Origin: a virus
DNA: 64,000 nt
IMG/VR virus record: IMGVR_UViG_3300045919_000302
Location: 1 to 64,000 of that record
Reading direction: 5' to 3' (one strand)
Below, one piece after another: positions 1 through 64,000 of the stretch (within the stretch, counting starts at the first letter, position 1; the number at the start of each line of letters is the position of its first letter). The position numbers and the translations under genes are program-made. The notes beneath the pieces were generated by a model. The model saw only the letters and a list, made by a program, of their open reading frames with translations. It made no database searches and was not told the DNA's origin.

Positions 1-569
1 GTGACGTTTCCTGCTCCATCCATATCGATTTTGAATTTTTCGAGCTGAGCCCTGAACTGCTTACCCGCATCCCCTCCCAGTGCGTCCTGGATTTGTTTGA
101 CGAACTCCTTAGACCCGGCAGAAAGATATTTGAAGACCTCCTGGAGTGGCCTACCCTTGCCGGAGACTTTGTCGTCGTGGGGGGCTTCGGAGCGCGTCTT
201 TTGTGACTTTGCCCCGGCCGGACCACCGACTCCACGGACCATCTTTGCTGTATTAGTGGCGATCTCCTTTAAGAATCTGACTTTCGCACCCTCAAAGCGA
301 GACGGAGCCCTGGCGGTGCTCCGCGTTTCTTTATGACTACTGCCACGAACCGACCCGGTGGGGCGGGCTGGGCCGGCATAACGGGTGCCGCCTCTTGGTT
401 TTTTTATTTTACCGATCGAAGCGGACGCGACATCACCGGCCATGCCAATATCGACAAGTGACTCTCCTATTCCGCTCAGCGCGGACTTGATTCCAAGGAG
501 CTTCTTTTCCAAACCCTTGTCGTTCGCGGTAAATGAAAATCCAAGACCGAGGAATCGTTTGTTCGGCAT
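1..569 (-). CDS. Tape measure protein, N-terminal part (runs off window)
   Basis: The frame is open from an ATG at 569 to the left edge, so only the first ~189 residues are present. The start MPNKRFLGLGFSFTAND, followed by KGLEKKLLGIKSALSGIG, resembles the opening of phage tape-measure proteins, where a short beta strand leads into long helices that set tail length. The following part is basic and low in complexity (Gly, Arg, Lys) with helical stretches. Its ATG overlaps the stop of the 53-aa gene upstream (TAATG), which implies translational coupling. Position after sheath, tube and small chaperone-like genes fits a tape measure. The rest lies outside the window, so the length cannot be judged. 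Confidence 0.7.
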   Translation of the reverse strand, partial: MPNKRFLGLGFSFTANDKGLEKKLLGIKSALSGIGESLVDIGMAGDVASASIGKIKKPRGGTRYAGPARPTGSVRGSSHKETRSTARAPSRFEGAKVRFLKEIATNTAKMVRGVGGPAGAKSQKTRSEAPHDDKVSGKGRPLQEVFKYLSAGSKEFVKQIQDALGGDAGKQFRAQLEKFKIDMDGAGNV

Positions 570-730
570 TATCTACTCCGTTTTGCTGCCCGCTCCTGCG
601 CGATCTGCTGCTCTCGCATTCGCTGCTCCTTCCACAGTATCAGCCTTTGTCTCCGAGAGTAAGGCATGTCGTATATGTCCTGATAGTTGAGTCGCATGGC
701 CTCTATCAGGAAGGCTATCTCCTCTTCCAT
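569..730 (-). CDS. Small protein before tape measure (possible tail assembly chaperone)
   Basis: A 53-aa gene filling the gap between the zinc-binding protein and the tape measure. The sequence starts MEEEIAFLIEAMRLNY and continues with YDMPYSRRQRLI and a Lys/Arg/Gln/Glu-rich helix. Short proteins of this kind, with a 'hydrophobic helix - MPxSxRxR' pattern, are common just before tape-measure genes, where tail assembly chaperones sit. No good ribosome-binding site precedes the ATG, but the gene starts 15 bases after the previous stop and ends in TAATG with the next gene, so coupled translation is likely. The chaperone role is inferred from position. Confidence 0.6.
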   Translation of the reverse strand: MEEEIAFLIEAMRLNYQDIYDMPYSRRQRLILWKEQRMREQQIAQERAAKRSR

Positions 731-744
731 GTTATGGAGATGGC

Positions 745-1461
745 CTATAGGGAGAAAAAACTTCTGCCATCCAATCGCAGTTGAGCCTTGTATTCATGGC
801 TACATTTTGGGCATACCGCGTCGAATTCATCATCGAAGTCACCCTCTTTAGAATCAATTTCTTCACGGAACTTTATGCGATCCTTGAGGCTCATGTTCAG
901 AACGTCAGCAATGACCGCAGGTTTCTTGTCAACCTCCGTACAACGAGCAAACAAGGCGATCGTGGCCGCGTTCTTCGTGGTCGCAAGCTTCTCAATCTTC
1001 GCGTCCGTTTCTCCGTCAGCGATCTTCCAACGGACCGTCCGGCCAGACGGGAGGGTTGCCTCGCTGAAAAGCATCTTCGCATCTGGAGGGTTCTTTACCT
1101 GAATTTGGTTTAGATCATAGTTGACCTTGTCTTCAGATCCACAGGAAGGGCACGTGGACTCAAACCTATATGAAGACCCGAGAGAAAGGGCTCTGAGCTG
1201 AACAAGGTAGAGCCATCGATCGGTGACGACCATCTTGTCGATGAGCTTCCTGAGAGTTGGCCTATCCGATATCCCTGAGAACTCCATCGTGCAGTTCAAC
1301 ATGACTTCGGATAGCTTCTGACCGGCCGTCATATTCGAGGCCATGATGTCCTCCTCTGGGCCGGCCATCTCTCTAAACTTAATGGACTTTAAAACCTGAT
1401 CGTCCTTCAACACCCCGGTTGGGAGGTCGATCCCCGATACTGCTGCGCGTGCTCCATCCAT
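745..1461 (-). CDS. Zinc-ribbon tail assembly/baseplate protein
   Basis: A 238-aa protein with a strong AAGGAG site before its ATG. Two CxxC pairs, CPSCGS near residue 123 and CPKCSHE near residue 220, can form one zinc ribbon in the C-terminal half. The N-terminal half includes RPTLRKLIDKMVVTDRW. Zinc-binding proteins of this size are found next to the tape measure in many T4-like phages and are often labelled tail assembly chaperone or baseplate hub protein. Assignment here rests mainly on position. A 28-bp palindromic repeat lies directly upstream of its ribosome-binding site. Confidence 0.6.
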   Translation of the reverse strand: MDGARAAVSGIDLPTGVLKDDQVLKSIKFREMAGPEEDIMASNMTAGQKLSEVMLNCTMEFSGISDRPTLRKLIDKMVVTDRWLYLVQLRALSLGSSYRFESTCPSCGSEDKVNYDLNQIQVKNPPDAKMLFSEATLPSGRTVRWKIADGETDAKIEKLATTKNAATIALFARCTEVDKKPAVIADVLNMSLKDRIKFREEIDSKEGDFDDEFDAVCPKCSHEYKAQLRLDGRSFFSL

Positions 1462-1478
1462 CTCAACTCCTTCAAGTG

Positions 1479-1506
1479 TACGCGGGCCAGAAGCCTGGCG
1501 GGCGTA
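1479..1506. repeat. 28-bp palindromic repeat, copy 1
   Basis: Near-palindrome with half sites TACGCGGGCCAG and CTGGCGGGCGTA around a 4-base centre. It lies between the stop of the LysM gene (1509) and the AAGGAG site of the 238-aa gene. Six other 28-bp copies with the same ends occur in the window (9757, 14994, 27576, 37117, 47237, 55836). Confidence 0.8.
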
Positions 1507-1508
1507 GG

Positions 1509-1832
1509 TTACGATTTGTTTTCTGCCTGATCGAGGATCTTGTCGATCGTGGCTCTGGCTGGGATTCGGATCGTCTCTCCGGGGAGGAAGTCTGTCGGGA
1601 GATCCTTGTCGTTGGCAAGCAAGATCACCCAGAACAGCTCCGCATCCCCGTACTTGTCGTGGGCCACGAGGTCGATTCGCTTGGACTGACTGGAGTCGAG
1701 CGTAATGAACTCGTCATCCTGATGGTCGGGAATTTCCGGGTACTCGGTCTGATCCCAAAAGATCTTCCCCTGGAACTCCAGGAGGCGCGTCATGTTCAAC
1801 CAAGATCCCGCAGCGATGCGAACGTTACCCAT
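1509..1832 (-). CDS. LysM/gp53-like baseplate protein
   Basis: A 107-aa protein. The middle reads KRIDLVAHDKYGDAELFWVILLAND, given here in pieces: RIDLVAHDKYGD, then ELFWVILLAND, then the proline-rich GETIRIPA. This pattern (helix with a W-V-I-L-L-A-N-x-I/L core followed by 'G..IRIP') is characteristic of LysM-like tail proteins and of the gp53 baseplate wedge family. The product would sit in the baseplate and may hold the tail hub or contact the cell wall. The start overlaps the end of the RHH gene by eight bases, and an RBS-like GGAGAGGACC precedes it. Confidence 0.65.
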   Translation of the reverse strand: MGNVRIAAGSWLNMTRLLEFQGKIFWDQTEYPEIPDHQDDEFITLDSSQSKRIDLVAHDKYGDAELFWVILLANDKDLPTDFLPGETIRIPARATIDKILDQAENKS

Positions 1833-1998
1833 CGGTCCTCTCCTTCTGGACGCGATCCTGGTGTTGCTCCATGTAGTCCCGCATGGCCTCTCGGACGACG
1901 TCGCTCATCGATCGGCCATCAATCGAAGAGAGCGTCTCCATGAAAGCGTACATGGGCTTTGAGATCCAGAGATTGATCCTGACCTTGTCTTGATCCAT
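1825..1998 (-). CDS. Ribbon-helix-helix (CopG/Arc-type) regulator
   Basis: A 57-aa protein with a clear RHH layout: a short beta strand (KVRINLWIS), helix 1 (KPMYAFMETLSS), a turn (DGRS) and helix 2 (MSDVVREAMRDYME). Such proteins dimerise and bind short palindromes through the strand. A 6-bp inverted repeat with spacing (2011-2029) sits 13 bases upstream of the start, a plausible autoregulatory operator. No clear Shine-Dalgarno precedes the ATG. It is unusual to find a regulator inside a tail operon; it may tune late expression. Confidence 0.75.
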   Translation of the reverse strand: MDQDKVRINLWISKPMYAFMETLSSIDGRSMSDVVREAMRDYMEQHQDRVQKERTDG

Positions 1999-2010
1999 GT
2001 TGCAGATGTT

Positions 2011-2029
2011 CTACGTAAGATAGACGTAG
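2011..2029. promoter_or_regulatory. Inverted repeat upstream of RHH gene (possible operator)
   Basis: CTACGT (2011-2016) and ACGTAG (2024-2029) form a perfect 6-bp inverted repeat with a 7-base spacer, between the 219-aa gene and the RHH start. Further ACGT-containing words follow within 30 bases. The operator role is inferred. Confidence 0.4.
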
Positions 2030-2051
2030 GTCAACACGTCAGTACGAAACG

Positions 2052-2711
2052 TCACTTGAGCTTGGCGAGGATGGCCTTAACCGCCTCGACTTGCTCCTTC
2101 AAGAGGCTGACGTCCGTTCCGTCCGCGATGTCGTACTTGTTGTCGTACTTTCGAATGTAGCCGTAAGCGTTCTGAAGGTCGCTTCCAATCAATCCGTGGA
2201 GGGCGTCCCCAAGATCTTGCAGCGTTTCACAGCGAGCCATTTCCTGGATCAGCTGGTCGGCATTGATGTAAGAGAGGTCGATAAAGCTGTGTGCGGCCGT
2301 TCCGGACTCTTTGATTTTCTTCCGGCGCTTACGCGGACCGATCGGAACGGGGTACCGGGCTACGTTTGCCGTCGAGGTGAACGAGGTGCCGGGGCCGGTG
2401 GACGCGCCCACGGCCGGCGGGGCGTCTTCAGCCAGATCTGGGTTCTCTTCCTTGGCCTTTGGCGACAGGAGCGTGACGATGTCTTTGTTGAGCGCCTTGT
2501 TATTCCAGAGCCTGGCGAGCTTCACGAGTTCGTCTGAATTCATGCCGAGAGAATTTTTCTTCAAGAACTGGTCAGAGAGCGCCGAAAAGAGTTCCTGGGT
2601 AGTGACCTCGGTCTTTGGGGCCTTCAACAGGGCCGAGATTCGTTTTAGATCCCAGTTCACGTACTTCATGTATTTGACGATGTGTTGGAGCTGGCTGAGG
2701 TTAAGGCGCAT
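2052..2711 (-). CDS. Unknown protein, tail region
   Basis: A 219-aa protein of unknown function. The N-terminal part is helical (LSQLQHIVKYMKYVNWDLKR). The middle is a Pro/Ala/Ser-rich linker with a basic patch (GPRKRRKKIKES, about residues 125-136). The C-terminal part is helical with a coiled-coil-like end (LLKEQVEAVKAILAKLK). The linker between two helical parts suggests a structural or assembly role. It is the last gene of its run before a divergently oriented plus-strand gene. Confidence 0.55.
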   Translation of the reverse strand: MRLNLSQLQHIVKYMKYVNWDLKRISALLKAPKTEVTTQELFSALSDQFLKKNSLGMNSDELVKLARLWNNKALNKDIVTLLSPKAKEENPDLAEDAPPAVGASTGPGTSFTSTANVARYPVPIGPRKRRKKIKESGTAAHSFIDLSYINADQLIQEMARCETLQDLGDALHGLIGSDLQNAYGYIRKYDNKYDIADGTDVSLLKEQVEAVKAILAKLK

Positions 2712-2795
2712 GTCCAGATCGTATCTGAAGCCTGGGTCTTTTTCGACACATTTTCAATTGGGCCTTAATTGTTTACGATTGAATACGGAGGCCCT

Positions 2796-3119
2796 ATGAA
2801 AGTCATCTGGAAGCCCATCCTCGCAATCTGCATCCTCGACGCCGACGAGATCCCCCGGCCCACTCAGCCGGAGTCTTTCGATGGCGACGGCAGCCTCCTG
2901 GAGAAGATCCAGGCCATGCCTCAGGGCAGGCCGATCAACCTTCAGGCCGCATTCCTGCTGGCCCAGGATGAATTCTTCAACGCCATGGAGCGCGAAGACT
3001 TCGCCGCCGTCGATCAACTCATCGACGAACACTGGACCGAGAGTGTTTCGCGGCAGGGTTACAGGATCATCCTGAATGGATCTGAGTACGAAGTTTTCCA
3101 GAGCGAAGCGAGTCAGTAG
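2796..3119 (+). CDS. Plus-strand protein of unknown function
   Basis: A 107-aa product on the opposite strand to its neighbours. The ATG at 2796 has GGAGG five bases upstream; an upstream TTG in the same frame lacks such a site. The protein begins MKVIWKPILAICILDADE and continues mostly acidic, with helical stretches. It has no family that I recognise. It lies between divergent (2711) and convergent (3146) genes and must have its own promoter or be read from a plus-strand transcript. It ends in TAG. Confidence 0.5.
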   Translation: MKVIWKPILAICILDADEIPRPTQPESFDGDGSLLEKIQAMPQGRPINLQAAFLLAQDEFFNAMEREDFAAVDQLIDEHWTESVSRQGYRIILNGSEYEVFQSEASQ

Positions 3120-3145
3120 TTCCAGGCTGACGTACCCAACGCCGG

Positions 3146-3610
3146 TCAAGTTTTAATAAACTTGTACGCTTTATCTTGTTTAGACATTTTGAATGCCTGG
3201 GCAACTGCTTCCGGTGCGGCGCGGTAGATGTGCTTGCACAAGAATGGAATCTCTCGTGGGTTCGTGATCACGGGACGCTTGCCGTTGGAATACTCGATGC
3301 GGCTGGAGCCATGCTTTGCTAGGGCGTACTCCGCCACGAACAAAAAATTTGGACACGAGCACGAGACCCAGCAAGGGTTGTCCATCGAGATCCGCTCGAA
3401 GACGTTTTCGTGAATCTCTCCGGGGTACAGTTCAATCTCAATATCGTAATACTGGCTTTCCGTGACGGCCTTGCACCGAACAGTGAAGACAACCGTATCC
3501 AGATCCTTCCGCCTGGATCTGCTAACCTTCATGACCATCGCCGTGGTCTTTCTAGACCTGGCGACCACATCGGACGGAGTGTTTTGCATGAGTCTTCTAA
3601 GAGTCAGCAT
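3146..3610 (-). CDS. SWIM-type zinc-finger protein
   Basis: A 154-aa protein whose C-terminal half has the spacing of a SWIM zinc finger: CSCPNF, then about 40 residues, then CKHIYRA (CxC...CxH). SWIM domains bind zinc and mediate DNA or protein contacts. The N-terminal part is basic (SRKTTAMVMKVSRSRRKD). It starts with a TGATG overlap at the end of the first tube-like gene, so it is translated with the tail genes. The role in the virion is unknown. Confidence 0.6.
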   Translation of the reverse strand: MLTLRRLMQNTPSDVVARSRKTTAMVMKVSRSRRKDLDTVVFTVRCKAVTESQYYDIEIELYPGEIHENVFERISMDNPCWVSCSCPNFLFVAEYALAKHGSSRIEYSNGKRPVITNPREIPFLCKHIYRAAPEAVAQAFKMSKQDKAYKFIKT

Positions 3611-4188
3611 CAGAGCCCCAATGAGATCTCATCGACCTGATTCGGCCGAAGGGTGAGTTCCGCAATCGAGATATCGCCCCCAAGTGCGTCGAAGTCCGTC
3701 CCGGCCTTGTATCGGACCGGGATGCATTCCCGAAGGACCCAGGCCCGCGCCGGTACCCGGGTAACCAGATCGTTGAGCGGAAGCACAGCGTTCACGAGCG
3801 AGCCGATTCCATTACTTGGGATCGGAGATCCGAAGGGCGACACGTCGGAGAACTGAATCAAAAGCAGGTTCCTCCGCATGTTGACCTTGCCTCGAATACT
3901 TGCAGATATCCAGTCATAGAAGTCAGAACTAAAGAACTGGACACCCTGGTGCAGCTCGATGTCTGACACCGATGCACTCTTCGTGACGTGCTTTGGGTAC
4001 TCGTAGGTGCCCTCCTTCACGTCTCTCGTTTCCACATTAATCTCGGGCGCGGTGATGGATCTGAATCCGGCGGAGAGATTGAAGACGACCGGTGTGGCCA
4101 GGCTCACGTCCAGCAGGTGGAAACGGATGTTCGTCAGGTAGTCTGACATCCGCTGGCTGCGCGTAATTAGCGAAACTGGGCTCGCCAT
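3610..4188 (-). CDS. Tail tube-like protein, paralog A (gp19 family)
   Basis: A 192-aa member of the T4 gp19 / contractile-tail tube family, one of three adjacent paralogs. Shared features are an N-terminal RFHLLDVS strand, an ITAPEINVETRDVKEG segment equal to 'APEMTVGTVEYQEG' in paralog C, and a C-terminal SIAELTLRPNQV strand. Tube proteins form the inner hexameric tube. This copy is the most divergent and may be a tube initiator, terminator or hub-adapter. Its ATG overlaps the stop of paralog B (TAATG). Confidence 0.75.
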   Translation of the reverse strand: MASPVSLITRSQRMSDYLTNIRFHLLDVSLATPVVFNLSAGFRSITAPEINVETRDVKEGTYEYPKHVTKSASVSDIELHQGVQFFSSDFYDWISASIRGKVNMRRNLLLIQFSDVSPFGSPIPSNGIGSLVNAVLPLNDLVTRVPARAWVLRECIPVRYKAGTDFDALGGDISIAELTLRPNQVDEISLGL

Positions 4189-4733
4189 TAGGTCACCTGG
4201 ACGGTTGTGCCGGGATCACCTTGAAATACCTTAAAAGACTCGGGCTGGAATTCGATTTCCGCGATCGAGATGTCCGATGCCGTGGCGTCAAAATCGTGCC
4301 CAGGGCGGAACCGGAGCGGCGTGCAGTTCTTCAAAACAATCAGGCGCGACTGCTTGGCGACCGTGGGATTGAACTCGGGGGTCATTCCCGAGATGTCGGC
4401 TCGATGGAAGTGAACGATCGTGATGTCCGTGCGGTAATTTTTCCCCTCAGCAGCGGCCAAGATCCAGTTCGCGAACCGCGTGTCGCCAGCTACCACTCCT
4501 CTAGAAAGGGTAACAGAGGAGAACGTGGAACGGCCCGGAAACACCCGCTCGTAGGTCCACGTCCCCTCGGAATAGTGAATGGGCTCAACGTTGTGCTCTG
4601 GAAGCGTGCAATTACTGAAGCCGGCCGTAGGCTGGGATTGGATGAAATCCCCAGTGTCCATGACCATAAAGCGGAACGACTGGTAGAAGTCCGACCTCTG
4701 GTCATACCTGCCCTGCGGAGAGGCGACAGCCAT
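4188..4733 (-). CDS. Tail tube-like protein, paralog B (gp19 family)
   Basis: A 181-aa tube-family protein. Recognisable segments are FRFMVMDTGDFIQSQPTAGF, LPEHNVEPIHYSEGTWTYER, SSVTLSRGVVAGDT and IVHFHRADISGM. These line up with paralog C. A GGAGCTGTAA site precedes the ATG. Contractile injection systems often carry two or more tube proteins, one forming the shaft and others capping it, and the three-gene set here fits that pattern. Which of the three is the main tube is not shown by sequence alone. Confidence 0.78.
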   Translation of the reverse strand: MAVASPQGRYDQRSDFYQSFRFMVMDTGDFIQSQPTAGFSNCTLPEHNVEPIHYSEGTWTYERVFPGRSTFSSVTLSRGVVAGDTRFANWILAAAEGKNYRTDITIVHFHRADISGMTPEFNPTVAKQSRLIVLKNCTPLRFRPGHDFDATASDISIAEIEFQPESFKVFQGDPGTTVQVT

Positions 4734-4743
4734 TTACAGCTCC

Positions 4744-5265
4744 TTACGCCGCCGAAACTTCGACGCCGTTCACGAAGAGTCGGAAATATTCGTACTCGAT
4801 GTCCAAGTCCTCGATCGAGATCTCAGCAGACATGGAGTCGAAATCAGATGCCATCTTCACGCGATTCGAGAAGGCGTTGAAAAGACGGTATTCCCGGTAC
4901 GGGGTGGCGGTGCGGTACTCAACCATACCCGTCACATCGTCGCGATGGAAGTGCTTGATGATGAGGTTCGTGCGATAGGATTTGTTTTCCGCAGAGGCCC
5001 GGACCCATTTATAGAAGCTCGTGTCGTTCTTCACAACGCCCTTGGTGAGCGTGATCGGAGCGAAGGTCACTTCTCCCGGAAACTTGCGGCGATACAGTTG
5101 GGTGCCCTCCTGATACTCGACGGTTCCAACCGTCATCTCAGGGGCCACCAGCGTGTTGAAACCAGCCGCCGGAGTCGCGAGGTTCAGAAACCCCTCAGTG
5201 TCCGTGACATGGAACCGATGCATCGAAAACGGATCAGTAGATTGACTTCTTGCCGTACCGGACAT
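4744..5265 (-). CDS. Tail tube protein, paralog C (probable major tube)
   Basis: A 173-aa gp19-type tube protein directly after the sheath. Motifs include FHVTDTEGFLNLATPAAGF, the loop KFPGEVTFAPITLTKGVV, and KHFHRDDVTGM. It has the best ribosome-binding site of the three tube genes (AAGGAG, seven bases before ATG), partly inside the sheath stop region. Sheath followed at once by the major tube is the usual order in contractile tails, so I take this as the main tube subunit. Confidence 0.82.
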   Translation of the reverse strand: MSGTARSQSTDPFSMHRFHVTDTEGFLNLATPAAGFNTLVAPEMTVGTVEYQEGTQLYRRKFPGEVTFAPITLTKGVVKNDTSFYKWVRASAENKSYRTNLIIKHFHRDDVTGMVEYRTATPYREYRLFNAFSNRVKMASDFDSMSAEISIEDLDIEYEYFRLFVNGVEVSAA

Positions 5266-5275
5266 AGCTCACTCC

Positions 5276-7081
5276 TTAGACCTGGGTTGCATCGAACACG
5301 CGCTGAAGACGCAGGTGGATGAATTCGGCTGCGATGTTTGGCTTGACGAATTCGTCGATAACGATTCGCTTGGCCTGCTGAACCGGAGCCGGATTGTTGG
5401 TCAGATCGCAGATGATCTTGTACGCCTGGGCCTTATCCGGAACTCCGCTTCCGATCACCTGACCGAGGAACTGGTTTTCCAAGAACGCATCCAGTCGAGC
5501 CGTGATCAGACCAAAGGTCACCGGCCCGACGTCTTCGAATACGATGTCGATGAGTCCAGCGGTCTGCGCCTTCTCCAGGAAGATGAAGAGCCTGCGGACG
5601 TTGACATCTGTGAAGTCTCCCACGACCTGAAGCGTCTTGTTGCCCCAAATTGCGTTTCCGACCTGATCGTCCGAGCGGAGAGGGTTGATCTGCGCCGGAT
5701 AGACGAGATCGCGTTCCGCCTTCGAGACCGTGCGTTCCAGGCTGGTGAAGAACGAGAGCTGGCCGCGAATGACGCCTGCCGCAGCCTTACCAACGTTCTC
5801 CTTTGAGTCCGTGTAAGCGAGACGTCCGGCGACATGGCCGCAGGGCGGGATAAGCTTGGGCCGGTTGCGGTTGAGGGGATCCGGAACGTTGATCCAGGGC
5901 CAGTACATCGCCGCGTAGCTGGAGGTTGACTTCAGCACGTTGCGCTTGTAGTTGACAGCGGCCTGGGCCGAGCATCCGGCCGGGGGCTGGATCAAAACCA
6001 GGACGTCACCACGAGCGGCGGCGTAACCGATCATCGCGAGATCAGTTACCGGATCTCCGGCGTAATCAGGAAGCGCAAGCGACAGCTGAATGTCCATGTC
6101 GTCGAGTGCGTAGATTCCGCGCTTCGAGGAGGCAAGTCCGACGCTCACAAGGTCAGAAGCAATCACCGCCCCACCGTCGGATCCGCCAGCAAGAGTCACC
6201 GTTACGCTTGCGGCGGGCTTGCGGATCATGTCGATCGTCAGCGCAGCGAGATTGGCCGGAGCCGGCGTGATCGTCACCGAAAGAGCGCCCGTAGCGTAAT
6301 CCACGGTGCCAGCGATGGCAGGACCACTCGGAACAGCAACGAGATTTCCTTGGCCATCGTCCACGGCAACCGTGGTTCCAGCGACCTTGACCTTGACGGT
6401 CGCTTCGGCAACCGGAAGGAAGGAGAGGGTTGTGCTGAAGGTGGCGATCGATCCATTTCCAGTGCCGAGAGAGATCGCGTTGTGCGTGGCCGGCTGGAGC
6501 GCGGCAGGAACTCCGCCCGCGTTGGCCGTCATGACAACGTCTTCGGACTCAGCGCTTACAACGTTGGGGAGATAGTCAGGATCCCCGGCATCAGTCAGTT
6601 CAAGACTTTCGAACTTCTCGCTGGTCACCAAAAGCCCGGTATCCGGATCGACCAACTCAATGGTCAGATCGAACTTCGAGTAGGTGGCCGTGGCCTGATC
6701 GTAGAAGCTCGGGTGGCCGCTGATCGTGACTTCAGCCCCATTCGCCCAGACGCCTCGACCGGAAGCCTTGGCGTCCCAGGTTCCAGCAAAGCTTCCTGTC
6801 GCTGCGGTTGCGTCGGAGTGTAACTCGCGAACGAAAACCAAGTCAGATCCGCCGTTCAAAAAGAACGCGGCAGCAGTATGGGCGTTTTTCGACTTCGACG
6901 TAAAACCGCCGAAACGATCGACGAACTCTTTCAAAGAGCCGTTGTGGTAAGCCTTCCCTTCGGGACCACGAGGGGAAAAACCTGCAATCGCAAAGGTCGA
7001 TGTCGAGGGAATCGGGACTTGCCCGTTTTTACCCTGGACCTCTTCCGTGGTGACGCCTGCTGAAAGAAATTCTGGTGCCAA
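5276..7081 (-). CDS. Tail sheath protein
   Basis: About 601 aa from a TTG start at 7081, preceded by GGAGGG at a 7-base spacing. The frame stays open 20 codons further upstream, but the typical sheath start (FLSAGVTTEEV, then the PIPSTSTFAIAGFSPRGP segment) begins here. The C-terminal domain holds SDDQVGNAIWGNKTLQVVGD and VNVRRLFIFLEKAQ, typical of the conserved sheath core. An extra beta-rich domain (about residues 205-287) is inserted in the middle and closely resembles a domain in the capsid protein. The product forms the contractile outer tail. Confidence 0.92.
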   Translation of the reverse strand: MAPEFLSAGVTTEEVQGKNGQVPIPSTSTFAIAGFSPRGPEGKAYHNGSLKEFVDRFGGFTSKSKNAHTAAAFFLNGGSDLVFVRELHSDATAATGSFAGTWDAKASGRGVWANGAEVTISGHPSFYDQATATYSKFDLTIELVDPDTGLLVTSEKFESLELTDAGDPDYLPNVVSAESEDVVMTANAGGVPAALQPATHNAISLGTGNGSIATFSTTLSFLPVAEATVKVKVAGTTVAVDDGQGNLVAVPSGPAIAGTVDYATGALSVTITPAPANLAALTIDMIRKPAASVTVTLAGGSDGGAVIASDLVSVGLASSKRGIYALDDMDIQLSLALPDYAGDPVTDLAMIGYAAARGDVLVLIQPPAGCSAQAAVNYKRNVLKSTSSYAAMYWPWINVPDPLNRNRPKLIPPCGHVAGRLAYTDSKENVGKAAAGVIRGQLSFFTSLERTVSKAERDLVYPAQINPLRSDDQVGNAIWGNKTLQVVGDFTDVNVRRLFIFLEKAQTAGLIDIVFEDVGPVTFGLITARLDAFLENQFLGQVIGSGVPDKAQAYKIICDLTNNPAPVQQAKRIVIDEFVKPNIAAEFIHLRLQRVFDATQV

Positions 7082-7144
7082 GTGCAATCCCTCCGTAGAG
7101 AAGATCTCTTTTGAGATCTTGCGGAAATTGCATCCATGCAACCC

Positions 7145-7810
7145 TTAAAGTCTGTGAAAGTATAAATCAAACCCAGTCGCCGAATCCACACTTACCGGAG
7201 AAGCCAAATCCAATTCGCCTTCTACTCGGACCGTTTGCGCATACCCTCTGGCTCTCGTGACTGGATCAATCACTTCTTGCAAACTTGTGATCGATCCCTC
7301 CCAGTAATACTCGTAGGAGCGCTGTAGATTCAAGCTATCGTACACCATGAGTCTACCGACTGGATAGAGGGCTTTCAACACATTTGAAAGAATCGCCTGT
7401 GCGGTGGTTTCGTATCGATCCCACGCAGAGATGGTGTACATTATGTCATGCGGAAAAGCCTGGGGCTTGGTCTCGTAAGCACCAAATCCTCGGCGTCCAT
7501 TGATCACGATCGGACTTCCAACGCCTACCTTGTACTCCAGCTGGCCCACGCCCATCCAGCGATGGTTCGCGATCTGGATGTCGTCACGGTTCACGCAGAT
7601 GAACGGGTAGATATTCTTTTTGAAGATCGGTTCCGGCTGTGAAAAATAGACGGGGACCTTCCTTGGTCCATCCTGAAATGGGACAGTGAGCGAGTAACAT
7701 GGGTCGGCAGGATTGCTGGGATTCGGGACCGCGCCCAATGTGGACAGGACGCCTTCGTCGAATGACCTTAAAAAAACCGTCCCCGTTTTAGAGTCGTGGA
7801 TCGGAATCAC
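7145..7810 (-). CDS. Probable tail terminator/completion protein
   Basis: A 221-aa protein starting with GTG after GGGAGATCAGA. The sequence is beta-rich and includes NIYPFICVNRDDIQIANHRW and HDIMYTISAWDRYETTA. The phrase 'Y.I.AW.R....A...' is common in phage tail-terminator and neck-completion proteins. Position just upstream of the sheath agrees. The start overlaps the end of the acidic 101-aa gene. Confidence 0.5.
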   Translation of the reverse strand: MIPIHDSKTGTVFLRSFDEGVLSTLGAVPNPSNPADPCYSLTVPFQDGPRKVPVYFSQPEPIFKKNIYPFICVNRDDIQIANHRWMGVGQLEYKVGVGSPIVINGRRGFGAYETKPQAFPHDIMYTISAWDRYETTAQAILSNVLKALYPVGRLMVYDSLNLQRSYEYYWEGSITSLQEVIDPVTRARGYAQTVRVEGELDLASPVSVDSATGFDLYFHRL

Positions 7811-8093
7811 TCTGATCTCCCAGGAATCCGTCGTTCATAGCCTTCATCAGGGCTTCCTTCACAACGGGCAGGAAGCGTGAGAGCCATTCGGACTTCACAG
7901 TCTCTTCGTCCGTGAGATCCGGAATTTCCTCGATCTGCTCCTGCTCAACCAAAGAGTCGATGACCTCAAACACGATGTCGGAAGCGGCGTCGAAGTCTTC
8001 TTCGTCGCCATCATCCCCGATGAGTTCATCAATAATCTCAACGAGAGCTTCGTCGATCAAATCTTCTTTTGGGGCTTTGTCGAGATCCATCAT
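7788..8093 (-). CDS. Small acidic protein
   Basis: A 101-aa, very acidic protein (about one third Asp/Glu in the first 70 residues, for example ELIGDDGDEEDFD). It is predicted helical, with a hydrophobic stretch WLSRFLPVVKEALMKAM near the C terminus. Overlaps at both ends with its neighbours show tight co-translation. It could be a chaperone or a small neck component. No family recognised. Confidence 0.55.
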   Translation of the reverse strand: MMDLDKAPKEDLIDEALVEIIDELIGDDGDEEDFDAASDIVFEVIDSLVEQEQIEEIPDLTDEETVKSEWLSRFLPVVKEALMKAMNDGFLGDQSDSDPRL

Positions 8094-8911
8094 CTCACCT
8101 TGCTCTGGAAATCCTGAATCCTCTTCAGGTCTTTAACGCTCATTTTAGCACGGAAGTGTCTGAACAAGCGATATTTTGCAAATCTCGGATCCACCCAGAC
8201 TCGGATCAGATCCCGATCTTTTTCTAGAATCCTGATGCCTTCTCTTTTAATCCATCGAAGCGATGGCCGCCAGTGGGGCTTAGCTTTCTCCGTGAGTCCG
8301 AACTCCGCTCGAATAGCCTCCAGCTCCAGGTCGCGCACGACTCGAAGTCTCTCGTAGACGACATGCCGAGGAACAAAGGGCAGGCCATATTTGACCATCT
8401 TGCTCTTCGTCTGATCTCCGCGCTTGAAATTCTCATCGGCCACTCGGGACAGCTTGTCTTCGTCGATCTGCTTGACGATAACCTGGCCGGCCCTGGGGCT
8501 CGGAAGAAACGGGATTGTGTCCACCGTCCAGGGCCCGAGCGATTCCAGGATCTCAGAGACAGGATCGCCATCAATCCCAGGGAACCGACTCACGACACTG
8601 AGCAAACTAGTCTTCGGATCAATTTCTCCTGCCGCCAAAGACTTCGACGACGCGACGATCGCCCACCAGGATCTCTTTGCGCCATCACGAATCTCGGCGA
8701 TCATCAGTCGCTTCTTGTACTCGTCACTTCCAGGGATAGTCGAGATTGATTGAAGAAGGTGCTTGTAGAAAAGCTTCGTTCCGCGCTTTCCGAACTCAAA
8801 GAGGAACCATTGGTATCGATCGACGATATCCTTGCTCCCGTAGATCTTTGAGAAGTTTCCCCACTGACGTGAGGGCTCAATTTTTAGCAAGCTCGGTCGC
8901 CTGACTTCCAT
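8090..8911 (-). CDS. Unknown structural protein, neck/tail region
   Basis: A 273-aa, basic, mostly helical protein with aromatic-rich segments such as DRYQWFLFEFGKRGTK and FAKYRLFRHFRAKM. No known domain is recognised. It overlaps the preceding gene by about 35 bases and the following by 4. Location between tail-completion and neck candidates makes a connector or head-tail joining role possible. Confidence 0.5.
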   Translation of the reverse strand: MEVRRPSLLKIEPSRQWGNFSKIYGSKDIVDRYQWFLFEFGKRGTKLFYKHLLQSISTIPGSDEYKKRLMIAEIRDGAKRSWWAIVASSKSLAAGEIDPKTSLLSVVSRFPGIDGDPVSEILESLGPWTVDTIPFLPSPRAGQVIVKQIDEDKLSRVADENFKRGDQTKSKMVKYGLPFVPRHVVYERLRVVRDLELEAIRAEFGLTEKAKPHWRPSLRWIKREGIRILEKDRDLIRVWVDPRFAKYRLFRHFRAKMSVKDLKRIQDFQSKVR

Positions 8912-9311
8912 CGCCGTAACCGAAAGCGACCTTCATGTAGTCGTTGAAAGCAAGGCCGTTGTCCATGGCCATCAACCCAAGAACCGCGAGCGACATGCGC
9001 TCAGGATCTCTCTTCTCCTTCGGAATCGGAACGAGGTCGCCGTAATCGATGAGCGCCTTGAACTTTTCGGAGCGGACCTTCTTGCCCTTGTCCCCGTGAC
9101 AGTAGTAGGTCCAGCCCTCGCGGGTGAATAGAAAGATAATGTAGTTCGTGCCACCCTTCACGGTCTTCGCCTCAAACACGTCCCCACGCTGGAAGACGCC
9201 AGCATTGGAATAGAGGATGGCGCTATTGCCGGTCTTCCGAGCGTTGTCCTCCATCTCCTTCATGGCCTTCTCGTACTGCTCCAGCATTTTCTGTTCTTGT
9301 TGGTTCAACAT
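8877..9311 (-). CDS. Unknown protein with N-terminal helix
   Basis: 144 aa from the ATG at 9311, chosen because GGAG lies six bases upstream; a start ten codons earlier lacks this. The N terminus is a coiled-coil-like helix (QQEQKMLEQYEKAMKEMED). The middle looks like a small beta barrel (NYIIFLFTREGWTYYCHGD). The start lies inside the preceding 91-aa gene, giving an ~88-base overlap. Function unknown. Confidence 0.55.
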   Translation of the reverse strand: MLNQQEQKMLEQYEKAMKEMEDNARKTGNSAILYSNAGVFQRGDVFEAKTVKGGTNYIIFLFTREGWTYYCHGDKGKKVRSEKFKALIDYGDLVPIPKEKRDPERMSLAVLGLMAMDNGLAFNDYMKVAFGYGDGSQATELAKN

Positions 9312-9498
9312 CTTCAACTCCTTCAATCTTGATGAACTCACGCATGAGTTTTACCATCGTTTCACGAACATAAAGACCCCGCGACTGAACCGCGTGGATA
9401 AAACCACGGGCGACGCTCTCCTCTACCTTCACGGTGAAGGGGCGTCTGACCTCAGACGATTCCTCTGGAGCATCCCAGTCGATCCGATCCAGTTCCAT
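9223..9498 (-). CDS. Possible RHH-type small protein
   Basis: A 91-aa frame whose residues 18-60 look like a ribbon-helix-helix: a strand (RRPFTVKVE), helix 1 (SVARGFIHAVQSRG) and helix 2 (RETMVKLMREFIKIEG). The last ~30 residues overlap the next gene in another frame and look unstructured, so only the first part may matter. Its ATG overlaps the stop of the 82-aa gene (TAATG). Confidence 0.45.
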   Translation of the reverse strand: MELDRIDWDAPEESSEVRRPFTVKVEESVARGFIHAVQSRGLYVRETMVKLMREFIKIEGVEDVEPTRTENAGAVREGHEGDGGQRSEDRQ

Positions 9499-9746
9499 TA
9501 CTCTCCCGACACGATCTGGTGAATAAGCTTACGACGCTGAAGCTCTCTGAGTAAAGGGTCGCGCACTTCGGGGCGAAGGTTCTGAATCCGGCTTGCCTCT
9601 TGAAGGCTTCGGATGTCTTTCACGAGCGCAACGGGATCGTACTTCTCTCTGAGTTCCTTCACTCGGCCGAAGATGCTTGTAAGCTCACGGTTCTCATTCG
9701 AAACATCGGTAGAAGGCAAATGGACAACATCAAGGTCTTTCAACAT
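9498..9746 (-). CDS. Small helical protein
   Basis: An 82-aa protein with a strong AAGGAG site. It is charged and helical (SIFGRVKELREKYDPVALVKD; LRELQRRKLIHQ). No family recognised. A 28-bp palindromic repeat lies directly upstream of its ribosome-binding site. Confidence 0.55.
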   Translation of the reverse strand: MLKDLDVVHLPSTDVSNENRELTSIFGRVKELREKYDPVALVKDIRSLQEASRIQNLRPEVRDPLLRELQRRKLIHQIVSGE

Positions 9747-9756
9747 GACAACTCCT

Positions 9757-9784
9757 TACGGATGCCACAACCCTGGCACCCGTA
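9757..9784. repeat. 28-bp palindromic repeat, copy 2
   Basis: Half sites TACGGATGCCA and TGGCACCCGTA with a 6-base centre. It lies between the stop of the 117-aa gene (9787) and the AAGGAG of the 82-aa gene. Confidence 0.8.
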
Positions 9785-9786
9785 GC

Positions 9787-10140
9787 TTATTTTACGACCG
9801 CCTTACTCAGGACGGTCTTTTGTTTGCGAAGAAACCTTTTTGCACCGAAGCGAGCAAACTTGCGAGACATTTTAGCTACGACCGACTTCTTCGTATAAAG
9901 GCGGCGCACAACGGCCAGGATTGCCTCCCGGGCCTGCTCGGGCGTCTCGATCTCAGGGATCTGCCCCTCCAGCTCAACCTCGCTTAGGACGGTCAAGAGG
10001 CCGTCCACAAAGCGCTCCAGAAGCTCCTGGGTGAGGCTGTTCTCGTACTCGCCCTCGACGTTCTCCTGGTCCTCAATCTGGGTCTGGATCAGGGGCTCAA
10101 TGCGTTCGTGCAGTGCGTCTAATTTCTTGAAGATGTCCAC
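9787..10140 (-). CDS. Small helical protein with basic C terminus
   Basis: 117 aa from a GTG at 10140, which has GGGAG five bases upstream. An open frame runs further upstream but overlaps the neighbour with an unlikely Ser/Arg-rich sequence. The N-terminal two thirds are acidic and helical (DALHERIEPLIQTQIED). The C-terminal 30 residues are strongly basic (KMSRKFARFGAKRFLRKQK). This acidic-to-basic pattern suggests nucleic-acid or capsid contact. Function unknown. Confidence 0.55.
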   Translation of the reverse strand: MDIFKKLDALHERIEPLIQTQIEDQENVEGEYENSLTQELLERFVDGLLTVLSEVELEGQIPEIETPEQAREAILAVVRRLYTKKSVVAKMSRKFARFGAKRFLRKQKTVLSKAVVK

Positions 10141-10150
10141 AAATTCTCCC

Positions 10151-10747
10151 TTAGACCAGTCCGTCGATCGCGGATGCGATGACCTGTTCGAGTGAGCCGT
10201 ACTCCAAGGCCGGGCTCTCGTAATGAAGCTTGAGCGTGCCTTTGAACTTCGCACGCTTGAAGTCGCCTGGTGCCGCAGGCTTGTCATTCAGTTCAATCTC
10301 TGCGGCCACATACGCGCCCTCGCGACGAACGGCATTCCAGATGGCGTCGTTCAGCTTGCTTTCGAATTCTGAGCCGAAAATGTTTTCAAGATAGTCCTCC
10401 AAGGTGCCCATCTCGTTTTTCGGATCCTCAAGCTTCGCCTCTTTCTCGGCGTGCGCTTCGAGCGCAGACAGGTCGCCGGCATCAATCTCGACGTCGAATT
10501 CGATCAGGCCCTGGTCCTCGTGCTCACGAACGGCCTTCACCTTGACACGTTCTTTGCCTTCGATCAGAGACTGAAACGAATCAAACCTTGACTCCAGTAA
10601 GTCCAGGCTGGCAGAAGCAGCGCGAATACGAACAGTTTCCGCTTTGGCGTGGTCTTCCAGGATGAGCCGATCCGCGCTCTTCGCAGGCTTCTTCTCTTCC
10701 ATGGTCAACGGGGATCCCCAGGAATCCACAACCGAATCGAGTTTCAT
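10151..10747 (-). CDS. Tagged structural/internal protein (weak tag)
   Basis: 198 aa from an ATG that overlaps the upstream stop (ATGA). The N terminus MKLDSVVDSWGSPLTMEEK resembles the 'S-V-D-x-F-G-x-P...E' tag seen at 32838, 33957, 37550, 41114 and 41677, but with W-G-S in place of F-G-M. The body is charged, with helical segments followed by a beta-rich end (KFKGTLKLHYES). It could be an internal head protein or a neck component. The tag match here is the weakest of the set. Confidence 0.55.
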   Translation of the reverse strand: MKLDSVVDSWGSPLTMEEKKPAKSADRLILEDHAKAETVRIRAASASLDLLESRFDSFQSLIEGKERVKVKAVREHEDQGLIEFDVEIDAGDLSALEAHAEKEAKLEDPKNEMGTLEDYLENIFGSEFESKLNDAIWNAVRREGAYVAAEIELNDKPAAPGDFKRAKFKGTLKLHYESPALEYGSLEQVIASAIDGLV

Positions 10748-11274
10748 TTGATGATCTTCTTTTCTGGAACGAAGTTTTCGTTTCTCACGCACTCAAGCGA
10801 GTACTGTGTCCACACATCGGAGTCATTTTCAAATCCGTCTCTTTCAACGTTGATGACTTCAAAGTACCAGCTGTGTTTGCTTTTTGACCAGACCTGAATG
10901 ATGTCACCGACCCCGATATGATTGCTGAGGTCATCGACAGGTATTTTGAGCTGCTCCAGATTACTTCTTGGGATGGTGATCCGGCTCTCGAATCGAGTCA
11001 CCAGGCCGTTGTCGCCCGCCTCTTCCGTGCGAGTGGGCTGCTCAAAGCTAACCAGAAGGGGCACAGTAGGCGTACCCTTATAGGATATGTAGTTCTTGCT
11101 GCCGGCTACCGGCTCCTCATAGAGACAGTCGCTGTTGGCAACTGTAGCCAGGGAGGCCGGCAGGCTCTTGTAGAATTTCCAGAGGACTGGGTCATCCGTC
11201 CCGGCAAGGCGAACGATCTCCTGATTCACTGAATCGAAGAACGCCCGCTCCTTGCCGTTCAGGAGTGAACCCAT
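10744..11274 (-). CDS. Probable neck/head-tail connector protein
   Basis: A 176-aa protein. The sequence mixes a helical start (GKERAFFDSVNQEIVRLAGT) with beta-rich parts (SRITIPRSNLEQLKIPVDDL; GDIIQVWSKSKHSWYFEVIN), a layout common in connector proteins with a barrel. No specific family can be named. It sits between the large charged 763-aa protein and the tagged 198-aa protein. Confidence 0.45.
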   Translation of the reverse strand: MGSLLNGKERAFFDSVNQEIVRLAGTDDPVLWKFYKSLPASLATVANSDCLYEEPVAGSKNYISYKGTPTVPLLVSFEQPTRTEEAGDNGLVTRFESRITIPRSNLEQLKIPVDDLSNHIGVGDIIQVWSKSKHSWYFEVINVERDGFENDSDVWTQYSLECVRNENFVPEKKIIK

Positions 11275-11277
11275 GAC

Positions 11278-13569
11278 TTACTTCTTCTTTGCGACCTTGG
11301 CCGGAAGCTTTTTACTGAGAGCGGACATGGCGCTCTTCACGCCCTTCTTCGCCAGCTCCTTCTTCTGAGCTTCGGCGCTCTCCACCATCTTGCGGCGGCT
11401 TTCGATCCGCGCTTCGAAGGCGGCCTTACGAGCCTGGATCTGGCTTACAGACTTACGGGCCTTCTGGAGAGACTCCAGTTTAGCGCCCGATACCTTCGGT
11501 CCGAACTTACGCTCAGTGACGGGCTTTCCAGCTACGCGACGGGAATCTTGCATGTGCTTGCCGGAGTCGTCGCCGGGTTTGCCGAGCTTGATTTTAGCGG
11601 AAGGGAGGTCCTTCTCCTGCTTCTGGCTCTTGCCCTTGCCTTCAACGTGATCGCCATGATCGTCGCCGACGTCGCCGACCTTGATGTCGGATTCGGAGTG
11701 GTTCTTCTCACCGGACTTCACACCGAGCGGGGTTTCCTTGGCCTTGTCGCCGATATGCTCGCCGGCCTTGTTAGGTTCGGTTTCGCCGCCAAGTTCTTTC
11801 TTCTTGGAGGCTACCAACTTGTCCATGGCCTGGGGATTCTTGTGGACGAGAGGGGAGGTGGCCTTCTTCTGCTGCGGGGCCACGGCGACTTCTTCCATGA
11901 CCGGCATGCCGAAGAAATCGACCGATTCCTGCATCTGACCCGTTTTCTTTTCCGTGCTCTCACCCATGATTTTCTTCTCCGTCTTCACGACTTCTTCCCC
12001 GCTGTCGAGGATGTGTTGTGCCCACGAGTCTTCGACCAGGGGCTTGATTGATTTGATCTTGTCCACGATGGTGGCAGGCAAACTAACTTCCTTCTTCATA
12101 GATTCTCCCAGAAGGCTTCCCACGTGGCCTTCAATTGACTCTTCCTGTTCAGATCCGACCTGGACCGACTCTTCGGCTCCTTCCGCATCCTTGGCTTTAC
12201 CCTGATGCCTCTCGGCAGCCCCGGCGTGGATCTTGGCCACAGCGGTCATGATCTCTTTGAACTTATTCTTGGTCAGCTTGGCCGCAACCTTAGCTGCTTC
12301 CTTCTCGTTGTCCATCCGGCCTTCATCGACCGAATCCACAACGCATTGGGCGATGTCTTCGGCGGACATGTCGCTGAGTTGGACTTCAATCTCTTCCTTG
12401 AAGTAACTCTCTTCGAAATCTCCTTCTAGTCGGTCGGATACTTCCGGCTTCCGTTCTCCATAAACTTCGAAGTAGTCTCCCAGGCAGGACATGAGCCCAT
12501 TCTTGATCTCTTCGTCCGAAGCTTCGACGTAGGAGTCAATCTCTGGGGCGAACCGTCCGACGCCGTTCACGATGTCGTTGATCAGGTGCTCGGGATTCTT
12601 GATCACGATCGTGACTTCGTCCTTCGGGGCATCAACCTTGGCTGATACGATCGCAGCGGGGCACGAAACCATGCCGCCGTCGGTGCTCTGGTATTCGCCA
12701 ACGACGTCGATCTTTTCCAGGGCGTTTTCGATGCACCTGTAACGATCCTTCGTAATCGCAGCAGCGAGACCGGCGCGCTCCGCGCTTTCCATCGCAGTGG
12801 CAACGGCGATCGGGAAAATCTTCTCGACATCGTCCATGCCATTTGGCGTGTTGATGTTCTGCACGTCCTTCGCGCTGTAGCCGCCGTGATAAACGTCTCC
12901 GTCACGATCGGCGTCGAGGTAGTCGTTCTCAACTTTCCAGGCTCCTCTGCCGCTGAGGTAACCGAGGGCCTCGGCCGCTTCCTTGAGCGTAAGCTTGACG
13001 GTGACTTCATGCTCGACGGGCTTGGCCACGTTGTCTTCGGCGAGCTTCTTCACTTCCTTCGATTCAGTCTTCACTTTGACTTCCTTGCTGGCTTCGCGGG
13101 CCTTCGTGATCACATCGAGTTCTTCCGGGGCTACCGAGCGCTCCGGCACCGCGCCCTTGCCCATTTCGCGGTCGAGATTCTCATCATCGAGAAACCACTT
13201 CAGGGTGACGTCCTTGTCACCGGTCTGAAGCTGTTGCTGGTCCGAGTCCTTGTTCCAGCGGCGTCCGAATTCGACGCTCATCTTGACGCGAGGATCCTTC
13301 TTGGAAACGATCACCAGGCCGGTGGCCTTGTAGCCGCCTTCGTCGCCACCCTGGGCCTTCAGAACTTCATCGTACTCGCCCATGGCTTCGAGCTGCTTGA
13401 TGCAGTCGGTGAGGGCGGACATATCCACCGCCGCCTGGTCGAGAGCTGGCTGCGCAACCGTGAGGGCCTGCTTGAAGACGTACCCAGTCTTCTTGTCCGA
13501 GATCTGCCCGTAGAGCGCCTTGGCGACTGCGATCTCTTTACCCACGATCTTGTTCTGGTCAGCTTCCAT
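11278..13569 (-). CDS. Large charged internal protein with embedded tag
   Basis: A 763-aa protein with a good ribosome-binding site (GGAG before ATG). The first ~420 residues look folded, with an acidic character. Residues about 430-545 are Glu/Lys-rich. At residue 546 an exact copy of the tag motif appears (MQESVDFFGMPVMEE). After it comes a ~200-aa low-complexity, His/Asp/Lys-rich part (VGDDHGDHVEGKG) that ends very basic (KKLPAKVAKKK). An internal tag ending in a likely protease site suggests that the precursor is cut into two parts or arose by fusion of an upstream protein with a tagged one. A scaffold or DNA-bound core role is possible. Confidence 0.6.
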   Translation of the reverse strand: MEADQNKIVGKEIAVAKALYGQISDKKTGYVFKQALTVAQPALDQAAVDMSALTDCIKQLEAMGEYDEVLKAQGGDEGGYKATGLVIVSKKDPRVKMSVEFGRRWNKDSDQQQLQTGDKDVTLKWFLDDENLDREMGKGAVPERSVAPEELDVITKAREASKEVKVKTESKEVKKLAEDNVAKPVEHEVTVKLTLKEAAEALGYLSGRGAWKVENDYLDADRDGDVYHGGYSAKDVQNINTPNGMDDVEKIFPIAVATAMESAERAGLAAAITKDRYRCIENALEKIDVVGEYQSTDGGMVSCPAAIVSAKVDAPKDEVTIVIKNPEHLINDIVNGVGRFAPEIDSYVEASDEEIKNGLMSCLGDYFEVYGERKPEVSDRLEGDFEESYFKEEIEVQLSDMSAEDIAQCVVDSVDEGRMDNEKEAAKVAAKLTKNKFKEIMTAVAKIHAGAAERHQGKAKDAEGAEESVQVGSEQEESIEGHVGSLLGESMKKEVSLPATIVDKIKSIKPLVEDSWAQHILDSGEEVVKTEKKIMGESTEKKTGQMQESVDFFGMPVMEEVAVAPQQKKATSPLVHKNPQAMDKLVASKKKELGGETEPNKAGEHIGDKAKETPLGVKSGEKNHSESDIKVGDVGDDHGDHVEGKGKSQKQEKDLPSAKIKLGKPGDDSGKHMQDSRRVAGKPVTERKFGPKVSGAKLESLQKARKSVSQIQARKAAFEARIESRRKMVESAEAQKKELAKKGVKSAMSALSKKLPAKVAKKK

Positions 13570-14989
13570 TTTGTTTCTCCAGCCAGTGCTTGAATCTGAT
13601 TTTTGCTACGGCCTTCAGTGCGTGGAAATCATCGAGTCCGCCGATTGCCACCACTTGTTTCATGTTCTGTTCGTCTTTCGACCACAGAACCGCACTCATG
13701 TACTCCGACTCGTAGGCCAGGAAGGTCTTGATCACGCAGGGCTCGCCATTGATCGAGATGGAGTACCGAAGGAAAATACCGTCCGCGCTGCGGTCTTCCT
13801 TGAGATGATACTTCAACTTGTGGGCTTTCAAAACCCCTTCAACGATCTCCTTGACCTTTTTCTCCATGTCTTTATGCTTGTGCTCGGGTTGGACCACGGG
13901 GATCAGGGAGTGCAGAAAGCTTTTCAGGCCAGTGGCCTCAGACAGAATGTCATGGGATTCTCGCTGCCACTTTCTAGAGGCGGACTTGTAATCGATATTT
14001 GGACGGTGCTCCACTCTGAGCAGAGTGAATGCGATCTGGCCACTCAGGAGTTGGACAGCCTCGGCAAAGCCACGGTATTCGGAGTCAAGCTTGAGGCGCA
14101 CAAACCAGACCGAGACTGACCCCACGATTTTCGGCTCGGATACGATCTGCTCGATGTCTCGAAGCGACGGCTGTTGCAGCCAAGCTTGGAATGCGCTCTT
14201 GTCGGCCTCAGGAAGATGATCGAGAGGCGGCAATTGCCCGTTCACCACGAGCGACCCGACCAAGCTCATCTTTGATTCTCCGAGCTTCAACTGGGTCCTT
14301 GGAAAAGGCTTCGTCCGGGAACGTAAGAAGGAATTTCGCTCGCGCAATGCAGCGCTCGGGCGTTCCAGCTTCGTCGATAAGTTTCTGCTCCCAGGATTCC
14401 GGCTTTTCCATACACTCTCTACCTTATCACGTTTCGTGCCGTGTTTTTCGGTTGATTTCTCTGAGTCTTTTTCGACACTTGTGTCATCGTCTTGGTCGCT
14501 TGTCGAATCTTCAGTCACCTGCTCCAGGGCCTTATAAACGCCCTCGAACCGCTTCGGATCCATGTCGATGCCCAATTCTTCGGTCGTCGGCGCTTCCACG
14601 TCTGCGTTCGCCAAGAAGTCCTTTACCCGGGGATCGTCACCCAAAGAGACGTCGTGGCCCACCGCCTGGAGCGCGAGCGTGCCGATGGTCTCCTTGTCGA
14701 ACCGGACCAGATCCGCAACCGTGATCTTGCCGGCCCAGAGTTCGTCCACGTTCTTCACCATGACGTGAGCGGGCCTCCGATCCACGAAGGGCATGGGGTC
14801 AATGTCCTGGTCCTTGAAGAAGTTCCAGACGCCCTCCACGAGATCGTGATTGGGCTGGGAGACCTTCTCGGCGATGGCTGGATATTCCTTCTTCGTGACG
14901 TCCAAGAATGCGTCCACGAAGAGCACCAGGGCCGCGTAGTCCTTGTAGTCGAAGCCGCCAATTTTTGGAGCGTGTGATTTCTTTTTCAT
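13559..14989 (-). CDS. 476-aa open frame, probably two genes joined
   Basis: One continuous frame from an ATG at 14989 (AAGGA upstream). The first ~180 residues look like a real protein (DYKDYAALVLFVDAFLDV; an acidic TEELGIDMDP segment). The last 236 residues, from an internal ATG at 14269 with GGAG eight bases upstream, look like another (MSLVGSLVVNGQLPPLD...; ending with ARIRFKHWLEKQ-like basic helix). Between them (~14270-14450) this frame has the Ser/Arg-rich look of a non-coding frame, while the +1 frame encodes a convincing 67-aa protein. The C-terminal gene may therefore be 13559-14269 on its own, with the upstream gene having lost its stop. Confidence 0.5.
   Translation of the reverse strand: MKKKSHAPKIGGFDYKDYAALVLFVDAFLDVTKKEYPAIAEKVSQPNHDLVEGVWNFFKDQDIDPMPFVDRRPAHVMVKNVDELWAGKITVADLVRFDKETIGTLALQAVGHDVSLGDDPRVKDFLANADVEAPTTEELGIDMDPKRFEGVYKALEQVTEDSTSDQDDDTSVEKDSEKSTEKHGTKRDKVESVWKSRNPGSRNLSTKLERPSAALRERNSFLRSRTKPFPRTQLKLGESKMSLVGSLVVNGQLPPLDHLPEADKSAFQAWLQQPSLRDIEQIVSEPKIVGSVSVWFVRLKLDSEYRGFAEAVQLLSGQIAFTLLRVEHRPNIDYKSASRKWQRESHDILSEATGLKSFLHSLIPVVQPEHKHKDMEKKVKEIVEGVLKAHKLKYHLKEDRSADGIFLRYSISINGEPCVIKTFLAYESEYMSAVLWSKDEQNMKQVVAIGGLDDFHALKAVAKIRFKHWLEKQNGS
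14208..14411 (-). CDS. 67-aa protein overlapping in another frame
   Basis: Starts MEKPESWEQKLIDEAGTP and continues with helix-like sequence (FLLTFPDEAFSKDPVEARRI). Its codons favour purine-first GAA/GAC/GAG as in neighbouring genes, so I believe this frame, not the overlapping long frame, is the coding one here. A weak AAGG site lies upstream. It ends inside the start of the next gene. Confidence 0.5.
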   Translation of the reverse strand: MEKPESWEQKLIDEAGTPERCIARAKFLLTFPDEAFSKDPVEARRIKDELGRVARGERAIAASRSSS

Positions 14990-14993
14990 ATCC

Positions 14994-15021
14994 TTCGGGT
15001 GCCGCGATCCTGGCGGCCGTA
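14994..15021. repeat. 28-bp palindromic repeat, copy 3
   Basis: Half sites TTCGGGTGCCG and TGGCGGCCGTA around GCGATCC. It lies between the stop of the 241-aa gene (15024) and the AAGGA site of the 476-aa frame; the palindrome end overlaps the ribosome-binding region. Confidence 0.8.
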
Positions 15022-15023
15022 GA

Positions 15024-15749
15024 CTACCCTGCCAGAATTCCGTCAGGCCCTTGGCTTGCGAAAATCTCGATGTCGAGCTTCTCCATCTCTTCCTTGGCTT
15101 CAGCGACCAGATCCTTACCGTCGAGGCCGACAGGCCCGCCGGCACCCGGGAGCTGGTCGTACTTTGAGCGGATCTTTCCGATCACATCCTTGGCCTTGGC
15201 TTTGACGTACCGAGTGAACAAGTAGTCGTCCTTATCGCTGAGGTCTTCCGGCTTAAAGTCGTTCGTCTTGAGTTGAATGAGCATCACTCCTGATGGAGTC
15301 CCGCCGCGAGCGGTGATGTGCAGGAGCCGCGTCTGCTGATCGTAAGACCAGTCAGGGTCAACCGAGAAGACACGCTTGCGCTGTTCGGTGAACGAGAGGA
15401 GTTGCGCGAATCCAGAATAGTCCGTCAGCCCGGATCCGGTGGACATCAGTGTGTTTGGACCGTACGGAATGATGTCGAAGAATCCAAGGGTAAAGAATGC
15501 GGCTACGTCGGTCGGAACCTGGAACACCACGTCCACAACCTGTTGAACGTCATCCTTCATGGGGTATTCAAGCTGTCCGTCCACGATCTGAACTGGGCGG
15601 TAAATAAGGAAACCCTTTTTCGCCATAAACCAACGCTTAGCGATCGTGAGGATATTGGCGAAGGCCCCGTCGGAAAGCTCTACCGTGACGTAGTCGCCTC
15701 CCATTTCTGAGATCACTTCGGCCTTAAGCTTTGCAGGAGTCGTCCCCAT
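15024..15749 (-). CDS. Probable neck / head-tail joining protein
   Basis: A 241-aa protein. The first half is helical with RWFMAKKGFLIYRPVQIVDG, followed by beta-like VQQVVDVVFQVP. The C-terminal part FTRYVKAKAKDVIGKIRSKY is a long helix seen in connector or portal-adapter type proteins of T4-like phages. The exact family is not certain. Its start overlaps the stop of the acidic 155-aa gene (TAATG). Confidence 0.5.
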   Translation of the reverse strand: MGTTPAKLKAEVISEMGGDYVTVELSDGAFANILTIAKRWFMAKKGFLIYRPVQIVDGQLEYPMKDDVQQVVDVVFQVPTDVAAFFTLGFFDIIPYGPNTLMSTGSGLTDYSGFAQLLSFTEQRKRVFSVDPDWSYDQQTRLLHITARGGTPSGVMLIQLKTNDFKPEDLSDKDDYLFTRYVKAKAKDVIGKIRSKYDQLPGAGGPVGLDGKDLVAEAKEEMEKLDIEIFASQGPDGILAG

Positions 15750-16216
15750 TACTTCTCTTCTTCCTCTTCGGACTCGGGCTCTTCTTCCGACTCTTCGTCT
15801 TCAGGCTCTTTTTCGGACTCCTTGTCTTTGGAGTCGTCATCAGACTCTTCATCATCCTCAGCTTCGCCTTCGGATTCTTCCTCATCGTCCTTCCCATCGG
15901 CGGAGAGATTAAACAAATCCGCGATGCTCGCCATGCACTTCTTGGTTTGCTCCAGAAGCTCCTTGGCTCCCTCTCCGAAAAGAGTGTCGAGCTTGTCCTG
16001 GTGGCCACGCTTGAGCAGCTGGTCGATTGCCTCAACGGCCGTGAGAGCGGAGTTCTGAGCCATGGACATCAGCGACTCGACTTCCTCGAATCGATCTTCA
16101 ACCGTTCCAACTTCCCCGGTGTCTTGATCAATCTCCGGATCTCCGGTCTTGTCTTCATCTTCCAGGAACCGCTCTTCGAGTTTCTTCACATTGCTGATAA
16201 CGGATTCAACGGACAT
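15749..16216 (-). CDS. Acidic-tail protein (possible scaffold or decoy)
   Basis: 155 aa from an ATG with AGGAG six bases upstream; an earlier in-frame start lacks one. The first 110 residues form helices (ESVISNVKKLEERFLED). The last ~45 residues are almost only Glu, Asp, Ser and Lys, ending in a Glu run. Such tails mimic DNA charge or bind basic proteins. Possible roles are scaffold helper, decoration protein chaperone or DNA mimic. Confidence 0.55.
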   Translation of the reverse strand: MSVESVISNVKKLEERFLEDEDKTGDPEIDQDTGEVGTVEDRFEEVESLMSMAQNSALTAVEAIDQLLKRGHQDKLDTLFGEGAKELLEQTKKCMASIADLFNLSADGKDDEEESEGEAEDDEESDDDSKDKESEKEPEDEESEEEPESEEEEEK

Positions 16217-16289
16217 GGCACTCTCCTGTTTTCTCAACTTTATCTTGAATCCAGAAAACAAGAAAGAACAGAGAGCGCATTACAAATTG

Positions 16290-17921
16290 TCAATCGACCT
16301 GTTTACGTCTCCATTCCGAGGCGTAATGCTTCTTGCATTTCCGATGGGTGCCGACCGCAGGTAATCCACAGTGGCAATTCCCATAAGAGCCCTTCGGCCT
16401 TCCGGTAATCCTCCCCGGAGGAATGCCGCTTTTCTCTTTCCAGTGGATGGTGCAAAGTCCGCCCCTTTTTGCAGCCATGGATTGACAGCCAAATATTACG
16501 CAATGCTTTGCCGCTTTTTTCGGCTTGATATAGCCCTCTTTTTCTCTGGCCTCAGCGTAATGACGCGAGCAAAGATTCCTGGAGAAAATATCCCTAGCGC
16601 ATCCCTCAGTGAGGCATGACGTCGCACCGAACGCGACTCTCTCGATGTATTTCTTATATCCAACGTTTCCGGCCCTTCTCTTCTCAACCAGAGAGCAGTT
16701 CTTGCAGAAATCAGAAACGCCAGATGCTTGTCGGCCGCAATTCTTACAGTACCTGTCGAACCTGTTTTGAACTACTGGGGTCACAGGAAGTTGTTCAGCT
16801 TCACACCTACCTGGCAAGTCGTAAGAACTGATGGGATGGTTTGTTATCGCTGCCGACCCATACCTCTTAACGGCTGCTAAATCGTAAACCTTCTTTGCCT
16901 CTTCTTCGGAAGCGTACCTGCCGAGGTATTCGTTCTTGTGATTGAAGGTGATTGATACCTCGAACTTACCCTTGCGGTATCTGACGCCTATGGGTCCACC
17001 TTTTTTCCTGGTCCTATTGTGGTTATTTTGAGCGATCGTAATAACCCGCAGCTTGCATCTCCTGTTGTCCAGGCGATTCCTTTCAATGTGATCCACAACC
17101 ATTCCCGGCGGTGCGGTCATCACCTCCCTGTGAAACGGAATCACATGGCCCCCGTCTCTCCGGCAAAGGTAGCCACCAGCCGAGAAATACCAATTATGGC
17201 TCCCTATTTTCTCTAGGTCATCCCGATCACAGAAGATGTACTTGCCCTCTAAAAGTAGAGCTGCGTGCTGATCCGTGAATTCAGAGGGTTTGTCAAATCC
17301 CTCAGTGACCTCTACCGGCCTTCTCTGGCCGGTGAACTGATGCGCGTACTTTGGCTTTACCCTGAACTCATATTCAAAAATAATCTTTGGGTCTTCCTGA
17401 ATCCTGACGTACCCCATCTGCTTGGCGTACTCATCAACGCTGCAACCCATGACCCTCGCTTTTTTCCACGGGGAGTATTTGTGAATGAAGTTTCCGTCTT
17501 TATCCTCGTAGTGAAATGACTTCTCTGTTTTTCCTACTCGCTTAAAGTTGGTGGCCAAATAGATGACGCCGCTATGACCCTCAGATGGTGAGGCATATGA
17601 CTTCACCCCAACCCATTTCCTCTCTCGCTCTAGCATTCGAAGACATCTGCCAAGAAAAAAGCTTTCTGTATTTTTTGGCGTGTCATCGACGACGAAGAAT
17701 CTGCTGAGATTCAGCCAACCAGAATAAGACTCTTCGCTTTGTTTTCTTGAGAACTTCCCAAACACTGCCATCCCAAGCAAGGTGTTCGCCGTCCTAAGCA
17801 GGAAAACGACCTGGGATTTCGGGGGAAACGTCCCCGTGTAGTGCCTCGACGCCAGCCAATCCCTTAGAGACTTGTTAATTTCTGAAGCCTTCTCTACGTA
17901 AAAATCACCGATCGCACCCAT
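16290..17921 (-). CDS. Mom-like DNA-modification enzyme fused to HNH/AP2 endonuclease
   Basis: A 543-aa protein. Residues 1-215 resemble Mom-family adenine-modifying proteins (GNAT-like fold): LSRFFVVDDTPKNTESFF, then GRCLRML, then KSYASPSEGHSGVIYLATNF. Mu Mom converts adenine to a carbamoylmethyl form that blocks restriction. Residues ~225-305 hold an HNH endonuclease (MVVDHIERNRLDNRR) and ~310-365 an AP2-type DNA-binding domain (IGVRYRKGKFEVSI). The last ~150 residues carry several CxxC and C..H pairs, as in zinc-binding ends of homing endonucleases. The Mom part looks complete, so this is a fusion rather than an interrupted gene. It stands alone between terminator/AT-rich DNA and the structural genes. 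Confidence 0.72.
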   Translation of the reverse strand: MGAIGDFYVEKASEINKSLRDWLASRHYTGTFPPKSQVVFLLRTANTLLGMAVFGKFSRKQSEESYSGWLNLSRFFVVDDTPKNTESFFLGRCLRMLERERKWVGVKSYASPSEGHSGVIYLATNFKRVGKTEKSFHYEDKDGNFIHKYSPWKKARVMGCSVDEYAKQMGYVRIQEDPKIIFEYEFRVKPKYAHQFTGQRRPVEVTEGFDKPSEFTDQHAALLLEGKYIFCDRDDLEKIGSHNWYFSAGGYLCRRDGGHVIPFHREVMTAPPGMVVDHIERNRLDNRRCKLRVITIAQNNHNRTRKKGGPIGVRYRKGKFEVSITFNHKNEYLGRYASEEEAKKVYDLAAVKRYGSAAITNHPISSYDLPGRCEAEQLPVTPVVQNRFDRYCKNCGRQASGVSDFCKNCSLVEKRRAGNVGYKKYIERVAFGATSCLTEGCARDIFSRNLCSRHYAEAREKEGYIKPKKAAKHCVIFGCQSMAAKRGGLCTIHWKEKSGIPPGRITGRPKGSYGNCHCGLPAVGTHRKCKKHYASEWRRKQVD

Positions 17922-18050
17922 TACAAAACGATATCATTCGACCATCAGTGTGTCTAAACAATAGTTCCTATGCGGTTATCGTTAATAATAAATTTCTTTA
18001 GTATCGAATCATTTTATATTCTACAGACTAAAAGTGTCTGGCCATAAAGC
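17922..18050. promoter_or_regulatory. AT-rich intergenic region before the Mom-like gene
   Basis: About 130 bases without a gene, far more AT-rich than the surroundings. It contains words such as ATATAAAA and TTTATTATTAA on the minus strand, similar to phage late-promoter TATA boxes. It lies between the capsid terminator and the Mom-like start, so a separate promoter for that gene is likely. Exact elements cannot be fixed by eye. Confidence 0.4.
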
Positions 18051-18084
18051 AAAAAGACCCGGCAACCTATTAGATTGCCGGGTC
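18051..18084 (-). terminator. Rho-independent terminator after the capsid gene
   Basis: On the minus strand a perfect 10-bp stem (GACCCGGCAA / TTGCCGGGTC) with a 9-base loop is followed by TTTTT. It lies 27 bases beyond the capsid stop codon. A T-run also follows on the plus side, so it may work in both directions. It ends the head transcript before the Mom-like gene. Confidence 0.9.
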
Positions 18085-18110
18085 TCTGTTTTTCAGACCT
18101 GAGAACCCTA

Positions 18111-19610
18111 TTAGTACAGGGTGCTTCCAGCGCCAAAGCCAGACGGGCTGATCGTCGCCAGGTTCGACAGCGTGACGGTTCCGTAGAACTCGCTGCGAGC
18201 CAGGAGCTTCGCGTAACGGGTACGGATACCCTTACGGAAGCGGAAGTCATTCGGATCAAGGAACGTCGCCGACACCTGGAGCGGAACGTACGGGGCCCAG
18301 ACGTAGCCGGCATCCACGAACGAGGAGCCCTTGTAGCCCATGACGATCTTGTTCGAGGTGAGATACGGGTCCTTGTAGGCCATGAAGCGGGACATCACGG
18401 TCCCCATCTTCATGATGCCCCAGGTCTGCGGCTGCTCGACCTTGGCCATCGCTTCAGCATCGCCCGCGAAAACCGGCCGGAAGAAGCCGTCGGTGGACAG
18501 CTGTTCGATCTGAGCGGCGAAGTCATAGCTCATGACCATGAAGTTCGCCGGACCGCGCAGGGTGTTCTTGCCGATCTGGTTCGACAGGAGGGTCATCGGG
18601 GTGAGCGAACCACGGATATGGTCGAGTTCACGAACGCCCGAGGGAACCGTCATGTCGTAGGTCGCAGCGCCGCCGGTAGCACCGAGCTTGATGTCCTCGA
18701 TGATTTCGCGGTCGATTTCGAGCGCGAGTTCGGAGCCGACGCCGGCCACGAGTTCCTGCTCAGCATCGATGCCGTGGAGGGCCTTCAGGTCGTCGGAGGC
18801 TTCCGAAGACCAGAGAGCCTTGATCTTACGGCTCTTCGCGGTCACGGCCACAAGGGCGATGTCCACGTTGACCGTCGGGATCTTGCTCGAACCTTCCGAA
18901 ACGTACTCGTAAGAGGCAACGATCGGAGCGAGGTTGGCCGGAGCGGACGAGAACGTCACGGTGACAGCGCCGGACGTGTAGTTCACGGTGCCGGAGGCCA
19001 CGCCCGTGCCGGTGAGGTTACCAGCGCCGTCATCAACAGCGGTAACGCTGCCGACAACGATCTTGAGCTTGGTGGCGCGAGCCGGGATCCAGGCGAGGGT
19101 GTGCGAGAAGGCGACCGTGGTGCCGTCGCCGGTACCGAACGCTTCACCGTCGATGAACTCCGAAGAGTAAGCGCGGTTGAAGTCCTTCACGAGCTTGTTG
19201 CCAGCAGCAACAGCGCCCTTGTTGTCGCCGTACTTCAGTTCGAAGTAGAAGATCGCGCCGACCGGAGCGGACATCGGCTGGATCGAAACGATCTCAGGAG
19301 CGATGAGGCTCGGCCACACGCGGCGGAGGAGCGGGAATGTGTACTTGATGAACGGCGCGGTGTTCACCGTGGTGGTGTCTTCGCCGAGCACGTGCTTCTC
19401 TTTGAAGCTCTTCAGCTCATGGAGCTGATTTTCAAAAAGCTGCGCGAGACAGTACTTGCGGTAGGCATCCATCTGGATAGGCCGACCGGTGGAATCCTTC
19501 TGGGGGATCCATTTGTTCCAACGCTCGATGAGCGCCGCACGTTGCGGATTACGGGCAAAACCTTCGCCCGAGAGATCCGATTTCATTTCCTGAAGCTGCC
19601 GCTGTTCCAT
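18111..19610 (-). CDS. Major capsid protein (T4 gp23-like)
   Basis: A 499-aa protein with the gp23 hallmark TAPFIKYTFPLLRRVWPSL and the following APVGAIFYFELKYG. The N-terminal ~77 residues are helical and probably removed: the sequence VLGE at residues 74-77 matches the (L/I)xE site of T4-type prohead proteases. Residues about 156-237 form an inserted beta-rich domain similar to one in the tail sheath. The C-terminal part (MGYKGSSFVDAGYVWAPYVP) is conserved in the family. It forms the icosahedral shell. A short hairpin lies before its start, and a strong terminator follows. Confidence 0.93.
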   Translation of the reverse strand: MEQRQLQEMKSDLSGEGFARNPQRAALIERWNKWIPQKDSTGRPIQMDAYRKYCLAQLFENQLHELKSFKEKHVLGEDTTTVNTAPFIKYTFPLLRRVWPSLIAPEIVSIQPMSAPVGAIFYFELKYGDNKGAVAAGNKLVKDFNRAYSSEFIDGEAFGTGDGTTVAFSHTLAWIPARATKLKIVVGSVTAVDDGAGNLTGTGVASGTVNYTSGAVTVTFSSAPANLAPIVASYEYVSEGSSKIPTVNVDIALVAVTAKSRKIKALWSSEASDDLKALHGIDAEQELVAGVGSELALEIDREIIEDIKLGATGGAATYDMTVPSGVRELDHIRGSLTPMTLLSNQIGKNTLRGPANFMVMSYDFAAQIEQLSTDGFFRPVFAGDAEAMAKVEQPQTWGIMKMGTVMSRFMAYKDPYLTSNKIVMGYKGSSFVDAGYVWAPYVPLQVSATFLDPNDFRFRKGIRTRYAKLLARSEFYGTVTLSNLATISPSGFGAGSTLY

Positions 19611-19635
19611 GGCTATTTTCTCTCTTTCATTTTTT

Positions 19636-19651
19636 CAAGGCGTCAGCCTTG
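19636..19651 (-). other. Hairpin in capsid gene leader
   Basis: CAAGGC and GCCTTG form a 6-bp stem with a 4-base loop directly after the TAG stop of the protease gene, 26 bases before the capsid ATG. It is followed by an A-run, not a T-run, in the mRNA, so it is more likely an mRNA stability or processing element than a terminator. Confidence 0.45.
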
Positions 19652-19652
19652 T

Positions 19653-21284
19653 CTACATCAAAGCTTCGATCTGATCCTGGGTAGCTCCTGGAGTCAGATC
19701 TGCAATTTCCCCAATGACCCCTTCGACTCCGGTGGAGCGGCGCTTTTCTGTGCCGGTCTTCTTCACCTGATCTTCGACGAGGTTGGTCGTTTTGACCCTT
19801 TCAAACCTTCTTCTCATGAGATTGTAATCTTCGTTTACGACAGGAGCAACGGCAAAACGCTTTACGATCGAATCGATCTCATTACGTTCTGTTTTGCCTT
19901 CGCAGAGTTTACGAATCTTCGCGGCGTTCGGATTGTCGCGAATGCACTCCTCGACGTAGAGTCGCATGCCCAAGCTCTTACTTGTTTCGACAGATTCCCT
20001 AAGGGCCTGTTCGAGCTTGTGCGTACGATCTTCGGCCGCCTTGATACGAGACTCCATACGAGCTTCGATCCGCTTGCGATCCATCTCGGCCTGCTTCTTC
20101 TTGGCCTTTCCAGCGGCGACCTTCTTCTTGGCTTCGGTGAGAGCTGCTTCGACCTGATCGACATTCTCGAACTTCTTGGCAGAGACGTACGAAAGAACTT
20201 CTTCACGGTCTTCACCAAGCTTCGCGAGCGAACGCTCGTAATGAAGCGTGGCGGCCAAGCGGTTGGCGACCAATCCAATCTCGTCAATCTTGGAAACGAG
20301 GCCCTTGTTCTCTTCCTGGAGCTGGGCGATCTGCGTGTCTCGAACCTTGAGAGATTCGTCGAGTTCAGCCGGGCTCGCGGCGACGATGGGAATGAGGACC
20401 TTCTTGATGTCTTCGAGCGCGATGTGCGCGGCAGCGAAGGTCGGATCCGCAAGGAGTTCAGCCTTGATGGACTCGCGAAGCTTCTGCTTCTCTTCTTCGA
20501 GGTTCGCAGCGGCGGGAGCGGCTTCTTCCTTCACGTTGGCTTCCGCGTTGGCTTCTGCGGCCGGTGTCTCGGTGACAGCAGGAGCCTCTTCCTTCTTGGG
20601 CTCTTCGACAGCAGCTTCTGGGGCCTTCACTTCCTCGGGCTTCTGAATCTCGGGAACTTCGTTCGATTCAGATTTCAATTCAACTGCCTTCGCGGTCTTG
20701 TCTTCCATTTGAGCATCCTTTTCTTTTTTCTCGTTCTCTTTGAGAACGGATTCGGGCTCGATCCAGCGAACCTCGGTGGTGAACTTAGGGTACGACGTGA
20801 GCACGGCCGGATCCGCTACGAAGTCGTGAGTCATATAGGCGTAGTCTTCCTGGACCACTTCCATGCCGCCTTCGCCCATGGCCGTTGATCCCATGCCGCG
20901 AGAAGATACGCCGACAGCTCCGCCGGCCTCCAGGATCGAGCGCAGCTGGTTGCCGTGCTCATTCAGGAGGATCTTGGCTTCGCCCAGGATGACCCCGTCG
21001 TCCGTCATACGGAGACCGGTCATGAGGTGAGACACGCGCTTGAGTGACGTCTTCCCGTCCGCCGGATGGTCCAGCTCGCCCATGACCTTGCCTGCTGCCA
21101 GGGACTCATAAATCTTCTGGATCTCGCGCTCCCAGAGTTTACGAGGATACATACGACGATTCTGCGTCGGGATGTCCGCACGCCCGAACTCGCCGCGAGC
21201 AACCAAGAAACGCCCCTGAGGCTCGTTACTTTCAGTCAGCTGGAGACGGAGCGCACTGCCGAAATCAATCAGAAGCTTTGACAT
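19653..21284 (-). CDS. Prohead protease fused to scaffold
   Basis: A 543-aa protein. Residues 1-180 form a T4 gp21-like serine protease: the ELDHPADGK block carries the likely catalytic His and GAVGVSSRGMGS the likely Ser. The rest is a charged, Ala/Glu-rich linker and long coiled coils (AKKKQAEMDRKRIEARMESR), as expected for a scaffold. In T4 these are separate genes 21 and 22; here they are one. The protease would cut capsid and internal proteins during maturation, including the tagged ones. It ends in TAG. Confidence 0.88.
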   Translation of the reverse strand: MSKLLIDFGSALRLQLTESNEPQGRFLVARGEFGRADIPTQNRRMYPRKLWEREIQKIYESLAAGKVMGELDHPADGKTSLKRVSHLMTGLRMTDDGVILGEAKILLNEHGNQLRSILEAGGAVGVSSRGMGSTAMGEGGMEVVQEDYAYMTHDFVADPAVLTSYPKFTTEVRWIEPESVLKENEKKEKDAQMEDKTAKAVELKSESNEVPEIQKPEEVKAPEAAVEEPKKEEAPAVTETPAAEANAEANVKEEAAPAAANLEEEKQKLRESIKAELLADPTFAAAHIALEDIKKVLIPIVAASPAELDESLKVRDTQIAQLQEENKGLVSKIDEIGLVANRLAATLHYERSLAKLGEDREEVLSYVSAKKFENVDQVEAALTEAKKKVAAGKAKKKQAEMDRKRIEARMESRIKAAEDRTHKLEQALRESVETSKSLGMRLYVEECIRDNPNAAKIRKLCEGKTERNEIDSIVKRFAVAPVVNEDYNLMRRRFERVKTTNLVEDQVKKTGTEKRRSTGVEGVIGEIADLTPGATQDQIEALM

Positions 21285-21451
21285 TATTTCTTCCTAAACC
21301 AGTAAGAGAAGCCAGGGATCTTGGTCTTCTTTGGATCGACCAACCTGCTCTTTGGTTTTTTACCCTGCTTCCGATCGTACAGCCTTTTCTCTAAAGCCTC
21401 AAGCGAGTCGGCGAGCTGTTTCGGGTTCTTGCCTCTGTACAATTTGTCCAT
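21284..21451 (-). CDS. Small basic head protein
   Basis: 55 aa from an ATG at 21451. It is Lys/Arg-rich (MDKLYRGKNPKQLADSLE; RKQGKKPKSRLVDPKKTK). Its location between the large internal-protein gene and the prohead protease is that of T4 genes 67/68, small prohead-core proteins. Homology is not shown; the match is positional only. No clear ribosome-binding site. Confidence 0.5.
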   Translation of the reverse strand: MDKLYRGKNPKQLADSLEALEKRLYDRKQGKKPKSRLVDPKKTKIPGFSYWFRKK

Positions 21452-21458
21452 TGATCGC

Positions 21459-24305
21459 TCAGTTGTGGAAGACCATGACTCCGTCGTCGGAGTCCACGAA
21501 GGAAACGGATCCATTCATCTCCGCATCGCGAGCATAGGCTTCGTAGTCGATCGAGAAGAGATTGAGCTTCATGATCTCTTCGATGCCGTAGCCCAGCTCA
21601 TCCATGAAATAACCGACTGCGTCCTTTTGGAGCTGCTCCTGAATATCACTGGAGTACCGATCCCTGAGTTCTTCGCGAGCATCGTCAATGACCTTTTGAA
21701 CCGAGTCGGCCCCATCCGTCAGAGTGAGCATCCGATCCTTAATCTCTTGAACCCTGCTTTTGTCTTCAGGGTCCTCTTCGTCGAGACCGTCCAGCTCATC
21801 TTGAAGTTGAGCCAGCTCCTCTTCAGCGGCTTCTGCCGCCTCAAGTTCTTCCTCCTTGTCGGCATCGGAGATGACCTCGCTATCTTTCATGTCTCCCACG
21901 CGACGATCAGCTTCTTCCGAGGCGATCAAACGCATGTCGGTTTCGGACATCGTCAGATAGTTCGCCGCATTGTCTTTGCTCAGTCCGCCCGTCTCTTCGA
22001 GGAAGTCAGCAGCCCAGTCTTCCTTGGACTTGGCCTGACCCATGTAAGCGTCTTTCGCCTGGTCGATCGTGGCTTTGCTGTCGTTCATCAGATCGATGTA
22101 GGCTTCAAGTATCTTGCGATCTTCCTCGTCAAGATTGAGCCAGTCCCAGACCTTCTCGTCGATGCTGGACTCGCTGTAGTACCGTTCCGGGAATCCCTCG
22201 TAGCCCTGGAACATCGGTTCCGGATCTTCTTCATCCTTGTGAAGCTCTTTGCAAGCTTCGAGGAACTCATCCTTGTCGGCGTAGTCTTCAAGATTGAGCC
22301 ACGCGCCCTTGATGCTGCCGTCGTTGTATTTGGCGTAGGTGCCGACGTAAACAGCCGGGCCAGAAGGGGCCTTGGCTTCGGTCTTCACCGACTCCTTGAC
22401 CGGCTCTTCGGTGCCTTTGCCACAATTCGGGCAGACGCCCACGTGCGGATCCGCGACGGTCGTTTCATCGTCCTTGATGCGGATCGGCTCGCCACAGTGG
22501 GGGCAGTTGTAACCGTCGGATGACTCAACCTTCTCCTCGCCATTCTTCAGCAAGGTCTTGCCCATGACCAACTCGTTGAAGCTGCCCAGGCCCATCTTGA
22601 CCTTGGTGTCTCCACCGCTCAATACCACTTCTCCGCCATCCATGTGGACGTGAAGCTTCTGGCCCACCTTCCACTCGGGCTGATCCGGCACCGGAGCGAG
22701 AACCGAATACACGGCCACATCGCGGGCCTCAGGGAGGGTGTAGCCGTACTTCTTCCCGTTGAACTCGACGGAAAGGGACTCGCCCACATCTCTGCGAACG
22801 TCGCCCTCCTTGTTGTAAGTCTTCAGGCACATCGAGTCGTCGCAAACGTGATCATCGCCCGACTTGTGAGAGGTGCTCTTTCCGCAGACGACGCACTCCC
22901 CGGTGACAAGCTCATTCTCTGCCATTCCCTTTACGGCGATCTCTGCCTTCTCGGAATGAGAGTCGTTGTATTTCTTAACGGCATCGGCAAGAGATGCAGT
23001 CTTAGGCATCTCAAGAGCCTTCATGAATTCAGCACCACCCATGCGCTGAGTTACTTTCCCATCCTTGTCTTTAACAACAACGCAAACAGGATCCTTAGCT
23101 TCAACCACCGACTCTTTGCCTTCGTCCGCAAGTTTGTCGTTCAGCGCGTCCACGAGTTCATCGCGATCCACGACGAACATCCAGGTATCATAGGAGGCAT
23201 TGCCGTAGGCGTAGTTGGACTTGCCATCCCAGTAAGCTTCGTTGAGGTCCTTCGTAACTTTCGCCTTGTCCTCTTCGGAGAGGCCAGCGACAAGTGCCTT
23301 GAAGATATCTTCCACTTCCTCGCCGTTCACGATCCCGGAATTGCCGTCGAGCTGAGTCTCAACCTCTCCGATCTGACCAGATCCACCGACCGCGTTCATC
23401 GGATAGAACACCCCAGACGCCTCGGGTTTCGCCAGACTGCTCAGGATCGCAGTGATGTCGTCCTTCGAGAGCCCGGCCTTGAGAGCGTCCTCTACCGGAC
23501 CCCATAGCTCGTTGTTGGTCATGTTGATCGCGAGGAGCGCATCCGTCGTGATGGTTTGACCGAGAGCGTCCAGGTAGTCCTGGCCGGAGTCCTCGTGCTC
23601 GGTTTCATATTCAGTATTGGACTTCACATTCTCATCAATCCAGGCCGCCAGCGCTTTCATCTGACTTTCCTTATCAGAGAAGCTGATCTCGCCCTGGGAC
23701 TCCTTGATGGGCTTGCTGCGCTTCTTGACGGATTCGTCTTTCGATCCTTCGCCGCCCTTCACGTATACAGCGACATGATAATAGTGTTCAGAGTCGTTCA
23801 TCGAGTGACCCGCGTCTTCGATTTCCTTCTTCACGACTTCGCTGACCTGGAGACCGTCTTCTCCAATTGCCTGTAGGATTTCATTCGCAAGGTCTTCAGT
23901 GTTGCCGCCACAAGCGGAGTAGGTCACTTCTTCTTCGATGGCGTCTTCAGAGACTGAGTCGCGCTTGACGGCTCCGCCAACAATCGAAGAAGGCAAAAGA
24001 TCGGCTTCGCCGTCCACCTTGGCACTCAGAACCTCTTTGCCGGTGACAACCAGCGTAACGTCCAGAGAGGTGACAACCTGATGATCGTTGTCGGCCTTGT
24101 CGGCGTCAGCTTCCAGTTCAGTCGAGATCTCATAGCCCTGTTGGGCGAGCATCTCGATCGCGTCATCCACAGCTTCTTTCTGGGTCATGCCGATGCCCAC
24201 GGAAACGTCGTCCCACTTCGAGTGAGAGGTCCCGCGACCCTGGAAGTACTGGGAGTGTTCCATGCCGATGTCTTCGATTTCAAATTCAACGATCTTTTTG
24301 CTCAT
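21459..24305 (-). CDS. Giant head-module protein with embedded ArdA anti-restriction domain
   Basis: A 948-aa, very acidic protein with AGGAG before the ATG. Residues ~648-772 match ArdA: VYVGTYAKYNDGSIKGAWL, the DKDEFLEACKELHKDEEDPE block and SIDEKVWDWLNLDEEDR. ArdA mimics B-DNA and inhibits type I restriction enzymes. The first ~70 residues (EDIGMEHSQYFQGRGTSHS) also look like a small domain found alone on mobile elements. Two zinc clusters occur near residues 468 and 600, and an acidic coiled coil near 850. The gene lies between the portal and protease, where T4-like phages encode head-core proteins, so it may be packed in the capsid and ejected with DNA. Confidence 0.75.
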   Translation of the reverse strand: MSKKIVEFEIEDIGMEHSQYFQGRGTSHSKWDDVSVGIGMTQKEAVDDAIEMLAQQGYEISTELEADADKADNDHQVVTSLDVTLVVTGKEVLSAKVDGEADLLPSSIVGGAVKRDSVSEDAIEEEVTYSACGGNTEDLANEILQAIGEDGLQVSEVVKKEIEDAGHSMNDSEHYYHVAVYVKGGEGSKDESVKKRSKPIKESQGEISFSDKESQMKALAAWIDENVKSNTEYETEHEDSGQDYLDALGQTITTDALLAINMTNNELWGPVEDALKAGLSKDDITAILSSLAKPEASGVFYPMNAVGGSGQIGEVETQLDGNSGIVNGEEVEDIFKALVAGLSEEDKAKVTKDLNEAYWDGKSNYAYGNASYDTWMFVVDRDELVDALNDKLADEGKESVVEAKDPVCVVVKDKDGKVTQRMGGAEFMKALEMPKTASLADAVKKYNDSHSEKAEIAVKGMAENELVTGECVVCGKSTSHKSGDDHVCDDSMCLKTYNKEGDVRRDVGESLSVEFNGKKYGYTLPEARDVAVYSVLAPVPDQPEWKVGQKLHVHMDGGEVVLSGGDTKVKMGLGSFNELVMGKTLLKNGEEKVESSDGYNCPHCGEPIRIKDDETTVADPHVGVCPNCGKGTEEPVKESVKTEAKAPSGPAVYVGTYAKYNDGSIKGAWLNLEDYADKDEFLEACKELHKDEEDPEPMFQGYEGFPERYYSESSIDEKVWDWLNLDEEDRKILEAYIDLMNDSKATIDQAKDAYMGQAKSKEDWAADFLEETGGLSKDNAANYLTMSETDMRLIASEEADRRVGDMKDSEVISDADKEEELEAAEAAEEELAQLQDELDGLDEEDPEDKSRVQEIKDRMLTLTDGADSVQKVIDDAREELRDRYSSDIQEQLQKDAVGYFMDELGYGIEEIMKLNLFSIDYEAYARDAEMNGSVSFVDSDDGVMVFHN

Positions 24306-24316
24306 GGCCCTGCTCC

Positions 24317-27300
24317 TTATTCCTGTTCCGGTTGGTCGTCGAGAATGGCGTCAACGGCCTTCTTCACTTCAGTTGCAAAATCCGACTCGTCGAGCGTAGC
24401 GACCAGCTGGTCGAACGTGTTGCCGGCCTGGTCGTAGGCGTAGTCCTCGACGAAGTCGTCACTCTTGAACGGAGAGACGTCGTCCAGCAACCAGAAGGCC
24501 CAGTTCCAGCTTGATCCGGCTTCCTGGATGCCGTCATAGATGTTCCGGTCATAGAGAGCGGCCGGCTCAAGGTCTCTCGACACTCCGCCGCTTTCGATAT
24601 GGATGTAAGCGGCCATCGCCTCGGATCCGGTGTAGGAATCTAATCCGCTGATGTCCGCTTCCACTGTAAAATGGTCAGACAGCTTTCCAGCCTTGGCTCC
24701 TTCCTGGTCGATCACTTCTTTCACGAAAGAAACGATTCCAGCCCTCGCGCTTTCCATGTTCTTGTCGGCGTACTCACGCGAAGCGAACAACTGGATGGTA
24801 TTACGCAGGTCTTTAATCACCTCTGGCTTGAGGCGGAACGCCTTCTGGACACCGAGTTCGGAATCAGCCTCTTCAGGGCTTACCATTTCGATATCACCCG
24901 AGTAGCCGTACTTCTTAAGGGCCGCTTCGAGTTTAGGGGTCAGCTCGTGCATATCTCCCAGATCATCTCCGGAGGACTCAGTGGTCTGCTTTAAAATCTT
25001 CTTGGCAGAATCGGTGTCGCCTGAGCGGACGAACTTACCGGAAAGGCTCTTGCCCATCGCGGCTTTCTTCTCCTTGGTCATGGACTTACCAGGGTGCGCC
25101 TGAGCAGGAGCCTGGACAGACTCCTCACTTGGGAGAAGGGCTTTCAGTTTATCCACGGAGAGCGGCTCGTCATTCATGTCCCAAAGCTTGCCGTTCCAAC
25201 TGACTTTCCCGACCTGCTTATCCCCAGACATGATCTTGCTGAGAAAATTACCGCCGCCCAAATTATACTTCTGAGCGTACTTCTTGACCTCGTCTCCCAG
25301 CTTGCCCACGTTGCTGGACGTGATCTGAACGCTTTCAGAATCGGATCCAGGAAGGGGCTTATTCGGGTCCTGACCGAAGTCCGGATTGCCAACGTTGGTC
25401 ATCACTAAAACAAGGCTTCCGGAATTCTCTCCGGATTCACTCATGCCCGAGCCCATGAGCTTGATGCCCTTCTCGAAGTCCTTGGCGGTCTCTTTGCTTC
25501 CGGAGTCCTTGAGATCCGGAATCAGAACCTCTTTGAGATAGTTGATGAACTCTTCCCTAGAGAAGTCGTCAGCAGACGAAGCGCCCTCAATGAACTTCAC
25601 GAGGGTCTCAAAGTCCTTCGCCGTCTCAAACCGCTCCATCTCTTCCAGATCCGGGATGAGCGTGCCCTTGAGGTAGCTGACGAAAGATGCCTTGCCGTCT
25701 TTCTTCTTGGCCTCATGCATATCGTCGTGATCTTCACGGCCGGCGATCTGGCACTTCGCGCAGAGCTTGTCACCCGGCTCGGCAACGAGGCGTCCGCATT
25801 GAGAACAGTGCTCGCCATCGCCATCAGCGTCGCGCCCATCCAGATTGTCCTGGGCGAAATCCCGGGGATCCCCGCCGGAATAGACGGTACTCTCAATGAT
25901 GATCATTCCCGACTCATCGCCCATGTCGGCGACGTAAGGGTTGATCTCTTTGAACTCCTTGGAGACGTTCGTCAGGATGTCGCCAACTTCCTCTTCGTAG
26001 TCGCCGTCCCAGAAACCAGCCCCGTGACCGTTCCGGGTCAGCCAGAAGTCGTGGCCCAGCTGTTCAAGGTCAGCAATGCCACCTTCGCCACGGCGACACT
26101 CCAGGTTTCCGATGTCGTAGCCGGCCTTCTCAAGCGCGGCCTGGGCCTTGTCGTAGAACTCATCACAGTCCTTCTCGGCCTGAGTCACGGAGTCAGCCGA
26201 GATATCGGCGATGGAATAGTTCCAGTCCATGGGCTCGCCGCCTTCGGGTGTGGACTCGTCGGTAGACGACCAGAGCGCCGTTTCCAGGTACTGGGAGACC
26301 ATAGGCGAGAGCTTCTTCTGAGCTTCGGTCATGTCCAGATCCCGCTTAACGCCGTCCGCGTTGTCGCTGACCACGCTCACGAGCTGGTCGAGGGTGCCCT
26401 TGAAAGGCTTGCCGCCTTCCTTCTCCCAGGCCGCGAGGATCCGCTCTGCGACCTTCTTCACATCCAGGGTGGTCTTCACCTTGTGGAGCATGGCGTAGAG
26501 ATTTTCTTTGCCGACTGCAAAACTGAACAGATCGTCTGCGTCTGCCGTGTCCTTCATTCTGGCGTCTTCGAGTTTGGGCTTAACCCCGGAACTGGACCCG
26601 GAGGCGAAGATGTGATCGCGGATGCTCGCGGCATCGCCCTCTTTCGCGCCGGGGAAGTCGGCGAGCATCTCGTGGAATGCGTCCTTCCAGTTCTCAAAAA
26701 TCCCGTCCGCGTTGACGGCCCAGTCCACAAAGGCTTCCTTGAAGCGTTCGACTTCGGTGTATTCCTTGAGTCCAGTAATGGAGGCGATCGTGCCGGAGGA
26801 GAGGCTACGAATCTCCTGCTCCAGCTTGCCGCTCATGTCTGACTCGCCCATTGCCTGCTCGACGGCCTTGTCCAGGCTTTCGACCATGATGGAAAGAATC
26901 TGGTGGGCTTCTTCTTCCTCGACCTTACCCTCGCGAATCTGCTGAGCCATGTAGAGCGCGTCGTCCTTGACCTTGCGGTAGTCGGCGTACTCGGGCTCCT
27001 TCTGTTCTGCGACGGGCTTCTTGACGCCGAGGATCTCGGCGAAGTCCTCGTCGAGCGCGAGACTGGAAGACGAGAAATCGGGAAGCTCGGGGAGATCTTT
27101 GAACCCGCATTCGCTGACGGGCTTCTCGACCGGCACCTTCTTGCTTTCGGTGGTAACCTTTTTCTCACCCAGAATGGTGATCAAACTGTCCACCAGCTTG
27201 GCCGCGTTCTCAAAGCCCCGAATCAGATTCATCTTCTCGCCCATCTTACCCTCCGTCAGATTCGCCAGGTACCCAATCGAGGAAAGATGAATCCTTCTCC

Positions 27301-27544
27301 GACTGCCCGGCTTGATGTGCATCCGCTTGCGGATCTTCGCACGCCTCTTGGCCATTCGTTTGTACCGCGAGGTCTTCCTGCGGCGTTTCGCCATTCTCTT
27401 GAGTCTTGCCTTACGCTTACGATAGTACCGCTTCCGCTTCATGCGGACACGAGCCGGTGTACGCTTAGACCGCGTAACGCGAACTTCGTACAACCAACTC
27501 TCAATCAGCAGATTCAGAATAGATGGCTCGACCACTTTTTGCAC
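24317..27544 (-). CDS. Giant internal head protein with basic arm and repeated small domains
   Basis: A 1075-aa protein starting with GTG at 27544 (AAAAGG just upstream). Residues ~22-80 are a strongly basic arm (RMKRKRYYRKRKARLKRMAK), suited to DNA binding. The rest is acidic. A pair of tandem repeats lies near residues 621 and 668 (LKGTLIPDLEEMERFETAKD and LKEVLIPDLKDSGSKETAKD). Near residue 495, GHDFWLTRNGHGAGFWDGD matches a domain common in mobile-element anti-restriction regions. A zinc ribbon lies near residue 585 (CSQCG...CAKC). Likely packed with the DNA and possibly ejected. Confidence 0.62.
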   Translation of the reverse strand: MQKVVEPSILNLLIESWLYEVRVTRSKRTPARVRMKRKRYYRKRKARLKRMAKRRRKTSRYKRMAKRRAKIRKRMHIKPGSRRRIHLSSIGYLANLTEGKMGEKMNLIRGFENAAKLVDSLITILGEKKVTTESKKVPVEKPVSECGFKDLPELPDFSSSSLALDEDFAEILGVKKPVAEQKEPEYADYRKVKDDALYMAQQIREGKVEEEEAHQILSIMVESLDKAVEQAMGESDMSGKLEQEIRSLSSGTIASITGLKEYTEVERFKEAFVDWAVNADGIFENWKDAFHEMLADFPGAKEGDAASIRDHIFASGSSSGVKPKLEDARMKDTADADDLFSFAVGKENLYAMLHKVKTTLDVKKVAERILAAWEKEGGKPFKGTLDQLVSVVSDNADGVKRDLDMTEAQKKLSPMVSQYLETALWSSTDESTPEGGEPMDWNYSIADISADSVTQAEKDCDEFYDKAQAALEKAGYDIGNLECRRGEGGIADLEQLGHDFWLTRNGHGAGFWDGDYEEEVGDILTNVSKEFKEINPYVADMGDESGMIIIESTVYSGGDPRDFAQDNLDGRDADGDGEHCSQCGRLVAEPGDKLCAKCQIAGREDHDDMHEAKKKDGKASFVSYLKGTLIPDLEEMERFETAKDFETLVKFIEGASSADDFSREEFINYLKEVLIPDLKDSGSKETAKDFEKGIKLMGSGMSESGENSGSLVLVMTNVGNPDFGQDPNKPLPGSDSESVQITSSNVGKLGDEVKKYAQKYNLGGGNFLSKIMSGDKQVGKVSWNGKLWDMNDEPLSVDKLKALLPSEESVQAPAQAHPGKSMTKEKKAAMGKSLSGKFVRSGDTDSAKKILKQTTESSGDDLGDMHELTPKLEAALKKYGYSGDIEMVSPEEADSELGVQKAFRLKPEVIKDLRNTIQLFASREYADKNMESARAGIVSFVKEVIDQEGAKAGKLSDHFTVEADISGLDSYTGSEAMAAYIHIESGGVSRDLEPAALYDRNIYDGIQEAGSSWNWAFWLLDDVSPFKSDDFVEDYAYDQAGNTFDQLVATLDESDFATEVKKAVDAILDDQPEQE

Positions 27545-27575
27545 CGACCTTTTCCAAAGAATATACTAGGAAAGT

Positions 27576-27603
27576 TACGGGTGCCAGGCTTTAGGCGGGC
27601 GTA
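27576..27603. repeat. 28-bp palindromic repeat, copy 4
   Basis: Half sites TACGGGTGCCAG and AGGCGGGCGTA with a few mismatches. It lies between the portal stop (27607) and the GTG start of the 1075-aa gene. Confidence 0.75.
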
Positions 27604-27606
27604 CAT

Positions 27607-29388
27607 TTACTTTCGGTTGGTCGAGCGGTCTACCGAGTGCTGAAGTTCTTCCATCATGCGCTTGAGCTGCTCCCACTTTTTGCCAGACGTTTTGTCCTGC
27701 GCTTGGATCCGATCAGTGCGTTCAATCAGCGAGTCGGTGTTGCGCTTGATCTGACTGAGGATTGGGAGGCTCGTGTCTTTCGAAGCCGTGACGGGTTCTT
27801 CTTCTCCGCCGGACATCGGTTCACTGGCCTCAGGCTCACTCGGAGAACTCGGAGTGCCACGCTTGGCAAGGGCCTTCTCCAGATCCCCAGTGCCGCCAGA
27901 CGGAACTTCGGACTCATCCGAGTCACCCTTGAGATTCATTTCTCGGATCTGATCATCCGACCAGCCCAAGACATGCGTCTTGATCCAGTAGTCCGGGGCC
28001 CACGGTTTGTACTTGTCGGCCAGATCCAGCTCGGCTGCGCGGATCTCCAGCTGCGCCAGCTCGAAGATCGCCGACGGGACCGTCATCTCGACGTCAAACT
28101 CAACGGCGTCCGGGTTGACCCCCTTGGCCGCGAGATGCACCTTGCAGATGTGCTTGATGCCGTTTCGGAACTCACGCTGAACGCGAATGACCGTACGAGC
28201 GAAACGAGAGTCCTCGGCCGAGAGGTTAGTCTTGGCGGTGGACTCTTCGTAAGTGAGGAAGGGCTTCGGAACTTTGAGCGCCGCGAACAGTTTGTTCTCA
28301 AAGAACTTGATGTCTTCGATGTGATCGTAAATCGGCCCCTGGAGGGATTCAACCCGAGTGGACTCTTTGCCGTCGCGCATTGGCAAGAAGAAGTCTTCAT
28401 CAGCGGATAGGACGTCGAACTTCCTGTCCATTTTCCCGCTGTTCGGATTCACAAATTTCTGCTTCTTGAACGACTGCTTGACCCTCTGCAAGTAGCTCAT
28501 GGACTCATTGGGCGGGATCCCAGAAACGTCCACGTAGAATGCGTAGCGCGAGGGGGCTCGGCTCAAGCGATGCATGATGATCGAGTCTTCCAGGAGAAGG
28601 AGACGCTTGAAGACCCAGCGAGCCGGCTCACCGATCCCGTGGCCGTAGGGGCTGAGGGGGTTCTTTCCCATCAGCCTCATGTGAACCACTTCCCAGCTTT
28701 CGAAGATCGCGCAGTCTTTTACGGGTTGAGCGGGCTTTCTCCGACCAGTGGCTCGAAACTCCAGTTCCCCCAGGAACTGCTCAGAGGAAACCCTGAATGA
28801 TCCCCTTGGGTCATAAATGAATCCGAGCGTGTCGATTTCATGGTCCTCGCGACCATCTTCGAGTTTGCGGCCGATCTCCTTGGGGATCTCGATGCGCCTC
28901 ACGGTCGGGGGCGCGAGCATGTTCACAGCTACCACGCCGGCTTTAGCCTTCGCCACGATCTCTGCGTACAGGTTTCCGTACTTACAGAGCATGCGGACCC
29001 AGCTCCAGACCCTTTGTTCGATGTCGAGGCGTTTGTGCAAAAGATCATCCAGCTCTGCGCGGACGTCTTCATCTTCGGCTTTGATCCAGACGCTCTTTCC
29101 TGTTTGCGCATCTACCTGGGATGCGTCATCCGCATAAATATCGATTGCCGAAGAAATCAGCGGACTGTCGTCCTGATCTTCGTAATCCATGAAGCTGGCG
29201 ACGAGATCGGCGTCGATCCGTAAGTGGTCCGTAAGCCCAGGGATCGATCCGCTGTTGATTCCGAAGCTCTGATTTGATTGCGTACCGAGGCCCTGATATC
29301 CCGCGACCGGAACATAAGGAGGTCGGTGGTACTCGGTGTCCCGAAAGAATTGCCGGATAAATTTGATCGAATCAGAACCTACGCCCAT
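27607..29388 (-). CDS. Portal protein (T4 gp20-like)
   Basis: A 593-aa protein with GAGGG before the ATG. Family signs include DDSPLISSAIDIYADDA near residue 72, the SRAPSRYAFYVDVSGIPP segment and DFFLPMRDGKESTRVESL, typical of gp20-type portals, followed by NLSAEDSRFARTVIRVQRE. The C-terminal ~100 residues are a Ser/Gly/Pro-rich tail. The dodecameric portal is the DNA entry channel and nucleates capsid assembly. The ATG is in frame with the terminase TAG stop four codons upstream. Confidence 0.9.
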   Translation of the reverse strand: MGVGSDSIKFIRQFFRDTEYHRPPYVPVAGYQGLGTQSNQSFGINSGSIPGLTDHLRIDADLVASFMDYEDQDDSPLISSAIDIYADDASQVDAQTGKSVWIKAEDEDVRAELDDLLHKRLDIEQRVWSWVRMLCKYGNLYAEIVAKAKAGVVAVNMLAPPTVRRIEIPKEIGRKLEDGREDHEIDTLGFIYDPRGSFRVSSEQFLGELEFRATGRRKPAQPVKDCAIFESWEVVHMRLMGKNPLSPYGHGIGEPARWVFKRLLLLEDSIIMHRLSRAPSRYAFYVDVSGIPPNESMSYLQRVKQSFKKQKFVNPNSGKMDRKFDVLSADEDFFLPMRDGKESTRVESLQGPIYDHIEDIKFFENKLFAALKVPKPFLTYEESTAKTNLSAEDSRFARTVIRVQREFRNGIKHICKVHLAAKGVNPDAVEFDVEMTVPSAIFELAQLEIRAAELDLADKYKPWAPDYWIKTHVLGWSDDQIREMNLKGDSDESEVPSGGTGDLEKALAKRGTPSSPSEPEASEPMSGGEEEPVTASKDTSLPILSQIKRNTDSLIERTDRIQAQDKTSGKKWEQLKRMMEELQHSVDRSTNRK

Positions 29389-29397
29389 ATCAACCCT

Positions 29398-32300
29398 CTA
29401 GCCCATCAGGAACGGCGGTGTGAAGTTGCTTTTCCAATCATGCCCTTGATTGGCCTCTTGTTCCAGGGCCTTCTCGGCATTGGCCCGCCACTCTTGTTTC
29501 ATTTCTTCAGAATTACTTTCTATCACGATGGTCGCAGCATCGTCGAGAACCCAAGTGTCTTCATCGGAATTCTGAAACATCTCACGCGAACTGATCGGCA
29601 CATCCAGAATGCCAGAGGCCGCCTCCGTAAGAGTCGTCGTAATCGCGGCCAGAGCATCTGCGATATCTTTGCTGCCGCGTTGCGTTGCCGGCGGGTGGTC
29701 TACTTTTCCCGTCTTCCAGTCCTTCTGGAGTTCGCGAAGCTCCTTGATGAGCGGCGGATAATTGTAGATCTGGATCCGGTTCTCGTAGAGCGCAGTCTTC
29801 ATGACTTCGTAAGGGCCGCCGGCAGGCTCCACCGAAACCACTCGGGTCTGGTAGCCTTGGCCCTTCACGGTCTGGAGAAGATTCGCAGACTGGAATTGAT
29901 CGGCGCTGACCTGCTTGATGAAGAAGCCGTGCTGAGTCAGCTCGTAAATAATCCGGCGGATCTCGGAATACGAGATCTCACCCCCTCGCGGAGCGCGTAC
30001 CTGGAGTACGAAGTCCACATGGATGATCGGGGCCATCTCCTGCTCAGCCTTGCCGAACCTCTGAATGGGCGCGTATCCGGCGACACACCCGACGGCGATA
30101 CCCGTACAGTCCTGGGTTTTTGATAAGTCGAGGTGCAGGTGCCTGGGGGCTTTCGGATGCGCCAGGGGCTCCCAGGAGCCGTCTGGGTGAAGTTTAGCGA
30201 GCTTCTGCCAGTCGAAGCGTCCTGGGATGTCCTGATCCCAGGTCTCCTGGCTGAATGGATGGGTGCGGTTCTTGTCTATGGCCTCGTAGATCTTCTCGCG
30301 TCGGGCGATGAACGGGGTGATGGCCACTGTAGATCTGCCGGCGTGGTCCCGGATCGCGGCGTCAATATCTTCGACGAACGCACCGTGGAACTCGACCGGC
30401 ACCTCGACTACTTCCATGCCTTCCGGGTCCGCCTCACCGGCAGTCATGATCCGGGACATCTTGGTCTCATTCCCGATGGCCACACGGAATTTCTTCCCGG
30501 AGAAACGTTCCTTTGGGACAGCCTCCCAGACCGCCCGCTCCCTGACGAACACAAGGGGATCGCCAACGTACTTCCGGATGAGCTTCTCCGTGAACGCATT
30601 GGGCGTGGTCTTCGAAGAGGCCACCAAGATAACGCCAGGGAGTCTGCCTCGATTCATGAATCGAGACTCCATTCGGCGCTTGATGGCTTCGAAGATCACC
30701 TCGATGTTTTCCTTTACTTCGCTCCGGCCGACTTGCTGGTCACGCTTGTGAAAGAAATTGCCTTCGTCAACGGCTGCACCAATCGCATTCGTACCGACCA
30801 CTTGTCCTGCGGTCGAGGCTCCGGGCGGGAACGTGAACCGGTTTGGAAAGATGATGCCGGCAGCGGCTGTGTTTCTAATCGGGGCGAAGTGCTTCCGGAA
30901 GAACTCGGACTCATCAACGATCGCCCGGATCTTCGATACGAGATTGCGCTCGGCCACGTCTTCTGTGACAGAGACGCAAGGGACTGATATGTAGTCGGTG
31001 CTAGAGATCTGGTAGGTCTCGTGCGGATCTCGCATGCAGTAAACGTCATACGCCATGCGAACACATCCAATGACTGACCCGGTGGAGTTGTGAGTCACCA
31101 GGAAGTTATCCGTCAGGTACAGCCCATTTGGATTGCTGACGGTAATGCAGCGCATCGGCACAACCTCGCCGAGACGTACGTTGCGAACCGTGTTGTAAAG
31201 TTGCGTCGTCTCGCCAAGCGCGTTGACCTTCTTTCGAGCCAGCCTGAATAAATTCTTATTATTTCTGCTGCGGATATAGACAGTGAACGAATCAGAACAC
31301 TCGTAGGTCTTGCTGCCGTCGCCGCTAGTGCGGTCGCGCCCAGCCCTCTTACTAAGGGAAGCATAACAACCCAAAGATCTCGCCAGCCATTGAACATCTC
31401 TTGCAAGTCGCTCGTTCGTGCTAAAGAATTTCACGCTTCCGCATTCTTTGTCTGCGCTGCCGTCGCTATCTAGGAGGCCCTGGAGTATCGCTAGTCTGGC
31501 AACCTTTGGAGCAAACTTATAACACTCTGGAACGAACTTAGATCCAGCATCGGCATTGAAGAGCCCAATCGTGCGCAACTGGAGCCTTAGCTTGTGGACT
31601 GAATCACCCTTGAAGCTGATATCGAAACAGTCCTTGCCGTACTTAGAGAAGTCGGTCACATAGTTGCTGCCAACGCGGTCAGCGATCTCACGATAGAAAT
31701 GAATATCTGCACCGTTGACGGTGATCTTAACCCTTCGATCATTCATCGTTCCATTTCCAAGCATATAGCCGAGCAGGTATGGGTCGATTGTCCTGCCGCC
31801 GATGTCCGTTAGATCTACAGCTTCGGTGATGGGTATTTTGAACAGCTTTTTGCTGCCCAGTTTTTTTGAAAATTCCCTGAGCGTGTGATCATAGACTTGC
31901 CTGGATGTCTTAATGCAATTTGAATTATTCCATGAAAGACATGGGTCGCTCTTATCTCTGCGCCAACCCCCATACCAAAGATGATCGCCGCAAGAGGAGA
32001 CCTCTTCTCCATCGCCCAGCTCGAAGATGTACTCCTGCTCCTGCGTGATCGCGTGTAATTCGCGAATGATGGCAATCGTTCCATCGGGATTGCAGATCTG
32101 GTCTCCCACCTTGAGATCGACGATCTGCCTGAAACCTGTTGGGGTCAGTACGTGGTCTTTGACGCGCTGCTTCTTGCCCCCGCCAAGTGAACCTCCCCAG
32201 ATCGCGGTGTTGTACCCGCCCTCAAAGATCTCGATCAGGTCTTTCTTGATCTCCGGAAAGAGAGTCTTGGTGATCGATCCTAAATAGAAAGGGTTCTCCA

Positions 32301-32517
32301 AGAACTCCTTCATCGATACCGGAGGAACCCGGTAGAGATCGCGCGAGGCGTACTCGATGATCGGGCTTGCCCCGTCACGCATGAAATCCTCCAGGACAGA
32401 GAGCGCTGCTTCGCGCTCGGGTCCTGAAAGTCCTTCCATCTCTCGCTGAAAGATCTCAGCGTACTCGGCGTCAGTCCGAATGGACTGAAACCTTCCGCCT
32501 TGATTTAGGATGCTCAC
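29398..32517 (-). CDS. Terminase large subunit interrupted by an intein
   Basis: 1039 aa as a precursor; about 677 aa after removal of the intein (residues 116-477). The Walker A loop GGSLGGGK|STGS is split exactly by the intein. Walker B is IGAAVDEGNF, and LVASSK is the coupling motif. The C-terminal nuclease half includes HLHLDLSKTQDCTGIAVG. The protein cuts and translocates DNA into the prohead through the portal encoded next. The start is GTG with no clear ribosome-binding site. The gene ends in TAG. Confidence 0.92.
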   Translation of the reverse strand: MSILNQGGRFQSIRTDAEYAEIFQREMEGLSGPEREAALSVLEDFMRDGASPIIEYASRDLYRVPPVSMKEFLENPFYLGSITKTLFPEIKKDLIEIFEGGYNTAIWGGSLGGGKKQRVKDHVLTPTGFRQIVDLKVGDQICNPDGTIAIIRELHAITQEQEYIFELGDGEEVSSCGDHLWYGGWRRDKSDPCLSWNNSNCIKTSRQVYDHTLREFSKKLGSKKLFKIPITEAVDLTDIGGRTIDPYLLGYMLGNGTMNDRRVKITVNGADIHFYREIADRVGSNYVTDFSKYGKDCFDISFKGDSVHKLRLQLRTIGLFNADAGSKFVPECYKFAPKVARLAILQGLLDSDGSADKECGSVKFFSTNERLARDVQWLARSLGCYASLSKRAGRDRTSGDGSKTYECSDSFTVYIRSRNNKNLFRLARKKVNALGETTQLYNTVRNVRLGEVVPMRCITVSNPNGLYLTDNFLVTHNSTGSVIGCVRMAYDVYCMRDPHETYQISSTDYISVPCVSVTEDVAERNLVSKIRAIVDESEFFRKHFAPIRNTAAAGIIFPNRFTFPPGASTAGQVVGTNAIGAAVDEGNFFHKRDQQVGRSEVKENIEVIFEAIKRRMESRFMNRGRLPGVILVASSKTTPNAFTEKLIRKYVGDPLVFVRERAVWEAVPKERFSGKKFRVAIGNETKMSRIMTAGEADPEGMEVVEVPVEFHGAFVEDIDAAIRDHAGRSTVAITPFIARREKIYEAIDKNRTHPFSQETWDQDIPGRFDWQKLAKLHPDGSWEPLAHPKAPRHLHLDLSKTQDCTGIAVGCVAGYAPIQRFGKAEQEMAPIIHVDFVLQVRAPRGGEISYSEIRRIIYELTQHGFFIKQVSADQFQSANLLQTVKGQGYQTRVVSVEPAGGPYEVMKTALYENRIQIYNYPPLIKELRELQKDWKTGKVDHPPATQRGSKDIADALAAITTTLTEAASGILDVPISSREMFQNSDEDTWVLDDAATIVIESNSEEMKQEWRANAEKALEQEANQGHDWKSNFTPPFLMG
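31087..32172 (-). mobile_element. Class 3-type intein in the terminase Walker A motif
   Basis: 362 residues (116-477 of the precursor). It lacks an N-terminal Cys or Ser (first residue Lys), but has the residues of class 3 inteins: Trp in the DHLW segment after the block B His, Cys in MRCITV (block F), and Thr in VTHN (block G) before a Ser. A LAGLIDADG homing endonuclease is present (LLGYMLGNGT and LLQGLLDSDGS). The DNA ends are set by the restored GxxxxGKST motif. Confidence 0.85.
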
Positions 32518-32538
32518 AACAACATCAACGAGCGGGGA

Positions 32539-32838
32539 TTAAACCTGATCCAGATCGCCGTTCATCTCAGCGCCCATTTCTGGCTCGGGAAGCTCTTCGG
32601 CTTCCGCGCCTTCGTCGCCGTCCTTCTCTTCCGCTTCAGGGTTGAGAGCTTCCTTGACTTCGGCGAGTTTTGCGTCGAGAGCAGCTTCGCCCTCGCCTTC
32701 TTCGCCTTCGTGCCGGCCTTCTACTGCCATGACGAGGTCACCGAGAAGCTTCTCGTGGTCGATCTTTTTCTTCTTCTTGCCTTCAGAAACTTCTTCCGGA
32801 AGACCAAAACCATTCACCGATTCACTGATCTGTTTCAT
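32539..32838 (-). CDS. Tagged acidic protein
   Basis: A 99-aa protein with AAGGAG before the ATG. It starts MKQISESVNGFGLPEEVSE, matching the common tag, followed by a Lys run and then an almost wholly acidic body (EEGEGEAALDAKLAEVKE). Such small acidic tagged proteins resemble T4 internal proteins or core components. It is the first gene before terminase in the transcript. Confidence 0.7.
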   Translation of the reverse strand: MKQISESVNGFGLPEEVSEGKKKKKIDHEKLLGDLVMAVEGRHEGEEGEGEAALDAKLAEVKEALNPEAEEKDGDEGAEAEELPEPEMGAEMNGDLDQV

Positions 32839-32847
32839 ACTGTCTCC

Positions 32848-33957
32848 TTACGTGGTTAACTCGGGCGCAACCTCTGCGACCATGTCACTTCCCAAGATCT
32901 GAATAACCTTTTTTACGATCCCTTCATCATTGGTGTGCAGATTGACATGATCAGCTTCACCAGATGGTCCCACCTGGATAAACGCTTCCGGTTCAAGCTT
33001 TAAAACGGCGTCTCGCATCGCCTGCGTTATCTCACTATCTGGATTGAGGAAAATGGTATGCATCGGCTCGTCATCTACACGCTTCATCTTCAGTGCGTGG
33101 ATGTGCTCGGATGGGACGTCAGGAAGACTGAACGGGATGTCTCCAGTCTTTTTGTTCCCACGGCGGAAGCGATTCTCGTTCTCCCCATGTTCAGCATCGG
33201 TCGCGTCCCAGTAGGTGTAACTGTCGTCGTGACCATGTTGAAGCGCGATCTTGTAGAACGGGGAACTCGGCGAAAGACGCTTCGAAATGTAGAAGTAGAA
33301 GTCGTTGCTCTTCGAGTAATCCTCAAAGTAATCTTGCTCCGGCTCGGTGATGCACCACTTCGTCCCAGAGCCGTAGAGCATTGCGGCCTCTTTGGTAGTG
33401 ATGTGGTAAACCTTCCAGTACTTGTCCTCGGCGACGAGTTTGGCCCCCGATGCCTTCTTCTCTTTCTTCTCCTGGCTCTTCGACTTGCTGGCCTTCGTCT
33501 CATCGACGAAAGCCTTGAACTCGGCCCAGGTCTTCCACTTGTCGATGTCCTTCTTGGTGGCATCCTGGATCTTCGGCTTCAAAAGCTTGAAGTCGGTGAT
33601 GTAGTCGGTGATCTCGTCATCAGGAGCCCCTTGATCCTTGAAGCGCTTGATAGAGGTTTTGAAGTCCTCTTCGAGACTTTCATTCTTGGGCCATTGATGT
33701 GTTTTCTCGTATGCCCCAAAGATCGTGTTGCATCTGGTCTGAGCACGCTCTTCGGATTCAAGCGGGCCATCGCGATAAACCTGGCGCTCATCGTCGAATA
33801 TCTGGGCAATCCAGCCATTGGAATACAGACCGACCATGGCCGTGATGTAGTCCGTGAAATTCCGGTACGACCCACGGATGCACGAATCCCTCGCCTTCCA
33901 CCCATCGTCAGACTCGAATACCGGCAGGCCGAACCTATCTACGCCCTCGGTGAACAT
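32848..33957 (-). CDS. Tagged protein with phage 'GSGTKWCI' domain
   Basis: 369 aa, starting MFTEGVDRFGLPVFESDD, a good tag match with a likely cut after FE. The middle has WKVYHITTKEAAMLYGSGTKW followed by CITEPEQDYFEDYSK, a pattern seen in uncharacterised proteins of large T4-like phages. The flanking parts are charged helices. The fold is unknown; the tag suggests packaging in the head. It begins with a TAATG overlap at the end of the next tagged gene upstream. Confidence 0.65.
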   Translation of the reverse strand: MFTEGVDRFGLPVFESDDGWKARDSCIRGSYRNFTDYITAMVGLYSNGWIAQIFDDERQVYRDGPLESEERAQTRCNTIFGAYEKTHQWPKNESLEEDFKTSIKRFKDQGAPDDEITDYITDFKLLKPKIQDATKKDIDKWKTWAEFKAFVDETKASKSKSQEKKEKKASGAKLVAEDKYWKVYHITTKEAAMLYGSGTKWCITEPEQDYFEDYSKSNDFYFYISKRLSPSSPFYKIALQHGHDDSYTYWDATDAEHGENENRFRRGNKKTGDIPFSLPDVPSEHIHALKMKRVDDEPMHTIFLNPDSEITQAMRDAVLKLEPEAFIQVGPSGEADHVNLHTNDEGIVKKVIQILGSDMVAEVAPELTT

Positions 33958-34973
33958 TAGTCGCGGTCCCGATGGAGGCTGATCGAAGCGCCGCCCCAGC
34001 CGCCACTCACGCTGTAGTTGAAGTAATTCCCATCAGCCGCCTTCACGAGGTAGATCGGCGAGTAGATGTGGTGAGCCTTGTCTTCGTGGAAGCCGGCGAG
34101 CCTGAACTCTTTGAAGTTCTTGATCACCTCGGCGTCCTGCACGTTGAACTGGGCATCGCGGACCATGCCGGTGTCGCGCAGCTCGCCCTTCGCGTTGATG
34201 ACGTTCTTTTTGAGCCAGGCGATCCCTTGTTGGGATTGCTCGGGCGATATGTCGATGAGCTTGCCTTCTTCGAACATCGCGAGGATCTCGTGAAGGATGT
34301 ATTTCATCTCCTCGTCCATGTCCTGCTTCCAACCCCGGGCCAGATCCGACAGGCGGTGAGCGACCCCGAGGATCTCCTGCTTCGTCCACATCGGCTTGGT
34401 CTTCAGGGCCTCGTACTTCTTGAGCGTAGCGCGGGCGGTGCCTTCCTGGATCTGCACGGACTCGTCCACCTCCCCGACTTCGGCATCGTAATGATTCTGA
34501 GCAGACGTCAGGGCCTTTTCGAAGGTCACCTGAGGGTCCTTATCGCACCAATGCATAAGGTCCGCGAGAAGGTCCACTACGGCCTCTTCACCCTCGCTCC
34601 CTGTGTGCGCAGAGAATGCCTTGAGGGCGACATCAGCGGCGGCAACGCTGTCTTCCTTGGATTCGACCACCGACTCCACTGCCTTCTTCTGACCGGAATG
34701 AGGATCCTTCGGGTCGAGGTAGCGAGCGTCTCGCGAGCCCTTGTCCGGAATGATCTCGTATTCCTGACGATCATTCTCGTACTGGTCGCCGAGCTTCTCA
34801 GCGAGAAACGCCTCAGCATCTTCAGCTGAATCGAACTTCTGGCCATCAAACATGATCGTGTTGGTCCAGTCAACGATGTGCCACTTCTCCTTGGCTTCGA
34901 TCTGGGTGCTCTCTGTCAGCTCGCGCTCGATCGGGAACCCAAACTTGTCTTCGACCATCATCTTCTTCGCCAT
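33957..34973 (-). CDS. Tagged protein of unknown function
   Basis: 338 aa with GGAG before the ATG. It starts MAKKMMVEDKFGFPIERELTE, a divergent tag (F-G-F-P). The body is charged. The C-terminal ~70 residues look like a small folded domain (RLAGFHEDKAHHIYSPIYLV; FNYSVSGGWGGASISLHRD). No family recognised. It lies between the tubulin-like gene and another tagged gene. Confidence 0.62.
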   Translation of the reverse strand: MAKKMMVEDKFGFPIERELTESTQIEAKEKWHIVDWTNTIMFDGQKFDSAEDAEAFLAEKLGDQYENDRQEYEIIPDKGSRDARYLDPKDPHSGQKKAVESVVESKEDSVAAADVALKAFSAHTGSEGEEAVVDLLADLMHWCDKDPQVTFEKALTSAQNHYDAEVGEVDESVQIQEGTARATLKKYEALKTKPMWTKQEILGVAHRLSDLARGWKQDMDEEMKYILHEILAMFEEGKLIDISPEQSQQGIAWLKKNVINAKGELRDTGMVRDAQFNVQDAEVIKNFKEFRLAGFHEDKAHHIYSPIYLVKAADGNYFNYSVSGGWGGASISLHRDRD

Positions 34974-34983
34974 TTGATCTCCG

Positions 34984-36114
34984 TTATCCGATTGGGTACG
35001 CCGACCCTGATTTTGCTGCCATCTCTTGAAGCCGGGCCGTCGGTCGGCCCAGTCCGCTCAAGATCGTGAAGAGGTAGATTGTGCTTTGGGATCCAGCCTC
35101 ATAAACTCCGCGATGGAGCTTTGTCTCCGGGCCCTGGGCCATCAGTCGGTTAAGAGAGCCAAAAGCGCCCTCAAGAGCCTCCTGCGTAACCGAAGCAAGC
35201 CCCTCGCCGTTACTGACAAGAAGCCCTGCCCCCACTTTCGCTTTCGAGAGATCGAGTCCTTCAACGAGAAGCCCCTTCTTCACGTTCTCACGAACCGCGT
35301 CGGCGACATCCGTCGGCTTCTCGATTCGCTCAAGCTTTGTCCTTCCAAAGCTAAGAATGCCAGATTCGAGGACGGTCCGATAGTCTTTTGGATCGCAGAC
35401 CACGTGACACTCTTTGCTGTCGATCGCACACAATTCGTTGAAGCTGCTGAACAGGGCGGCGATGTTTTTATTTGCGGTCTTCCATACGTCCACCACGCTG
35501 GCGGTGCCGTAGAGCTGCATCACTCGGGCGTTGTCCACGATGACCAGGGGCGAGAGATGGCCCTTCTCGGCCATGCCCAGGAGGGGCAGAAGGGTCTCCA
35601 GGGCGTTCCGCTGCACAGCCGAGGATTCATCCTTGGTCGGGAGGGTGACGATCACGCCGACGCGCTTCTCGGGATTCTGGACGCCGATGGAAGCCATGTA
35701 CCCCTTGGCGATCTTCACGAGCGGAAGGGCCGCTCCGGATCCAGTGCCGCCGCCGGCACCGACACAGATCAAGATCTGCTCGACGTCTTTTTTGAAGGAG
35801 GACTGGATCAGACGATGAATCTCTTCGCTCTCGGCCTCGACCGCTGCACGGCCCACGGCCGGATCCTTGCCGGCCCCACCATCGCCCCTCAGGACATGAC
35901 GATTCGCCTCGGGTACGGAGAGCCGCTGCATGTCGCGGGTCGTGGTGTTCACGATGGCCACGCGCCGGTAGCCCAGACCGTAGAAGGTGTCCGCAAGATT
36001 ACCGCCGCCCTGGCCAGCGCCAAGGAAGGCCATCTTCACGGCAGTCTTCTTTTCTTCTGTGACGGATTCAACAGTGGCTAAAACTTCGTCATCAATCTGT
36101 GAAAGGTCAAGCAC
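34984..36114 (-). CDS. Tubulin/FtsZ-like GTPase
   Basis: 376 aa from a GTG with AAGGAG six bases upstream; an open frame further upstream lacks a site. GTP-binding signatures are FLGAGQGGGNLADTFYGLG near residue 30 and the tubulin signature GAGGGTGSGAALPLV near residue 115. The length agrees with phage tubulins (PhuZ/TubZ type) but the sequence could also be another FtsZ-like group. Phage tubulins position the replicating DNA or nucleus-like body in jumbo-phage infection. The sequence does not show which subclass it is, and its C-terminal tail lacks an obvious acidic knuckle. Confidence 0.85.
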   Translation of the reverse strand: MLDLSQIDDEVLATVESVTEEKKTAVKMAFLGAGQGGGNLADTFYGLGYRRVAIVNTTTRDMQRLSVPEANRHVLRGDGGAGKDPAVGRAAVEAESEEIHRLIQSSFKKDVEQILICVGAGGGTGSGAALPLVKIAKGYMASIGVQNPEKRVGVIVTLPTKDESSAVQRNALETLLPLLGMAEKGHLSPLVIVDNARVMQLYGTASVVDVWKTANKNIAALFSSFNELCAIDSKECHVVCDPKDYRTVLESGILSFGRTKLERIEKPTDVADAVRENVKKGLLVEGLDLSKAKVGAGLLVSNGEGLASVTQEALEGAFGSLNRLMAQGPETKLHRGVYEAGSQSTIYLFTILSGLGRPTARLQEMAAKSGSAYPIG

Positions 36115-36263
36115 AACGATCTCCTTTTTCCCTAACAAATTAAACTCATCTTCAGTCAGCAGAGTGTAAACCATAATTGCGGAAGCCACCATCCTGGCAT
36201 TCGCAAGCAACCCAAGCAACAACCCTTTGACTCTTTGTCATGACAAAAGGTATAAGTCAGGCT

Positions 36264-37100
36264 ATGCCAAAAGCATTGGATTTCACCGCAAAGCGATTCG
36301 GTCGCCTTACTGCCATACATTTCGTGGGCCGCAGTCCTTCTGGCCGAGTGTGGCTCCTCTTATGCGACTGCGGCGCAACGATAGAAAGGCCGGTATGGGC
36401 TTTCAAGAAACCAAGAGTCAAAAACGTTTCCTGTGGATGCAGGGGACTTCCATTCCCCACTAACGGTCAAAGATTTGGGAGGTTGATATCGACAGGCCCA
36501 GGATCGAATGGGAAATGGTCTTTTCGCTGCGATTGCGGAAAGGAAATCCAAAGGCCGCGCTATGCGGTTCAAAACGGCAAAACTAAAAGTTGCGGATGCT
36601 TGTGGACCGAGACAGCAAAGGAAAAACAAAAGAAATACTGCCATTCGCACGGCTACAGCAAGACCGCCATCTACAGCAGATGGAAAAACATGCTGTCCCG
36701 CTGTGAGGATCCAAACCACATCAATTTTAACGACTACGGCGGAAGAGGCATAAAAGTTTGCGAACGGTGGCATAACTTCGAGAATTTTCTGGCAGATATG
36801 GGAAACCCGTTCACCGACAACAAGAGTAAGGCTCTTCAAATCGATCGCATAAACAACAACGGAAACTACGAACCTGGAAATTGTCGATGGGTAACACCCA
36901 GAGAAAACTGCAACAATAGAAGAAACAACGTACTGATCACATGGAACAACAGAACCCTTACTCTTGTTCAGTGGTCCAGGGAGACCGGCATTCCCAGAGA
37001 CACACTAAGTCACAGAATAAAGAGCAGCCGTCTCAGCATCGAGGAGATTCTCACTGTTCCCGTAGGGGCGCACCCTTGGAGGAGGTCCCGTCACCCATAA
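36264..37100 (+). CDS. HNH-type homing endonuclease (free-standing)
   Basis: 278 aa from the ATG at 36264 (AGG upstream); a start at 36240 is also possible. Two copies of a zinc-like motif occur in the N-terminal half (LCDCGATIERP, then CDCGKEIQRP, each followed by CGC). The C-terminal half has the HNH-like block found in phage endonucleases: GGRGIKVCERWHNFENFLAD, then IDRINNNGNYEPGNCRWVTP. The C-terminal end resembles a DNA-binding helix-turn-helix. It is on the opposite strand to its neighbours, typical of a self-spreading gene. A 28-bp repeat and a terminator follow. Confidence 0.82.
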   Translation: MPKALDFTAKRFGRLTAIHFVGRSPSGRVWLLLCDCGATIERPVWAFKKPRVKNVSCGCRGLPFPTNGQRFGRLISTGPGSNGKWSFRCDCGKEIQRPRYAVQNGKTKSCGCLWTETAKEKQKKYCHSHGYSKTAIYSRWKNMLSRCEDPNHINFNDYGGRGIKVCERWHNFENFLADMGNPFTDNKSKALQIDRINNNGNYEPGNCRWVTPRENCNNRRNNVLITWNNRTLTLVQWSRETGIPRDTLSHRIKSSRLSIEEILTVPVGAHPWRRSRHP

Positions 37101-37116
37101 CGTCCTGCTGTGCCCC

Positions 37117-37144
37117 TACGGGGGCCATAATCCTGGCGGGCGTA
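37117..37144. repeat. 28-bp palindromic repeat, copy 5
   Basis: Half sites TACGGGGGCCA and CTGGCGGGCGTA around TAATC. It lies just after the HNH gene and just before a terminator. A second inverted repeat (CCCGTAGGGGC at 37059-37069 and GCCCCTACGGG at 37112-37122) overlaps it. Confidence 0.75.
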
Positions 37145-37156
37145 AGTTACGATAAC

Positions 37157-37196
37157 AAAAAAGCCCCACCCACCCGCTAAGGTGAGAGGGGCTTTT
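37157..37196. terminator. Bidirectional terminator between convergent genes
   Basis: AAAAGCCCC and GGGGCTTTT form a 9-bp stem with inner CACC/GGTG pairs, flanked by A-runs and T-runs on both sides. It serves the plus-strand HNH gene and the minus-strand 48-aa gene. Confidence 0.85.
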
Positions 37197-37217
37197 ATAT
37201 CCTCCTGGCGGGGATCT

Positions 37218-37364
37218 TCACCAGAAAGAAGGTGGTGGATTGCTCGATTGAGGCACTGGATCCTCGTCAGCGCATGGCCGGCACGGGATTAGGTACAGGC
37301 CCGTTGAGTCGCGCTTCTTCTTTGTGCCATTGCAGTCAGGACATTTTTCATCATTATTTTCCAT
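37218..37364 (-). CDS. Small zinc-knuckle protein
   Basis: 48 aa from an ATG with GGGGGATAAA upstream. It has two CxxC pairs (CPDCNGTKKKRD and CRPCADED) as in DnaJ-type zinc clusters, then a Pro/Ser tail. A TTGACA box lies about 55 bases upstream. Function unknown. Confidence 0.55.
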   Translation of the reverse strand: MENNDEKCPDCNGTKKKRDSTGLYLIPCRPCADEDPVPQSSNPPPSFW

Positions 37365-37395
37365 TTTATCCCCCTCGTATTTTTGAGATGGCCAC

Positions 37396-37423
37396 CCAGT
37401 ACCACGGCATAACAAGTTGTCAA
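37396..37423 (-). promoter_or_regulatory. Possible sigma70-like promoter
   Basis: Minus strand TTGACA (37423-37418), a 16-base spacer and TACTGG (37401-37396) lie just upstream of the 48-aa zinc protein. The -35 box is perfect, the -10 box poor. Only suggestive. Confidence 0.35.
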
Positions 37424-37549
37424 GCGACGCGGATGCGCCTCCGTTGCAGAGGAAAGATATGCGATTAATGGTGGGAAATTTGAGGCGGGAAGGCTGGCAG
37501 ATCTTCAGACTGGCACGACAAACGCGCACTTGCAAGTTATCATGACTCC

Positions 37550-38074
37550 ATGAAGCTCTCTGGATCTGTCGATTGCTTTGGACTCCCGGCTGTCGAGAAA
37601 GAGGCGCAGGAGATCTCCGAGGCTGAACTGAAGAAGGCCAACTGCCCCGAGTGTGGCCCTTCCTATTTCAAGAAGACATACGCCTTCGACCCAGATATGC
37701 GCCTCATCTGGCAATGCCAGAACTGCGGCCACCAGAAGGAAGTGGGGAAGCGGGCCCCTTCACCGAAGGCTCAGCAAGCCGCGCTCGACAAGATCCGGAA
37801 GGCCATCGAGACCTCCGGAACTCCTGACCATCCGACCCGGATCGTTGAGTGGACCGTCGAGAACGACGAAGGCGGATTCATCAACTTGAAAGTCTGGGCG
37901 ATGCAGGGCGAAGACAGCAACATGCTGGGCCTCGTGTCCAAGCGCCTGCTCGGGATCCGCATCAGCCCGGTCGGGGGCGTCACCGTCTATTCAGACTCAC
38001 AGGCAAAGACGAAGTCCCAGCTGAAGGATGTCGAGAGACGCCTTCGAGATGGAACCAGGACTCACTGGTGGTGA
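37550..38074 (+). CDS. Tagged zinc-ribbon protein, plus strand
   Basis: 174 aa. It starts MKLSGSVDCFGLPAVEKEAQ, a clear tag on the opposite strand to most other tagged genes. A zinc ribbon follows (CPECGPSYFKKTYAF, then CQNCGHQKEVGK). The C-terminal part, rich in beta strands (FINLKVWAMQGEDSNMLGLV), is unknown. No good ribosome-binding site is seen. It is convergent with the 127-aa gene, ending where that gene ends. Confidence 0.62.
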   Translation: MKLSGSVDCFGLPAVEKEAQEISEAELKKANCPECGPSYFKKTYAFDPDMRLIWQCQNCGHQKEVGKRAPSPKAQQAALDKIRKAIETSGTPDHPTRIVEWTVENDEGGFINLKVWAMQGEDSNMLGLVSKRLLGIRISPVGGVTVYSDSQAKTKSQLKDVERRLRDGTRTHWW

Positions 38075-38458
38075 TCAGACCTTTTCGAGGGAAGTCTTCC
38101 AAGCGTCAGTCTCGTCTTGAAACCAAGTCCCGCCGTGATCCCAGAAATCCATCAAGCGAGCCTCGTTCTTGACGATCCACGATCTGATGTGAGCGAGATC
38201 TTTTGCGGATACCGACTTCGTGAATTGGCGATCCTTGTGGGCCTCCACGACCTCGGGACTCTTTGAGATCGTCATGGAGAAGAATTCACTCAACCCCGGG
38301 CGATCGGCGTAGACCTTGAGCGTGGGGATTTCTGAATGCGAAGTCCGGAGCGTCTCTTCCTTACTTCTGACGTGGAGCGAGTAGTGAAGGCCCGTTTCCT
38401 GACTGCGGAAATTAGCCATCTCAACAATCACTTCGGCGCTACGACTCAGATCGGTCAT
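38075..38458 (-). CDS. Unknown 127-aa protein
   Basis: Beta-rich first half (HYSLHVRSKEETLRTSHSE) and helical second half (AKDLAHIRSWIVKNEARLMDF). AAGG lies upstream of the ATG. No family recognised. It is convergent with the tagged plus-strand gene. Confidence 0.55.
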   Translation of the reverse strand: MTDLSRSAEVIVEMANFRSQETGLHYSLHVRSKEETLRTSHSEIPTLKVYADRPGLSEFFSMTISKSPEVVEAHKDRQFTKSVSAKDLAHIRSWIVKNEARLMDFWDHGGTWFQDETDAWKTSLEKV

Positions 38459-38501
38459 GACGTTACTCTACCTTAAATGACGCGAACTGTCAAACCTGAA
38501 G

Positions 38502-41114
38502 TCAGGCTTCGTCGTCCAGGCTGCGCCACTTGACGCCCTCGGGATCCTTCTCAGACTTCACGATCTTCGCCCACTCAGGATTGCTTTCGACGTTCGACAG
38601 AATGGTATCGATGTCCGTCACCTGAGAAGGGAACCAATCCTTGTCCGTCTTGACGTAACTGATCGCGAGATCCGGGAAGCGCTCCAGCATGTCCTGGTAC
38701 ATTTCGGAGGCTGAGCTGCCTTCATAGAAGCCCTTTCTCGCCTTGGGTAGAACATCCCGCTCGAACATCTCCAGGGTCGGAGGGCAGACGATCCGCTGGA
38801 TGTTGCCGATCTTCTGGTTGCCACGGCCGTTCTTCTTCCAGGCGACGTAGATCTCGAAGCTCTTCTCTTTCTTTACCTCGGTGATCGGAGTTGCATAGCG
38901 CTCGCGAAGGACCGACTCGACCAAGCGACCACCCCTTGGGGCTGATTCAGCTTGGCGCTTGGGTGCGTACATGTCGAAGATCCGGACCCTGGTCGAATCA
39001 ATAGGACTACCTGGAGCGTTAACGAAGTCGAGGGCTTCATCATAAGTTGAAAAGGTCTTTGCGCGGTAGAGGTGCTCGCTCCAGCCGCTCTTCGTGTGCT
39101 CGGTGTAATACCTGGGCACCGCCCTGAATTTCGTCTTGATAGCCCAGCATTCCTTCGGGATCAAGGACTCGACCACTGCGTTTTCAAGCTTCTCCAGGAA
39201 GCGGTCCATGCCGTAGTGAAGCGGCGACGGGGCGTCGGAAAGTGTAGCCCAAGTGTAATCCTGGGTCTCGGAGTTCAACCTGGGCTTGAACTCATGATCC
39301 ACCGGAATCACGTAGAAGTGGAACTTGAATCCGCCCTCTTCGTACTCGTCCACGAGCCGTGGGTTCATGGGGCCTGTGTAGCCCGCCTCTTCCGCGACCT
39401 CGCGCTTCAGTGCTTCGAGCGGAGTCTCGCCTTCATCGATCTTTCCACCGAAGGTGCTCCAGGTATTCGGCTCCGGGCAGTCAGGCCCCCGGTGCGCAAA
39501 GAGATACCGACCGGTGTCCTTGGCGTAGAAGAGTCCGCCGGCCCCGGCGAGCCTCCAGGTGATTCCGTCCGGATCCGTGTAGGCGGCCTCCTTGAGGCCG
39601 ACCTTATTGAATTTGGAATCAAACTTCTCTTTTGAGATCCCGAACTCGCTGATCCAGTCCCCATCCACAAAGGCGCAGTCGGCGTTGACTCCGGATCGGA
39701 TCGCCCGGTTCAGGCGGTGCTGCCCATCCAGAACGTAGTTGGATCCGCCCACAACCAGAACGATGCTGGCCTCCAGATCTGCCTCAGGCTTGTCTTTGAG
39801 TTCCAGGCTCGACTCCTGCTGATGGATCTTTTGGAACGTCGCGGCCTCTTCGGGAGAGACCGACCGGAGCTTGGCATTCTTGACTGCGGCATCGAACTTT
39901 TTGGCAAAGTCTGGCCACTGATCGTCATCAATCATGGAGAAGAATTGGCCGATCGCTGACTCGTGGTCCTCGGGATGGATCTCAAGACGTTCGCCAAAGG
40001 GACGATTGGGTTGCGACCATAGGGCAGCTGCGTCGTCCGACTGTGCGTCACTTTTGCGGAGCTTCCTGTTCTTTAGTTTTTCCGCATATTGATACATCGC
40101 CGTAGCAAGACCTTTACGTCGATGTTCCGGATCCACAGAGATTCCCCTCGAATAGAATCCGTGGGCAGACTTTCTGTTTGCAATGTGGGCGTGGGCAACT
40201 TCTTCACCATCCTTGGTCACACTGATTCTCAGATCATCATCGCCAGTGTCGATAGCGCAATCCTTGCAACCAGCATCTGGCGCTTCCTGATGAGTTATCC
40301 TGTACCCTTTGTTTTCCAGATCCTCTAATCCCTCAGGGATCCACGCCTTCTGCTTCTTCAGCATGTCGAAAGCACCTTTTACACTGGTGTCGTATTTTTG
40401 ATCATCCGATTCGAAGAACTTACCCGCAGGGTAGCGTCCCGGCTTCTTGAAGACCTTGTCGATGATCTTCTTGAAGACCCCATTACATCGTCTGATGTCG
40501 AAGAGAAATTCTCCCTTTTCATCCCACACTCCGTACTTACCCCGAGCGGCGGTGATCGGAATCACTAAACTCACGTCATCAATATCAAATACGACCTGAT
40601 GTTTGTCACCATCGGAGATATGCTCAGCCTCTACAGCACGATCAACTTGGAGTAGGACGGCGTTTTTCCCGTAGTCGTCGTGCCCGCCAGGGCTGGCGTT
40701 ATCCAATGTAAAAGCGAACACCAGATTCCCTGGATTAGTTCGCTCATGAAACGTCAAACCAAGATTCTCTGGCGCTGCACCTTCAACGGTCCCACTCACA
40801 AACGCCTTTGCGAAAGCAATCGGATCCTTACTGGTATGACGAACAAGCCACGTGCCTCGCGGAAGCCATTTTGGCTTGCGAAAAAAAATAGTAGTGCTCG
40901 GCTCATTCCCTTCCGCTTCGCGGATAAAATCCGAAATCCAATCTTCGCGTTCATGTGGATCTCCGTCTTCAATCTCTTCAGGGACGGAGTCTTCGGCTTC
41001 TTTTCGGGTCTGCTCATACCACTGGTCATAAGATCCGGCCATGTCGTAGAACACATCCAGCTCATCCGACTCGACAAGTGGCATTCCAAAATGATCCAAG
41101 GACTCAGAGAGCAT
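38502..41114 (-). CDS. Tagged multidomain protein: GNAT, ParB-like and Nudix domains
   Basis: 870 aa from the ATG at 41114 (a GTG one codon earlier is possible). It starts MLSESLDHFGMPLVESDE, the tag with a likely cut after VE. Later parts are an unknown beta-rich domain (~75-190; GKNAVLLQVDRAVEAEH), a GNAT acetyltransferase signature (~330; EHRRKGLATAMYQYA), a ParB-like nuclease/NTPase motif (~459; VLDGQHRLNRAIRSG), a Nudix box (~553-575; GGKIDEGETPLEALKREVAE) and an uncharacterised C-terminal ~200 residues. The tag suggests packaging and ejection like T4 Alt. The substrates are unknown. Confidence 0.75.
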   Translation of the reverse strand: MLSESLDHFGMPLVESDELDVFYDMAGSYDQWYEQTRKEAEDSVPEEIEDGDPHEREDWISDFIREAEGNEPSTTIFFRKPKWLPRGTWLVRHTSKDPIAFAKAFVSGTVEGAAPENLGLTFHERTNPGNLVFAFTLDNASPGGHDDYGKNAVLLQVDRAVEAEHISDGDKHQVVFDIDDVSLVIPITAARGKYGVWDEKGEFLFDIRRCNGVFKKIIDKVFKKPGRYPAGKFFESDDQKYDTSVKGAFDMLKKQKAWIPEGLEDLENKGYRITHQEAPDAGCKDCAIDTGDDDLRISVTKDGEEVAHAHIANRKSAHGFYSRGISVDPEHRRKGLATAMYQYAEKLKNRKLRKSDAQSDDAAALWSQPNRPFGERLEIHPEDHESAIGQFFSMIDDDQWPDFAKKFDAAVKNAKLRSVSPEEAATFQKIHQQESSLELKDKPEADLEASIVLVVGGSNYVLDGQHRLNRAIRSGVNADCAFVDGDWISEFGISKEKFDSKFNKVGLKEAAYTDPDGITWRLAGAGGLFYAKDTGRYLFAHRGPDCPEPNTWSTFGGKIDEGETPLEALKREVAEEAGYTGPMNPRLVDEYEEGGFKFHFYVIPVDHEFKPRLNSETQDYTWATLSDAPSPLHYGMDRFLEKLENAVVESLIPKECWAIKTKFRAVPRYYTEHTKSGWSEHLYRAKTFSTYDEALDFVNAPGSPIDSTRVRIFDMYAPKRQAESAPRGGRLVESVLRERYATPITEVKKEKSFEIYVAWKKNGRGNQKIGNIQRIVCPPTLEMFERDVLPKARKGFYEGSSASEMYQDMLERFPDLAISYVKTDKDWFPSQVTDIDTILSNVESNPEWAKIVKSEKDPEGVKWRSLDDEA

Positions 41115-41677
41115 CACTGGGCCACTCCATCGACCGAAAATGCAGCGGGACTTCCTCCATGCTCCATGTGCTCGGCAAAGGCCATGACCATCTCGCCGTT
41201 CTCCTGGTGGAAGTTTCGGGCCTCCTGATCGGAATAGATCTCTTTCAGATGCGGGGTCGCATACTTCTTCCAGAGGGCCATCCGGTCGTCGAGATTTGAG
41301 AGCTGGGCATCGAGCTTCTCGTTACCAAGCTCGAACCAGAAGAGGCCCTTGTACTCGTGTTTCTTGATGTCCTTGTGGCCGACGATCTTTAGCTCGTGCT
41401 GCTTGAAGAGCATGTTGGAATGCTGGATGCGCTCGTACTCGTCGAAGTTTCCGTGCTCATCGCAACCGACGTAGTGGAACCCGCCGCCGTGGACGCCGGA
41501 ATCAGGGATGTAGAGAATGTGGCCCGAGGTCTTCCCGTCCGTCACGAGGAGGATGTCACCTGGCTTCCCGGTGGACTCGATTTCGTCCTTCCAGCTCCAG
41601 GAGGTCTTTCCGTCCTTCTTGGTTTCAGGGATGGGCATGCCAAAGCGGTCAAGGGATTCAGAAAGCATAGGGCACAT
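41114..41677 (-). CDS. Tagged protein of unknown function
   Basis: 187 aa (MCPMLSESLDRFGMPIPETK), or 184 aa from a second ATG at 41668. The tag is nearly identical to that of the next gene. The body contains GDILLVTDGKTSGHILYIPD and a helical end (NLDDRMALWKKYATPHLKE). It overlaps the multidomain gene (TGATG), so the two are co-translated and probably co-packaged. Confidence 0.65.
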   Translation of the reverse strand: MCPMLSESLDRFGMPIPETKKDGKTSWSWKDEIESTGKPGDILLVTDGKTSGHILYIPDSGVHGGGFHYVGCDEHGNFDEYERIQHSNMLFKQHELKIVGHKDIKKHEYKGLFWFELGNEKLDAQLSNLDDRMALWKKYATPHLKEIYSDQEARNFHQENGEMVMAFAEHMEHGGSPAAFSVDGVAQ

Positions 41678-41713
41678 GATACCCCGAGATCCGTCCGACC
41701 TGAAGCTGTTTTG

Positions 41714-41929
41714 TCAGCTGGCTCGGTACATCTCTTCCAGGCGATCGGTCCGGCGCTGGCCCAAGCTCTTCCGGAGGAAGATGACAATGTCTCCGACGTA
41801 GCTTTGGTCTGAGTACAGACCGTCCCGGATCATCATCTGGGCCACCTCGCGCAGGTCTGTGGACTCCACCTGCTCCCGATGGGCCTGGATCCAGTTTAGC
41901 TTGGCCTGCGTGGTTGCCTTCCTCACCAT
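41714..41929 (-). CDS. Small helical protein
   Basis: 71 aa from the ATG at 41929. It is helical and charged (QAKLNWIQAHREQVESTDLR; VGDIVIFLRKSLGQRRTDRL). The upstream part of the frame overlaps a terminator and looks non-coding. No ribosome-binding site is obvious. Function unknown. Confidence 0.45.
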   Translation of the reverse strand: MVRKATTQAKLNWIQAHREQVESTDLREVAQMMIRDGLYSDQSYVGDIVIFLRKSLGQRRTDRLEEMYRAS

Positions 41930-41965
41930 ACCTGACAAAGGTAGCACGCTTATTAGGGAGGGCAA

Positions 41966-42008
41966 ATAAAATGGCGAAGGACCAGGCTCCCCAGCGCAGT
42001 CCTTCGCC
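41966..42008 (-). terminator. Rho-independent terminator
   Basis: A 10-bp perfect stem (GGCGAAGGAC / GTCCTTCGCC) with a 16-base loop, followed on the minus strand by ATTTTATTT. It lies just downstream of the 67-aa membrane protein. Confidence 0.8.
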
Positions 42009-42045
42009 ACCTTCTTCGGCCGGTTACAGGCCGGCCTAGAACCAC

Positions 42046-42249
42046 TTACCCCCGAAGCCAATGAAGAACATGACCGCCAACCTGATGGGCGGTGAAGAGA
42101 GACCCAGCGACGACGAAAGCCCCTCCGGCCACCGTTCTGAACCCGTTCAGACGAAAGCACCAAAGCGCTCCGTAAATAACTCCAAGGATGGCGACACTCG
42201 CGGTCATCATCACGCACATTCCAAGGATAATTTGAAGAATAGAAATCAT
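42046..42249 (-). CDS. Small membrane protein
   Basis: 67 aa with two hydrophobic segments (SILQIILGMCVMMTASVAIL and VAGGAFVVAGSLF). The start overlaps the previous stop (ATGA). A terminator follows. Possible host-membrane modifier; function unknown. Confidence 0.6.
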   Translation of the reverse strand: MISILQIILGMCVMMTASVAILGVIYGALWCFRLNGFRTVAGGAFVVAGSLFTAHQVGGHVLHWLRG

Positions 42250-42410
42250 TGCCCACCTGTCTTTTCAGTCTGGATCGATTCGCCGATCCTCACGTCCCTG
42301 GGGCTCCTGTGTTCTGCACAGTACTTGTAACCCCAGGCATTTAAAAAATCAGCTCGCTGCGTGCAGCGTTCGTAACGTTTGCCTTGCGCCGTCTGGCATT
42401 CACACCGCAT
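42246..42410 (-). CDS. Small cysteine-containing protein
   Basis: 54 aa from an ATG inside the end of the 65-aa gene (11-base overlap). It starts MRCECQTAQGKRYERCTQR and has CAEH later, a possible zinc site. A longer open frame upstream overlaps two other genes and is unlikely. Function unknown. Confidence 0.5.
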   Translation of the reverse strand: MRCECQTAQGKRYERCTQRADFLNAWGYKYCAEHRSPRDVRIGESIQTEKTGGQ

Positions 42411-42597
42411 TTCGGATCTGCTTATTTCGGACGCTTCGGAAACAGTCTCGACAGAGTCCATTCGTATCGATGTTAGAACTCTTTCCATTGAGGATAGGCT
42501 TTCCACATTTGCACACGGTGGCGCGGTGGGCTTTGCAACGCCCCCATCGATTAACGGCACGTCTACAGTCTTGACAATCATGGGGCTGAGATTCCAT
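42400..42597 (-). CDS. Small double zinc-ribbon protein
   Basis: 65 aa with four Cys pairs: CQDCRR, CKAH, CKCGK and CRDC. This layout fits one or two small zinc ribbons. It overlaps the end of the GHKL ATPase gene by about 20 bases and the next gene by 11. Function unknown. Confidence 0.6.
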   Translation of the reverse strand: MESQPHDCQDCRRAVNRWGRCKAHRATVCKCGKPILNGKSSNIDTNGLCRDCFRSVRNKQIRNAV

Positions 42598-43873
42598 TGA
42601 CCGTCTCCTTGAAGAGATTCTTCCATACCTGGCTCTCTTCCTTCTTCTTGACCAAACAGTAATGCTTGATGGCCTCGTGCAATAACTCGTAGCGACACTG
42701 GAGCAAGTTGCAGTTCACGACGATGTTCCCTTTGTCTGATACTGAGCGCGTCGCGTCCAGGTTGAATTTGGCCACAGTCATCTTGAACTCGAACTTCGGA
42801 TCCACCTTCCACATGACTTCAAACATCCATGCCAGGTTGCCGTCGTCGATGGGGGTCAGGGCCTGAAAGAGAGCGTAGTCCAATTCCACCGTTCGCTTCA
42901 GATCCTCGATGGATCCAAGCTTCTCACGGATGATCCCGGTGTACGAAGAGCTGGAATAGACTGGCGCGTAGCCGTAGCCGCGAACCTGCTGGGCCTCGTG
43001 CTCAGATGTGACCGGGTAACTCTTGGCGGAATTCTCCCTGAAGAACTCCTCGACCACCTTCCCTTTGACGGTGTAGTCGGAAAACTTATCCATGTACTCA
43101 ACGTCTGCGATCCCGTCCTTGAGCATCTTGGTGGCGTCGTAGAGCTTGCCCTTCTCGTTGGCCGAGAGGTAGGCCCAGAGCTTGGACGTGTTCCACCTCA
43201 GGTCAAACGAGCTGACCATATCTCGATCCCGGTTCAAGGTGAGTACAGACGGCGGGAAGTCGTAGCCGTACTCCAGCTCCTTGTCTTCGCAAACGTAGAT
43301 CCCGCCGCAGTAGATCCGGCCCTTGTACTTCTTTTCCAGGAGGACGGTTCCATCAGGGGTCTTCCGGATCGATCCAGGCGGGGGCGTGTTGATCGTGAGG
43401 AACAAGTCCCCCATCTCGTGCCACTCCTCGGGAGAGATGTTACCCACCTCAAAGAGAAGTTTGTTGCCGGACTTGGGCGCGTTCTTCACTATTTTGAAAG
43501 TGAGAACCTCGGTCCCGAAGTCGGGGCTCTTCTTGATCAACGCTTCCCAGCGCTCGTGGGTATCCCCGTTGTAAACGGTCACGGACTTGTCAGCTCGAAC
43601 GAGGGCGAGCGATCCGATTTTTGCGCCCTCTCCATGCTTCCCTCTCTGACTAGGATCATCTGTCTTGGTTGTGGATCCGAGCAACAAGCTGGATCGCTCC
43701 AGATGTACACCCCGGTTGAAGATCAGCAACTGCCTCTTACTGCGGAGATAAGTGACTCCCATCGGAAAGCCCTTGTCCTGGGCGTCCATGGCATTTTGAA
43801 TCAACTCGCGAATACCCTGCTTCATGCCCCAGTTGTTAATGTAGTTTTTAGCAATAGTCGTATAGATCAACAT
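42578..43873 (-). CDS. GHKL-type ATPase
   Basis: 431 aa from an ATG at 43873 (GAGAG upstream). The N-terminal ~120 residues have the GHKL ATP-binding signs of Hsp90/MutL/MORC-like proteins: the N-box IRELIQNAMDAQ (Glu and Asn in place) and a lid-like GKHGEGAKIGSLALV. The rest is unrecognised, with an FLTINTPPPGSIRK segment in the middle. Substrate and partner are unknown. An HNH gene lies directly before it with an overlap of a few bases. Confidence 0.68.
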   Translation of the reverse strand: MLIYTTIAKNYINNWGMKQGIRELIQNAMDAQDKGFPMGVTYLRSKRQLLIFNRGVHLERSSLLLGSTTKTDDPSQRGKHGEGAKIGSLALVRADKSVTVYNGDTHERWEALIKKSPDFGTEVLTFKIVKNAPKSGNKLLFEVGNISPEEWHEMGDLFLTINTPPPGSIRKTPDGTVLLEKKYKGRIYCGGIYVCEDKELEYGYDFPPSVLTLNRDRDMVSSFDLRWNTSKLWAYLSANEKGKLYDATKMLKDGIADVEYMDKFSDYTVKGKVVEEFFRENSAKSYPVTSEHEAQQVRGYGYAPVYSSSSYTGIIREKLGSIEDLKRTVELDYALFQALTPIDDGNLAWMFEVMWKVDPKFEFKMTVAKFNLDATRSVSDKGNIVVNCNLLQCRYELLHEAIKHYCLVKKKEESQVWKNLFKETVNGISAP

Positions 43874-44352
43874 TCTTGTCTCTCGGGTCTCGGGATGTGC
43901 TTCCAGGATTTCCCATTGATGATGTTCATGACCGTCTGCTGGCACACGCCAAACACTTTCCCTATTTTTAAAGAGGAGTGGCCATTAGCGTATAGCCTTA
44001 ATATTTCTGGAATCTGATCCTGTTTGAGGACGTTAGTGTTTCCACTTTCCCCACAAAAATGATTCCCTCTACCCTTTCTGACCTTGTCCTGCATATTGTC
44101 CTTAGCGGTGCCGATGAACAGATGCTCTGGGTTGACGCACATCCTGTTATCGCATTGATGCAAGACCTGGAGGGTAGAGCGAAGATCAAAACCAAGATAT
44201 TTTGAGGCAGAGTATCGACTCGCAGTGACCATCTTTCCGTCTACCTTGAGTCTCCCGTAACCGTCATTCCGTGGCTTCTTTTTCCAAACCCAACAGCCAG
44301 TAGCCTGGTCTGTCTCGTAGGATGCCTGAAACCTTACCCAGTCGGTCATCAA
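43867..44352 (-). CDS. HNH endonuclease (free-standing homing type)
   Basis: 161 aa. The HNH_3 core VLHQCDNRMCVNPEHLFIGT is complete, with an N-terminal WVWKKKPRNDGYGRL segment. The C-terminal ~50 residues form a helix-turn-helix (SSLKIGKVFGVCQQTVMNII). It sits exactly between the 231-aa gene and the GHKL gene, touching both, as expected for a recently inserted homing gene. Confidence 0.85.
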   Translation of the reverse strand: MMTDWVRFQASYETDQATGCWVWKKKPRNDGYGRLKVDGKMVTASRYSASKYLGFDLRSTLQVLHQCDNRMCVNPEHLFIGTAKDNMQDKVRKGRGNHFCGESGNTNVLKQDQIPEILRLYANGHSSLKIGKVFGVCQQTVMNIINGKSWKHIPRPERQEC

Positions 44353-45044
44353 TAGCTCCGGTGAGGGTAGTAGGCCAGATCTTCAGATTCGCGCTTATCC
44401 ACCTCGACCTTGGTTCCCCAGACCATAATCTGGAAGAGAAGTGAATCGAATGCACCCATGTGCTGCTTGTCGGCGCGGATCGCCTTCATCTTGTTGTAGA
44501 TGTCCTTCTCGTGGGCCGAAGTCAGGAGGCCGTCCTTATCGACTACCAACCGAAGAGCGCACTGATGCTCCATCTTGTCGCCTTCCGAATCGATATAGAT
44601 GAAGAAAAGGTAGGAGCTGCTGTCATCGATATGGACTGACATCTTCTCAATGTCGTTTTCACGAGCGCTCTCTTCGTGCTGCTCGCGGTACAGCTTGACG
44701 ATCTCAGAGAGTTTGTATTTCTCCTTCGGCTTCTGGAACATCTCGTCGAGCATCGACTCCAGATGCTTCTTTGCTCCCTTGAGGTAGACGTCGTCCAGGC
44801 GGGCCTTGATCTCCTGGAGAATGATGCTGTTGTATTGCTCAAGAGAAAGCCTATCCAGCTTCGAGCAAAGGTCATCGTTGATCTTCTTCTGAAGTGCCTT
44901 CGAGAAGTCCCCGTAAGACCGCAGAGCATCGCTCAGCGTTTCTTTGATGAACTTGTCCACGTTCTGTTCGACCAGAGTCTGGATGGCCCCACTTTCGACT
45001 CGCTGAGTAAACGTCTGAACAATTGCATCCTGTAACTCTTTCAT
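44349..45044 (-). CDS. Unknown helical protein
   Basis: 231 aa, with long helices (FTQRVESGAIQTLVEQNVD; QYNSIILQEIKARLDDVYL) and a beta-rich C-terminal part (SSSYLFFIYIDSEGDKMEHQ). Possibly a structural or regulatory protein. No family recognised. Starts after the 59-aa gene. Confidence 0.55.
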   Translation of the reverse strand: MKELQDAIVQTFTQRVESGAIQTLVEQNVDKFIKETLSDALRSYGDFSKALQKKINDDLCSKLDRLSLEQYNSIILQEIKARLDDVYLKGAKKHLESMLDEMFQKPKEKYKLSEIVKLYREQHEESARENDIEKMSVHIDDSSSYLFFIYIDSEGDKMEHQCALRLVVDKDGLLTSAHEKDIYNKMKAIRADKQHMGAFDSLLFQIMVWGTKVEVDKRESEDLAYYPHRSY

Positions 45045-45048
45045 CTTC

Positions 45049-45228
45049 TCACTCCTCTGCTACGAATGAGTCTTGTAGGGACTCCATTTCTAAACTTTTA
45101 CAAAACTCTTCCTTCAGGACTTCCAGGGCGACTGGCGCATGGTCGTCATCAGCCTGCATCATCTCAACGATCTCAATAAGTCGAGTAACGGTGCCCTGGA
45201 GGATCTCTATTCGTCGCTGGTGGTCCAC
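45049..45228 (-). CDS. Small acidic helical protein
   Basis: 59 aa from a GTG overlapping the upstream stop (TGAGTG), with GGAGG upstream. The sequence is helical (QRRIEILQGTVTRLIEIV) and acidic at the end. Function unknown. Confidence 0.5.
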   Translation of the reverse strand: MDHQRRIEILQGTVTRLIEIVEMMQADDDHAPVALEVLKEEFCKSLEMESLQDSFVAEE

Positions 45229-45753
45229 TCAGTAATCCTCCTCAAACATGTCGTCTTCATGGATGATCCCCATGTTTGGAACTTCCTGAAATGTACCAAT
45301 GAACGGAGAGTCTGATTCCATGTTGCCCATGAAGTCTACGTGAAACCCGTCCTCGCGAAGATCCCTCTCGCGCTGGGTCTCTGGCCGCTTCTTGGGTGAT
45401 GGCAAACGATTCGTGTCCTCGATCAGCCGGGGCGACTTCACGATCTGTTCCAGGATCTCTCGATAGGGCTGAAGGTACCGCTGTGGCAAGTCTCCGCGTC
45501 TCTCGATCTCGCGTACAAACATTCCCACCGTGCTGGCCAGGGGTTTCGGATCTACGCGGATGTCGGCGAAGTATCCTTCGGTGGTGGAGTACCTCTTCGT
45601 AAACCAGATGGGTCGCGCACCGTAGATCTCAGCCAGATGGTTGAAGATCATCTTCATCGAGTTGAAGACGTGAGAGGTTTCCATGTCCGCGAGCTTGTAG
45701 ACTCGTCCGTCCATCGCTCGCCATCTGAACTGCTTCTCGACCCGAGTGGTCAC
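45229..45753 (-). CDS. Unknown protein
   Basis: 174 aa from a GTG with GGGGGAG just upstream; an ATG four codons earlier (45765) is an alternative. It contains YKLADMETSHVFNSMKMIFN, a pattern shared with small proteins of other T4-like phages. It ends with very acidic residues (HEDDMFEEDY). Function unknown. Confidence 0.55.
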   Translation of the reverse strand: MTTRVEKQFRWRAMDGRVYKLADMETSHVFNSMKMIFNHLAEIYGARPIWFTKRYSTTEGYFADIRVDPKPLASTVGMFVREIERRGDLPQRYLQPYREILEQIVKSPRLIEDTNRLPSPKKRPETQRERDLREDGFHVDFMGNMESDSPFIGTFQEVPNMGIIHEDDMFEEDY

Positions 45754-45776
45754 GGACTCCCCCATTGGATGAATCA

Positions 45777-45842
45777 GTGGTGGACCCGCGCACGCAGGCG
45801 AATCCACCACCAACGGAGGAAGGGCGATTGGCGTGCCCTTCC
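45777..45842 (-). other. Two hairpins between genes
   Basis: An 8-bp stem GTGGTGGA/TCCACCAC (45777-45810) and an 8-bp stem GGAAGGGC/GCCCTTCC (45818-45842) lie between the 174-aa and 122-aa genes. Neither has a good T-run, so they are weak terminators or mRNA processing sites. Confidence 0.4.
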
Positions 45843-45864
45843 AAGATTGTTCGATGGGTTTGTC

Positions 45865-46233
45865 CTACAATCTGTCCTGAACTTTGGGAAGAATGTTTTT
45901 CGTCGTCCAGCGGTTTTCTTGGACGCGCTTCCAATGAAGCAAGAGCGTAATGATATCCTTAACGTAGCGATCGATCCTTACGGGATCTGGATCCTTGGCC
46001 TTGCTGATTTCTCGACACGCCATGTCTAAGTCCACAAGTTTGCTCATGTCGCAGATCAGATAGCCGGGTCGATCCCAGGGTTGATTCAGCTCGTCGATCA
46101 ACTGGAAGATGTCGTGGCAGTGGAGGAAGAGTCTCATCGTCCCAACGCTCCGGCTCTGCTTGGCCAGCGCAAAAGACTGGGCTCGTAAATGAAAGACGAA
46201 CTTACGAACGTCAAAGAGTGAGTGGACACTCAT
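45865..46233 (-). CDS. Unknown protein
   Basis: 122 aa, helical with a His-rich part (GTMRLFLHCHDIFQLIDELN). Probably part of the small-gene operon. No family recognised. It is divergent from the plus-strand lipoprotein pair. Confidence 0.5.
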   Translation of the reverse strand: MSVHSLFDVRKFVFHLRAQSFALAKQSRSVGTMRLFLHCHDIFQLIDELNQPWDRPGYLICDMSKLVDLDMACREISKAKDPDPVRIDRYVKDIITLLLHWKRVQENRWTTKNILPKVQDRL

Positions 46234-46256
46234 CGCTCAATTGTTACACTTAGACT

Positions 46257-46337
46257 ATGGAGAGTCCAGATCCGTTCCTTTTCCTGGCTATCCTTATCGC
46301 AATCGCGGCTCTCTGTATCCCGGAGGGTGAAGAATGA
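46257..46337 (+). CDS. Tiny membrane peptide
   Basis: 26 aa, one hydrophobic helix (FLFLAILIAIAALCI). Its stop overlaps the lipoprotein start (ATGA), so it may be a leader or partner of the lipoprotein. No clear ribosome-binding site. Confidence 0.4.
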   Translation: MESPDPFLFLAILIAIAALCIPEGEE

Positions 46338-46603
46338 TCGGGCCTCTGCTCGTTTTCATTCTTGTGCTTGCCGCGTGCAGTGGCGATCAACTCGACAACC
46401 ATCTAACTCCGCTGCCCGAGCCCGAAGAGTCCACAACAGCTTACGACCAGCCACAGGACATCTATCGCGACGTAGACATGGACGGAGCGCTTCACTTCGT
46501 CGGGCACTGGGAGAAAACAAGAAAGGGCTTTCACTTCGTCATGGATCGGAAGTGGCGTGAAGGTCAGGATCTACCGGAACAACCAGACACGGTCGCACAG
46601 TAG
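46334..46603 (+). CDS. Lipoprotein
   Basis: 89 aa with GGAGG upstream. The signal peptide MIGPLLVFILVLAACS ends in a lipobox (LAAC). The mature part is polar and proline-rich. Could be an outer-membrane spanin-like or superinfection-exclusion protein. Its 3' end overlaps a minus-strand lipoprotein. Confidence 0.65.
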   Translation: MIGPLLVFILVLAACSGDQLDNHLTPLPEPEESTTAYDQPQDIYRDVDMDGALHFVGHWEKTRKGFHFVMDRKWREGQDLPEQPDTVAQ

Positions 46604-46729
46604 ATAGTCCGGTCCGGCATCTCTACATGACTTCCTGCCAACGAGATACTGAGGCGTGGCGCACGAACCCAGAACGACGAGACCGGCAAAGACTGCTGTG
46701 GCAATCGCAGCTCGAACTAGCCATGGCAT
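46571..46729 (-). CDS. Small lipoprotein
   Basis: 52 aa with a signal peptide (VRAAIATAVFAGLVVL) and lipobox LGSC. The rest is short with two more Cys. It is convergent with, and overlaps by 33 bases, the plus-strand lipoprotein. It may be a spanin subunit or an exclusion protein. Confidence 0.55.
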   Translation of the reverse strand: MPWLVRAAIATAVFAGLVVLGSCATPQYLVGRKSCRDAGPDYLLCDRVWLFR

Positions 46730-46731
46730 CT

Positions 46732-46917
46732 TCACGACTCATCCTTGAGGACGTCAATCAAGGTTCTAATTTTGATACTACATGAAACCAGGAGATAGGC
46801 CGGCCAGAGAAACAATAAGCCGAGGAGAGGGCTGGCGTCCTCGTCCGCAGAGAGGTCTTTCCAGTGATACCCGATGACGATCAGTCCAATAAGAAAGTAA
46901 ACGCCGCCTAACATCAC
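46732..46917 (-). CDS. Small membrane protein
   Basis: 61 aa with two hydrophobic segments (VYFLIGLIVIGYHW and LLGLLFLWPAYLLVSC). It overlaps its neighbours by a few bases. Function unknown. Confidence 0.55.
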   Translation of the reverse strand: MMLGGVYFLIGLIVIGYHWKDLSADEDASPLLGLLFLWPAYLLVSCSIKIRTLIDVLKDES

Positions 46918-47204
46918 ACCCTCCTCAATCCCATTTGCTGGAGATCTTGATCGCTCAAAATTGCCACGTCCACTCCCTTACCAAGAAAAACCGAACCAGA
47001 AGCGCCCAACTCCTTCAGTCTCTGGCCGTACATATAGAGCTGCTCAACGGACAGACTTCCCGGATCGACGTAGATGAAGAGGGTCTTTCCCCTGAGATCC
47101 ACGCCATGGAACAGGGGATAGAGCTTGTCGGCCACTCCGCTGTGATCCGCGTCTGCGAGCTGCACGGCCGAGATGAATGCCCTGTCAAAGTCTGCCCGGT
47201 TCAT
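46914..47204 (-). CDS. Unknown protein
   Basis: 96 aa with an alpha/beta look (GKTLFIYVDPGSLSVEQLY; GSVFLGKGVDVAILSD). Co-transcribed with the kinase gene. No family recognised. Confidence 0.5.
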   Translation of the reverse strand: MNRADFDRAFISAVQLADADHSGVADKLYPLFHGVDLRGKTLFIYVDPGSLSVEQLYMYGQRLKELGASGSVFLGKGVDVAILSDQDLQQMGLRRV

Positions 47205-48070
47205 CCGGCACCCCTCACGACGTCTTGAGCATTCCTTACGGCTGCCGTGAGACTGGCACCCGTAGACAACGCCCAGGTGAGCGCGGCGCTAATGATGTCC
47301 CTGGCTCCGAGAGGACTGCCACCTTGAGTTGGGGACTCATAGATGACGGGTTCTCCGTCAACCCCATGTAACGTGAGTGTGCTGTCGCCGCACTCCAGAA
47401 TGTAACAGACACCATGCCTGGCTCTAAAACTCTCAACATCGTGGGCCCCGGTTCTGATACGCATGTCTTCCAGGTCCTCAGAGTTCAAACGTAAGATCCC
47501 CGCACCCCGGTAGAGGAGGGGATTCCTCCTGGAGCAGCCATCAACGACAACGGGGACGTTCTGATCCAGTCCGTACTGAATCAATGTCTGAGCCACGCGC
47601 TCACAGATGAGCCCCTTGTCGTAGTCAGAGACCAGGATCGCGTGAGGCTTCCATGACAGCTCGCGCATGAGCCCCTCAGTAAAGCTGATCGAGACCTGCG
47701 GCTCGTAGGGGGTCGTGTCTTCTTCGTCCACCCGGAACGCCAGCTTGCCGCGAACATAGTACCGGTTCTTGACCGTAGTTCTTTTGGATTGAGTCCCCAC
47801 CCAGCGATCCCCAACGCCGGCCGAATCGAGGGTGCTTCGAAGATCTATCCCGTCTTGGTCGTCCCCGATAATCGAGCAGAGCCTCGCCTCGGCCATAGAA
47901 AGCTTTCTGGCAGCGTTGGCGGCCATGCCTGGGCGGGTTTGCGTGGCCTGTGGAATGAATACTGGGACCGGGGCCTCTCCACAAAGACGTCGAGCTTCTC
48001 CATTGAAGTCACGATCCAGACATACATCTCCGACGACGAGAATTCTCTTAGGACTAGGTTGCCTAGCCAT
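47201..48070 (-). CDS. PfkB-family kinase, HldE/RfaE-like
   Basis: 289 aa. The N terminus ILVVGDVCLDRDFNGEA and EAPVPVFIPQ match the kinase domain of HldE (heptose-7-phosphate kinase of LPS synthesis). The C-terminal catalytic motif is GARD (SPLGARDIISAAL) instead of the usual GAGD; the Asp is kept. Phage copies may alter LPS sugar supply to block rivals or may have another substrate. A 28-bp repeat lies inside the last part of the coding sequence. Confidence 0.72.
   Translation of the reverse strand: MARQPSPKRILVVGDVCLDRDFNGEARRLCGEAPVPVFIPQATQTRPGMAANAARKLSMAEARLCSIIGDDQDGIDLRSTLDSAGVGDRWVGTQSKRTTVKNRYYVRGKLAFRVDEEDTTPYEPQVSISFTEGLMRELSWKPHAILVSDYDKGLICERVAQTLIQYGLDQNVPVVVDGCSRRNPLLYRGAGILRLNSEDLEDMRIRTGAHDVESFRARHGVCYILECGDSTLTLHGVDGEPVIYESPTQGGSPLGARDIISAALTWALSTGASLTAAVRNAQDVVRGAG
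47237..47264. repeat. 28-bp palindromic repeat, copy 6 (inside a gene)
   Basis: Half sites TACGGCTGCCG and TGGCACCCGTA. Unlike the others it lies within the coding end of the kinase gene, translated as part of STGASLTAA. Confidence 0.7.
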
Positions 48071-48371
48071 TGAGCACCTTCTTGTCTTTCTTCAGTGCAA
48101 CCACAGCTTCGCGAAGCTCAATCAGGATTTTGTTCTGCACCTGGATGTAGCTCTCGACCACTTGAGTGTGAAGATGGTTGTGATCCCGAACCTTCTCGAA
48201 CTCTTTGCGGGTATTCTCGGCAAGCCTTGCCTGCTCCGCGATCCAGCGATCGATCTGCATCTGGATCTCCTGGACCTCTTTATTGAGGGAATCTTCCGCG
48301 ACCACCAGTCGCGCCCGAACTTCGGCCTCGACCATCTTCTTGATCATCTTTTCAATTCTGTTTTTAAACAT
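48063..48371 (-). CDS. Coiled-coil protein
   Basis: 102 aa, almost wholly helical (EMKKMVEAEVRAR-like start, then AEQARLAENTRKEFEKV) with Lys-rich ends. No family recognised. Overlaps the next gene. Confidence 0.55.
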   Translation of the reverse strand: MFKNRIEKMIKKMVEAEVRARLVVAEDSLNKEVQEIQMQIDRWIAEQARLAENTRKEFEKVRDHNHLHTQVVESYIQVQNKILIELREAVVALKKDKKVLNG

Positions 48372-48594
48372 TGCCTTCCTCCACGTACCAGTAACTGGTG
48401 ATTTCTCTTTCTTCGGTCTCCATCAGCTCGTCATCGGTAAGCTGGAAGTCCTTCGCCGATCTGACCACCAGAGCCCCGTAGCGGATCCGGTCCACCTCGA
48501 ACAGGTGGCCTTTCAGCATCACCACGAGGCGGTGGCCGCTGGGCCTCTTCGCGAGAAGACCCTGGATGTAACTGATTGAAACCTCTTTGCTCAT
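48364..48594 (-). CDS. Unknown small protein
   Basis: 76 aa with a beta-rich core (GHRLVVMLKGHLFEVDRIRY). Overlaps neighbours by 4-8 bases. Function unknown. Confidence 0.5.
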   Translation of the reverse strand: MSKEVSISYIQGLLAKRPSGHRLVVMLKGHLFEVDRIRYGALVVRSAKDFQLTDDELMETEEREITSYWYVEEGNV

Positions 48595-48782
48595 TTCTTA
48601 AGCCTGCGAATCTCAACTTCCTTTGGGGCCGAGATCCTGAGTCTTGCCGCACGCCCGATGCCGGGTCCGCCCACCTGAACAACAAGAACGACAGCGTCGC
48701 CCACTCGGAAGGACATCCCCTCCTTCAAGGTGATAACTACGTTTCCAATTTTTTCTTTAGACTCTTCTTGTTTCTCCATCAC
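48591..48782 (-). CDS. CsrA-like RNA-binding protein
   Basis: 63 aa. The sequence from residue ~14 follows the CsrA/RsmA pattern: ITLKEGMSFRVGDAVVLVV and the C-terminal RISAPKEVEIRR, equal to the NAPKEVxVHR end of CsrA. CsrA dimers bind GGA in mRNA leaders to block or stabilise translation. A phage copy could redirect host mRNA use or regulate phage genes. The loop between strands is longer than in CsrA. Confidence 0.65.
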   Translation of the reverse strand: MMEKQEESKEKIGNVVITLKEGMSFRVGDAVVLVVQVGGPGIGRAARLRISAPKEVEIRRLKK

Positions 48783-48794
48783 TCTCTCCTTGAG

Positions 48795-49127
48795 CTACAG
48801 CTCATTCAAACCTAACTCTTCAACCACGAGCTTCATGAATTCTACCGGCGCAAGTCTCCGCTGATTGGTGATCGGATGCTCCGAAAGAATTCTGGCGACA
48901 GCCATCAGATCCGCTTCGGTTACTTCGATCTTCTTTGGCTGGGCCACCCAATCAGTGGCGATGATCTGCTCGGCGTAGAAGTGAATGTCGTCCGCAAGTT
49001 TGGTCCTAAGGTTGTTCACGATCTTGTGACCGCGCACCTGCTTGCCGCTGAGGAAGTAAATTAAGTGGGGCTCGCTCGTGCGCCAAAATTCTCGGCCCGT
49101 CCTTGCGACCTCGCTCAGTTGGCTCAC
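48795..49127 (-). CDS. Unknown protein
   Basis: 110 aa, helical (MSQLSEVARTGREFW; DDIHFYAEQIIATDW). Part of the small-gene operon. No family recognised. Confidence 0.5.
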   Translation of the reverse strand: MSQLSEVARTGREFWRTSEPHLIYFLSGKQVRGHKIVNNLRTKLADDIHFYAEQIIATDWVAQPKKIEVTEADLMAVARILSEHPITNQRRLAPVEFMKLVVEELGLNEL

Positions 49128-49363
49128 GCGAACGCTACCGCCGGCTCGGCCACCAGCTTGTACCCGTTCGAGCGCTCGCGGAATCGGAGCAACTTAATAC
49201 GAAGATCCTTCCCAGTCTGACTTCTTACGACGGCGTAACCGTGGTCTTCTCTTACGAGAAGAACAGTGACTTTGCGACCCCCCGCTCGTTTGTCGCAGTC
49301 CTCCCAGATCTGTCCGGGTTTAACGCTGAACGGATTCGGGCCTTCCGGCTTCTTTCGCGGCAT
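49124..49363 (-). CDS. Small beta-barrel-like protein
   Basis: 79 aa. The segment VKPGQIWEDCDKRAGGRKV, followed by VTVLLVREDHGYAVV, resembles small phage and bacterial proteins of the 'GQIW..D' type, which form a small beta barrel. Function unknown. Confidence 0.5.
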   Translation of the reverse strand: MPRKKPEGPNPFSVKPGQIWEDCDKRAGGRKVTVLLVREDHGYAVVRSQTGKDLRIKLLRFRERSNGYKLVAEPAVAFA

Positions 49364-49556
49364 CGATGACCTCCATAATGTCTACTTGGTTTTTCAGATC
49401 AGAGGCGTGCGTGAATTTGAACTTGGTCTGCTGCTCAGGACTGATGAGCTTGCGGAACTCTCGGTTTTCACGCCGAAGGAATTCCACTTCACCCGTCAGC
49501 TCTTGGATACGAGACTCAAGCCGTGCGATCTTACGACGAGACACATTCACCTCCAT
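49320..49556 (-). CDS. Coiled-coil protein
   Basis: 78 aa starting with a leucine-zipper-like helix (ARLESRIQELTGEVEFLRRE). Overlaps the next gene by 44 bases. Function unknown. Confidence 0.5.
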   Translation of the reverse strand: MEVNVSRRKIARLESRIQELTGEVEFLRRENREFRKLISPEQQTKFKFTHASDLKNQVDIMEVIDAAKEAGRPESVQR

Positions 49557-49609
49557 GGGATTGCATTTCGTACAGACTCTATCGAGACATTATGTTGGTC
49601 AAGGCAAAA

Positions 49610-49686
49610 TGGTGGGGAGCACCGATTTGAACGGCACATCTCCGGCGCAAAGCATCAGAGCGCTCTACCTGTTAAGCTAACTCCCC
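49610..49686 (-). tRNA. tRNA-like gene, anticodon not resolved
   Basis: 77 nt ending in encoded CCA. Acceptor GGGGAG/CUCCCC, D-arm GCUU..GAGC and T-loop UUCAAAU are all clear. The anticodon stem CUCUG/CGGAG leaves an 11-base loop (AUGCUUUGCGC) instead of 7, so the anticodon cannot be set. The 5' end overlaps the stop codon of a 58-aa gene. It may be a degenerate or unusual tRNA. Confidence 0.55.
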
Positions 49687-49853
49687 GGAGAAAAAGCTCC
49701 GCCCGAGTAGGTCCAGCCAATCTGTGGTTCCGGGTCCAGTGTATCAATTCGTACGAGATCGTCGTATCCGGCAAGAAAGAGAGGGGCGAGGGCCGGGTCG
49801 TCTAGGACGATTACATTTTCGACAACACCGCTGATGATCTGTGCGAATCTCAT
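49677..49853 (-). CDS. Small tail-fibre-associated protein
   Basis: 58 aa. It starts MRFAQIISGVVENVIVLDD and ends with GWTYSGGAFSP, a motif typical of phage tail-fibre or fibre-assembly proteins. It follows the two glycine-rich adhesins. Its TAG stop lies inside the tRNA-like gene. Confidence 0.6.
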   Translation of the reverse strand: MRFAQIISGVVENVIVLDDPALAPLFLAGYDDLVRIDTLDPEPQIGWTYSGGAFSPGS

Positions 49854-49854
49854 A

Positions 49855-50793
49855 CTATTCCATCCACTCGATCACGAGAATACCGTTCGATCCGGCCGCG
49901 CCAGAAGAAGCTCCTCCAGCGGTATTTACTCCGGCCGCAGTACCACCCGCGCCACCACCGCCGCCGCCGCCACCGCCGCCGCCGCGCCCCATGGTACCAG
50001 CCGTACCGGAAAGGCTTCCGGAGGCGGCTCCACCCAAAGAGTTCGCCGCATTACCGCCGCGACCACCACTGCCGCCGCTCGGGGCAGCAAGACCAAGAAA
50101 CGGGTAATCAGACCCGAGGCCACCGATACCACCTCCGCCGCCGCCTCCGCCGCCGCCGCGACCTGTGGACGGTGTCCCACCATTACCCAGAACTCCTGCC
50201 GTAGGTGCAGTGACTGGGGGGTGAAAAAATCCAGACGTGAGACCTGAACCGTTACCGCCGATAAGTCCTACCTGAGCGGGGTTGCCGCCATTACCGCCGT
50301 TCCCACCGTTTGTGCCGCCGGTCGATCCGCTGCCGTAAGACTTCGTCGATCCCACGCCTCCGGTAGTCGATCCGTTACCGTGAGTTGCTCCGGCTGCGCT
50401 TGCTCCGGACCCGCCCGCCGAACCACCAAAACCAGAGGTCACCGCCGCACGGAAAGATACGAGAGTATCGAACGATGTTGTCCCACCATTTCCGCCTGCG
50501 GCATCATGAATGCCGCCAGACCCACCCGCACCAATTGTAATCGTATAGGTCTGGCCGGGGACAACTTTCACTTTGGCGTGCATCATAGACGCACCACCAC
50601 CTCCACCGCCACCATGGCCACCGCCACCGCCGGCAGCATTGGTGGTGCCGTTGACGCCATTTCCGGCCGAGCCTCCGCCGCCACCGCCGCCTGCGCCCGG
50701 TCTGCCATAGATGGTGACATCCGTTGCCCCGGCTGGAGCAACCCAACTCCCGCTCGTGGTGAAGACGTTTCTAACGACACGAGACCTTGACAT
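49855..50793 (-). CDS. Glycine-rich tail-fibre adhesin, paralog 1
   Basis: 312 aa, nearly half glycine, with runs of up to 11 Gly separated by short turns. The N terminus TTSGSWVAPAGATDVTIYG and the end SNGILVIEWME are shared with paralog 2. Polyglycine helix bundles of this kind form receptor-binding tips such as gp38 of some T-even phages. The final I-L-V-I-E-W may attach to the fibre. The repeats could allow rapid change of the binding loops. Confidence 0.75.
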   Translation of the reverse strand: MSRSRVVRNVFTTSGSWVAPAGATDVTIYGRPGAGGGGGGGSAGNGVNGTTNAAGGGGGHGGGGGGGASMMHAKVKVVPGQTYTITIGAGGSGGIHDAAGGNGGTTSFDTLVSFRAAVTSGFGGSAGGSGASAAGATHGNGSTTGGVGSTKSYGSGSTGGTNGGNGGNGGNPAQVGLIGGNGSGLTSGFFHPPVTAPTAGVLGNGGTPSTGRGGGGGGGGGGIGGLGSDYPFLGLAAPSGGSGGRGGNAANSLGGAASGSLSGTAGTMGRGGGGGGGGGGGAGGTAAGVNTAGGASSGAAGSNGILVIEWME

Positions 50794-50795
50794 AC

Positions 50796-51734
50796 TTACT
50801 CAGTCCATTCGACGACGACCAGCCCGTCAGACCCAGGGGCTCCGGAACCACCGACTCCGCCGGCTCCACCTGCGCTAAGTCCAGATCCGCCACCGCCACC
50901 ACCGCCGCCGCCACCACCGCCGCGACCGCTTGTGCCAGCCGTGCCGCTCCCGCCGTCCGATCCGGTGACGCCAGTCCCAGAAGCAGAGCCAGCGCCGCCA
51001 CCACCGCCCGCACCGCCAGCTCCGCCCGAAGCGGCGCTCTGACCCATCACAGGATAGGTCTCAGCACTCAGACCCGAAGCCCCGCCTCCGCCCGTTCCGC
51101 CGCCACCGCTGCTTCCGTCGGAGGCCCCCGCGCTAACGCCAGCGATTCCACCGGAGGCCGATACGCCGAAAAAATTGTCCGTCATGGTCGCGCCGGCAGT
51201 CCCGACAGATCCGGCAGCCGACCCGCCCGCACCACCCGCTCCGCCCGCGACTCCGCTTGTAGCAACGCTCGTAACCAGGCCGTAGGACGTGCCGTTGGCC
51301 CCGCCAGCACCAGCCCCGCCGCCACCAGCACCCGTTCCGTCAGAGCCGGCTGCGCCCGTCGCCCCTCCGGTAGCACCTTGGCTGGAAGTCCGACCGAACT
51401 TAACGAGGGTTCCAAAAGAAGAGATCCCGCCTACCCCGCCAGATCCGCCGGGTGTCCCGCCAGAGCCTCCAGCGCCGACCACGATTGCGTAAGTCGTTCC
51501 AGGTGTAACCGCCACGCGAGCGCTGGAAATAGAAGCAGAAGCCCCGCCACCTCCTCCCCCGCCTGCCCCGCCGCCCACGCCGGGCGAGCCCGTAAACCCC
51601 GCGCCACCGGTACCGCCGCCTCCGCCGCCGCCAGCGCCGGGACGACCATAGACCGTAACCTCAACGATCCCGGCTGGGGCGACCCAGTTGTCATTCGCGG
51701 TAAAGACCTTTCGAACGATACGAGGAATCGACAT
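50796..51734 (-). CDS. Glycine-rich tail-fibre adhesin, paralog 2
   Basis: 312 aa from the ATG at 51734 (an upstream start is in frame). N terminus VFTANDNWVAPAGIVEVTVY and end SDGLVVVEWTE match paralog 1. Glycine runs of similar length alternate with different loop sequences. Two tandem adhesins may give a broader host range. Overlaps the collagen-like fibre gene. Confidence 0.75.
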   Translation of the reverse strand: MSIPRIVRKVFTANDNWVAPAGIVEVTVYGRPGAGGGGGGGTGGAGFTGSPGVGGGAGGGGGGGASASISSARVAVTPGTTYAIVVGAGGSGGTPGGSGGVGGISSFGTLVKFGRTSSQGATGGATGAAGSDGTGAGGGGAGAGGANGTSYGLVTSVATSGVAGGAGGAGGSAAGSVGTAGATMTDNFFGVSASGGIAGVSAGASDGSSGGGGTGGGGASGLSAETYPVMGQSAASGGAGGAGGGGGAGSASGTGVTGSDGGSGTAGTSGRGGGGGGGGGGGGSGLSAGGAGGVGGSGAPGSDGLVVVEWTE

Positions 51735-52480
51735 CAGATTACCCACCAGTTGACGAGGTCAGAAACAACTTCCCAAGAACCAAAGTTCGATTGGAGAAGC
51801 TTATCTGCCGCAAGACCCTCAATGTTCTCGCTCGCGAACCGCTTGAGCGTGATGGGATTGGTTTGAGCAAGTCCGGAAATATCCTTGATCCGGAACATCC
51901 ACTTGCCGCTGGCTGGATTTGGAAGGTCCAATTCCTTGGATGTGGTTGTATTAACCAGAAGTAAAAAATGAGATCCGGTCACTGAAAACGGGGTGGAGGA
52001 AACAGTGTCAACGGCTTGGGCTGTGTTCCCAGTTGGGCCGGCAGGCCCGGTAGGACCCGTGGGGCCTTGTGCTCCAGTTGCGCCAGCCGCTCCAGCGGGT
52101 CCTTGCGCTCCAGTTGCGCCAGTCGCTCCGGAAGGCCCAGTGGAGCCTGTGGCTCCGGTCGCTCCGGTTGCCCCGGTAGGTCCACGCTCACCAACCGCAG
52201 AAGAGAACGTCTGCTTTCCGTGGGAATCCTCCCCTTCGATTCGAACGCTCGCAGCCTGAATGACCAGTTCATTTTCTTTGAACGGGTACAGTTCTCCCAC
52301 GATCGCGATCTTCCCGGAGAGAGCCATGCCATCGAGAAGCTTTCGTGTCCCGAGATACTCCTCATCAGCGATGTCTGCTGAAGCGAAACCAAGAATTTGA
52401 ATCGTCCGCACCGCAAGCGTAACGCTATGGGTGAGGCGAATGGTCAACGGATTAACCGTGATATTTCCAACCTTATGCAT
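51734..52480 (-). CDS. Collagen-like tail fibre protein
   Basis: 248 aa. Residues ~5-95 form a domain shared with the next gene ([20 protein letters not shown]). Residues ~98-150 are collagen-like Gly-x-Thr/Ala/Pro repeats ([14 protein letters not shown]). The C-terminal part is beta-rich ([20 protein letters not shown]). Probably a trimeric fibre. Confidence 0.78.
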
Positions 52481-52488
52481 TCTCTACC

Positions 52489-53283
52489 TCAGACCAAAGC
52501 GGCGGTGAATACCTGATTCGTTCCCTGGACTTTCAGAGTGTACCCTTCGGCGACTCCGTTCGATGTCAGCGTAACCCACGAGCGACCACCAGCAATCGAA
52601 CTCAGAAGCGTCCCGCCCTGGCCCCCAGCGATGGTGATAATGTTTTGCGCATGGCTCAGGTTGGCCTGCGCCCAAGCATTGACCGCCGTGGCGAAGTCCG
52701 CGAGGGTCGCGGATCCGGAATAGCCGTAAGTCAGGCCATCGGTTTGATGATGAACACCTGCGGTTGCGTTGTCGGCAAATCCGACGGCATACCCGCTGAC
52801 CGCCGCAAAAGACAGAAGATCATTCGCGCTGAGCGTGATTGCGGAGACGGAGATCGCGCCAGCAGAACCGGTGAGCTGGGTCGCGGCTACCGCAGGGGTG
52901 CGAAGGATCCAAGCGTCATTAAGAGCCGGAGAGCCTGGATCCGAGGTCACAATGGGAAGCGCGGCAGGGCCGCCTTTCACTCCACCAGCATCGAGACTCA
53001 CTGGGGAGGTTTGCGCTCCGTGGGTGTCGGTCGAAAGAATGCGAATGCCGGCGGCCTCGATGATCTGCTGATTTTCCATCAGGGGATACAGAGTTCCAGT
53101 GACAGAGAGCTGGCCTGCTTGGGCCATGCCGTCGATCAGCCTGTGCGTGCCGATGTACTCCTCGTCAGCGATGTCCACGCTGGCATATTGGCCGATATGA
53201 ACCACGCGGGTCGAGAGCGTCACGCTGTGGCGAAGAGTGATGGAAACGACCGGACCCGCTACGATATTCTCCAAACGAATCAT
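52489..53283 (-). CDS. Tail fibre protein sharing N-terminal domain
   Basis: 264 aa. Residues ~15-100 match the domain of the collagen-like gene (HIGQYASVDIADEEYIGTHR). The remainder is Ala/Ser/Thr-rich and beta-like, without collagen repeats. The shared domain probably attaches the fibre to the baseplate or to the other fibre. Confidence 0.72.
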   Translation of the reverse strand: MIRLENIVAGPVVSITLRHSVTLSTRVVHIGQYASVDIADEEYIGTHRLIDGMAQAGQLSVTGTLYPLMENQQIIEAAGIRILSTDTHGAQTSPVSLDAGGVKGGPAALPIVTSDPGSPALNDAWILRTPAVAATQLTGSAGAISVSAITLSANDLLSFAAVSGYAVGFADNATAGVHHQTDGLTYGYSGSATLADFATAVNAWAQANLSHAQNIITIAGGQGGTLLSSIAGGRSWVTLTSNGVAEGYTLKVQGTNQVFTAALV

Positions 53284-53386
53284 GAATCCCCCAGAAAGAT
53301 TGCGCGACGACGCAAAGGTTCAAAGCCTGTTTCTTTGACAGTAAGGGGAGGTGTCGAGCGCCGCAATGAAATTGACATTTTGTAAT

Positions 53387-53463
53387 TGGAGGGGAGGAAG
53401 GGAGTTGAACCCTCCTGAAGGGGATTTAGAATCACCCCGCCTAAACCGCTCGGCCACCTCCCC
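53387..53463 (-). tRNA. tRNA with likely CUA (amber-reading) anticodon
   Basis: 77 nt with encoded CCA. Acceptor GGGGAGG/CCUCCCC is perfect, the T-arm GAGGG-UUCAACU-CCCUU is clear, and the D-arm is GCC..GGC. The best 7-base anticodon loop is UUCUAAA (U33, anticodon CUA, A37), on a GGUGA/UCCCC stem with one U-C mismatch. This would read UAG stop codons. A shifted loop giving UCU (Arg) needs two mismatches. The amino acid cannot be stated. Confidence 0.7.
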
Positions 53464-53470
53464 GCCAAAC

Positions 53471-53770
53471 TTACATCAGGGGAAGATCAGACAAAATCTG
53501 ATCGACCTTTTTGTTCGCAAGGACCGCAAAGGCTGTCAAGGATCCTCCGAGATCCGGTTCGCAAAACCGGGCCGATATCTCCCAGAGGACTTTCTTACTG
53601 TATTCCTCAAGGACTTGGATATTCGGGACCTTCAATAAAACGATCGTCTCGTTATACCAAAGCCGGTGCCAGTCCTCGTCCTTCGCCCACTCCGCTACCG
53701 CATGACATGCCTGCGCTGCCATTGACGACCTCTTCAAGTCCGACCTGACCACCACGTAAAGCTTGCTCAT
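53471..53770 (-). CDS. Peptidyl-tRNA hydrolase 2 (Pth2) family
   Basis: 99 aa with AAGG before the ATG. Family signs are KLYVVVRSDLKRSSMAAQAC near the start, HAVAEW, then TIVLLKV, and FCEPDLGGSLTAFA near the end. Pth2 frees tRNA from stalled peptides. It lies directly next to the suppressor-like tRNA, suggesting a role in recycling tRNA during late infection. Its start lies inside the end of the upstream gene. Confidence 0.75.
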   Translation of the reverse strand: MSKLYVVVRSDLKRSSMAAQACHAVAEWAKDEDWHRLWYNETIVLLKVPNIQVLEEYSKKVLWEISARFCEPDLGGSLTAFAVLANKKVDQILSDLPLM

Positions 53771-54050
53771 GTTTTTCCTTCAAGAGATCAATCGTTGCCT
53801 GGACCGCGCTCGCGTCGTGTTCGTTGCCGGGTCGAGGTCTCTCGATCTGATCAATCGTCCGGCCGCGCAACGTGCTTCGGGCGATGTGCTTGTGACGGAA
53901 CTCCCAGCAGTCCCTGGAGAGCTTCGCAACGAGCTTCCATGTGTCTCCGCCCTTACCGCGCTGGGCGTCTTTGAATTGTTTTCTGGTTTCTCGGATCTCG
54001 TGTGCCAGACGTTTGAGATCCTGCTTGAGTTCGTAGATGACTGATTTCAT
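53652..54050 (-). CDS. Unknown protein with helical start
   Basis: 132 aa with AGGAG before the ATG. The first 100 residues look real (ELKQDLKRLAHEIRETRKQF; ARSTLRGRTIDQIERPRPG). The last ~40 overlap the Pth2 gene in another frame and look like filler. Function unknown. Confidence 0.55.
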   Translation of the reverse strand: MKSVIYELKQDLKRLAHEIRETRKQFKDAQRGKGGDTWKLVAKLSRDCWEFRHKHIARSTLRGRTIDQIERPRPGNEHDASAVQATIDLLKEKHEQALRGGQVGLEEVVNGSAGMSCGSGVGEGRGLAPALV

Positions 54051-54066
54051 TAATTGCTCCTAAGCG

Positions 54067-54145
54067 ATTCGCAGTTTGCGAATTGAAATGTGTTTCATGT
54101 TTACGCCGTTCACTTTTCAGTGAACGTTTACCGGATCTGAAACAC
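54067..54145. promoter_or_regulatory. Nested inverted repeats in intergenic region
   Basis: ATTCGCA/TGCGAAT (54067-54083) lies beside a nested element: outer GTGTTTCA (54090) / TGAAACAC (54138) and inner GTTCACT (54108) / AGTGAAC (54119), the inner pair separated by four bases. The ~130 bases here hold no gene. The structure lies upstream of the 132-aa gene and downstream of a paralogous gene pair; a terminator-antiterminator or operator is possible. Confidence 0.5.
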
Positions 54146-54182
54146 ACGCTTAGGGCGGCTTAAAAACCTACATAACTTTACC

Positions 54183-54494
54183 CTACCCGTTCGTATCAGC
54201 GGGGCCAACCGGAATCGAAGTCGTGTCAACCGCATTGGCCAACTGACTATCCAGGTCGAACATTGCCAGGAAGGCGATGGCACGACCATTGGCGGCCTCA
54301 GCCGGAGCCACGCCGGTCAGCGCTCCCCGTCCGCCCTGGTTGTCGTCGAGGCTACAGAGGGCGTGCGTAAGCGCCATCAGTATTTTCGATTCCAGGAATG
54401 CGAGCCACTGGTCGTCATCTTTGAAGTGACCCCTGGCTTCATACAGGATCCCGATTGCCGACTTCCCTTTAAAATTCAAACTCGCATTGGTCAT
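54183..54494 (-). CDS. Unknown protein, paralog of next gene
   Basis: 103 aa with AAGGGG upstream. The core FKGKSAIGILYEARGHFKD, followed by DDQWLAFLESKILMAL, is shared with the 76-aa gene at 54537. The C-terminal part is Ala/Gly-rich. Function unknown. Confidence 0.55.
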   Translation of the reverse strand: MTNASLNFKGKSAIGILYEARGHFKDDDQWLAFLESKILMALTHALCSLDDNQGGRGALTGVAPAEAANGRAIAFLAMFDLDSQLANAVDTTSIPVGPADTNG

Positions 54495-54536
54495 GGTAAT
54501 CCCCTTACCTCAAAGATGACGACAGATCAGGCCATG

Positions 54537-54767
54537 TCAATCTGGAAGCGGGGCGAGCGAGTCCGGATCCATACTGAGCAGCTCGAATCCAGCCAGAAAA
54601 GCGAAGGAGGTATGATTTTCGCGATCAAACCAAGCCGTAGTCAGGGCAACCACCATCATTTCCTCCAGAAAAAGCAACCACTGATCACCATTAAGCCTGG
54701 CCTTGGCTTCTTTAAATATCTGAACCGGGGTTTTGCCTTCAAAGCTTACTACATGATTAGTTTCCAT
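54537..54767 (-). CDS. Unknown protein, paralog of previous gene
   Basis: 76 aa from an ATG with AAAGGAG upstream. The core FEGKTPVQIFKEAKARLNGD, then QWLLFLEEMMVVALTTAW, pairs with that of the 103-aa gene. Tandem duplication. Function unknown. Confidence 0.55.
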   Translation of the reverse strand: METNHVVSFEGKTPVQIFKEAKARLNGDQWLLFLEEMMVVALTTAWFDRENHTSFAFLAGFELLSMDPDSLAPLPD

Positions 54768-54784
54768 ATTATCTCCTTTTACTG

Positions 54785-55105
54785 TCAACCAAAGCGATAC
54801 AGCTTTCTTTTCCGCCAAAGAGTGGAGAGATTAATCCCCAAAATTTCGGCAGCCTCTTCCATGGTTCCTGTTTGATTCAAGATGCTCTTGATGTGGTCGC
54901 GCTCGATCTCAGCTAGGGTTCGCAAGTCGCCCTTAGACAGAATGGACGATCCGGCCTCAGCCTGATTGACGATAGTCATGGCCACACGCTCACATGCGTA
55001 TGCAACTATAAGATCATCAGTGTTACTCAGCTTCTTGGTGCGCCTGGACCAATCCACCAGCCAACGAGCGTCATTAACCAATAGTTCTTCCGCAAAGTCT
55101 TTCAT
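54785..55105 (-). CDS. Fis-type helix-turn-helix protein
   Basis: 106 aa. The C-terminal ~45 residues are a Fis/NtrC-type HTH (IERDHIKSILNQTGTMEEAA, then EILGINLSTLWRKRKLYRF). In this family that domain binds DNA; the N-terminal half is an unrecognised helical part. It may act as a phage transcription regulator or host DNA-bending protein. Confidence 0.72.
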   Translation of the reverse strand: MKDFAEELLVNDARWLVDWSRRTKKLSNTDDLIVAYACERVAMTIVNQAEAGSSILSKGDLRTLAEIERDHIKSILNQTGTMEEAAEILGINLSTLWRKRKLYRFG

Positions 55106-55425
55106 TCCGGCACTGCATCAATCCGACGGTCAGTCCGAAGCACCTTTCGCTCGATGGCCTCGTCTACGGCCTTCGCTCCGTAATAGAGGCGCATCTGCCG
55201 GAGCATGATCGTGGCGTCTGCAATCTCCTCGACCGTGACGTCGAAGCTCCCGCTGTTCTTAGGATTGTAATTCTCAACGGCATCCTTGGCGAGTCGGGCT
55301 GTGCATTCGCTCAACTCCTCGATAGCTTTGATCCGCTGAGTTATCGCACCGAAGTGCTGCATGAACTTGCCTGCGTAGGCATCCAGAGCAAACGTGCTCG
55401 ACGCCATTCCGCATGAAGTTTCCAT
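55102..55425 (-). CDS. MazG-like nucleotide pyrophosphohydrolase
   Basis: 107 aa. The metal-binding layout of MazG-like proteins is present: EELSECTARLAKDA and EEIADATIMLRQMRLYYG. Such enzymes hydrolyse (d)NTPs and may lower ppGpp or clear altered nucleotides during infection. ATGA overlap with the next gene. The assignment rests on two short motifs. Confidence 0.62.
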   Translation of the reverse strand: METSCGMASSTFALDAYAGKFMQHFGAITQRIKAIEELSECTARLAKDAVENYNPKNSGSFDVTVEEIADATIMLRQMRLYYGAKAVDEAIERKVLRTDRRIDAVPE

Positions 55426-55580
55426 TACCGCCTCCTTCTGAAGAAGAACTCAATCTCAGAACAGATCCAGAGACCAATGATAACCAGGGCAATTAAAAAC
55501 ACCAGTTCTGCGAAGAACGTCAGCTTATCCAGGTTGCTCACTTCCATCTGGCTCTTCGTCAGCCATCCAAACCATTGCAT
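55425..55580 (-). CDS. Small membrane protein
   Basis: 51 aa with one hydrophobic helix (LVFLIALVIIGLWICS) and a basic end. TAATG overlap with the MazG-like gene. Function unknown; could be a holin-like or exclusion protein. Confidence 0.5.
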   Translation of the reverse strand: MQWFGWLTKSQMEVSNLDKLTFFAELVFLIALVIIGLWICSEIEFFFRRRR

Positions 55581-55584
55581 GACG

Positions 55585-55818
55585 TCACCCCTGGTTCATA
55601 GATTCGTCGAGGAAGCGCGGCTTGTCCTGGCGGTGAGTCGGGACGTGTACGCGCATCTGTTCAAGGAATATTTTTACAATCTGGTCCTTGGCCATGAATG
55701 GGCTCGGGATCTCCTCTCCGTCCTCATCGTACTTCGGGTTCGACTTCGGGCTGAAGTAGAGGGCCTTTAGCTCTTCGTACCGCTTCACGAACGCATCATA
55801 GTCAACTTGCTGGGCCAT
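55585..55818 (-). CDS. Unknown small protein
   Basis: 77 aa with AAGGAG upstream. It is charged (AFVKRYEELKALYFSPKSNP). A 28-bp repeat precedes its ribosome-binding site. Function unknown. Confidence 0.5.
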   Translation of the reverse strand: MAQQVDYDAFVKRYEELKALYFSPKSNPKYDEDGEEIPSPFMAKDQIVKIFLEQMRVHVPTHRQDKPRFLDESMNQG

Positions 55819-55835
55819 GGGGTCTCCTTACGTTG

Positions 55836-55863
55836 TACGGCTGCCGCGATCCTGGCGGCCGTA
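55836..55863. repeat. 28-bp palindromic repeat, copy 7
   Basis: Half sites TACGGCTGCCG and TGGCGGCCGTA. The last 18 bases are identical to those of copy 3. It lies between the stop of the 60-aa membrane protein and the 77-aa gene. Confidence 0.8.
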
Positions 55864-55865
55864 GG

Positions 55866-56048
55866 TTATCCAACTTTCTGCTCATCCATCAGGTGAACGA
55901 TTGCCTGGATCGGTTCAGCCAGCTCAGGAATGTTATGTGATGTCACTGCCAGAAACTCTGCAACCTCATCGGCCAGCTCGAATTTTCCATGAACTCGACC
56001 CATGCAAAATGAAACGATCATCCCCAGAACAAAAATAAATACGCTCAT
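55866..56048 (-). CDS. Small membrane protein
   Basis: 60 aa from an ATG with GAGG upstream. The N-terminal helix SVFIFVLGMIVSFCMG anchors it; the rest is an acidic helix. Function unknown. Confidence 0.5.
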   Translation of the reverse strand: MSVFIFVLGMIVSFCMGRVHGKFELADEVAEFLAVTSHNIPELAEPIQAIVHLMDEQKVG

Positions 56049-56179
56049 AGAATCCTCAAGGTGCAGCTCGTGATGAGCAGACAGACACAGATCGTAATCG
56101 TCGCATCGATCGGATCTCTGATGAACCACTTCCAAGTGGAGTCCATGATCTCTGCAATCACTTCGAAAAAAGTTTCCAC
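56045..56179 (-). CDS. Tiny membrane protein
   Basis: 44 aa from a GTG next to the upstream stop. The C-terminal half is hydrophobic (DATITICVCLLITSCTL). Function unknown. Confidence 0.4.
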   Translation of the reverse strand: METFFEVIAEIMDSTWKWFIRDPIDATITICVCLLITSCTLRIL

Positions 56180-56658
56180 TACTTTCCCATCCTAAACCCC
56201 CAGGGAAATCCGCCGGCCAAAATATTCTCCAAGTGTTGCTTGTGACCGTCATCCATGAAGGATCCCTTTTCGAGCATCTCCCTCGCCTGGGCGGTCAGCC
56301 AGTCGGCCACGTCTTTTGGAATCTCCATCACCATCGGTTCGTTCGCCGGGTGCAGAAGGCCGGCCCAGGACCAGAGCTTGGCTGGGCCCTCCATCTTTGC
56401 CCACTTCCGGATGAAGAGCGTTAAGACTTTCTGGGCCTGCGCTGAGGTCAGGCCGCCTTCAGGATATCGATTCATCACCGAGATCGTAGCGAGCGCCCCG
56501 GCCGTCACCGCATGGGCCACCGTGTTCATATCGTGGGAGTAGTCGAGCATCAGGTGGTGGATCAGGCCCATCAGCCCTTCTGGCGTCTGCATCTTCTGCG
56601 CGGCCAGGTACCACTCATCCTGCACGTTCATCTCTTCTGAGATGTATTTCTTTTCCAT
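56179..56658 (-). CDS. Unknown protein
   Basis: 159 aa from an ATG with GAGG upstream; a longer frame upstream is less likely. It is helical (LMGLIHHLMLDYSHDMNTVA; SVMNRYPEGGLTSAQAQKVL). It ends in TAG. No family recognised. Confidence 0.55.
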   Translation of the reverse strand: MEKKYISEEMNVQDEWYLAAQKMQTPEGLMGLIHHLMLDYSHDMNTVAHAVTAGALATISVMNRYPEGGLTSAQAQKVLTLFIRKWAKMEGPAKLWSWAGLLHPANEPMVMEIPKDVADWLTAQAREMLEKGSFMDDGHKQHLENILAGGFPWGFRMGK

Positions 56659-56710
56659 GCAATCCTCAGTTGTTTTTTGCAACGCTACTTCTCGTAAGAC
56701 GTTTTGTAAA

Positions 56711-56917
56711 CTACTTCTTGAAACTTCCGGATCCACGGGGCCGGGTCGAGGCTCCATTGCCGCCGCTGATGAAGTAGCCCGCGTGCGCAGAGATCGACTT
56801 CTTCACTTCCGCTCCGCACTCGGGGCAGGACTCAAGGGGCTTGTCCAGATCCGCGAGCTTCACGTCCCGCTCGAACTGGTGGTTGTTGCTGCATTCATAA
56901 TCGTATCGGGGGCACAT
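56711..56917 (-). CDS. FmdB-like zinc-ribbon protein
   Basis: 68 aa with AGGAG upstream. The layout YDYECSNNHQFERDVKL...CPECGAEVKKSISA follows FmdB-type regulators (CxxNH, CPECG). FmdB proteins are small putative regulators. The C-terminal part is Gly/Ser-rich. Confidence 0.65.
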   Translation of the reverse strand: MCPRYDYECSNNHQFERDVKLADLDKPLESCPECGAEVKKSISAHAGYFISGGNGASTRPRGSGSFKK

Positions 56918-56928
56918 TCAGTTCTCTC

Positions 56929-57027
56929 CTAGAAACAAAACCAATATCCACAATTCTCGTCAGGACACCTCTCCCCGCCGCCGGGCGGGTAGATTAATTT
57001 TTTTCCGCACTTTGGACATCCATCCAT
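56929..57027 (-). CDS. Tiny zinc-ribbon protein
   Basis: 32 aa with CPKCGKKLIYPPGGGERCPD and a second Cys pair. Overlaps the next gene by ~34 bases. Function unknown. Confidence 0.45.
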   Translation of the reverse strand: MDGCPKCGKKLIYPPGGGERCPDENCGYWFCF

Positions 57028-57398
57028 GCTCGTACCTTTCTTTTCGTATCGTTGATCGAAAGCGGGGAGATGTCCTTGTGATCTAACTCGTGAATCCCCC
57101 CAGCGAAGATCTGATAAACTTTCCCACCATTCTCGATCATGGTGTCGATCTCTTTCCAGACGCCCATACCCCAGGTTCCGTCCGGGAACGGAGCGGCCAC
57201 CAGGGCTTCGCACTCGCAGACCAGTTCCTCGAAGTACGACATCCCCTGGAGCGCATAGGCTTCCTTGTGGTCCTCACCGTTGGGGTTGACGACATGCGAA
57301 CCAGGGAATGCCTTGTGGATCAGACTTACGAACTCACCTTCACGTTCGGTGTCGTAATCGCTGACGGGGTGGGCAAAGTAGATCCTGTTGATCTTCAT
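56994..57398 (-). CDS. Nucleoside 2-deoxyribosyltransferase-like protein
   Basis: 134 aa with GAGG before the ATG. The N-terminal RIYFAHPVSDYDTEREGE is the phosphate-binding start of the family; CECEALVAAPFPDGTWGMGV is the middle conserved block. These enzymes move deoxyribose between bases; related phage proteins may handle modified nucleotides or host defence signals. The exact substrate is not shown. Confidence 0.62.
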   Translation of the reverse strand: MKINRIYFAHPVSDYDTEREGEFVSLIHKAFPGSHVVNPNGEDHKEAYALQGMSYFEELVCECEALVAAPFPDGTWGMGVWKEIDTMIENGGKVYQIFAGGIHELDHKDISPLSINDTKRKVRAWMDVQSAEKN

Positions 57399-57405
57399 GG
57401 TGACC

Positions 57406-57774
57406 TCATAAGGTGGAGAAGGGGCGAGCTATGGGAGTCAGCCACCGCAGCCATCTCGGCAACGCCTTATGGTAAAGGCAATCGTTATCCTTATTCAGCT
57501 CCGACGGATGACCGAAGACTTTCCGGGGACTAGCGCTGAGGATGAACCTCAGATGCGACAACAGAAATTGACACCCGGCCTCATCCCGTTCCATCTGTGG
57601 GAACACGGCAGTATTGAACCGCGCGACACTATCTCGGACCGGATAGTTGTTTGCTTTTTGAAAGTCGGTCAACTCGTCTGGAGCTAGACCCGGATTCGGG
57701 ACGTTGCATTGATCAGCTCCCGTGATGTACCAGCGGAGACAGTCGCGACAGTGTTTCTTTTCTTGGCAGCTCAT
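57406..57774 (-). CDS. Unknown cysteine-rich protein
   Basis: 122 aa with GGAGG upstream. Several Cys occur near the start (SCQEKKHCRDCLRWYITGAD), possibly zinc-binding. No family recognised. Confidence 0.5.
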   Translation of the reverse strand: MSCQEKKHCRDCLRWYITGADQCNVPNPGLAPDELTDFQKANNYPVRDSVARFNTAVFPQMERDEAGCQFLLSHLRFILSASPRKVFGHPSELNKDNDCLYHKALPRWLRWLTPIARPFSTL

Positions 57775-58421
57775 TCTCCACCTCCGCCGCCAGAATCACC
57801 GCCAGAGTCTCCGCCGCTCGACCCGGAGTCGCTCGAAGACGAACTCGTATCCATGGAGCCGCCTGTATCCACGCTCGCTGCCTCAGCGGCCGGCGCTTCG
57901 GGCTCAGGGCCTTCATTGCGAGCGTCGGCCGGCACATCCCCGGGGTTCCGCTCGGCCTCTGACGCCGCACCCTCCTGGGCTTCGGCCATCCGGGCTTCCT
58001 CTTCGATCTGCTCTTGGGTGAGGGGGATGCCATTGTCCATGCTCTCGGGGATATCCACACGAGCTTCATCCTGAACTCGGTCCTGTGACGGGGCCAAGCT
58101 GCTCTTGGTCCAGCTTCCTCCGGGCGGGAGAGAGGATCCATAGCTGGTGTAATAATTCGTGGTGGCCGGGTTCATTTGTCCAGGACTGAAAAGCCAATAG
58201 TAATACCACCAGTCTCCTGTCGTATCGCGATAGGCGTAGCCCCCCTTGCATTGATCTCCGCCACACTCGGGGCGAAGCTTCTTCACCTGAAGCGACTGGG
58301 TGACTACCTGATGCTTGCGGCTCGGTTTATGGATGACTCCAAGTCCAAAGAGGACGACGATACCCAGAAGCACCAGCATGAACCCAACCAGGAACTCTGC
58401 CTGACCCTTATTATTACGCAT
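57771..58421 (-). CDS. Membrane-anchored low-complexity protein
   Basis: 216 aa with AAGGAG upstream. An N-terminal helix (FLVGFMLVLLGIVVLFGLG) anchors it. A Cys/aromatic-rich middle (CGGDQCKGGYAYRDTTGDW) may be disulphide-linked outside the membrane. The C-terminal 90 residues are Ala/Glu/Ser/Gly-rich. Possible host-envelope modifier. Confidence 0.55.
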   Translation of the reverse strand: MRNNKGQAEFLVGFMLVLLGIVVLFGLGVIHKPSRKHQVVTQSLQVKKLRPECGGDQCKGGYAYRDTTGDWWYYYWLFSPGQMNPATTNYYTSYGSSLPPGGSWTKSSLAPSQDRVQDEARVDIPESMDNGIPLTQEQIEEEARMAEAQEGAASEAERNPGDVPADARNEGPEPEAPAAEAASVDTGGSMDTSSSSSDSGSSGGDSGGDSGGGGGE

Positions 58422-58515
58422 GTGTTTTCTCCTTGTGCGTATGCGACGGATGAGTGATCCGCCAAATGAGCGCCATGGCCAGGGTCGATCCCAGGCACAT
58501 CGCGTGAATCGCCAC
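58414..58515 (-). CDS. Tiny membrane peptide
   Basis: 33 aa from a GTG; hydrophobic middle (MCLGSTLAMALIWRIT) and basic end. No clear ribosome-binding site; it lies between two better-supported genes. Uncertain. Confidence 0.35.
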   Translation of the reverse strand: MAIHAMCLGSTLAMALIWRITHPSHTHKEKTHA

Positions 58516-58530
58516 CCGTCTGTGCGTACC

Positions 58531-58722
58531 TCATGACTTCTTCTCCCTCTTGCGCTTGGCGTGCTCGATCAGCTCTTTCGTCCACTCCTTGCCGACCTTC
58601 TTCAGTTCGCGCTCGGAGTACTTCGAAACGCAGAAGCCCTCGCGCTCGTTGAACAGAAAGTTAGGAAGGCTCGGCAACCGGACTGAGCTGCGCTCGTCCA
58701 GTCTGATCATTTTGTGATGCAT
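58531..58722 (-). CDS. Small basic protein
   Basis: 63 aa, Lys/Arg-rich at the end (EWTKELIEHAKRKREKKS). Overlaps the end of the helicase gene by 62 bases. Function unknown. Confidence 0.5.
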   Translation of the reverse strand: MHHKMIRLDERSSVRLPSLPNFLFNEREGFCVSKYSERELKKVGKEWTKELIEHAKRKREKKS

Positions 58723-61432
58723 GTTCTTGAACCGTATTCGCGTCAGTACGAACCGTCAAGGACTTATCGAGGTAACGCTGCGCGAGAAGTTTGATTCGAG
58801 ACTCGTCTGAATGCTGAGCTTGAAGCGGGGAGTTGGGATCCACAATCCCCTGCGCCTGGGACGCCTTGAGCCCGAGCAAATCAATCATGGGCGGATCCGA
58901 TCCGCTGTCGCTCACGCAGTAGATCGCGGTGACTTGATTCTTCTGGCCGTCGCGTCGGAGTCTCCCGATCAGCTGCTCATGCACGGCCGGACTCCAATCC
59001 AGTTCGCCGATCACAACCAGAGATCCCCGCTCCTGAAGGCCGTCAAGCCCCACTCCGGATCTGAGTGAGATAATAAACAGGTTCGTCTTGCCACTGACAA
59101 ACGCTTCCTTCGCTTCGTTCTTCTGGGTCGGAGACTCGGTGCCCGTGTACATGACGGGCCTGTAGGCGGCCAATTCCTTGAGCCAGATCTCGTAGCAATT
59201 GTGAACGATGGTGAAGTCATCCAAAAGAAACAGGTGGTCGCCATCAGTCTCGAACCCGTAAAAGTGATCAACCCCTACCGATTCAATTTCGAAGCCGACC
59301 CGCAAGACGTTCTTGTTGATCCTCCTGGCGTCAGGACGCTTCCTGGAGATGACAGGGATCTTGGATAGATCACCGGAGATGCTCACGCGGTAAGCAAGAC
59401 TGACTGACCCATCCTTCTTTCCATACCCGCTGTGAACTTCAAACGGCCCACTCAGATATGCGGCCAAGCCTAGAGATCTGCACAACCATTCCACATCCTC
59501 GGCAAGCCTCTTGTTTGTATTTGAAAATTCGGCACCGCATCCATTTCTGTACACGTGCCCATCCGAATCTAGCAGTCCCGCCAGTAATTCGCGCCTCTCT
59601 TGAATGGATGCAGTCTTGTATTTCACGGGGATGTGCTTGTTTCTCTTGAGACCCAGATCCCTGAACTCAGAGAGCACCCTGTTGAAGCCATTCCCTTTGC
59701 CGCACGAGAGCCTCAGGTGGAAAGCCTCACTGGCTCCAGTCCTACCCGGTGCTAGGTACTTTCTGACAAGTAAGTCATGCCGGTCTGCGATGGTCTGGAA
59801 TTTATCTTCCACCTCAGCGTCCATGGTGGCGATGCCGAGCATGGCAAGCCTTGAGTCGCCGTTTCCGAGCCAGTACCCTAGAAGCCATGGCTCGAACACC
59901 GTCCCTGAGCTTGGGAAAGTAATCTGATCCGACCGCATTAAAGTATAATTGCGCCGCGCCCTGTCGCTCTTCTTTGCAAACTCAGAGGCCGTGATATCAA
60001 CGATCTTGAACTTCCTCTTGTTGTTGTATGACAAGGTGAGAATGTGACCCTCGCTGCAAACGAAAGGCTTGCCCTTCTTTGGGGTAACCTTCAGCATTTT
60101 ACCGCTGCCGCGAACAAGGGAGAGAACCCTGCGAGGACCAGAGTCCGGACCCATCACTAGGTCGCCGACCGCCACTTCCTCCACTGGAACTGAAGTGCCG
60201 TCGTACCTCATCACTCTCGTGCCCCGCGCAAAGCAGTCCCGGTGCCACCCGGCCAGCACCACGGGCTCTCCGGCCTCCAGGAGGACCTTCACGTACTCGG
60301 CGACGTACTTAGCCTTGGAGACCCCGGTAACCTGCCTGACCATGATGTCCAGCTCGCGGGCAGCCTGGCCTCGCTCGACGAAAGATCCGGTCGTGGCCTT
60401 GAGAGCCAGCTTCTTGGCCAGCTCCTCGATGTTCTTCACGGCTTCTTCGTCGTGGCCTACGGGCTCGATGATCACGTTCGTGGGCGGAAGCTCGCGGCCG
60501 ACCTCCTCGCGGGTCCGGCGGATGAACAGGAACTGCTCGCGGAGGTGGGTGCCCAGGGCCTTCGGATCCTTGACCGTGTCACCCCAGCCTGCCCACTCCC
60601 GCATGAAGTCGTCGGACCTGCCCAGGCATCCCTCCTTCATCAGGTTCAGGATGTTGTAGATCTCGGCCCCCTTGTTGTAGATCGGGGTGGCCGACAGGCC
60701 GAGCACATGGCTCACCGTCTTGCTTAGGTTCTTCGCGGCCAGGTACTTCTGGGAGTCAGATTTACGAAGCTCCTGGATCTCGTCGAACACCACCGACTTG
60801 AACGGGCGCATCCCGTAGATGTCGGACCACCCGGCAAGGCACGAATACTTCATGATATAGACGTCGGCCGGCGGGAGCGAGTAGGGCTTCGTGCCTTTCA
60901 CGAGATGGACCGAGCAGTCGGTGAACTTCGCAATCTGGTCTCGCCACTGGGTGGGCAGGTGGGTCTGGACGACGACCACTGCCGGCAGCAACTCGGGCTG
61001 AGTGAACGACCCGACTGCCAGGGGAGTTTTGCCCACTCCAACTGGGTCTCCGACCAGCAGTGCTCCGTTCTTGAGGTAGATCTCCAAGCCCTGGGCCTGG
61101 TAGTCACGGAGAGGGAGCTTCAGCTTGAACTCCTTGGGCTTGTAGTCCGGCCTGGCAATTCGCTCCAGATCATCCAGGCGGGTGATATGGGCATCCCTCT
61201 GGGCGTGGAGATGGGCCAGATCCAGAGACGAGATCGCGAGCGGGAAGCGATCGATGAACCAGGAGATCTCTCGGCAGAACTCGGGCGTATCCTGAAAGGT
61301 GAACGGGGCCACCTGGGTCTTCCGGATCCCTTGGTAGATCGACTTCAGCTTGATGACGACGTGGGGCTCGATCTCCGGGATGACCCACAGGCCCACATCC
61401 CGATGGAGAACGAGCTTGCCGTAGGACCTCAC
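58661..61432 (-). CDS. SNF2-type helicase interrupted by an intein
   Basis: 923 aa precursor (577 aa after removal of a 346-aa intein) from a GTG at 61432 with AGGGG six bases upstream and a GTGA overlap. Helicase motifs are I (LLVGDPVGVGKTPLAV), II (SVVFDEIQEL), III (LGLSATPIYNK) and VI (HEQLIGRLRRDGQ). Such enzymes remodel or unwind nucleic acid; in T4 the related UvsW works in recombination. The intein splits the C-terminal helicase half at HRD|CYEIW. The neighbour encodes a nuclease. Confidence 0.85.
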   Translation of the reverse strand: MRSYGKLVLHRDVGLWVIPEIEPHVVIKLKSIYQGIRKTQVAPFTFQDTPEFCREISWFIDRFPLAISSLDLAHLHAQRDAHITRLDDLERIARPDYKPKEFKLKLPLRDYQAQGLEIYLKNGALLVGDPVGVGKTPLAVGSFTQPELLPAVVVVQTHLPTQWRDQIAKFTDCSVHLVKGTKPYSLPPADVYIMKYSCLAGWSDIYGMRPFKSVVFDEIQELRKSDSQKYLAAKNLSKTVSHVLGLSATPIYNKGAEIYNILNLMKEGCLGRSDDFMREWAGWGDTVKDPKALGTHLREQFLFIRRTREEVGRELPPTNVIIEPVGHDEEAVKNIEELAKKLALKATTGSFVERGQAARELDIMVRQVTGVSKAKYVAEYVKVLLEAGEPVVLAGWHRDCFARGTRVMRYDGTSVPVEEVAVGDLVMGPDSGPRRVLSLVRGSGKMLKVTPKKGKPFVCSEGHILTLSYNNKRKFKIVDITASEFAKKSDRARRNYTLMRSDQITFPSSGTVFEPWLLGYWLGNGDSRLAMLGIATMDAEVEDKFQTIADRHDLLVRKYLAPGRTGASEAFHLRLSCGKGNGFNRVLSEFRDLGLKRNKHIPVKYKTASIQERRELLAGLLDSDGHVYRNGCGAEFSNTNKRLAEDVEWLCRSLGLAAYLSGPFEVHSGYGKKDGSVSLAYRVSISGDLSKIPVISRKRPDARRINKNVLRVGFEIESVGVDHFYGFETDGDHLFLLDDFTIVHNCYEIWLKELAAYRPVMYTGTESPTQKNEAKEAFVSGKTNLFIISLRSGVGLDGLQERGSLVVIGELDWSPAVHEQLIGRLRRDGQKNQVTAIYCVSDSGSDPPMIDLLGLKASQAQGIVDPNSPLQAQHSDESRIKLLAQRYLDKSLTVRTDANTVQEHASQNDQTGRAQLSPVAEPS
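59198..60235 (-). mobile_element. Class 1 intein in the SNF2 helicase
   Basis: 346 residues, starting with Cys (CFARGTRVMRYDG) and ending VHN before Cys, as expected for standard splicing. Block B GHILTL is present. The LAGLIDADG endonuclease motifs are LLGYWLGNGD and LLAGLLDSDGH. The C-terminal splice site reads DDFTIVHN|C. Confidence 0.92.
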
Positions 61433-61767
61433 AGCCAGCCCCTGCCAATATTGACAACGTAGCAAGGTTTGCCCAGGATCTGATCGGGGAAGCCCATCGA
61501 GCGATTGGTGATTAAGATAAAAGTTTTTACCTTATCTGACTCGCAGTACCTAAGGCACTGTTTGTAGATCGCTTTCGGCGAGCCTTTAATCTTCACTTCG
61601 ATGGCGATCCCGTCTTCACGGAAGAAGTCGGGTCGGCTCTTCTCGTCGAGCCGGTACTCCGGGATGAAGCCCGGGAGCAGTGGGGCCATCTCAGTCTTGA
61701 GTACGGCCTCAGTGGACAATGAGAAACGGTGGCGCTTCAGTTGCGCCAGGATCTGTTCGAGTTCCAT
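61429..61767 (-). CDS. PD-(D/E)XK nuclease-like protein
   Basis: 112 aa. The core RPDFFREDGIAIEVKIKGSP has the Asp and the Glu-x-Lys of the PD-(D/E)XK fold, and KTFILITNRSMGFP is a likely later strand. It is translationally coupled to the helicase (GTGA overlap). The pair may act together on DNA, as in some VRR-NUC or restriction-like modules. Target unknown. Confidence 0.68.
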   Translation of the reverse strand: MELEQILAQLKRHRFSLSTEAVLKTEMAPLLPGFIPEYRLDEKSRPDFFREDGIAIEVKIKGSPKAIYKQCLRYCESDKVKTFILITNRSMGFPDQILGKPCYVVNIGRGWL

Positions 61768-61781
61768 CGGTGAGCGAGAGG

Positions 61782-61832
61782 CTATTCGAACACGATAAGG
61801 CCGTCAAGAGGAGTGTGGCTCCACAACTTCAT
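61782..61832 (-). CDS. Possible 16-aa peptide
   Basis: A tiny frame (MKLWSHTPLDGLIVFE) with GGGGAAGATC before its ATG, filling the gap between two genes. May be a leader or chance. Confidence 0.25.
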   Translation of the reverse strand: MKLWSHTPLDGLIVFE

Positions 61833-62101
61833 GATCTTCCCCTCTTCAGTCCGTGGACAGGGCAATACGGATCTGTGTGGAATCCGCGACAGGAGCAGGA
61901 AAAGACTTCGCGGAGAATACCCTTGGCAGCCTTCTCATACGCTTCGATCCGCTCTTCGTAAGCCCGGAAGGCGGCAGTCAGACGGCGCTTCAGATCCTGC
62001 ATCTCGACCGCGCTGAACTTGGGTTGCATGCTGTCCACCCAGTCGTTCAGGGTTCGCATGGCCTCACGCTCCGCCCTGGATGAGGCGTCACTGTTTTCCA
62101 T
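61829..62101 (-). CDS. Unknown helical protein with Cys/His end
   Basis: 90 aa with GGAG upstream. Helical body (EMQDLKRRLTAAFRAYEERI) and a Cys/His cluster (SCSCRGFHTDPYCPVHG) that could bind zinc. Function unknown. Confidence 0.5.
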   Translation of the reverse strand: MENSDASSRAEREAMRTLNDWVDSMQPKFSAVEMQDLKRRLTAAFRAYEERIEAYEKAAKGILREVFSCSCRGFHTDPYCPVHGLKRGRS

Positions 62102-62312
62102 TGATCATCTCCTTGAACGGACCCAGGGCGTGATGCATCATGGCGTCTGCTGTATCCATGTTTCCGGCCTCTGCCCTCGCGGTCATGCGTCGGTCACACC
62201 CCGGTCTGGCGCAGGCCCCATGGTAGTCAGAGACCCCGTAGATGATGAACTCAGTCCGCCACTGCCAGTCGTGCAGACCGATGGCGCAGAGGATCTTCCC
62301 CAGGATCTTCAT
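62088..62312 (-). CDS. Unknown small protein
   Basis: 74 aa beginning MKILGKILCAIGLHDWQW; the 'C..G.HDW' pattern with later Cys and Arg resembles small zinc proteins in phages. Overlaps both neighbours. Function unknown. Confidence 0.5.
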   Translation of the reverse strand: MKILGKILCAIGLHDWQWRTEFIIYGVSDYHGACARPGCDRRMTARAEAGNMDTADAMMHHALGPFKEMINGKQ

Positions 62313-62710
62313 CCGGGCCCAGGGCCTCTCGACATCTCCATCGCCATCTTCCCAGCGTCATGCATGGCCATCATCCCGTTTTTACAGCCGCACAAGTAGG
62401 GCTTCGCGCCTAAGATCACTGCCAACTTCTTCTGAGCATCGGTCATCGGGACCGCATCAAACAGTCTGGCCATGACCTCCCGTGACTGCTTGATCTCAAC
62501 GGACTCGTCCATATTTTCTTCCTTCTTTTCTTCGATCGATATTTTGAATCTTCGGTCGCCAACGTAGAACGATCCGACCATGTCAAACGTCCCCAGGGAG
62601 ACTAATTGGTTCAGAAACTTCTGGGTCAGATCCATCGGCTCGGCCAGCAAGTCATCCAGCTTCGGCATCCGCTCCAGGCGCTTTTCTTCTAGGTTGATAA
62701 TGTCAGACAT
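62309..62710 (-). CDS. Unknown protein
   Basis: 133 aa. Helical start, a beta core (GSFYVGDRRFKISIEEKKEE) and Met-rich C terminus. No family recognised. Confidence 0.5.
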   Translation of the reverse strand: MSDIINLEEKRLERMPKLDDLLAEPMDLTQKFLNQLVSLGTFDMVGSFYVGDRRFKISIEEKKEENMDESVEIKQSREVMARLFDAVPMTDAQKKLAVILGAKPYLCGCKNGMMAMHDAGKMAMEMSRGPGPG

Positions 62711-63000
62711 CAGTCCGTAATCCTCCCTGCTTGGATCTCCTCAAGCTTGTACCCGTCATGAACGAGCACGATGCGCTTGGGCTTCCCGTTGGGGTGGGCC
62801 TCGCCGACCAGCTCCTGAGTGCATGCCCCGACCACCACGTCGTCGGCCAATGGTGTCCACTGGCATGGGTTACTTTTCTTGCAGATCCTGGCCTCATGCT
62901 GATTCTGACGCCGGTCAACGCATTCGATCATCGACACCATCGACGCGGTGTTGATGCCGCTGACCGCATAAATCAACTGAAGCGTTGCTAGGGTGATCAT
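62710..63000 (-). CDS. Unknown, possibly exported protein
   Basis: 96 aa from an ATG with GAAGGG upstream. Hydrophobic start (MITLATLQLIYAVSG) and three Cys later. Function unknown. Confidence 0.45.
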   Translation of the reverse strand: MITLATLQLIYAVSGINTASMVSMIECVDRRQNQHEARICKKSNPCQWTPLADDVVVGACTQELVGEAHPNGKPKRIVLVHDGYKLEEIQAGRITD

Positions 63001-63263
63001 TGGTTTTCCCTTCGAGGTAACTCTGAACATGCCTTCAAAGGAGTGCCGTACTCATTGGTTCCGCGAGCATCGGCATACTGCTTGCGAGCGTACTCAATTC
63101 CTCCAAAGTAGGTTTCACTAAGTAGGTAGGACCAGATGACATCTAAATCTTTCCAGCCAGAAAACCATCGATGACACCGAATAACAGCCCCACGGACAGC
63201 GTGGGAACTTTTATACTCGGCTAACTCGGACTTTCTAATTAGTGTCCACCCAAACAGCGTCAT
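62997..63263 (-). CDS. Unknown protein
   Basis: 88 aa with GAGGAAAG upstream (MTLFGWTLIRKSELAEYKSS). Aromatic-rich. No family recognised. Confidence 0.5.
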   Translation of the reverse strand: MTLFGWTLIRKSELAEYKSSHAVRGAVIRCHRWFSGWKDLDVIWSYLLSETYFGGIEYARKQYADARGTNEYGTPLKACSELPRRENQ

Positions 63264-63679
63264 GACTCTTTCCTCTCGCCGCGAGTCGGCTCAAGCAGTT
63301 TGGATGCTGGCACCGGACAACGGCTGCTGTAGCCGTGGTACTTGAGCATTTCCTCGCCCTTCGGCATGGCCTCGCCGCATATCTGGCACCTTCCAGCGGG
63401 AACCGGGGGTTTCTCTTCCACTCGGTCATAGGTCGCCGCAAAGATATCGGGCTTGCACGGATACAGCTCGCCCTTGACCCCTTTGATGATCCAGTCGCCC
63501 TTCTCGACCTTCATCATGCCTTCAAGGGTCTTGACCCAAAGGGTTTCGGTAGTTGGAGTGAAGCTGAGAACCGTGAACGGGTTCACGTCGGATAGCGTCG
63601 CTTCCCACGCGAAGGCGGCCTCCTGAAAACCGTCGTATTGCCACGCCTCAATCTCTACTGGACGTTTACGGAACTTCAT
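63260..63679 (-). CDS. Phage protein with PGDYG-like segment
   Basis: 139 aa. The start KFRKRPVEIEAWQYDGFQE and the segment GDWIIKGVKGELYPCKPDIF are typical of a widespread phage family (DUF-type, sometimes named after its PGDYG motif). A C-terminal zinc-like CQICGEAM is added. Function unknown. Confidence 0.7.
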   Translation of the reverse strand: MKFRKRPVEIEAWQYDGFQEAAFAWEATLSDVNPFTVLSFTPTTETLWVKTLEGMMKVEKGDWIIKGVKGELYPCKPDIFAATYDRVEEKPPVPAGRCQICGEAMPKGEEMLKYHGYSSRCPVPASKLLEPTRGERKES

Positions 63680-63718
63680 TCTGTTTCCCTTTCTTTGCCG
63701 TGCTGCCTCATCGGCATG

Positions 63719-63985
63719 TCATTTCGAGCAGCCGCCATGGGCCAGTTTCGCCGCGTACTCCAGCAACCAGACCTTCGGGGCAATGCTCGCCTTGAGCGCC
63801 GTCTGCGCAGAGCAAACCCCGCCGCCCAGGGCTATGGCCGCGAGAGCGACCACCCAAATGTAATGCATTTCTTGCATGTCATACGCACCGGCGTTCTTAA
63901 CGCGCTCAAGCGCCCACTTGTGGCCCCGCCAAGCGACGTACCCGATAACCGCGAAAACAAGCGTGTCGAAAATGTTCTCGGCCAC
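63719..63985 (-). CDS. Membrane protein (start may lie outside window)
   Basis: 88 aa from a GTG at 63985, but the frame is open to the right edge, so the true start may be further upstream. One hydrophobic helix (IWVVALAAIALGGGVCSA) is clear. Function unknown. Confidence 0.5.
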   Translation of the reverse strand: MAENIFDTLVFAVIGYVAWRGHKWALERVKNAGAYDMQEMHYIWVVALAAIALGGGVCSAQTALKASIAPKVWLLEYAAKLAHGGCSK

Positions 63986-64000
63986 GGCATATTTAACCGC

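Follow-up and report, generated by a model that had tools for sequence, protein, structure and literature searches.

A genuine ArdA domain within a modular head-gene product of a T4-type virus: a possible virion-borne anti-restriction protein

Results

Gene content of the head block

The window, a stretch of 64,000 nucleotides from the start of a 149,291-base virus contig in IMG/VR, contains a T4-type head block composed of TerL with an intein, a portal protein, ORFs of 1075 and 948 aa, an S77 protease and a Gp23-type capsid protein. The genes are listed below; a slash within a motif marks the bond presumed to be cut.

18111..19610, minus strand: Gp23-type major capsid protein (PF07068, 2.3e-66), putative cut LGE/DTTT, with a conserved phi-G-E at the presumed propeptide end
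19653..21284, minus strand: S77 prohead protease, the presumed processing enzyme (PF03420, 1.1e-14; phrog_207, 1.1e-39)
21459..24305, minus strand: modular ORF with ArdA (P0001), identified by its ribosome-binding site and by module homology to other giant head ORFs
24317..27544, minus strand: 1075-aa companion ORF (P0002), a basic core head followed by modules; the same slot is filled in L005, L008, L009, L014, L071 and L072
27607..29388, minus strand: T4-type portal protein (PF07230, 4.4e-67)
29398-32517, minus strand: TerL with intein

The 948-aa ORF is a real gene, with an AAGGAG ribosome-binding site 9 nt 5' of the ATG at 24305 and with modules that have homologues in the giant head ORFs of independent contigs. 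It shares its strand with the portal, protease and capsid protein genes, and is thus encoded amid virion genes; it is also the one ArdA-bearing ORF of the source record. A preliminary description had put it between portal and protease, and the position is right, but it is not the sole ORF there, as the companion ORF separates it from the portal gene. No full-length relative of P0001 was found in a single-sequence search of phages and IMG/VR. The parts listed next lie ahead of the ArdA.

24057..24302, minus strand: "YFQGxG" N-terminal module, aa 2-83 of P0001, 45-54% identical to modules that stand at other positions in L005, L009, L008 and L006
23115..23720, minus strand: module aa 196-397 of P0001, 58% identical to L071 and flanked by the candidate cleavage sites E202/S and E402/A
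22404..22541, minus strand: zinc-ribbon-like CPHCG...CPNCG segment, about aa 589-634 of P0001, with weak PHROG/Pfam zinc-ribbon matches and visible Cys pairs

As had been noted earlier, the N-terminal domain is also found alone, and we located it as a gene of its own (92-106 aa) in three other viral contigs (L229-L231). The whole 948-aa ORF has a net charge of -116, lacks a basic segment, and carries no targeting signal that could be recognised by eye. Even with E values as high as 1 allowed, a Pfam search of P0001 and P0002 showed no peptidase domain, and PADLOC gave no defence-family match in the six giant ORFs submitted to it. A small basic ORF of 76 aa (21284-21514, minus strand) overlaps the terminal part of P0001 and stops at the protease start; several relatives in the clade have a basic ORF of 136-139 aa at this spot.

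The ArdA unit

P0001 contains a genuine ArdA. The structure prediction and the HMM search named in the preliminary description were both carried out, and similarity to ArdA was found by each. PF07275 scored 75.5 bits on residues 652-785 (cut-off 27; E 9.4e-21), and PHROG 2059, "anti-restriction protein", matched the same ArdA at 9e-19. Furthermore, a profile built from the head copies and 32 standalone ArdAs retrieved the Tn916 ORF18 ArdA (2w82/7bto/7btr) at 2.2e-14, in a match covering almost all of that protein; this value and the Pfam value rule out a chance match. The extent of the domain, earlier given as ~648-772, had to be revised to ~650-948, since about 135 residues are inserted in domain 3 just ahead of its last element. 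Aligned with standalone ArdAs the unit is complete, from YVGTYAKYN to DYEAYARD...VMVF, and its domains 1-2 are uninterrupted.

21951..22358, minus strand: ArdA domains 1 and 2 and the start of domain 3, aa 650-785 (PF07275, AlphaFold, viral fold matches)
21549..21953, minus strand: helical insertion in ArdA domain 3, about aa 785-919, defined by alignment with standalone ArdAs and common to the four head ArdAs described below
21462..21548, minus strand: last ArdA element, DYEAYARD...VMVF, aa 920-948, matching in alignments the C-terminal end of both standalone ArdAs and Tn916 ArdA

A typical ArdA is an uninterrupted acidic three-domain chain of ~165 aa; that of P0001 is likewise acidic but interrupted in domain 3, with a charge of -20 over 136 aa, of -54 over residues 642-948, and a pI of 4.05 (~4.1). 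Alignment A6 holds 22 invariant columns with the window ArdA included, and the residues conserved in standalone ArdAs are kept. From an alignment of 36 sequences, AlphaFold returned a model of the ArdA with a pLDDT of 95.9 and a pTM of 0.80. When this model was compared by Foldseek with viral models (BFVD), three of the best four matches were antirestriction proteins, the best fold match having an E of 2.1e-4 and a probability of 1.0; against the PDB, Foldseek returned nothing significant, and no ArdA, for either of the two models searched.

A second stretch of P0001 in the same frame matches ArdA profile positions 41-151. A tandem duplicated ArdA was considered, but this stretch is mainly domain-3-like around the insertion and an interrupted ArdA fits better, although domain 3 may be partly duplicated. 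Segments related to the insertion, without the ArdA N-part, were found in L071, L005 and L009. There, C-terminal modules akin to the insertion and the end of the ArdA (L005 7053-8006, L009 about 2234-2431, L071 about 1566-1791) have a different N-terminal part, and may represent another shuffled cargo unit.

In Tn916 ArdA, antirestriction has been assigned to domains 1-2 and antimodification to domain 3 (PMC3906837), and small proteins that match either end of ArdA, N- or C-terminal, are active by themselves (PMC12548430). It follows that the insertion does not necessarily abolish antirestriction, but it may alter dimerisation.

Distribution of the head ArdA

The capsid protein and the ArdA unit served as queries against IMG/VR. 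Three further contigs of this phage group have the same ArdA unit at the C-terminus of a giant ORF in the portal-to-protease slot, and its presence in four independent contigs rules out a chimera or a single-contig assembly error. The other giant ORFs measure 1127 aa (L072) and 1392 aa (L006/L014, one contig), while that of L003 is cut by the contig end; in L072 the ArdA and the basic core segment are on one chain. A tree of 126 ArdAs of viral and bacterial contigs, rough and built on few columns, places the four head copies together on a single branch (support 96/90; 98% of bootstrap trees). They are also the only ArdA ORFs longer than 360 aa among 131 distinct ORFs collected. No ArdA was found elsewhere in the contigs of the clade, including those of 160 kb and 134 kb; none was present anywhere in the examined contigs of four further members (L071, L005, L009 and L008), nor in the region covered by the short contig L004. 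An ArdA of 358 aa whose domain 3 appears to be duplicated was seen on a 414-kb viral contig (L037, 9641-10717), outside a recognised head block.

The companion ORF and the modules of the slot

When a short N-terminal capsid targeting sequence of the T4 kind was looked for, P0002 showed SILNLLIE/SWL, followed by the conserved basic segment that is the first of its three listed parts.

27251..27487, minus strand: hyper-basic core segment, aa 20-98 of P0002, ending NLTE98/G (net charge +35 over aa 21-98)
25931..26320, minus strand: phrog_1915 module, aa 409-538 of P0002 (1.8e-27), at other positions in L005, L009 and L071
24344..24982, minus strand: module aa 855-1067 of P0002, common to L009 117-359, L005 303-507 and L014 117-274

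The hyper-basic segment ends in N-[LMI]-x-E, with the N and the E invariant in all seven clade members aligned. In T4 the slot between portal and protease holds gp67 and gp68, proteins of 80 and 141 aa whose tails are acidic (gp67) and basic (gp68). The basic head was considered as a gp68 homologue and this was dropped, as hhalign gave a probability of 3%; because sequence homology to gp68 was undetected, the likeness to gp67/gp68 is one of position and composition. In about 50 more distant capsid relatives, portal and protease are mostly separated by about 2 kb, with the ORF ahead of the protease measuring 245-520 aa and often having a segment of 40-53% Lys/Arg. The ORF in the same slot reaches 927-2431 aa in the clade of the window, where the modules stand in combinations and orders that differ between phages. 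Two of the modules occur as single genes elsewhere, namely the N-terminal module of P0001 and phrog_1915, the latter matched in 283 phage records with single "hypothetical protein" genes as the top matches. In this phage group the slot protein seems to have expanded into giant ORFs of shuffled modules.

Candidate prohead-protease sites

T4 gp21 cuts after L/I-x-E, trims the internal proteins and fragments gp22, gp67 and gp68 (PMC9026906, PMC9958956), and proteases of related giant phages likewise cut after Glu (PMC5694885). In the clade studied here the capsid protein has LGE/D at its presumed propeptide end. Module junctions (n=158) were taken from the boundaries of local alignments among the giant ORFs, and a motif within 15 residues was counted. 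[LIVM]xE[SAGD] was found at 70 junctions against 47.8 +/- 5.0 expected, a count reached in 0 of 1000 circular shifts; the motif was broadened after looking, and homologous junctions are only partly independent. The strict [LI]xE gave p 0.011, and the control motifs [LIVM]xD, [LIVM]xK and the mirror motif were not enriched at junctions, nor was the phiKZ-type [AS]xE. The signal holds in more divergent subsets (p 0.003 or below) and in the two window ORFs alone (p 0.03). An overall excess of the motif was discarded as evidence of cleavage, as capsid proteins (ratio 1.43) and other large clade ORFs (1.45) are near the ratio of the giant ORFs (1.63), with portals at 0.95. On these counts, it is the clustering at junctions, and not the overall excess, that is specific to the giant ORFs.

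The two window ORFs together hold 21 candidate sites, and those at 202, 402, 509, 526 and 638 of the 948-aa ORF fall between delimitable modules. The last lies directly ahead of the ArdA.

22389..22400, minus strand: candidate prohead-protease site PVKE638/S639, with equivalents LKE/D in L006, LTE/S in L003 and LEE/E in L072

Another candidate, ILE734/A, lies inside the window ArdA and is not conserved across all head ArdAs. The S77 protease ORF itself is 886 aa long in L014 (11439-14099) and L006 (7312-9972), where an insertion of ~385 aa splits the protease domain.

Discussion

It is proposed that the 948-aa protein and its 1075-aa neighbor are cargo polyproteins that grew from a T4-type prohead core protein. 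Both products would be taken into the prohead together with the core, with the basic segment as the likely anchor of P0002, and the adjacent S77 protease would cut them at [LIVM]xE between modules, leaving the freed modules with the DNA. On infection an ArdA fragment of about residues 639-948 would enter the cell with the genome and, as a DNA mimic, bind type I restriction enzymes before any phage gene is expressed. Packaging, cleavage, ejection and anti-restriction activity of the ArdA module are what we infer, and we put the probability of this reading at roughly 0.55. Packaging and ejection fit with a head-module protein that contains a true ArdA, with the occurrence of this ArdA at the same place in four phages and with candidate sites at module boundaries. 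Against this reading, one candidate site falls inside the window ArdA, the insertion disturbs ArdA domain 3, P0001 has no targeting signal or basic segment of its own, and the gp67 and gp68 that occupy this slot in T4 are largely degraded, so that by analogy some or all of the modules might be as well. The wider idea, that a T4-type core protein was turned into a cleavable carrier from which a protease acting in trans frees exchangeable counter-defence modules, a virion-borne ArdA among them, is more tentative and in our estimate falls somewhat short of an even chance.

The main rival is that the giant proteins are an enlarged scaffold or core in which the ArdA and the other modules are mere filler or acidic partners, degraded and expelled before packaging as gp67 and gp68 are in T4. 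The slot is that of two proteins degraded by gp21 (PMC9958956), a 948-aa ORF of net charge -116 adjoins a basic segment of +35, and the number of candidate sites in the two ORFs would suit degradation; filler, however, needs neither a conserved ArdA fold nor the turnover of unrelated modules in close relatives, and the 22 invariant columns, with the residues conserved in standalone ArdAs kept, as well as the clustering of candidate sites near module junctions, make us regard it as unlikely, at perhaps one chance in five. It may also be that the ArdA is ejected and working, but that the insertion has retuned it to BREX, to another DNA-binding enzyme or to host transcription. The insertion adjoins the part of the unit where Leu127 and Leu134 make dimer contacts in Tn916 ArdA (PMC3906837), BREX is also inhibited by the DNA mimic Ocr (PMC7261183), and a Mom-type modification enzyme of this phage (see below) could already cover some restriction; yet domains 1-2, the seat of antirestriction (PMC3906837), are uninterrupted and well conserved, and we consider such retuning improbable. 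That the ORF is an ordinary intracellular anti-restriction or accessory fusion, in the head operon by chance and never packaged, would agree with its want of a recognised targeting sequence and is very improbable, as an ArdA made from a late operon at head assembly would come too late to shield incoming DNA, conservation of the slot extends to four phages, L072 has the ArdA and the basic core segment in one chain, and ArdA is never found elsewhere in the contigs of the clade.

Several components of the proposed cargo model have precedents. Multidomain proteins delivered with DNA and containing ArdA (PMC5512222) and injected anti-restriction proteins of T4 (PMC12373910) are already known. Like the polyvalent proteins (PMC5512222), the giant ORFs are large and multidomain, lie near virion genes, and have modules, in P0001 and P0002, that are also found single or reordered elsewhere; for the polyvalent proteins delivery with the DNA was predicted and ArdA is listed among their domains. 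They differ in that the ArdA of the polyvalent proteins is mainly from Firmicutes and linked with ArdC-N, and that those proteins are cut by embedded zincin or C-terminal assemblin-like peptidases, whereas here the slot is that of a T4-type core, no peptidase domain was found in the chain, and cleavage in trans is probably the work of the S77 protease encoded next to it. The internal proteins IPI-IPIII of T4 are head-carried, trimmed by gp21, injected and counter restriction (PMC12373910, PMC9026906), but each is encoded by a small gene of its own and bears a short targeting sequence at the N-terminus, in contrast to the giant fused ORFs described here. Moreover, the target of IPI is the type IV GmrSD enzymes and not type I (PMC12373910); T4 internal proteins thus act on a type IV system, whereas ArdA is a type I DNA mimic. 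In P1, DarA and DdrB also tie anti-restriction to head-packed proteins and are processed (PMC5512222), but have unrelated domains and belong to another phage type. The parallel drawn at first with P1 Dar and T4 IPI therefore calls for care. Since injected polyvalent proteins with ArdA are known (PMC5512222), calling the arrangement unusual was fair, but calling it unprecedented would not have been. Standalone ArdAs (Tn916 ORF18, R64; PF07275) resemble the present unit in sequence, predicted fold and acidity, but usually stand alone at 150-215 aa, and here the ArdA is C-terminal in giant ORFs and has the ~135-aa insertion in domain 3. No virion-borne ArdA, and no core-derived cargo polyprotein cut by a prohead protease, was found in a search of open-access literature.

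An ArdA encoded on a plasmid or in a phage early region needs to be expressed in the new host first, while one carried in the head would be active immediately. Should the slot indeed be a cargo bay opened by the prohead protease, injected counter-defence proteins of uncultured T4-type phages could be located by a simple rule, which is to take the ORFs from portal to protease and split them at LxE sites. Loading, release and exchange of injected modules would become testable, and the remaining shuffled, unannotated modules would form a catalogue of anti-defence candidates.

Other genes in the window

A Mom-type DNA-modification protein with an HNH-like insert is encoded next to the capsid gene (16290-17921, minus strand; PF25680, 3.4e-21), and no Mom match was found in the contigs of the seven relatives searched. 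This phage may therefore have two anti-restriction layers side by side, one Mom-type and one ArdA. LAGLIDADG/Hint intein-like inserts are present both in TerL, apparently within the GGSLGGGK loop, and in an SNF2-type helicase (58661-61465, minus strand). The window also encodes a Tubulin/FtsZ-family GTPase (34984-36222, minus strand; 4.5e-12), of a type known in some jumbo phages, and an 871-aa protein with GNAT and NUDIX domains on one chain (38502-41117, minus strand).

Follow-up and report, generated by a model that had tools for sequence, protein, structure and literature searches.

Several genes in a 64,000-nt stretch of viral DNA (the window, taken from a virus record of 149,291 bp that is referred to here as G000) encode proteins that begin with variants of the same short peptide and that are otherwise dissimilar. 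What does this peptide do, and why should unrelated proteins carry it?

A shared peptide tag on unrelated proteins

A preliminary description listed six tagged starts, at 32838, 33957, 34973, 41114 and 41677 on the minus strand and 37550 on the plus strand, and all are real open reading frames that open with the motif; for the gene placed at 41677 the motif holds and the ATG at 41668 is the more probable start (MLSESLDRFGMP). They encode a 99-residue acidic protein (gene 32539-32838, minus strand; tag 32797-32838, MKQISESVNGFGLPEEVSE); a 369-residue protein (gene 32848-33957, minus strand; tag 33913-33957, MFTEGVDRFGLPVFE/S, where a slash after a glutamate marks a candidate protease site); a 338-residue protein with a degenerate tag (gene 33957-34973, minus strand; tag 34923-34973, MAKKMMVEDKFGFPIERELTE); a 174-residue cysteine-rich, zinc-ribbon-like protein (gene 37550-38074, plus strand; tag 37550-37597, MKLSGSVDCFGLPAVE/K); an 870-residue multidomain protein (gene 38502-41114, minus strand; tag 41070-41114, MLSESLDHFGMPLVE/S); and a 184-residue protein for which family searches gave no match (gene 41114-41668, minus strand; tag 41624-41668, MLSESLDRFGMPIPE/T). 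A weaker seventh copy, MKLDSVVDSWGSP..MEE, had been reported at 10747, at the start of a 198-residue protein (gene 10151-10747, minus strand; divergent tag 10694-10747, MKLDSVVDSWGSPLTMEE), and we regard it as genuine because the orthologue in the related contig G008 is likewise tagged (MRVGTALNSWGEPIHEE). To these seven we add four copies: one internal to a 763-residue protein (gene 11278-13569, minus strand; tag 11890-11934, MQE/SVDFFGMPVME/E), and three beyond the window in the same record, of which two are N-terminal (79557 and 78937) and one is C-terminal (gene 84644-85186; the copy, EESLDRFGIPLHT, ends the protein at 84644). The bodies of the tagged proteins had been described as unrelated, and with the tags masked there is indeed no BLAST match between any two of them in G000.

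Altogether we identified 35 copies of the tag in ten related uncultured contigs, in N-terminal, internal and C-terminal positions, and they define the consensus h-x-E-[S/D]-[V/L]-D-x-[F/W]-G-[L/M/I]-P-h-x-E, in which h is hydrophobic. With a matrix built from 18 copies and scored leave-one-out, most copies of the core score 18-32 and the tag at 34973 just 3.2, the best score in 20 shuffles of 768 proteins being 20.6. A matrix built from all 35 copies, the scores of which are not leave-one-out, gives 13 or more in 10 of 216 G000 gene calls, versus four of 4,845 shuffled proteins when all of the contigs are taken. In an all-against-all comparison of N termini that makes no use of the motif, pairs of tagged proteins are the strongest in G000 and rank at the top in its relative G011, duplicate gene calls aside, and there are no tag pairs in the outgroup contig G013. 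The shuffles, the leave-one-out scores and this unbiased N-terminal comparison rule out a chance origin of the tag.

Most of the copies lie at gene starts and T4-like phages recombine often, so that the common start might be an element acting at the RNA or DNA level, such as a translation leader or a 5′ end spread by recombination, rather than a peptide signal. However, where tag residues are identical the third codon base is equal in only 75 of 206 comparisons, and the DNA upstream of the tags is not common between copies. Because the codons differ among copies, selection acts at the level of the peptide, and the codon comparison rules out an RNA or DNA element or a recent duplication as the source of the tag. 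The internal and C-terminal copies also speak against this explanation, as does the replacement of about 80 residues next to a conserved tag described below, and we consider it scarcely credible.

Retention and mobility of the tag in related phages

The motif's absence from homologous genes of related phages had been named beforehand as an observation that would refute a targeting role; most of the orthologues that we detected retain the tag. The 338-residue protein has a tagged homologue in G011 (67% identical), and G010 has a tagged 114-residue protein at the place matching the gene at 32838 (in the order FtsZ, tagged gene, terminase) and a further tagged gene, at 24288, at the place corresponding to the gene at 10747. 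The homologue of the 870-residue protein in G009 (also L043) is 1325 residues long and carries the tag MSLFESVDQFGIPVIE/K. The G011 orthologue of the 369-residue protein keeps both the tag and the downstream domain and lacks about 80 intervening residues. Since orthologues retain the tag though the adjoining sequence has been replaced, the tag is evidently portable.

Its position within the protein is also variable, and the earlier view of the motif as an N-terminal tag does not stand as a strict rule. Six contigs have internal copies, and three have C-terminal ones. The internal tag of the 763-residue protein family is kept in G000, G003, G005, G008 and G010, and G006 has a tag in a neighbouring low-complexity protein. 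At the C terminus the tag is found in one G000 protein, in a LigT-like phosphoesterase of G002 and in a NUDIX protein of G006; the NUDIX proteins of G006 and G008 are 41% identical, the former with a C-terminal tag and the latter with a degenerate N-terminal one.

Candidate protease sites on either side of the core

The preliminary description also noted an x-x-E motif downstream of the core, and we find a glutamate at the third position after the proline in 21 of the 32 copies that are not C-terminal (P=9e-17). The full hydrophobic-x-E is present there at exact spacing in 18 of the 32 (P=2e-19), and some hydrophobic-x-E lies within 10 residues in 29; the remaining 14 copies, among them those at 34973 and 32838, depart from the exact spacing, which counts against the targeting and maturation reading set out below. 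There is a second hydrophobic-x-E, absent from the earlier account, at fixed spacing before the core in 20 of 34 copies (P=7e-22), although two of the three C-terminal copies lack it, which also weighs against that reading. The 35 tags were curated by hand from the matches listed, and this choice feeds into all of these spacing statistics. With hydrophobic-x-E both upstream and downstream, the core thus has a candidate protease site on either side.

The two sites differ in what follows them. After the upstream glutamate the next residue is usually S or D, and after the downstream one it is often E or K, whereas in the candidate sites of this clade's own protease and capsid protein the glutamate is followed by S, D, G, N or A. 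The upstream site of the tag fits this pattern better than the downstream site, whose mismatch also counts against that reading, and the position of any cut is uncertain. The prohead protease gp21 of T4 cuts at a short motif ending in glutamate (PMC9026906, PMC5694885), which both flanking sites match.

These sites raise the possibility that the motif is nothing other than an extended recognition site for a gp21-like protease, with Phe-Gly at P7-P6, which marks cuts in precursors and has no targeting role. The exact F-G-x-P-h-x-E spacing is what such a site would give, cutting at the internal copies would be natural, and T4 gp23 has a similar F-G-S-F-L-T-E/A at its known propeptide boundary (a propeptide of 65 residues; PMC5694885). 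Against this, the candidate sites of the clade's capsid protein and protease lack F-G-x-P, the C-terminal copies have the core with no hydrophobic-x-E after it, and trimming of 4-15 residues from unrelated enzymes would need some other reason for their presence in the prohead. We therefore view a protease site with no targeting role as unlikely.

The head module and its large core-position proteins

The window contains a T4-type head module consisting of a terminase (with an intein-like insert in G000), a putative portal (assigned by its place among the genes), a pair of very large proteins, one small gene, a protease and a capsid protein, in an order equivalent to 20-67-68-21-22-23 of T4. No T4 late promoter (TATAAATA) was found in the window. 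A gp21-like protease had been reported here, and a match to Peptidase S77, the family of T4 gp21 (PF03420, E=1e-14), bears this out for the product of 19653-21284 (minus strand). It aligns with T4 gp21 at the catalytic motifs GELDHP and GVSSRGMGS, the H and S motifs being common to the clade, and it has a long acidic, scaffold-like C-terminal extension. Its own N terminus has L-T-E/S, and a hydrophobic-x-E is present at the protease N terminus in all 10 of the aligned clade and outgroup sequences. This is presumably the enzyme that would process the tag. The N terminus of T4 gp21 itself (LIE-TWGQP...MLES) resembles divergent forms of the tag, a likeness that we do not rely on as homology.

The major capsid protein, of the T4 gp23 family (18111-19610, minus strand; PF07068, E=2e-66), has a G76-E77 that is invariant in alignments of the clade and lies directly before the capsid core; this is a candidate cleavage site, and its lack of F-G-x-P counts against the targeting and maturation reading of the tag. 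Between the portal and the protease, at the position of T4 gp67 and gp68, is an untagged 948-residue protein (21459-24305, minus strand) with an ArdA antirestriction domain at residues 652-785 (PF07275, E=9e-21); an ArdA domain is also present in a 1392-residue core-position protein of G004. The second large protein, of 1041 residues (24317-27442, minus strand), is placed at the head core by its gene position and sequence; it is likewise untagged and has a very basic N terminus.

The domains of the tagged proteins, which we refer to as cargo, include GNAT, NUDIX, RNase T-like and LigT-like domains. The 870-residue protein has GNAT and NUDIX matches in Pfam and, by eye, a DGQHR ParB-like motif, and its 1325-residue homologue has four GNAT stretches. 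AlphaFold models of the 369-residue cargo (pLDDT 47) and of the C-terminally tagged NUDIX protein (pLDDT 37) were too poor to help. Several cargo regions recur in untagged proteins at the head core. Residues 30-95 of the protein starting at 34973 recur in core-position proteins of G003 (2136 residues) and G010 (1705 residues), residues 184-459 of the 763-residue protein recur in portal-to-protease proteins of G006 (1216 residues) and G004 (1392 residues), and in G003 and G007 small genes next to the protease match residues 806-894 of the tagged G009 protein. These recurrences suggest that there may be two ways for a domain to be carried to the head, with the tag or fused to a core protein. A few domains with such homology are found in untagged proteins elsewhere in the genome (such as at 38075-38458 in G000), which counts against the targeting reading.

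The tagged cluster also includes an FtsZ/tubulin-like gene (34984-36174), the product of which is 55-74% identical in three relatives, where it adjoins the terminase. The tag could therefore dock another phage or host partner within the cell, such as this FtsZ-like protein, and so position enzymes with no involvement of packaging. We consider this improbable, as it explains neither the flanking hydrophobic-x-E sites nor the recurrence of cargo domains in large proteins at the head-core position.

Distribution of the tag

A capsid-protein search of IMG/VR gave 12 related contigs, two of which (G012 and G013, with 41-46% capsid-protein identity) form an outgroup and have no tag. A strict DNA pattern for the tag matched in IMG/VR only in G008 and in G009, both of which are treated as belonging to the same group as G000; the G009 contig lacks a capsid gene, and G009 was grouped on the basis of the tag and of a homologue of the 870-residue protein. 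Beyond the group, two N-terminal patterns gave isolated matches in unrelated genes only. A tblastn search of cultured phages with a 20-residue tag consensus, a query so short that its power is low, returned nothing, and a search of genome contigs gave no relative. One scan with an alignment of the 369-residue protein matched G011 alone, and we found no description of the motif in open papers. Within the searches made, the tag thus appears to be confined to this uncultured T4-like clade.

A probable capsid-targeting and maturation signal

The reading offered initially, of capsid targeting and processing, is still the best explanation, and it gains support from the retention of the tag in orthologues, the recurrence of cargo domains at the head core and the kinds of domain that the cargo contains. 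We think it probable that the tag is a signal for capsid targeting and maturation, like that of the T4 internal proteins, with a different sequence and not confined to the N terminus. The sequences themselves show the tag with its flanking sites, its conservation as a peptide, its portability, its restriction to the clade within the searches made, and the recurrence of cargo domains at the core position. From these we infer targeting, which is well supported, and cleavage, together with the head location, docking partner, ejection and functions of the cargo. During head assembly, tagged proteins would attach through the S-V-D-x-F-G-L-P core to the core or scaffold of the prohead and co-assemble with it. 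Cleavage by the gp21-type S77 protease, after either flanking site or after both, would then free the cargo within the head. On ejection the cargo would enter the host together with the DNA and act there, and some of it plausibly consists of counter-defence or host-modifying enzymes. A more specific proposal, to which we give an even chance, is that the core between its two protease sites is a position-independent zip code which brings unrelated enzymes into the head in this one clade and is trimmed from the N terminus, the C terminus or the middle of the protein, and that domains reach the head either by this tag or by fusion into a large head-core protein.

The closest parallel is the capsid-targeting sequence of T4, carried by IPI-III and Alt and processed by gp21. 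The T4 proteins Ip1-3 have in common only an N-terminal leader, which directs packaging (PMC12373910), and in IPIII the two functions of the signal are separable, residues 4 and 7 being the main ones for targeting and residues 8 and 10 for processing (PMC9026906). Both systems have a short signal ending in hydrophobic-x-E on otherwise unrelated proteins, and both phages have a T4-type head, an S77 protease and a gp23 capsid protein; moreover, T4 IPI starts MKTFKEF...TITE, and thus, like the tag, has one Phi-x-E close to its beginning and another hydrophobic-x-E further on. However, there is no evident identity between the two, the IPI N terminus (MKTFKEFTST..) lacking the core by eye, and the T4 stretches that were scanned with the tag matrix contain no match. 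The tag also differs in having a conserved core flanked by candidate sites, in its internal and C-terminal occurrences, and in its cargo, which includes enzymes, one of them of 870 residues (1325 in a relative).

Other phages provide more distant comparisons. In phiKZ and SPN3US, head propeptides are cut after x-x-E by gp175 and gp245, and gp53 and gp54 have an identical 15-residue N terminus (PMC5694885). The N-terminal propeptides of head proteins, cut after x-x-E, are a point of likeness, but most of them are long (more than 100 residues), and gp53 and gp54 are paralogues (34% identical overall), whereas the tag lies on unrelated proteins. In P1 DarB, a stretch of 30 residues at the N terminus is enough to carry a reporter into the head, and the cargo counters restriction (PMC9024508); that work found no consensus common to the Dar proteins (PMC9024508), unlike the strong, genome-wide consensus here.

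The polyvalent proteins that Iyer et al. 2017 (PMC5512222) describe in phages and conjugative elements are multidomain proteins of mixed activities that are predicted to be packaged and injected. The tagged proteins of 870 and 1325 residues, whose packaging and injection we predict solely from the tag, similarly combine several disparate domains, and the GNAT, NUDIX, RNase T-like and LigT-like cargo domains are of the sort catalogued there (PMC5512222). The passages searched describe no packaging tag (PMC5512222), whereas we have a candidate for one here, and the tag is a candidate answer to how polyvalent proteins of phages get into the head. If this reading is correct, the tag would be a counterpart to the internal-protein signal of T4, able to act from the N terminus or the C terminus of a protein, and the injected effectors of the clade could be listed from sequence alone. 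In this phage the candidates number about eleven, the majority of them with no known function. It would also help to predict injected counter-defence proteins, and may be usable as a tag for loading cargo into heads.

Additional genes and domains

At the head-core position of the window, between the portal and the protease, lies a 948-aa protein (21459–24305, minus strand, as are all of the window and source-genome genes described here) that contains an ArdA antirestriction domain, and a similar arrangement is found in the related contig G004. The capsid gene adjoins a gene (16290–17921) whose product is a DNA-modification protein of the Mom family and includes a segment resembling an HNH endonuclease. 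The capsid protein of a second relative, G006 (L036:8339–9847), ends in KEFAFGLPA, a tail with a faint likeness to the tag core that may be due to chance.

The terminase large-subunit gene (29398–32517) encodes 1039 aa and, from reading by eye alone, appears to contain an intein-like insert; an insert seems to be present as well in the G004 protease (L038:1575–4235). The FtsZ/tubulin-like protein encoded at 34984–36174 shares 55–74% identity with proteins in three relatives, in which it adjoins the terminase.

Beyond the window, at locus L003 of the source phage genome, adjacent genes (81760–82728 and 83149–84096) encode two PP-loop proteins with SGG(Q/K)DS motifs; the first has no Pfam match in the portion scanned, and a match to the PAPS reductase domain is present in the second.
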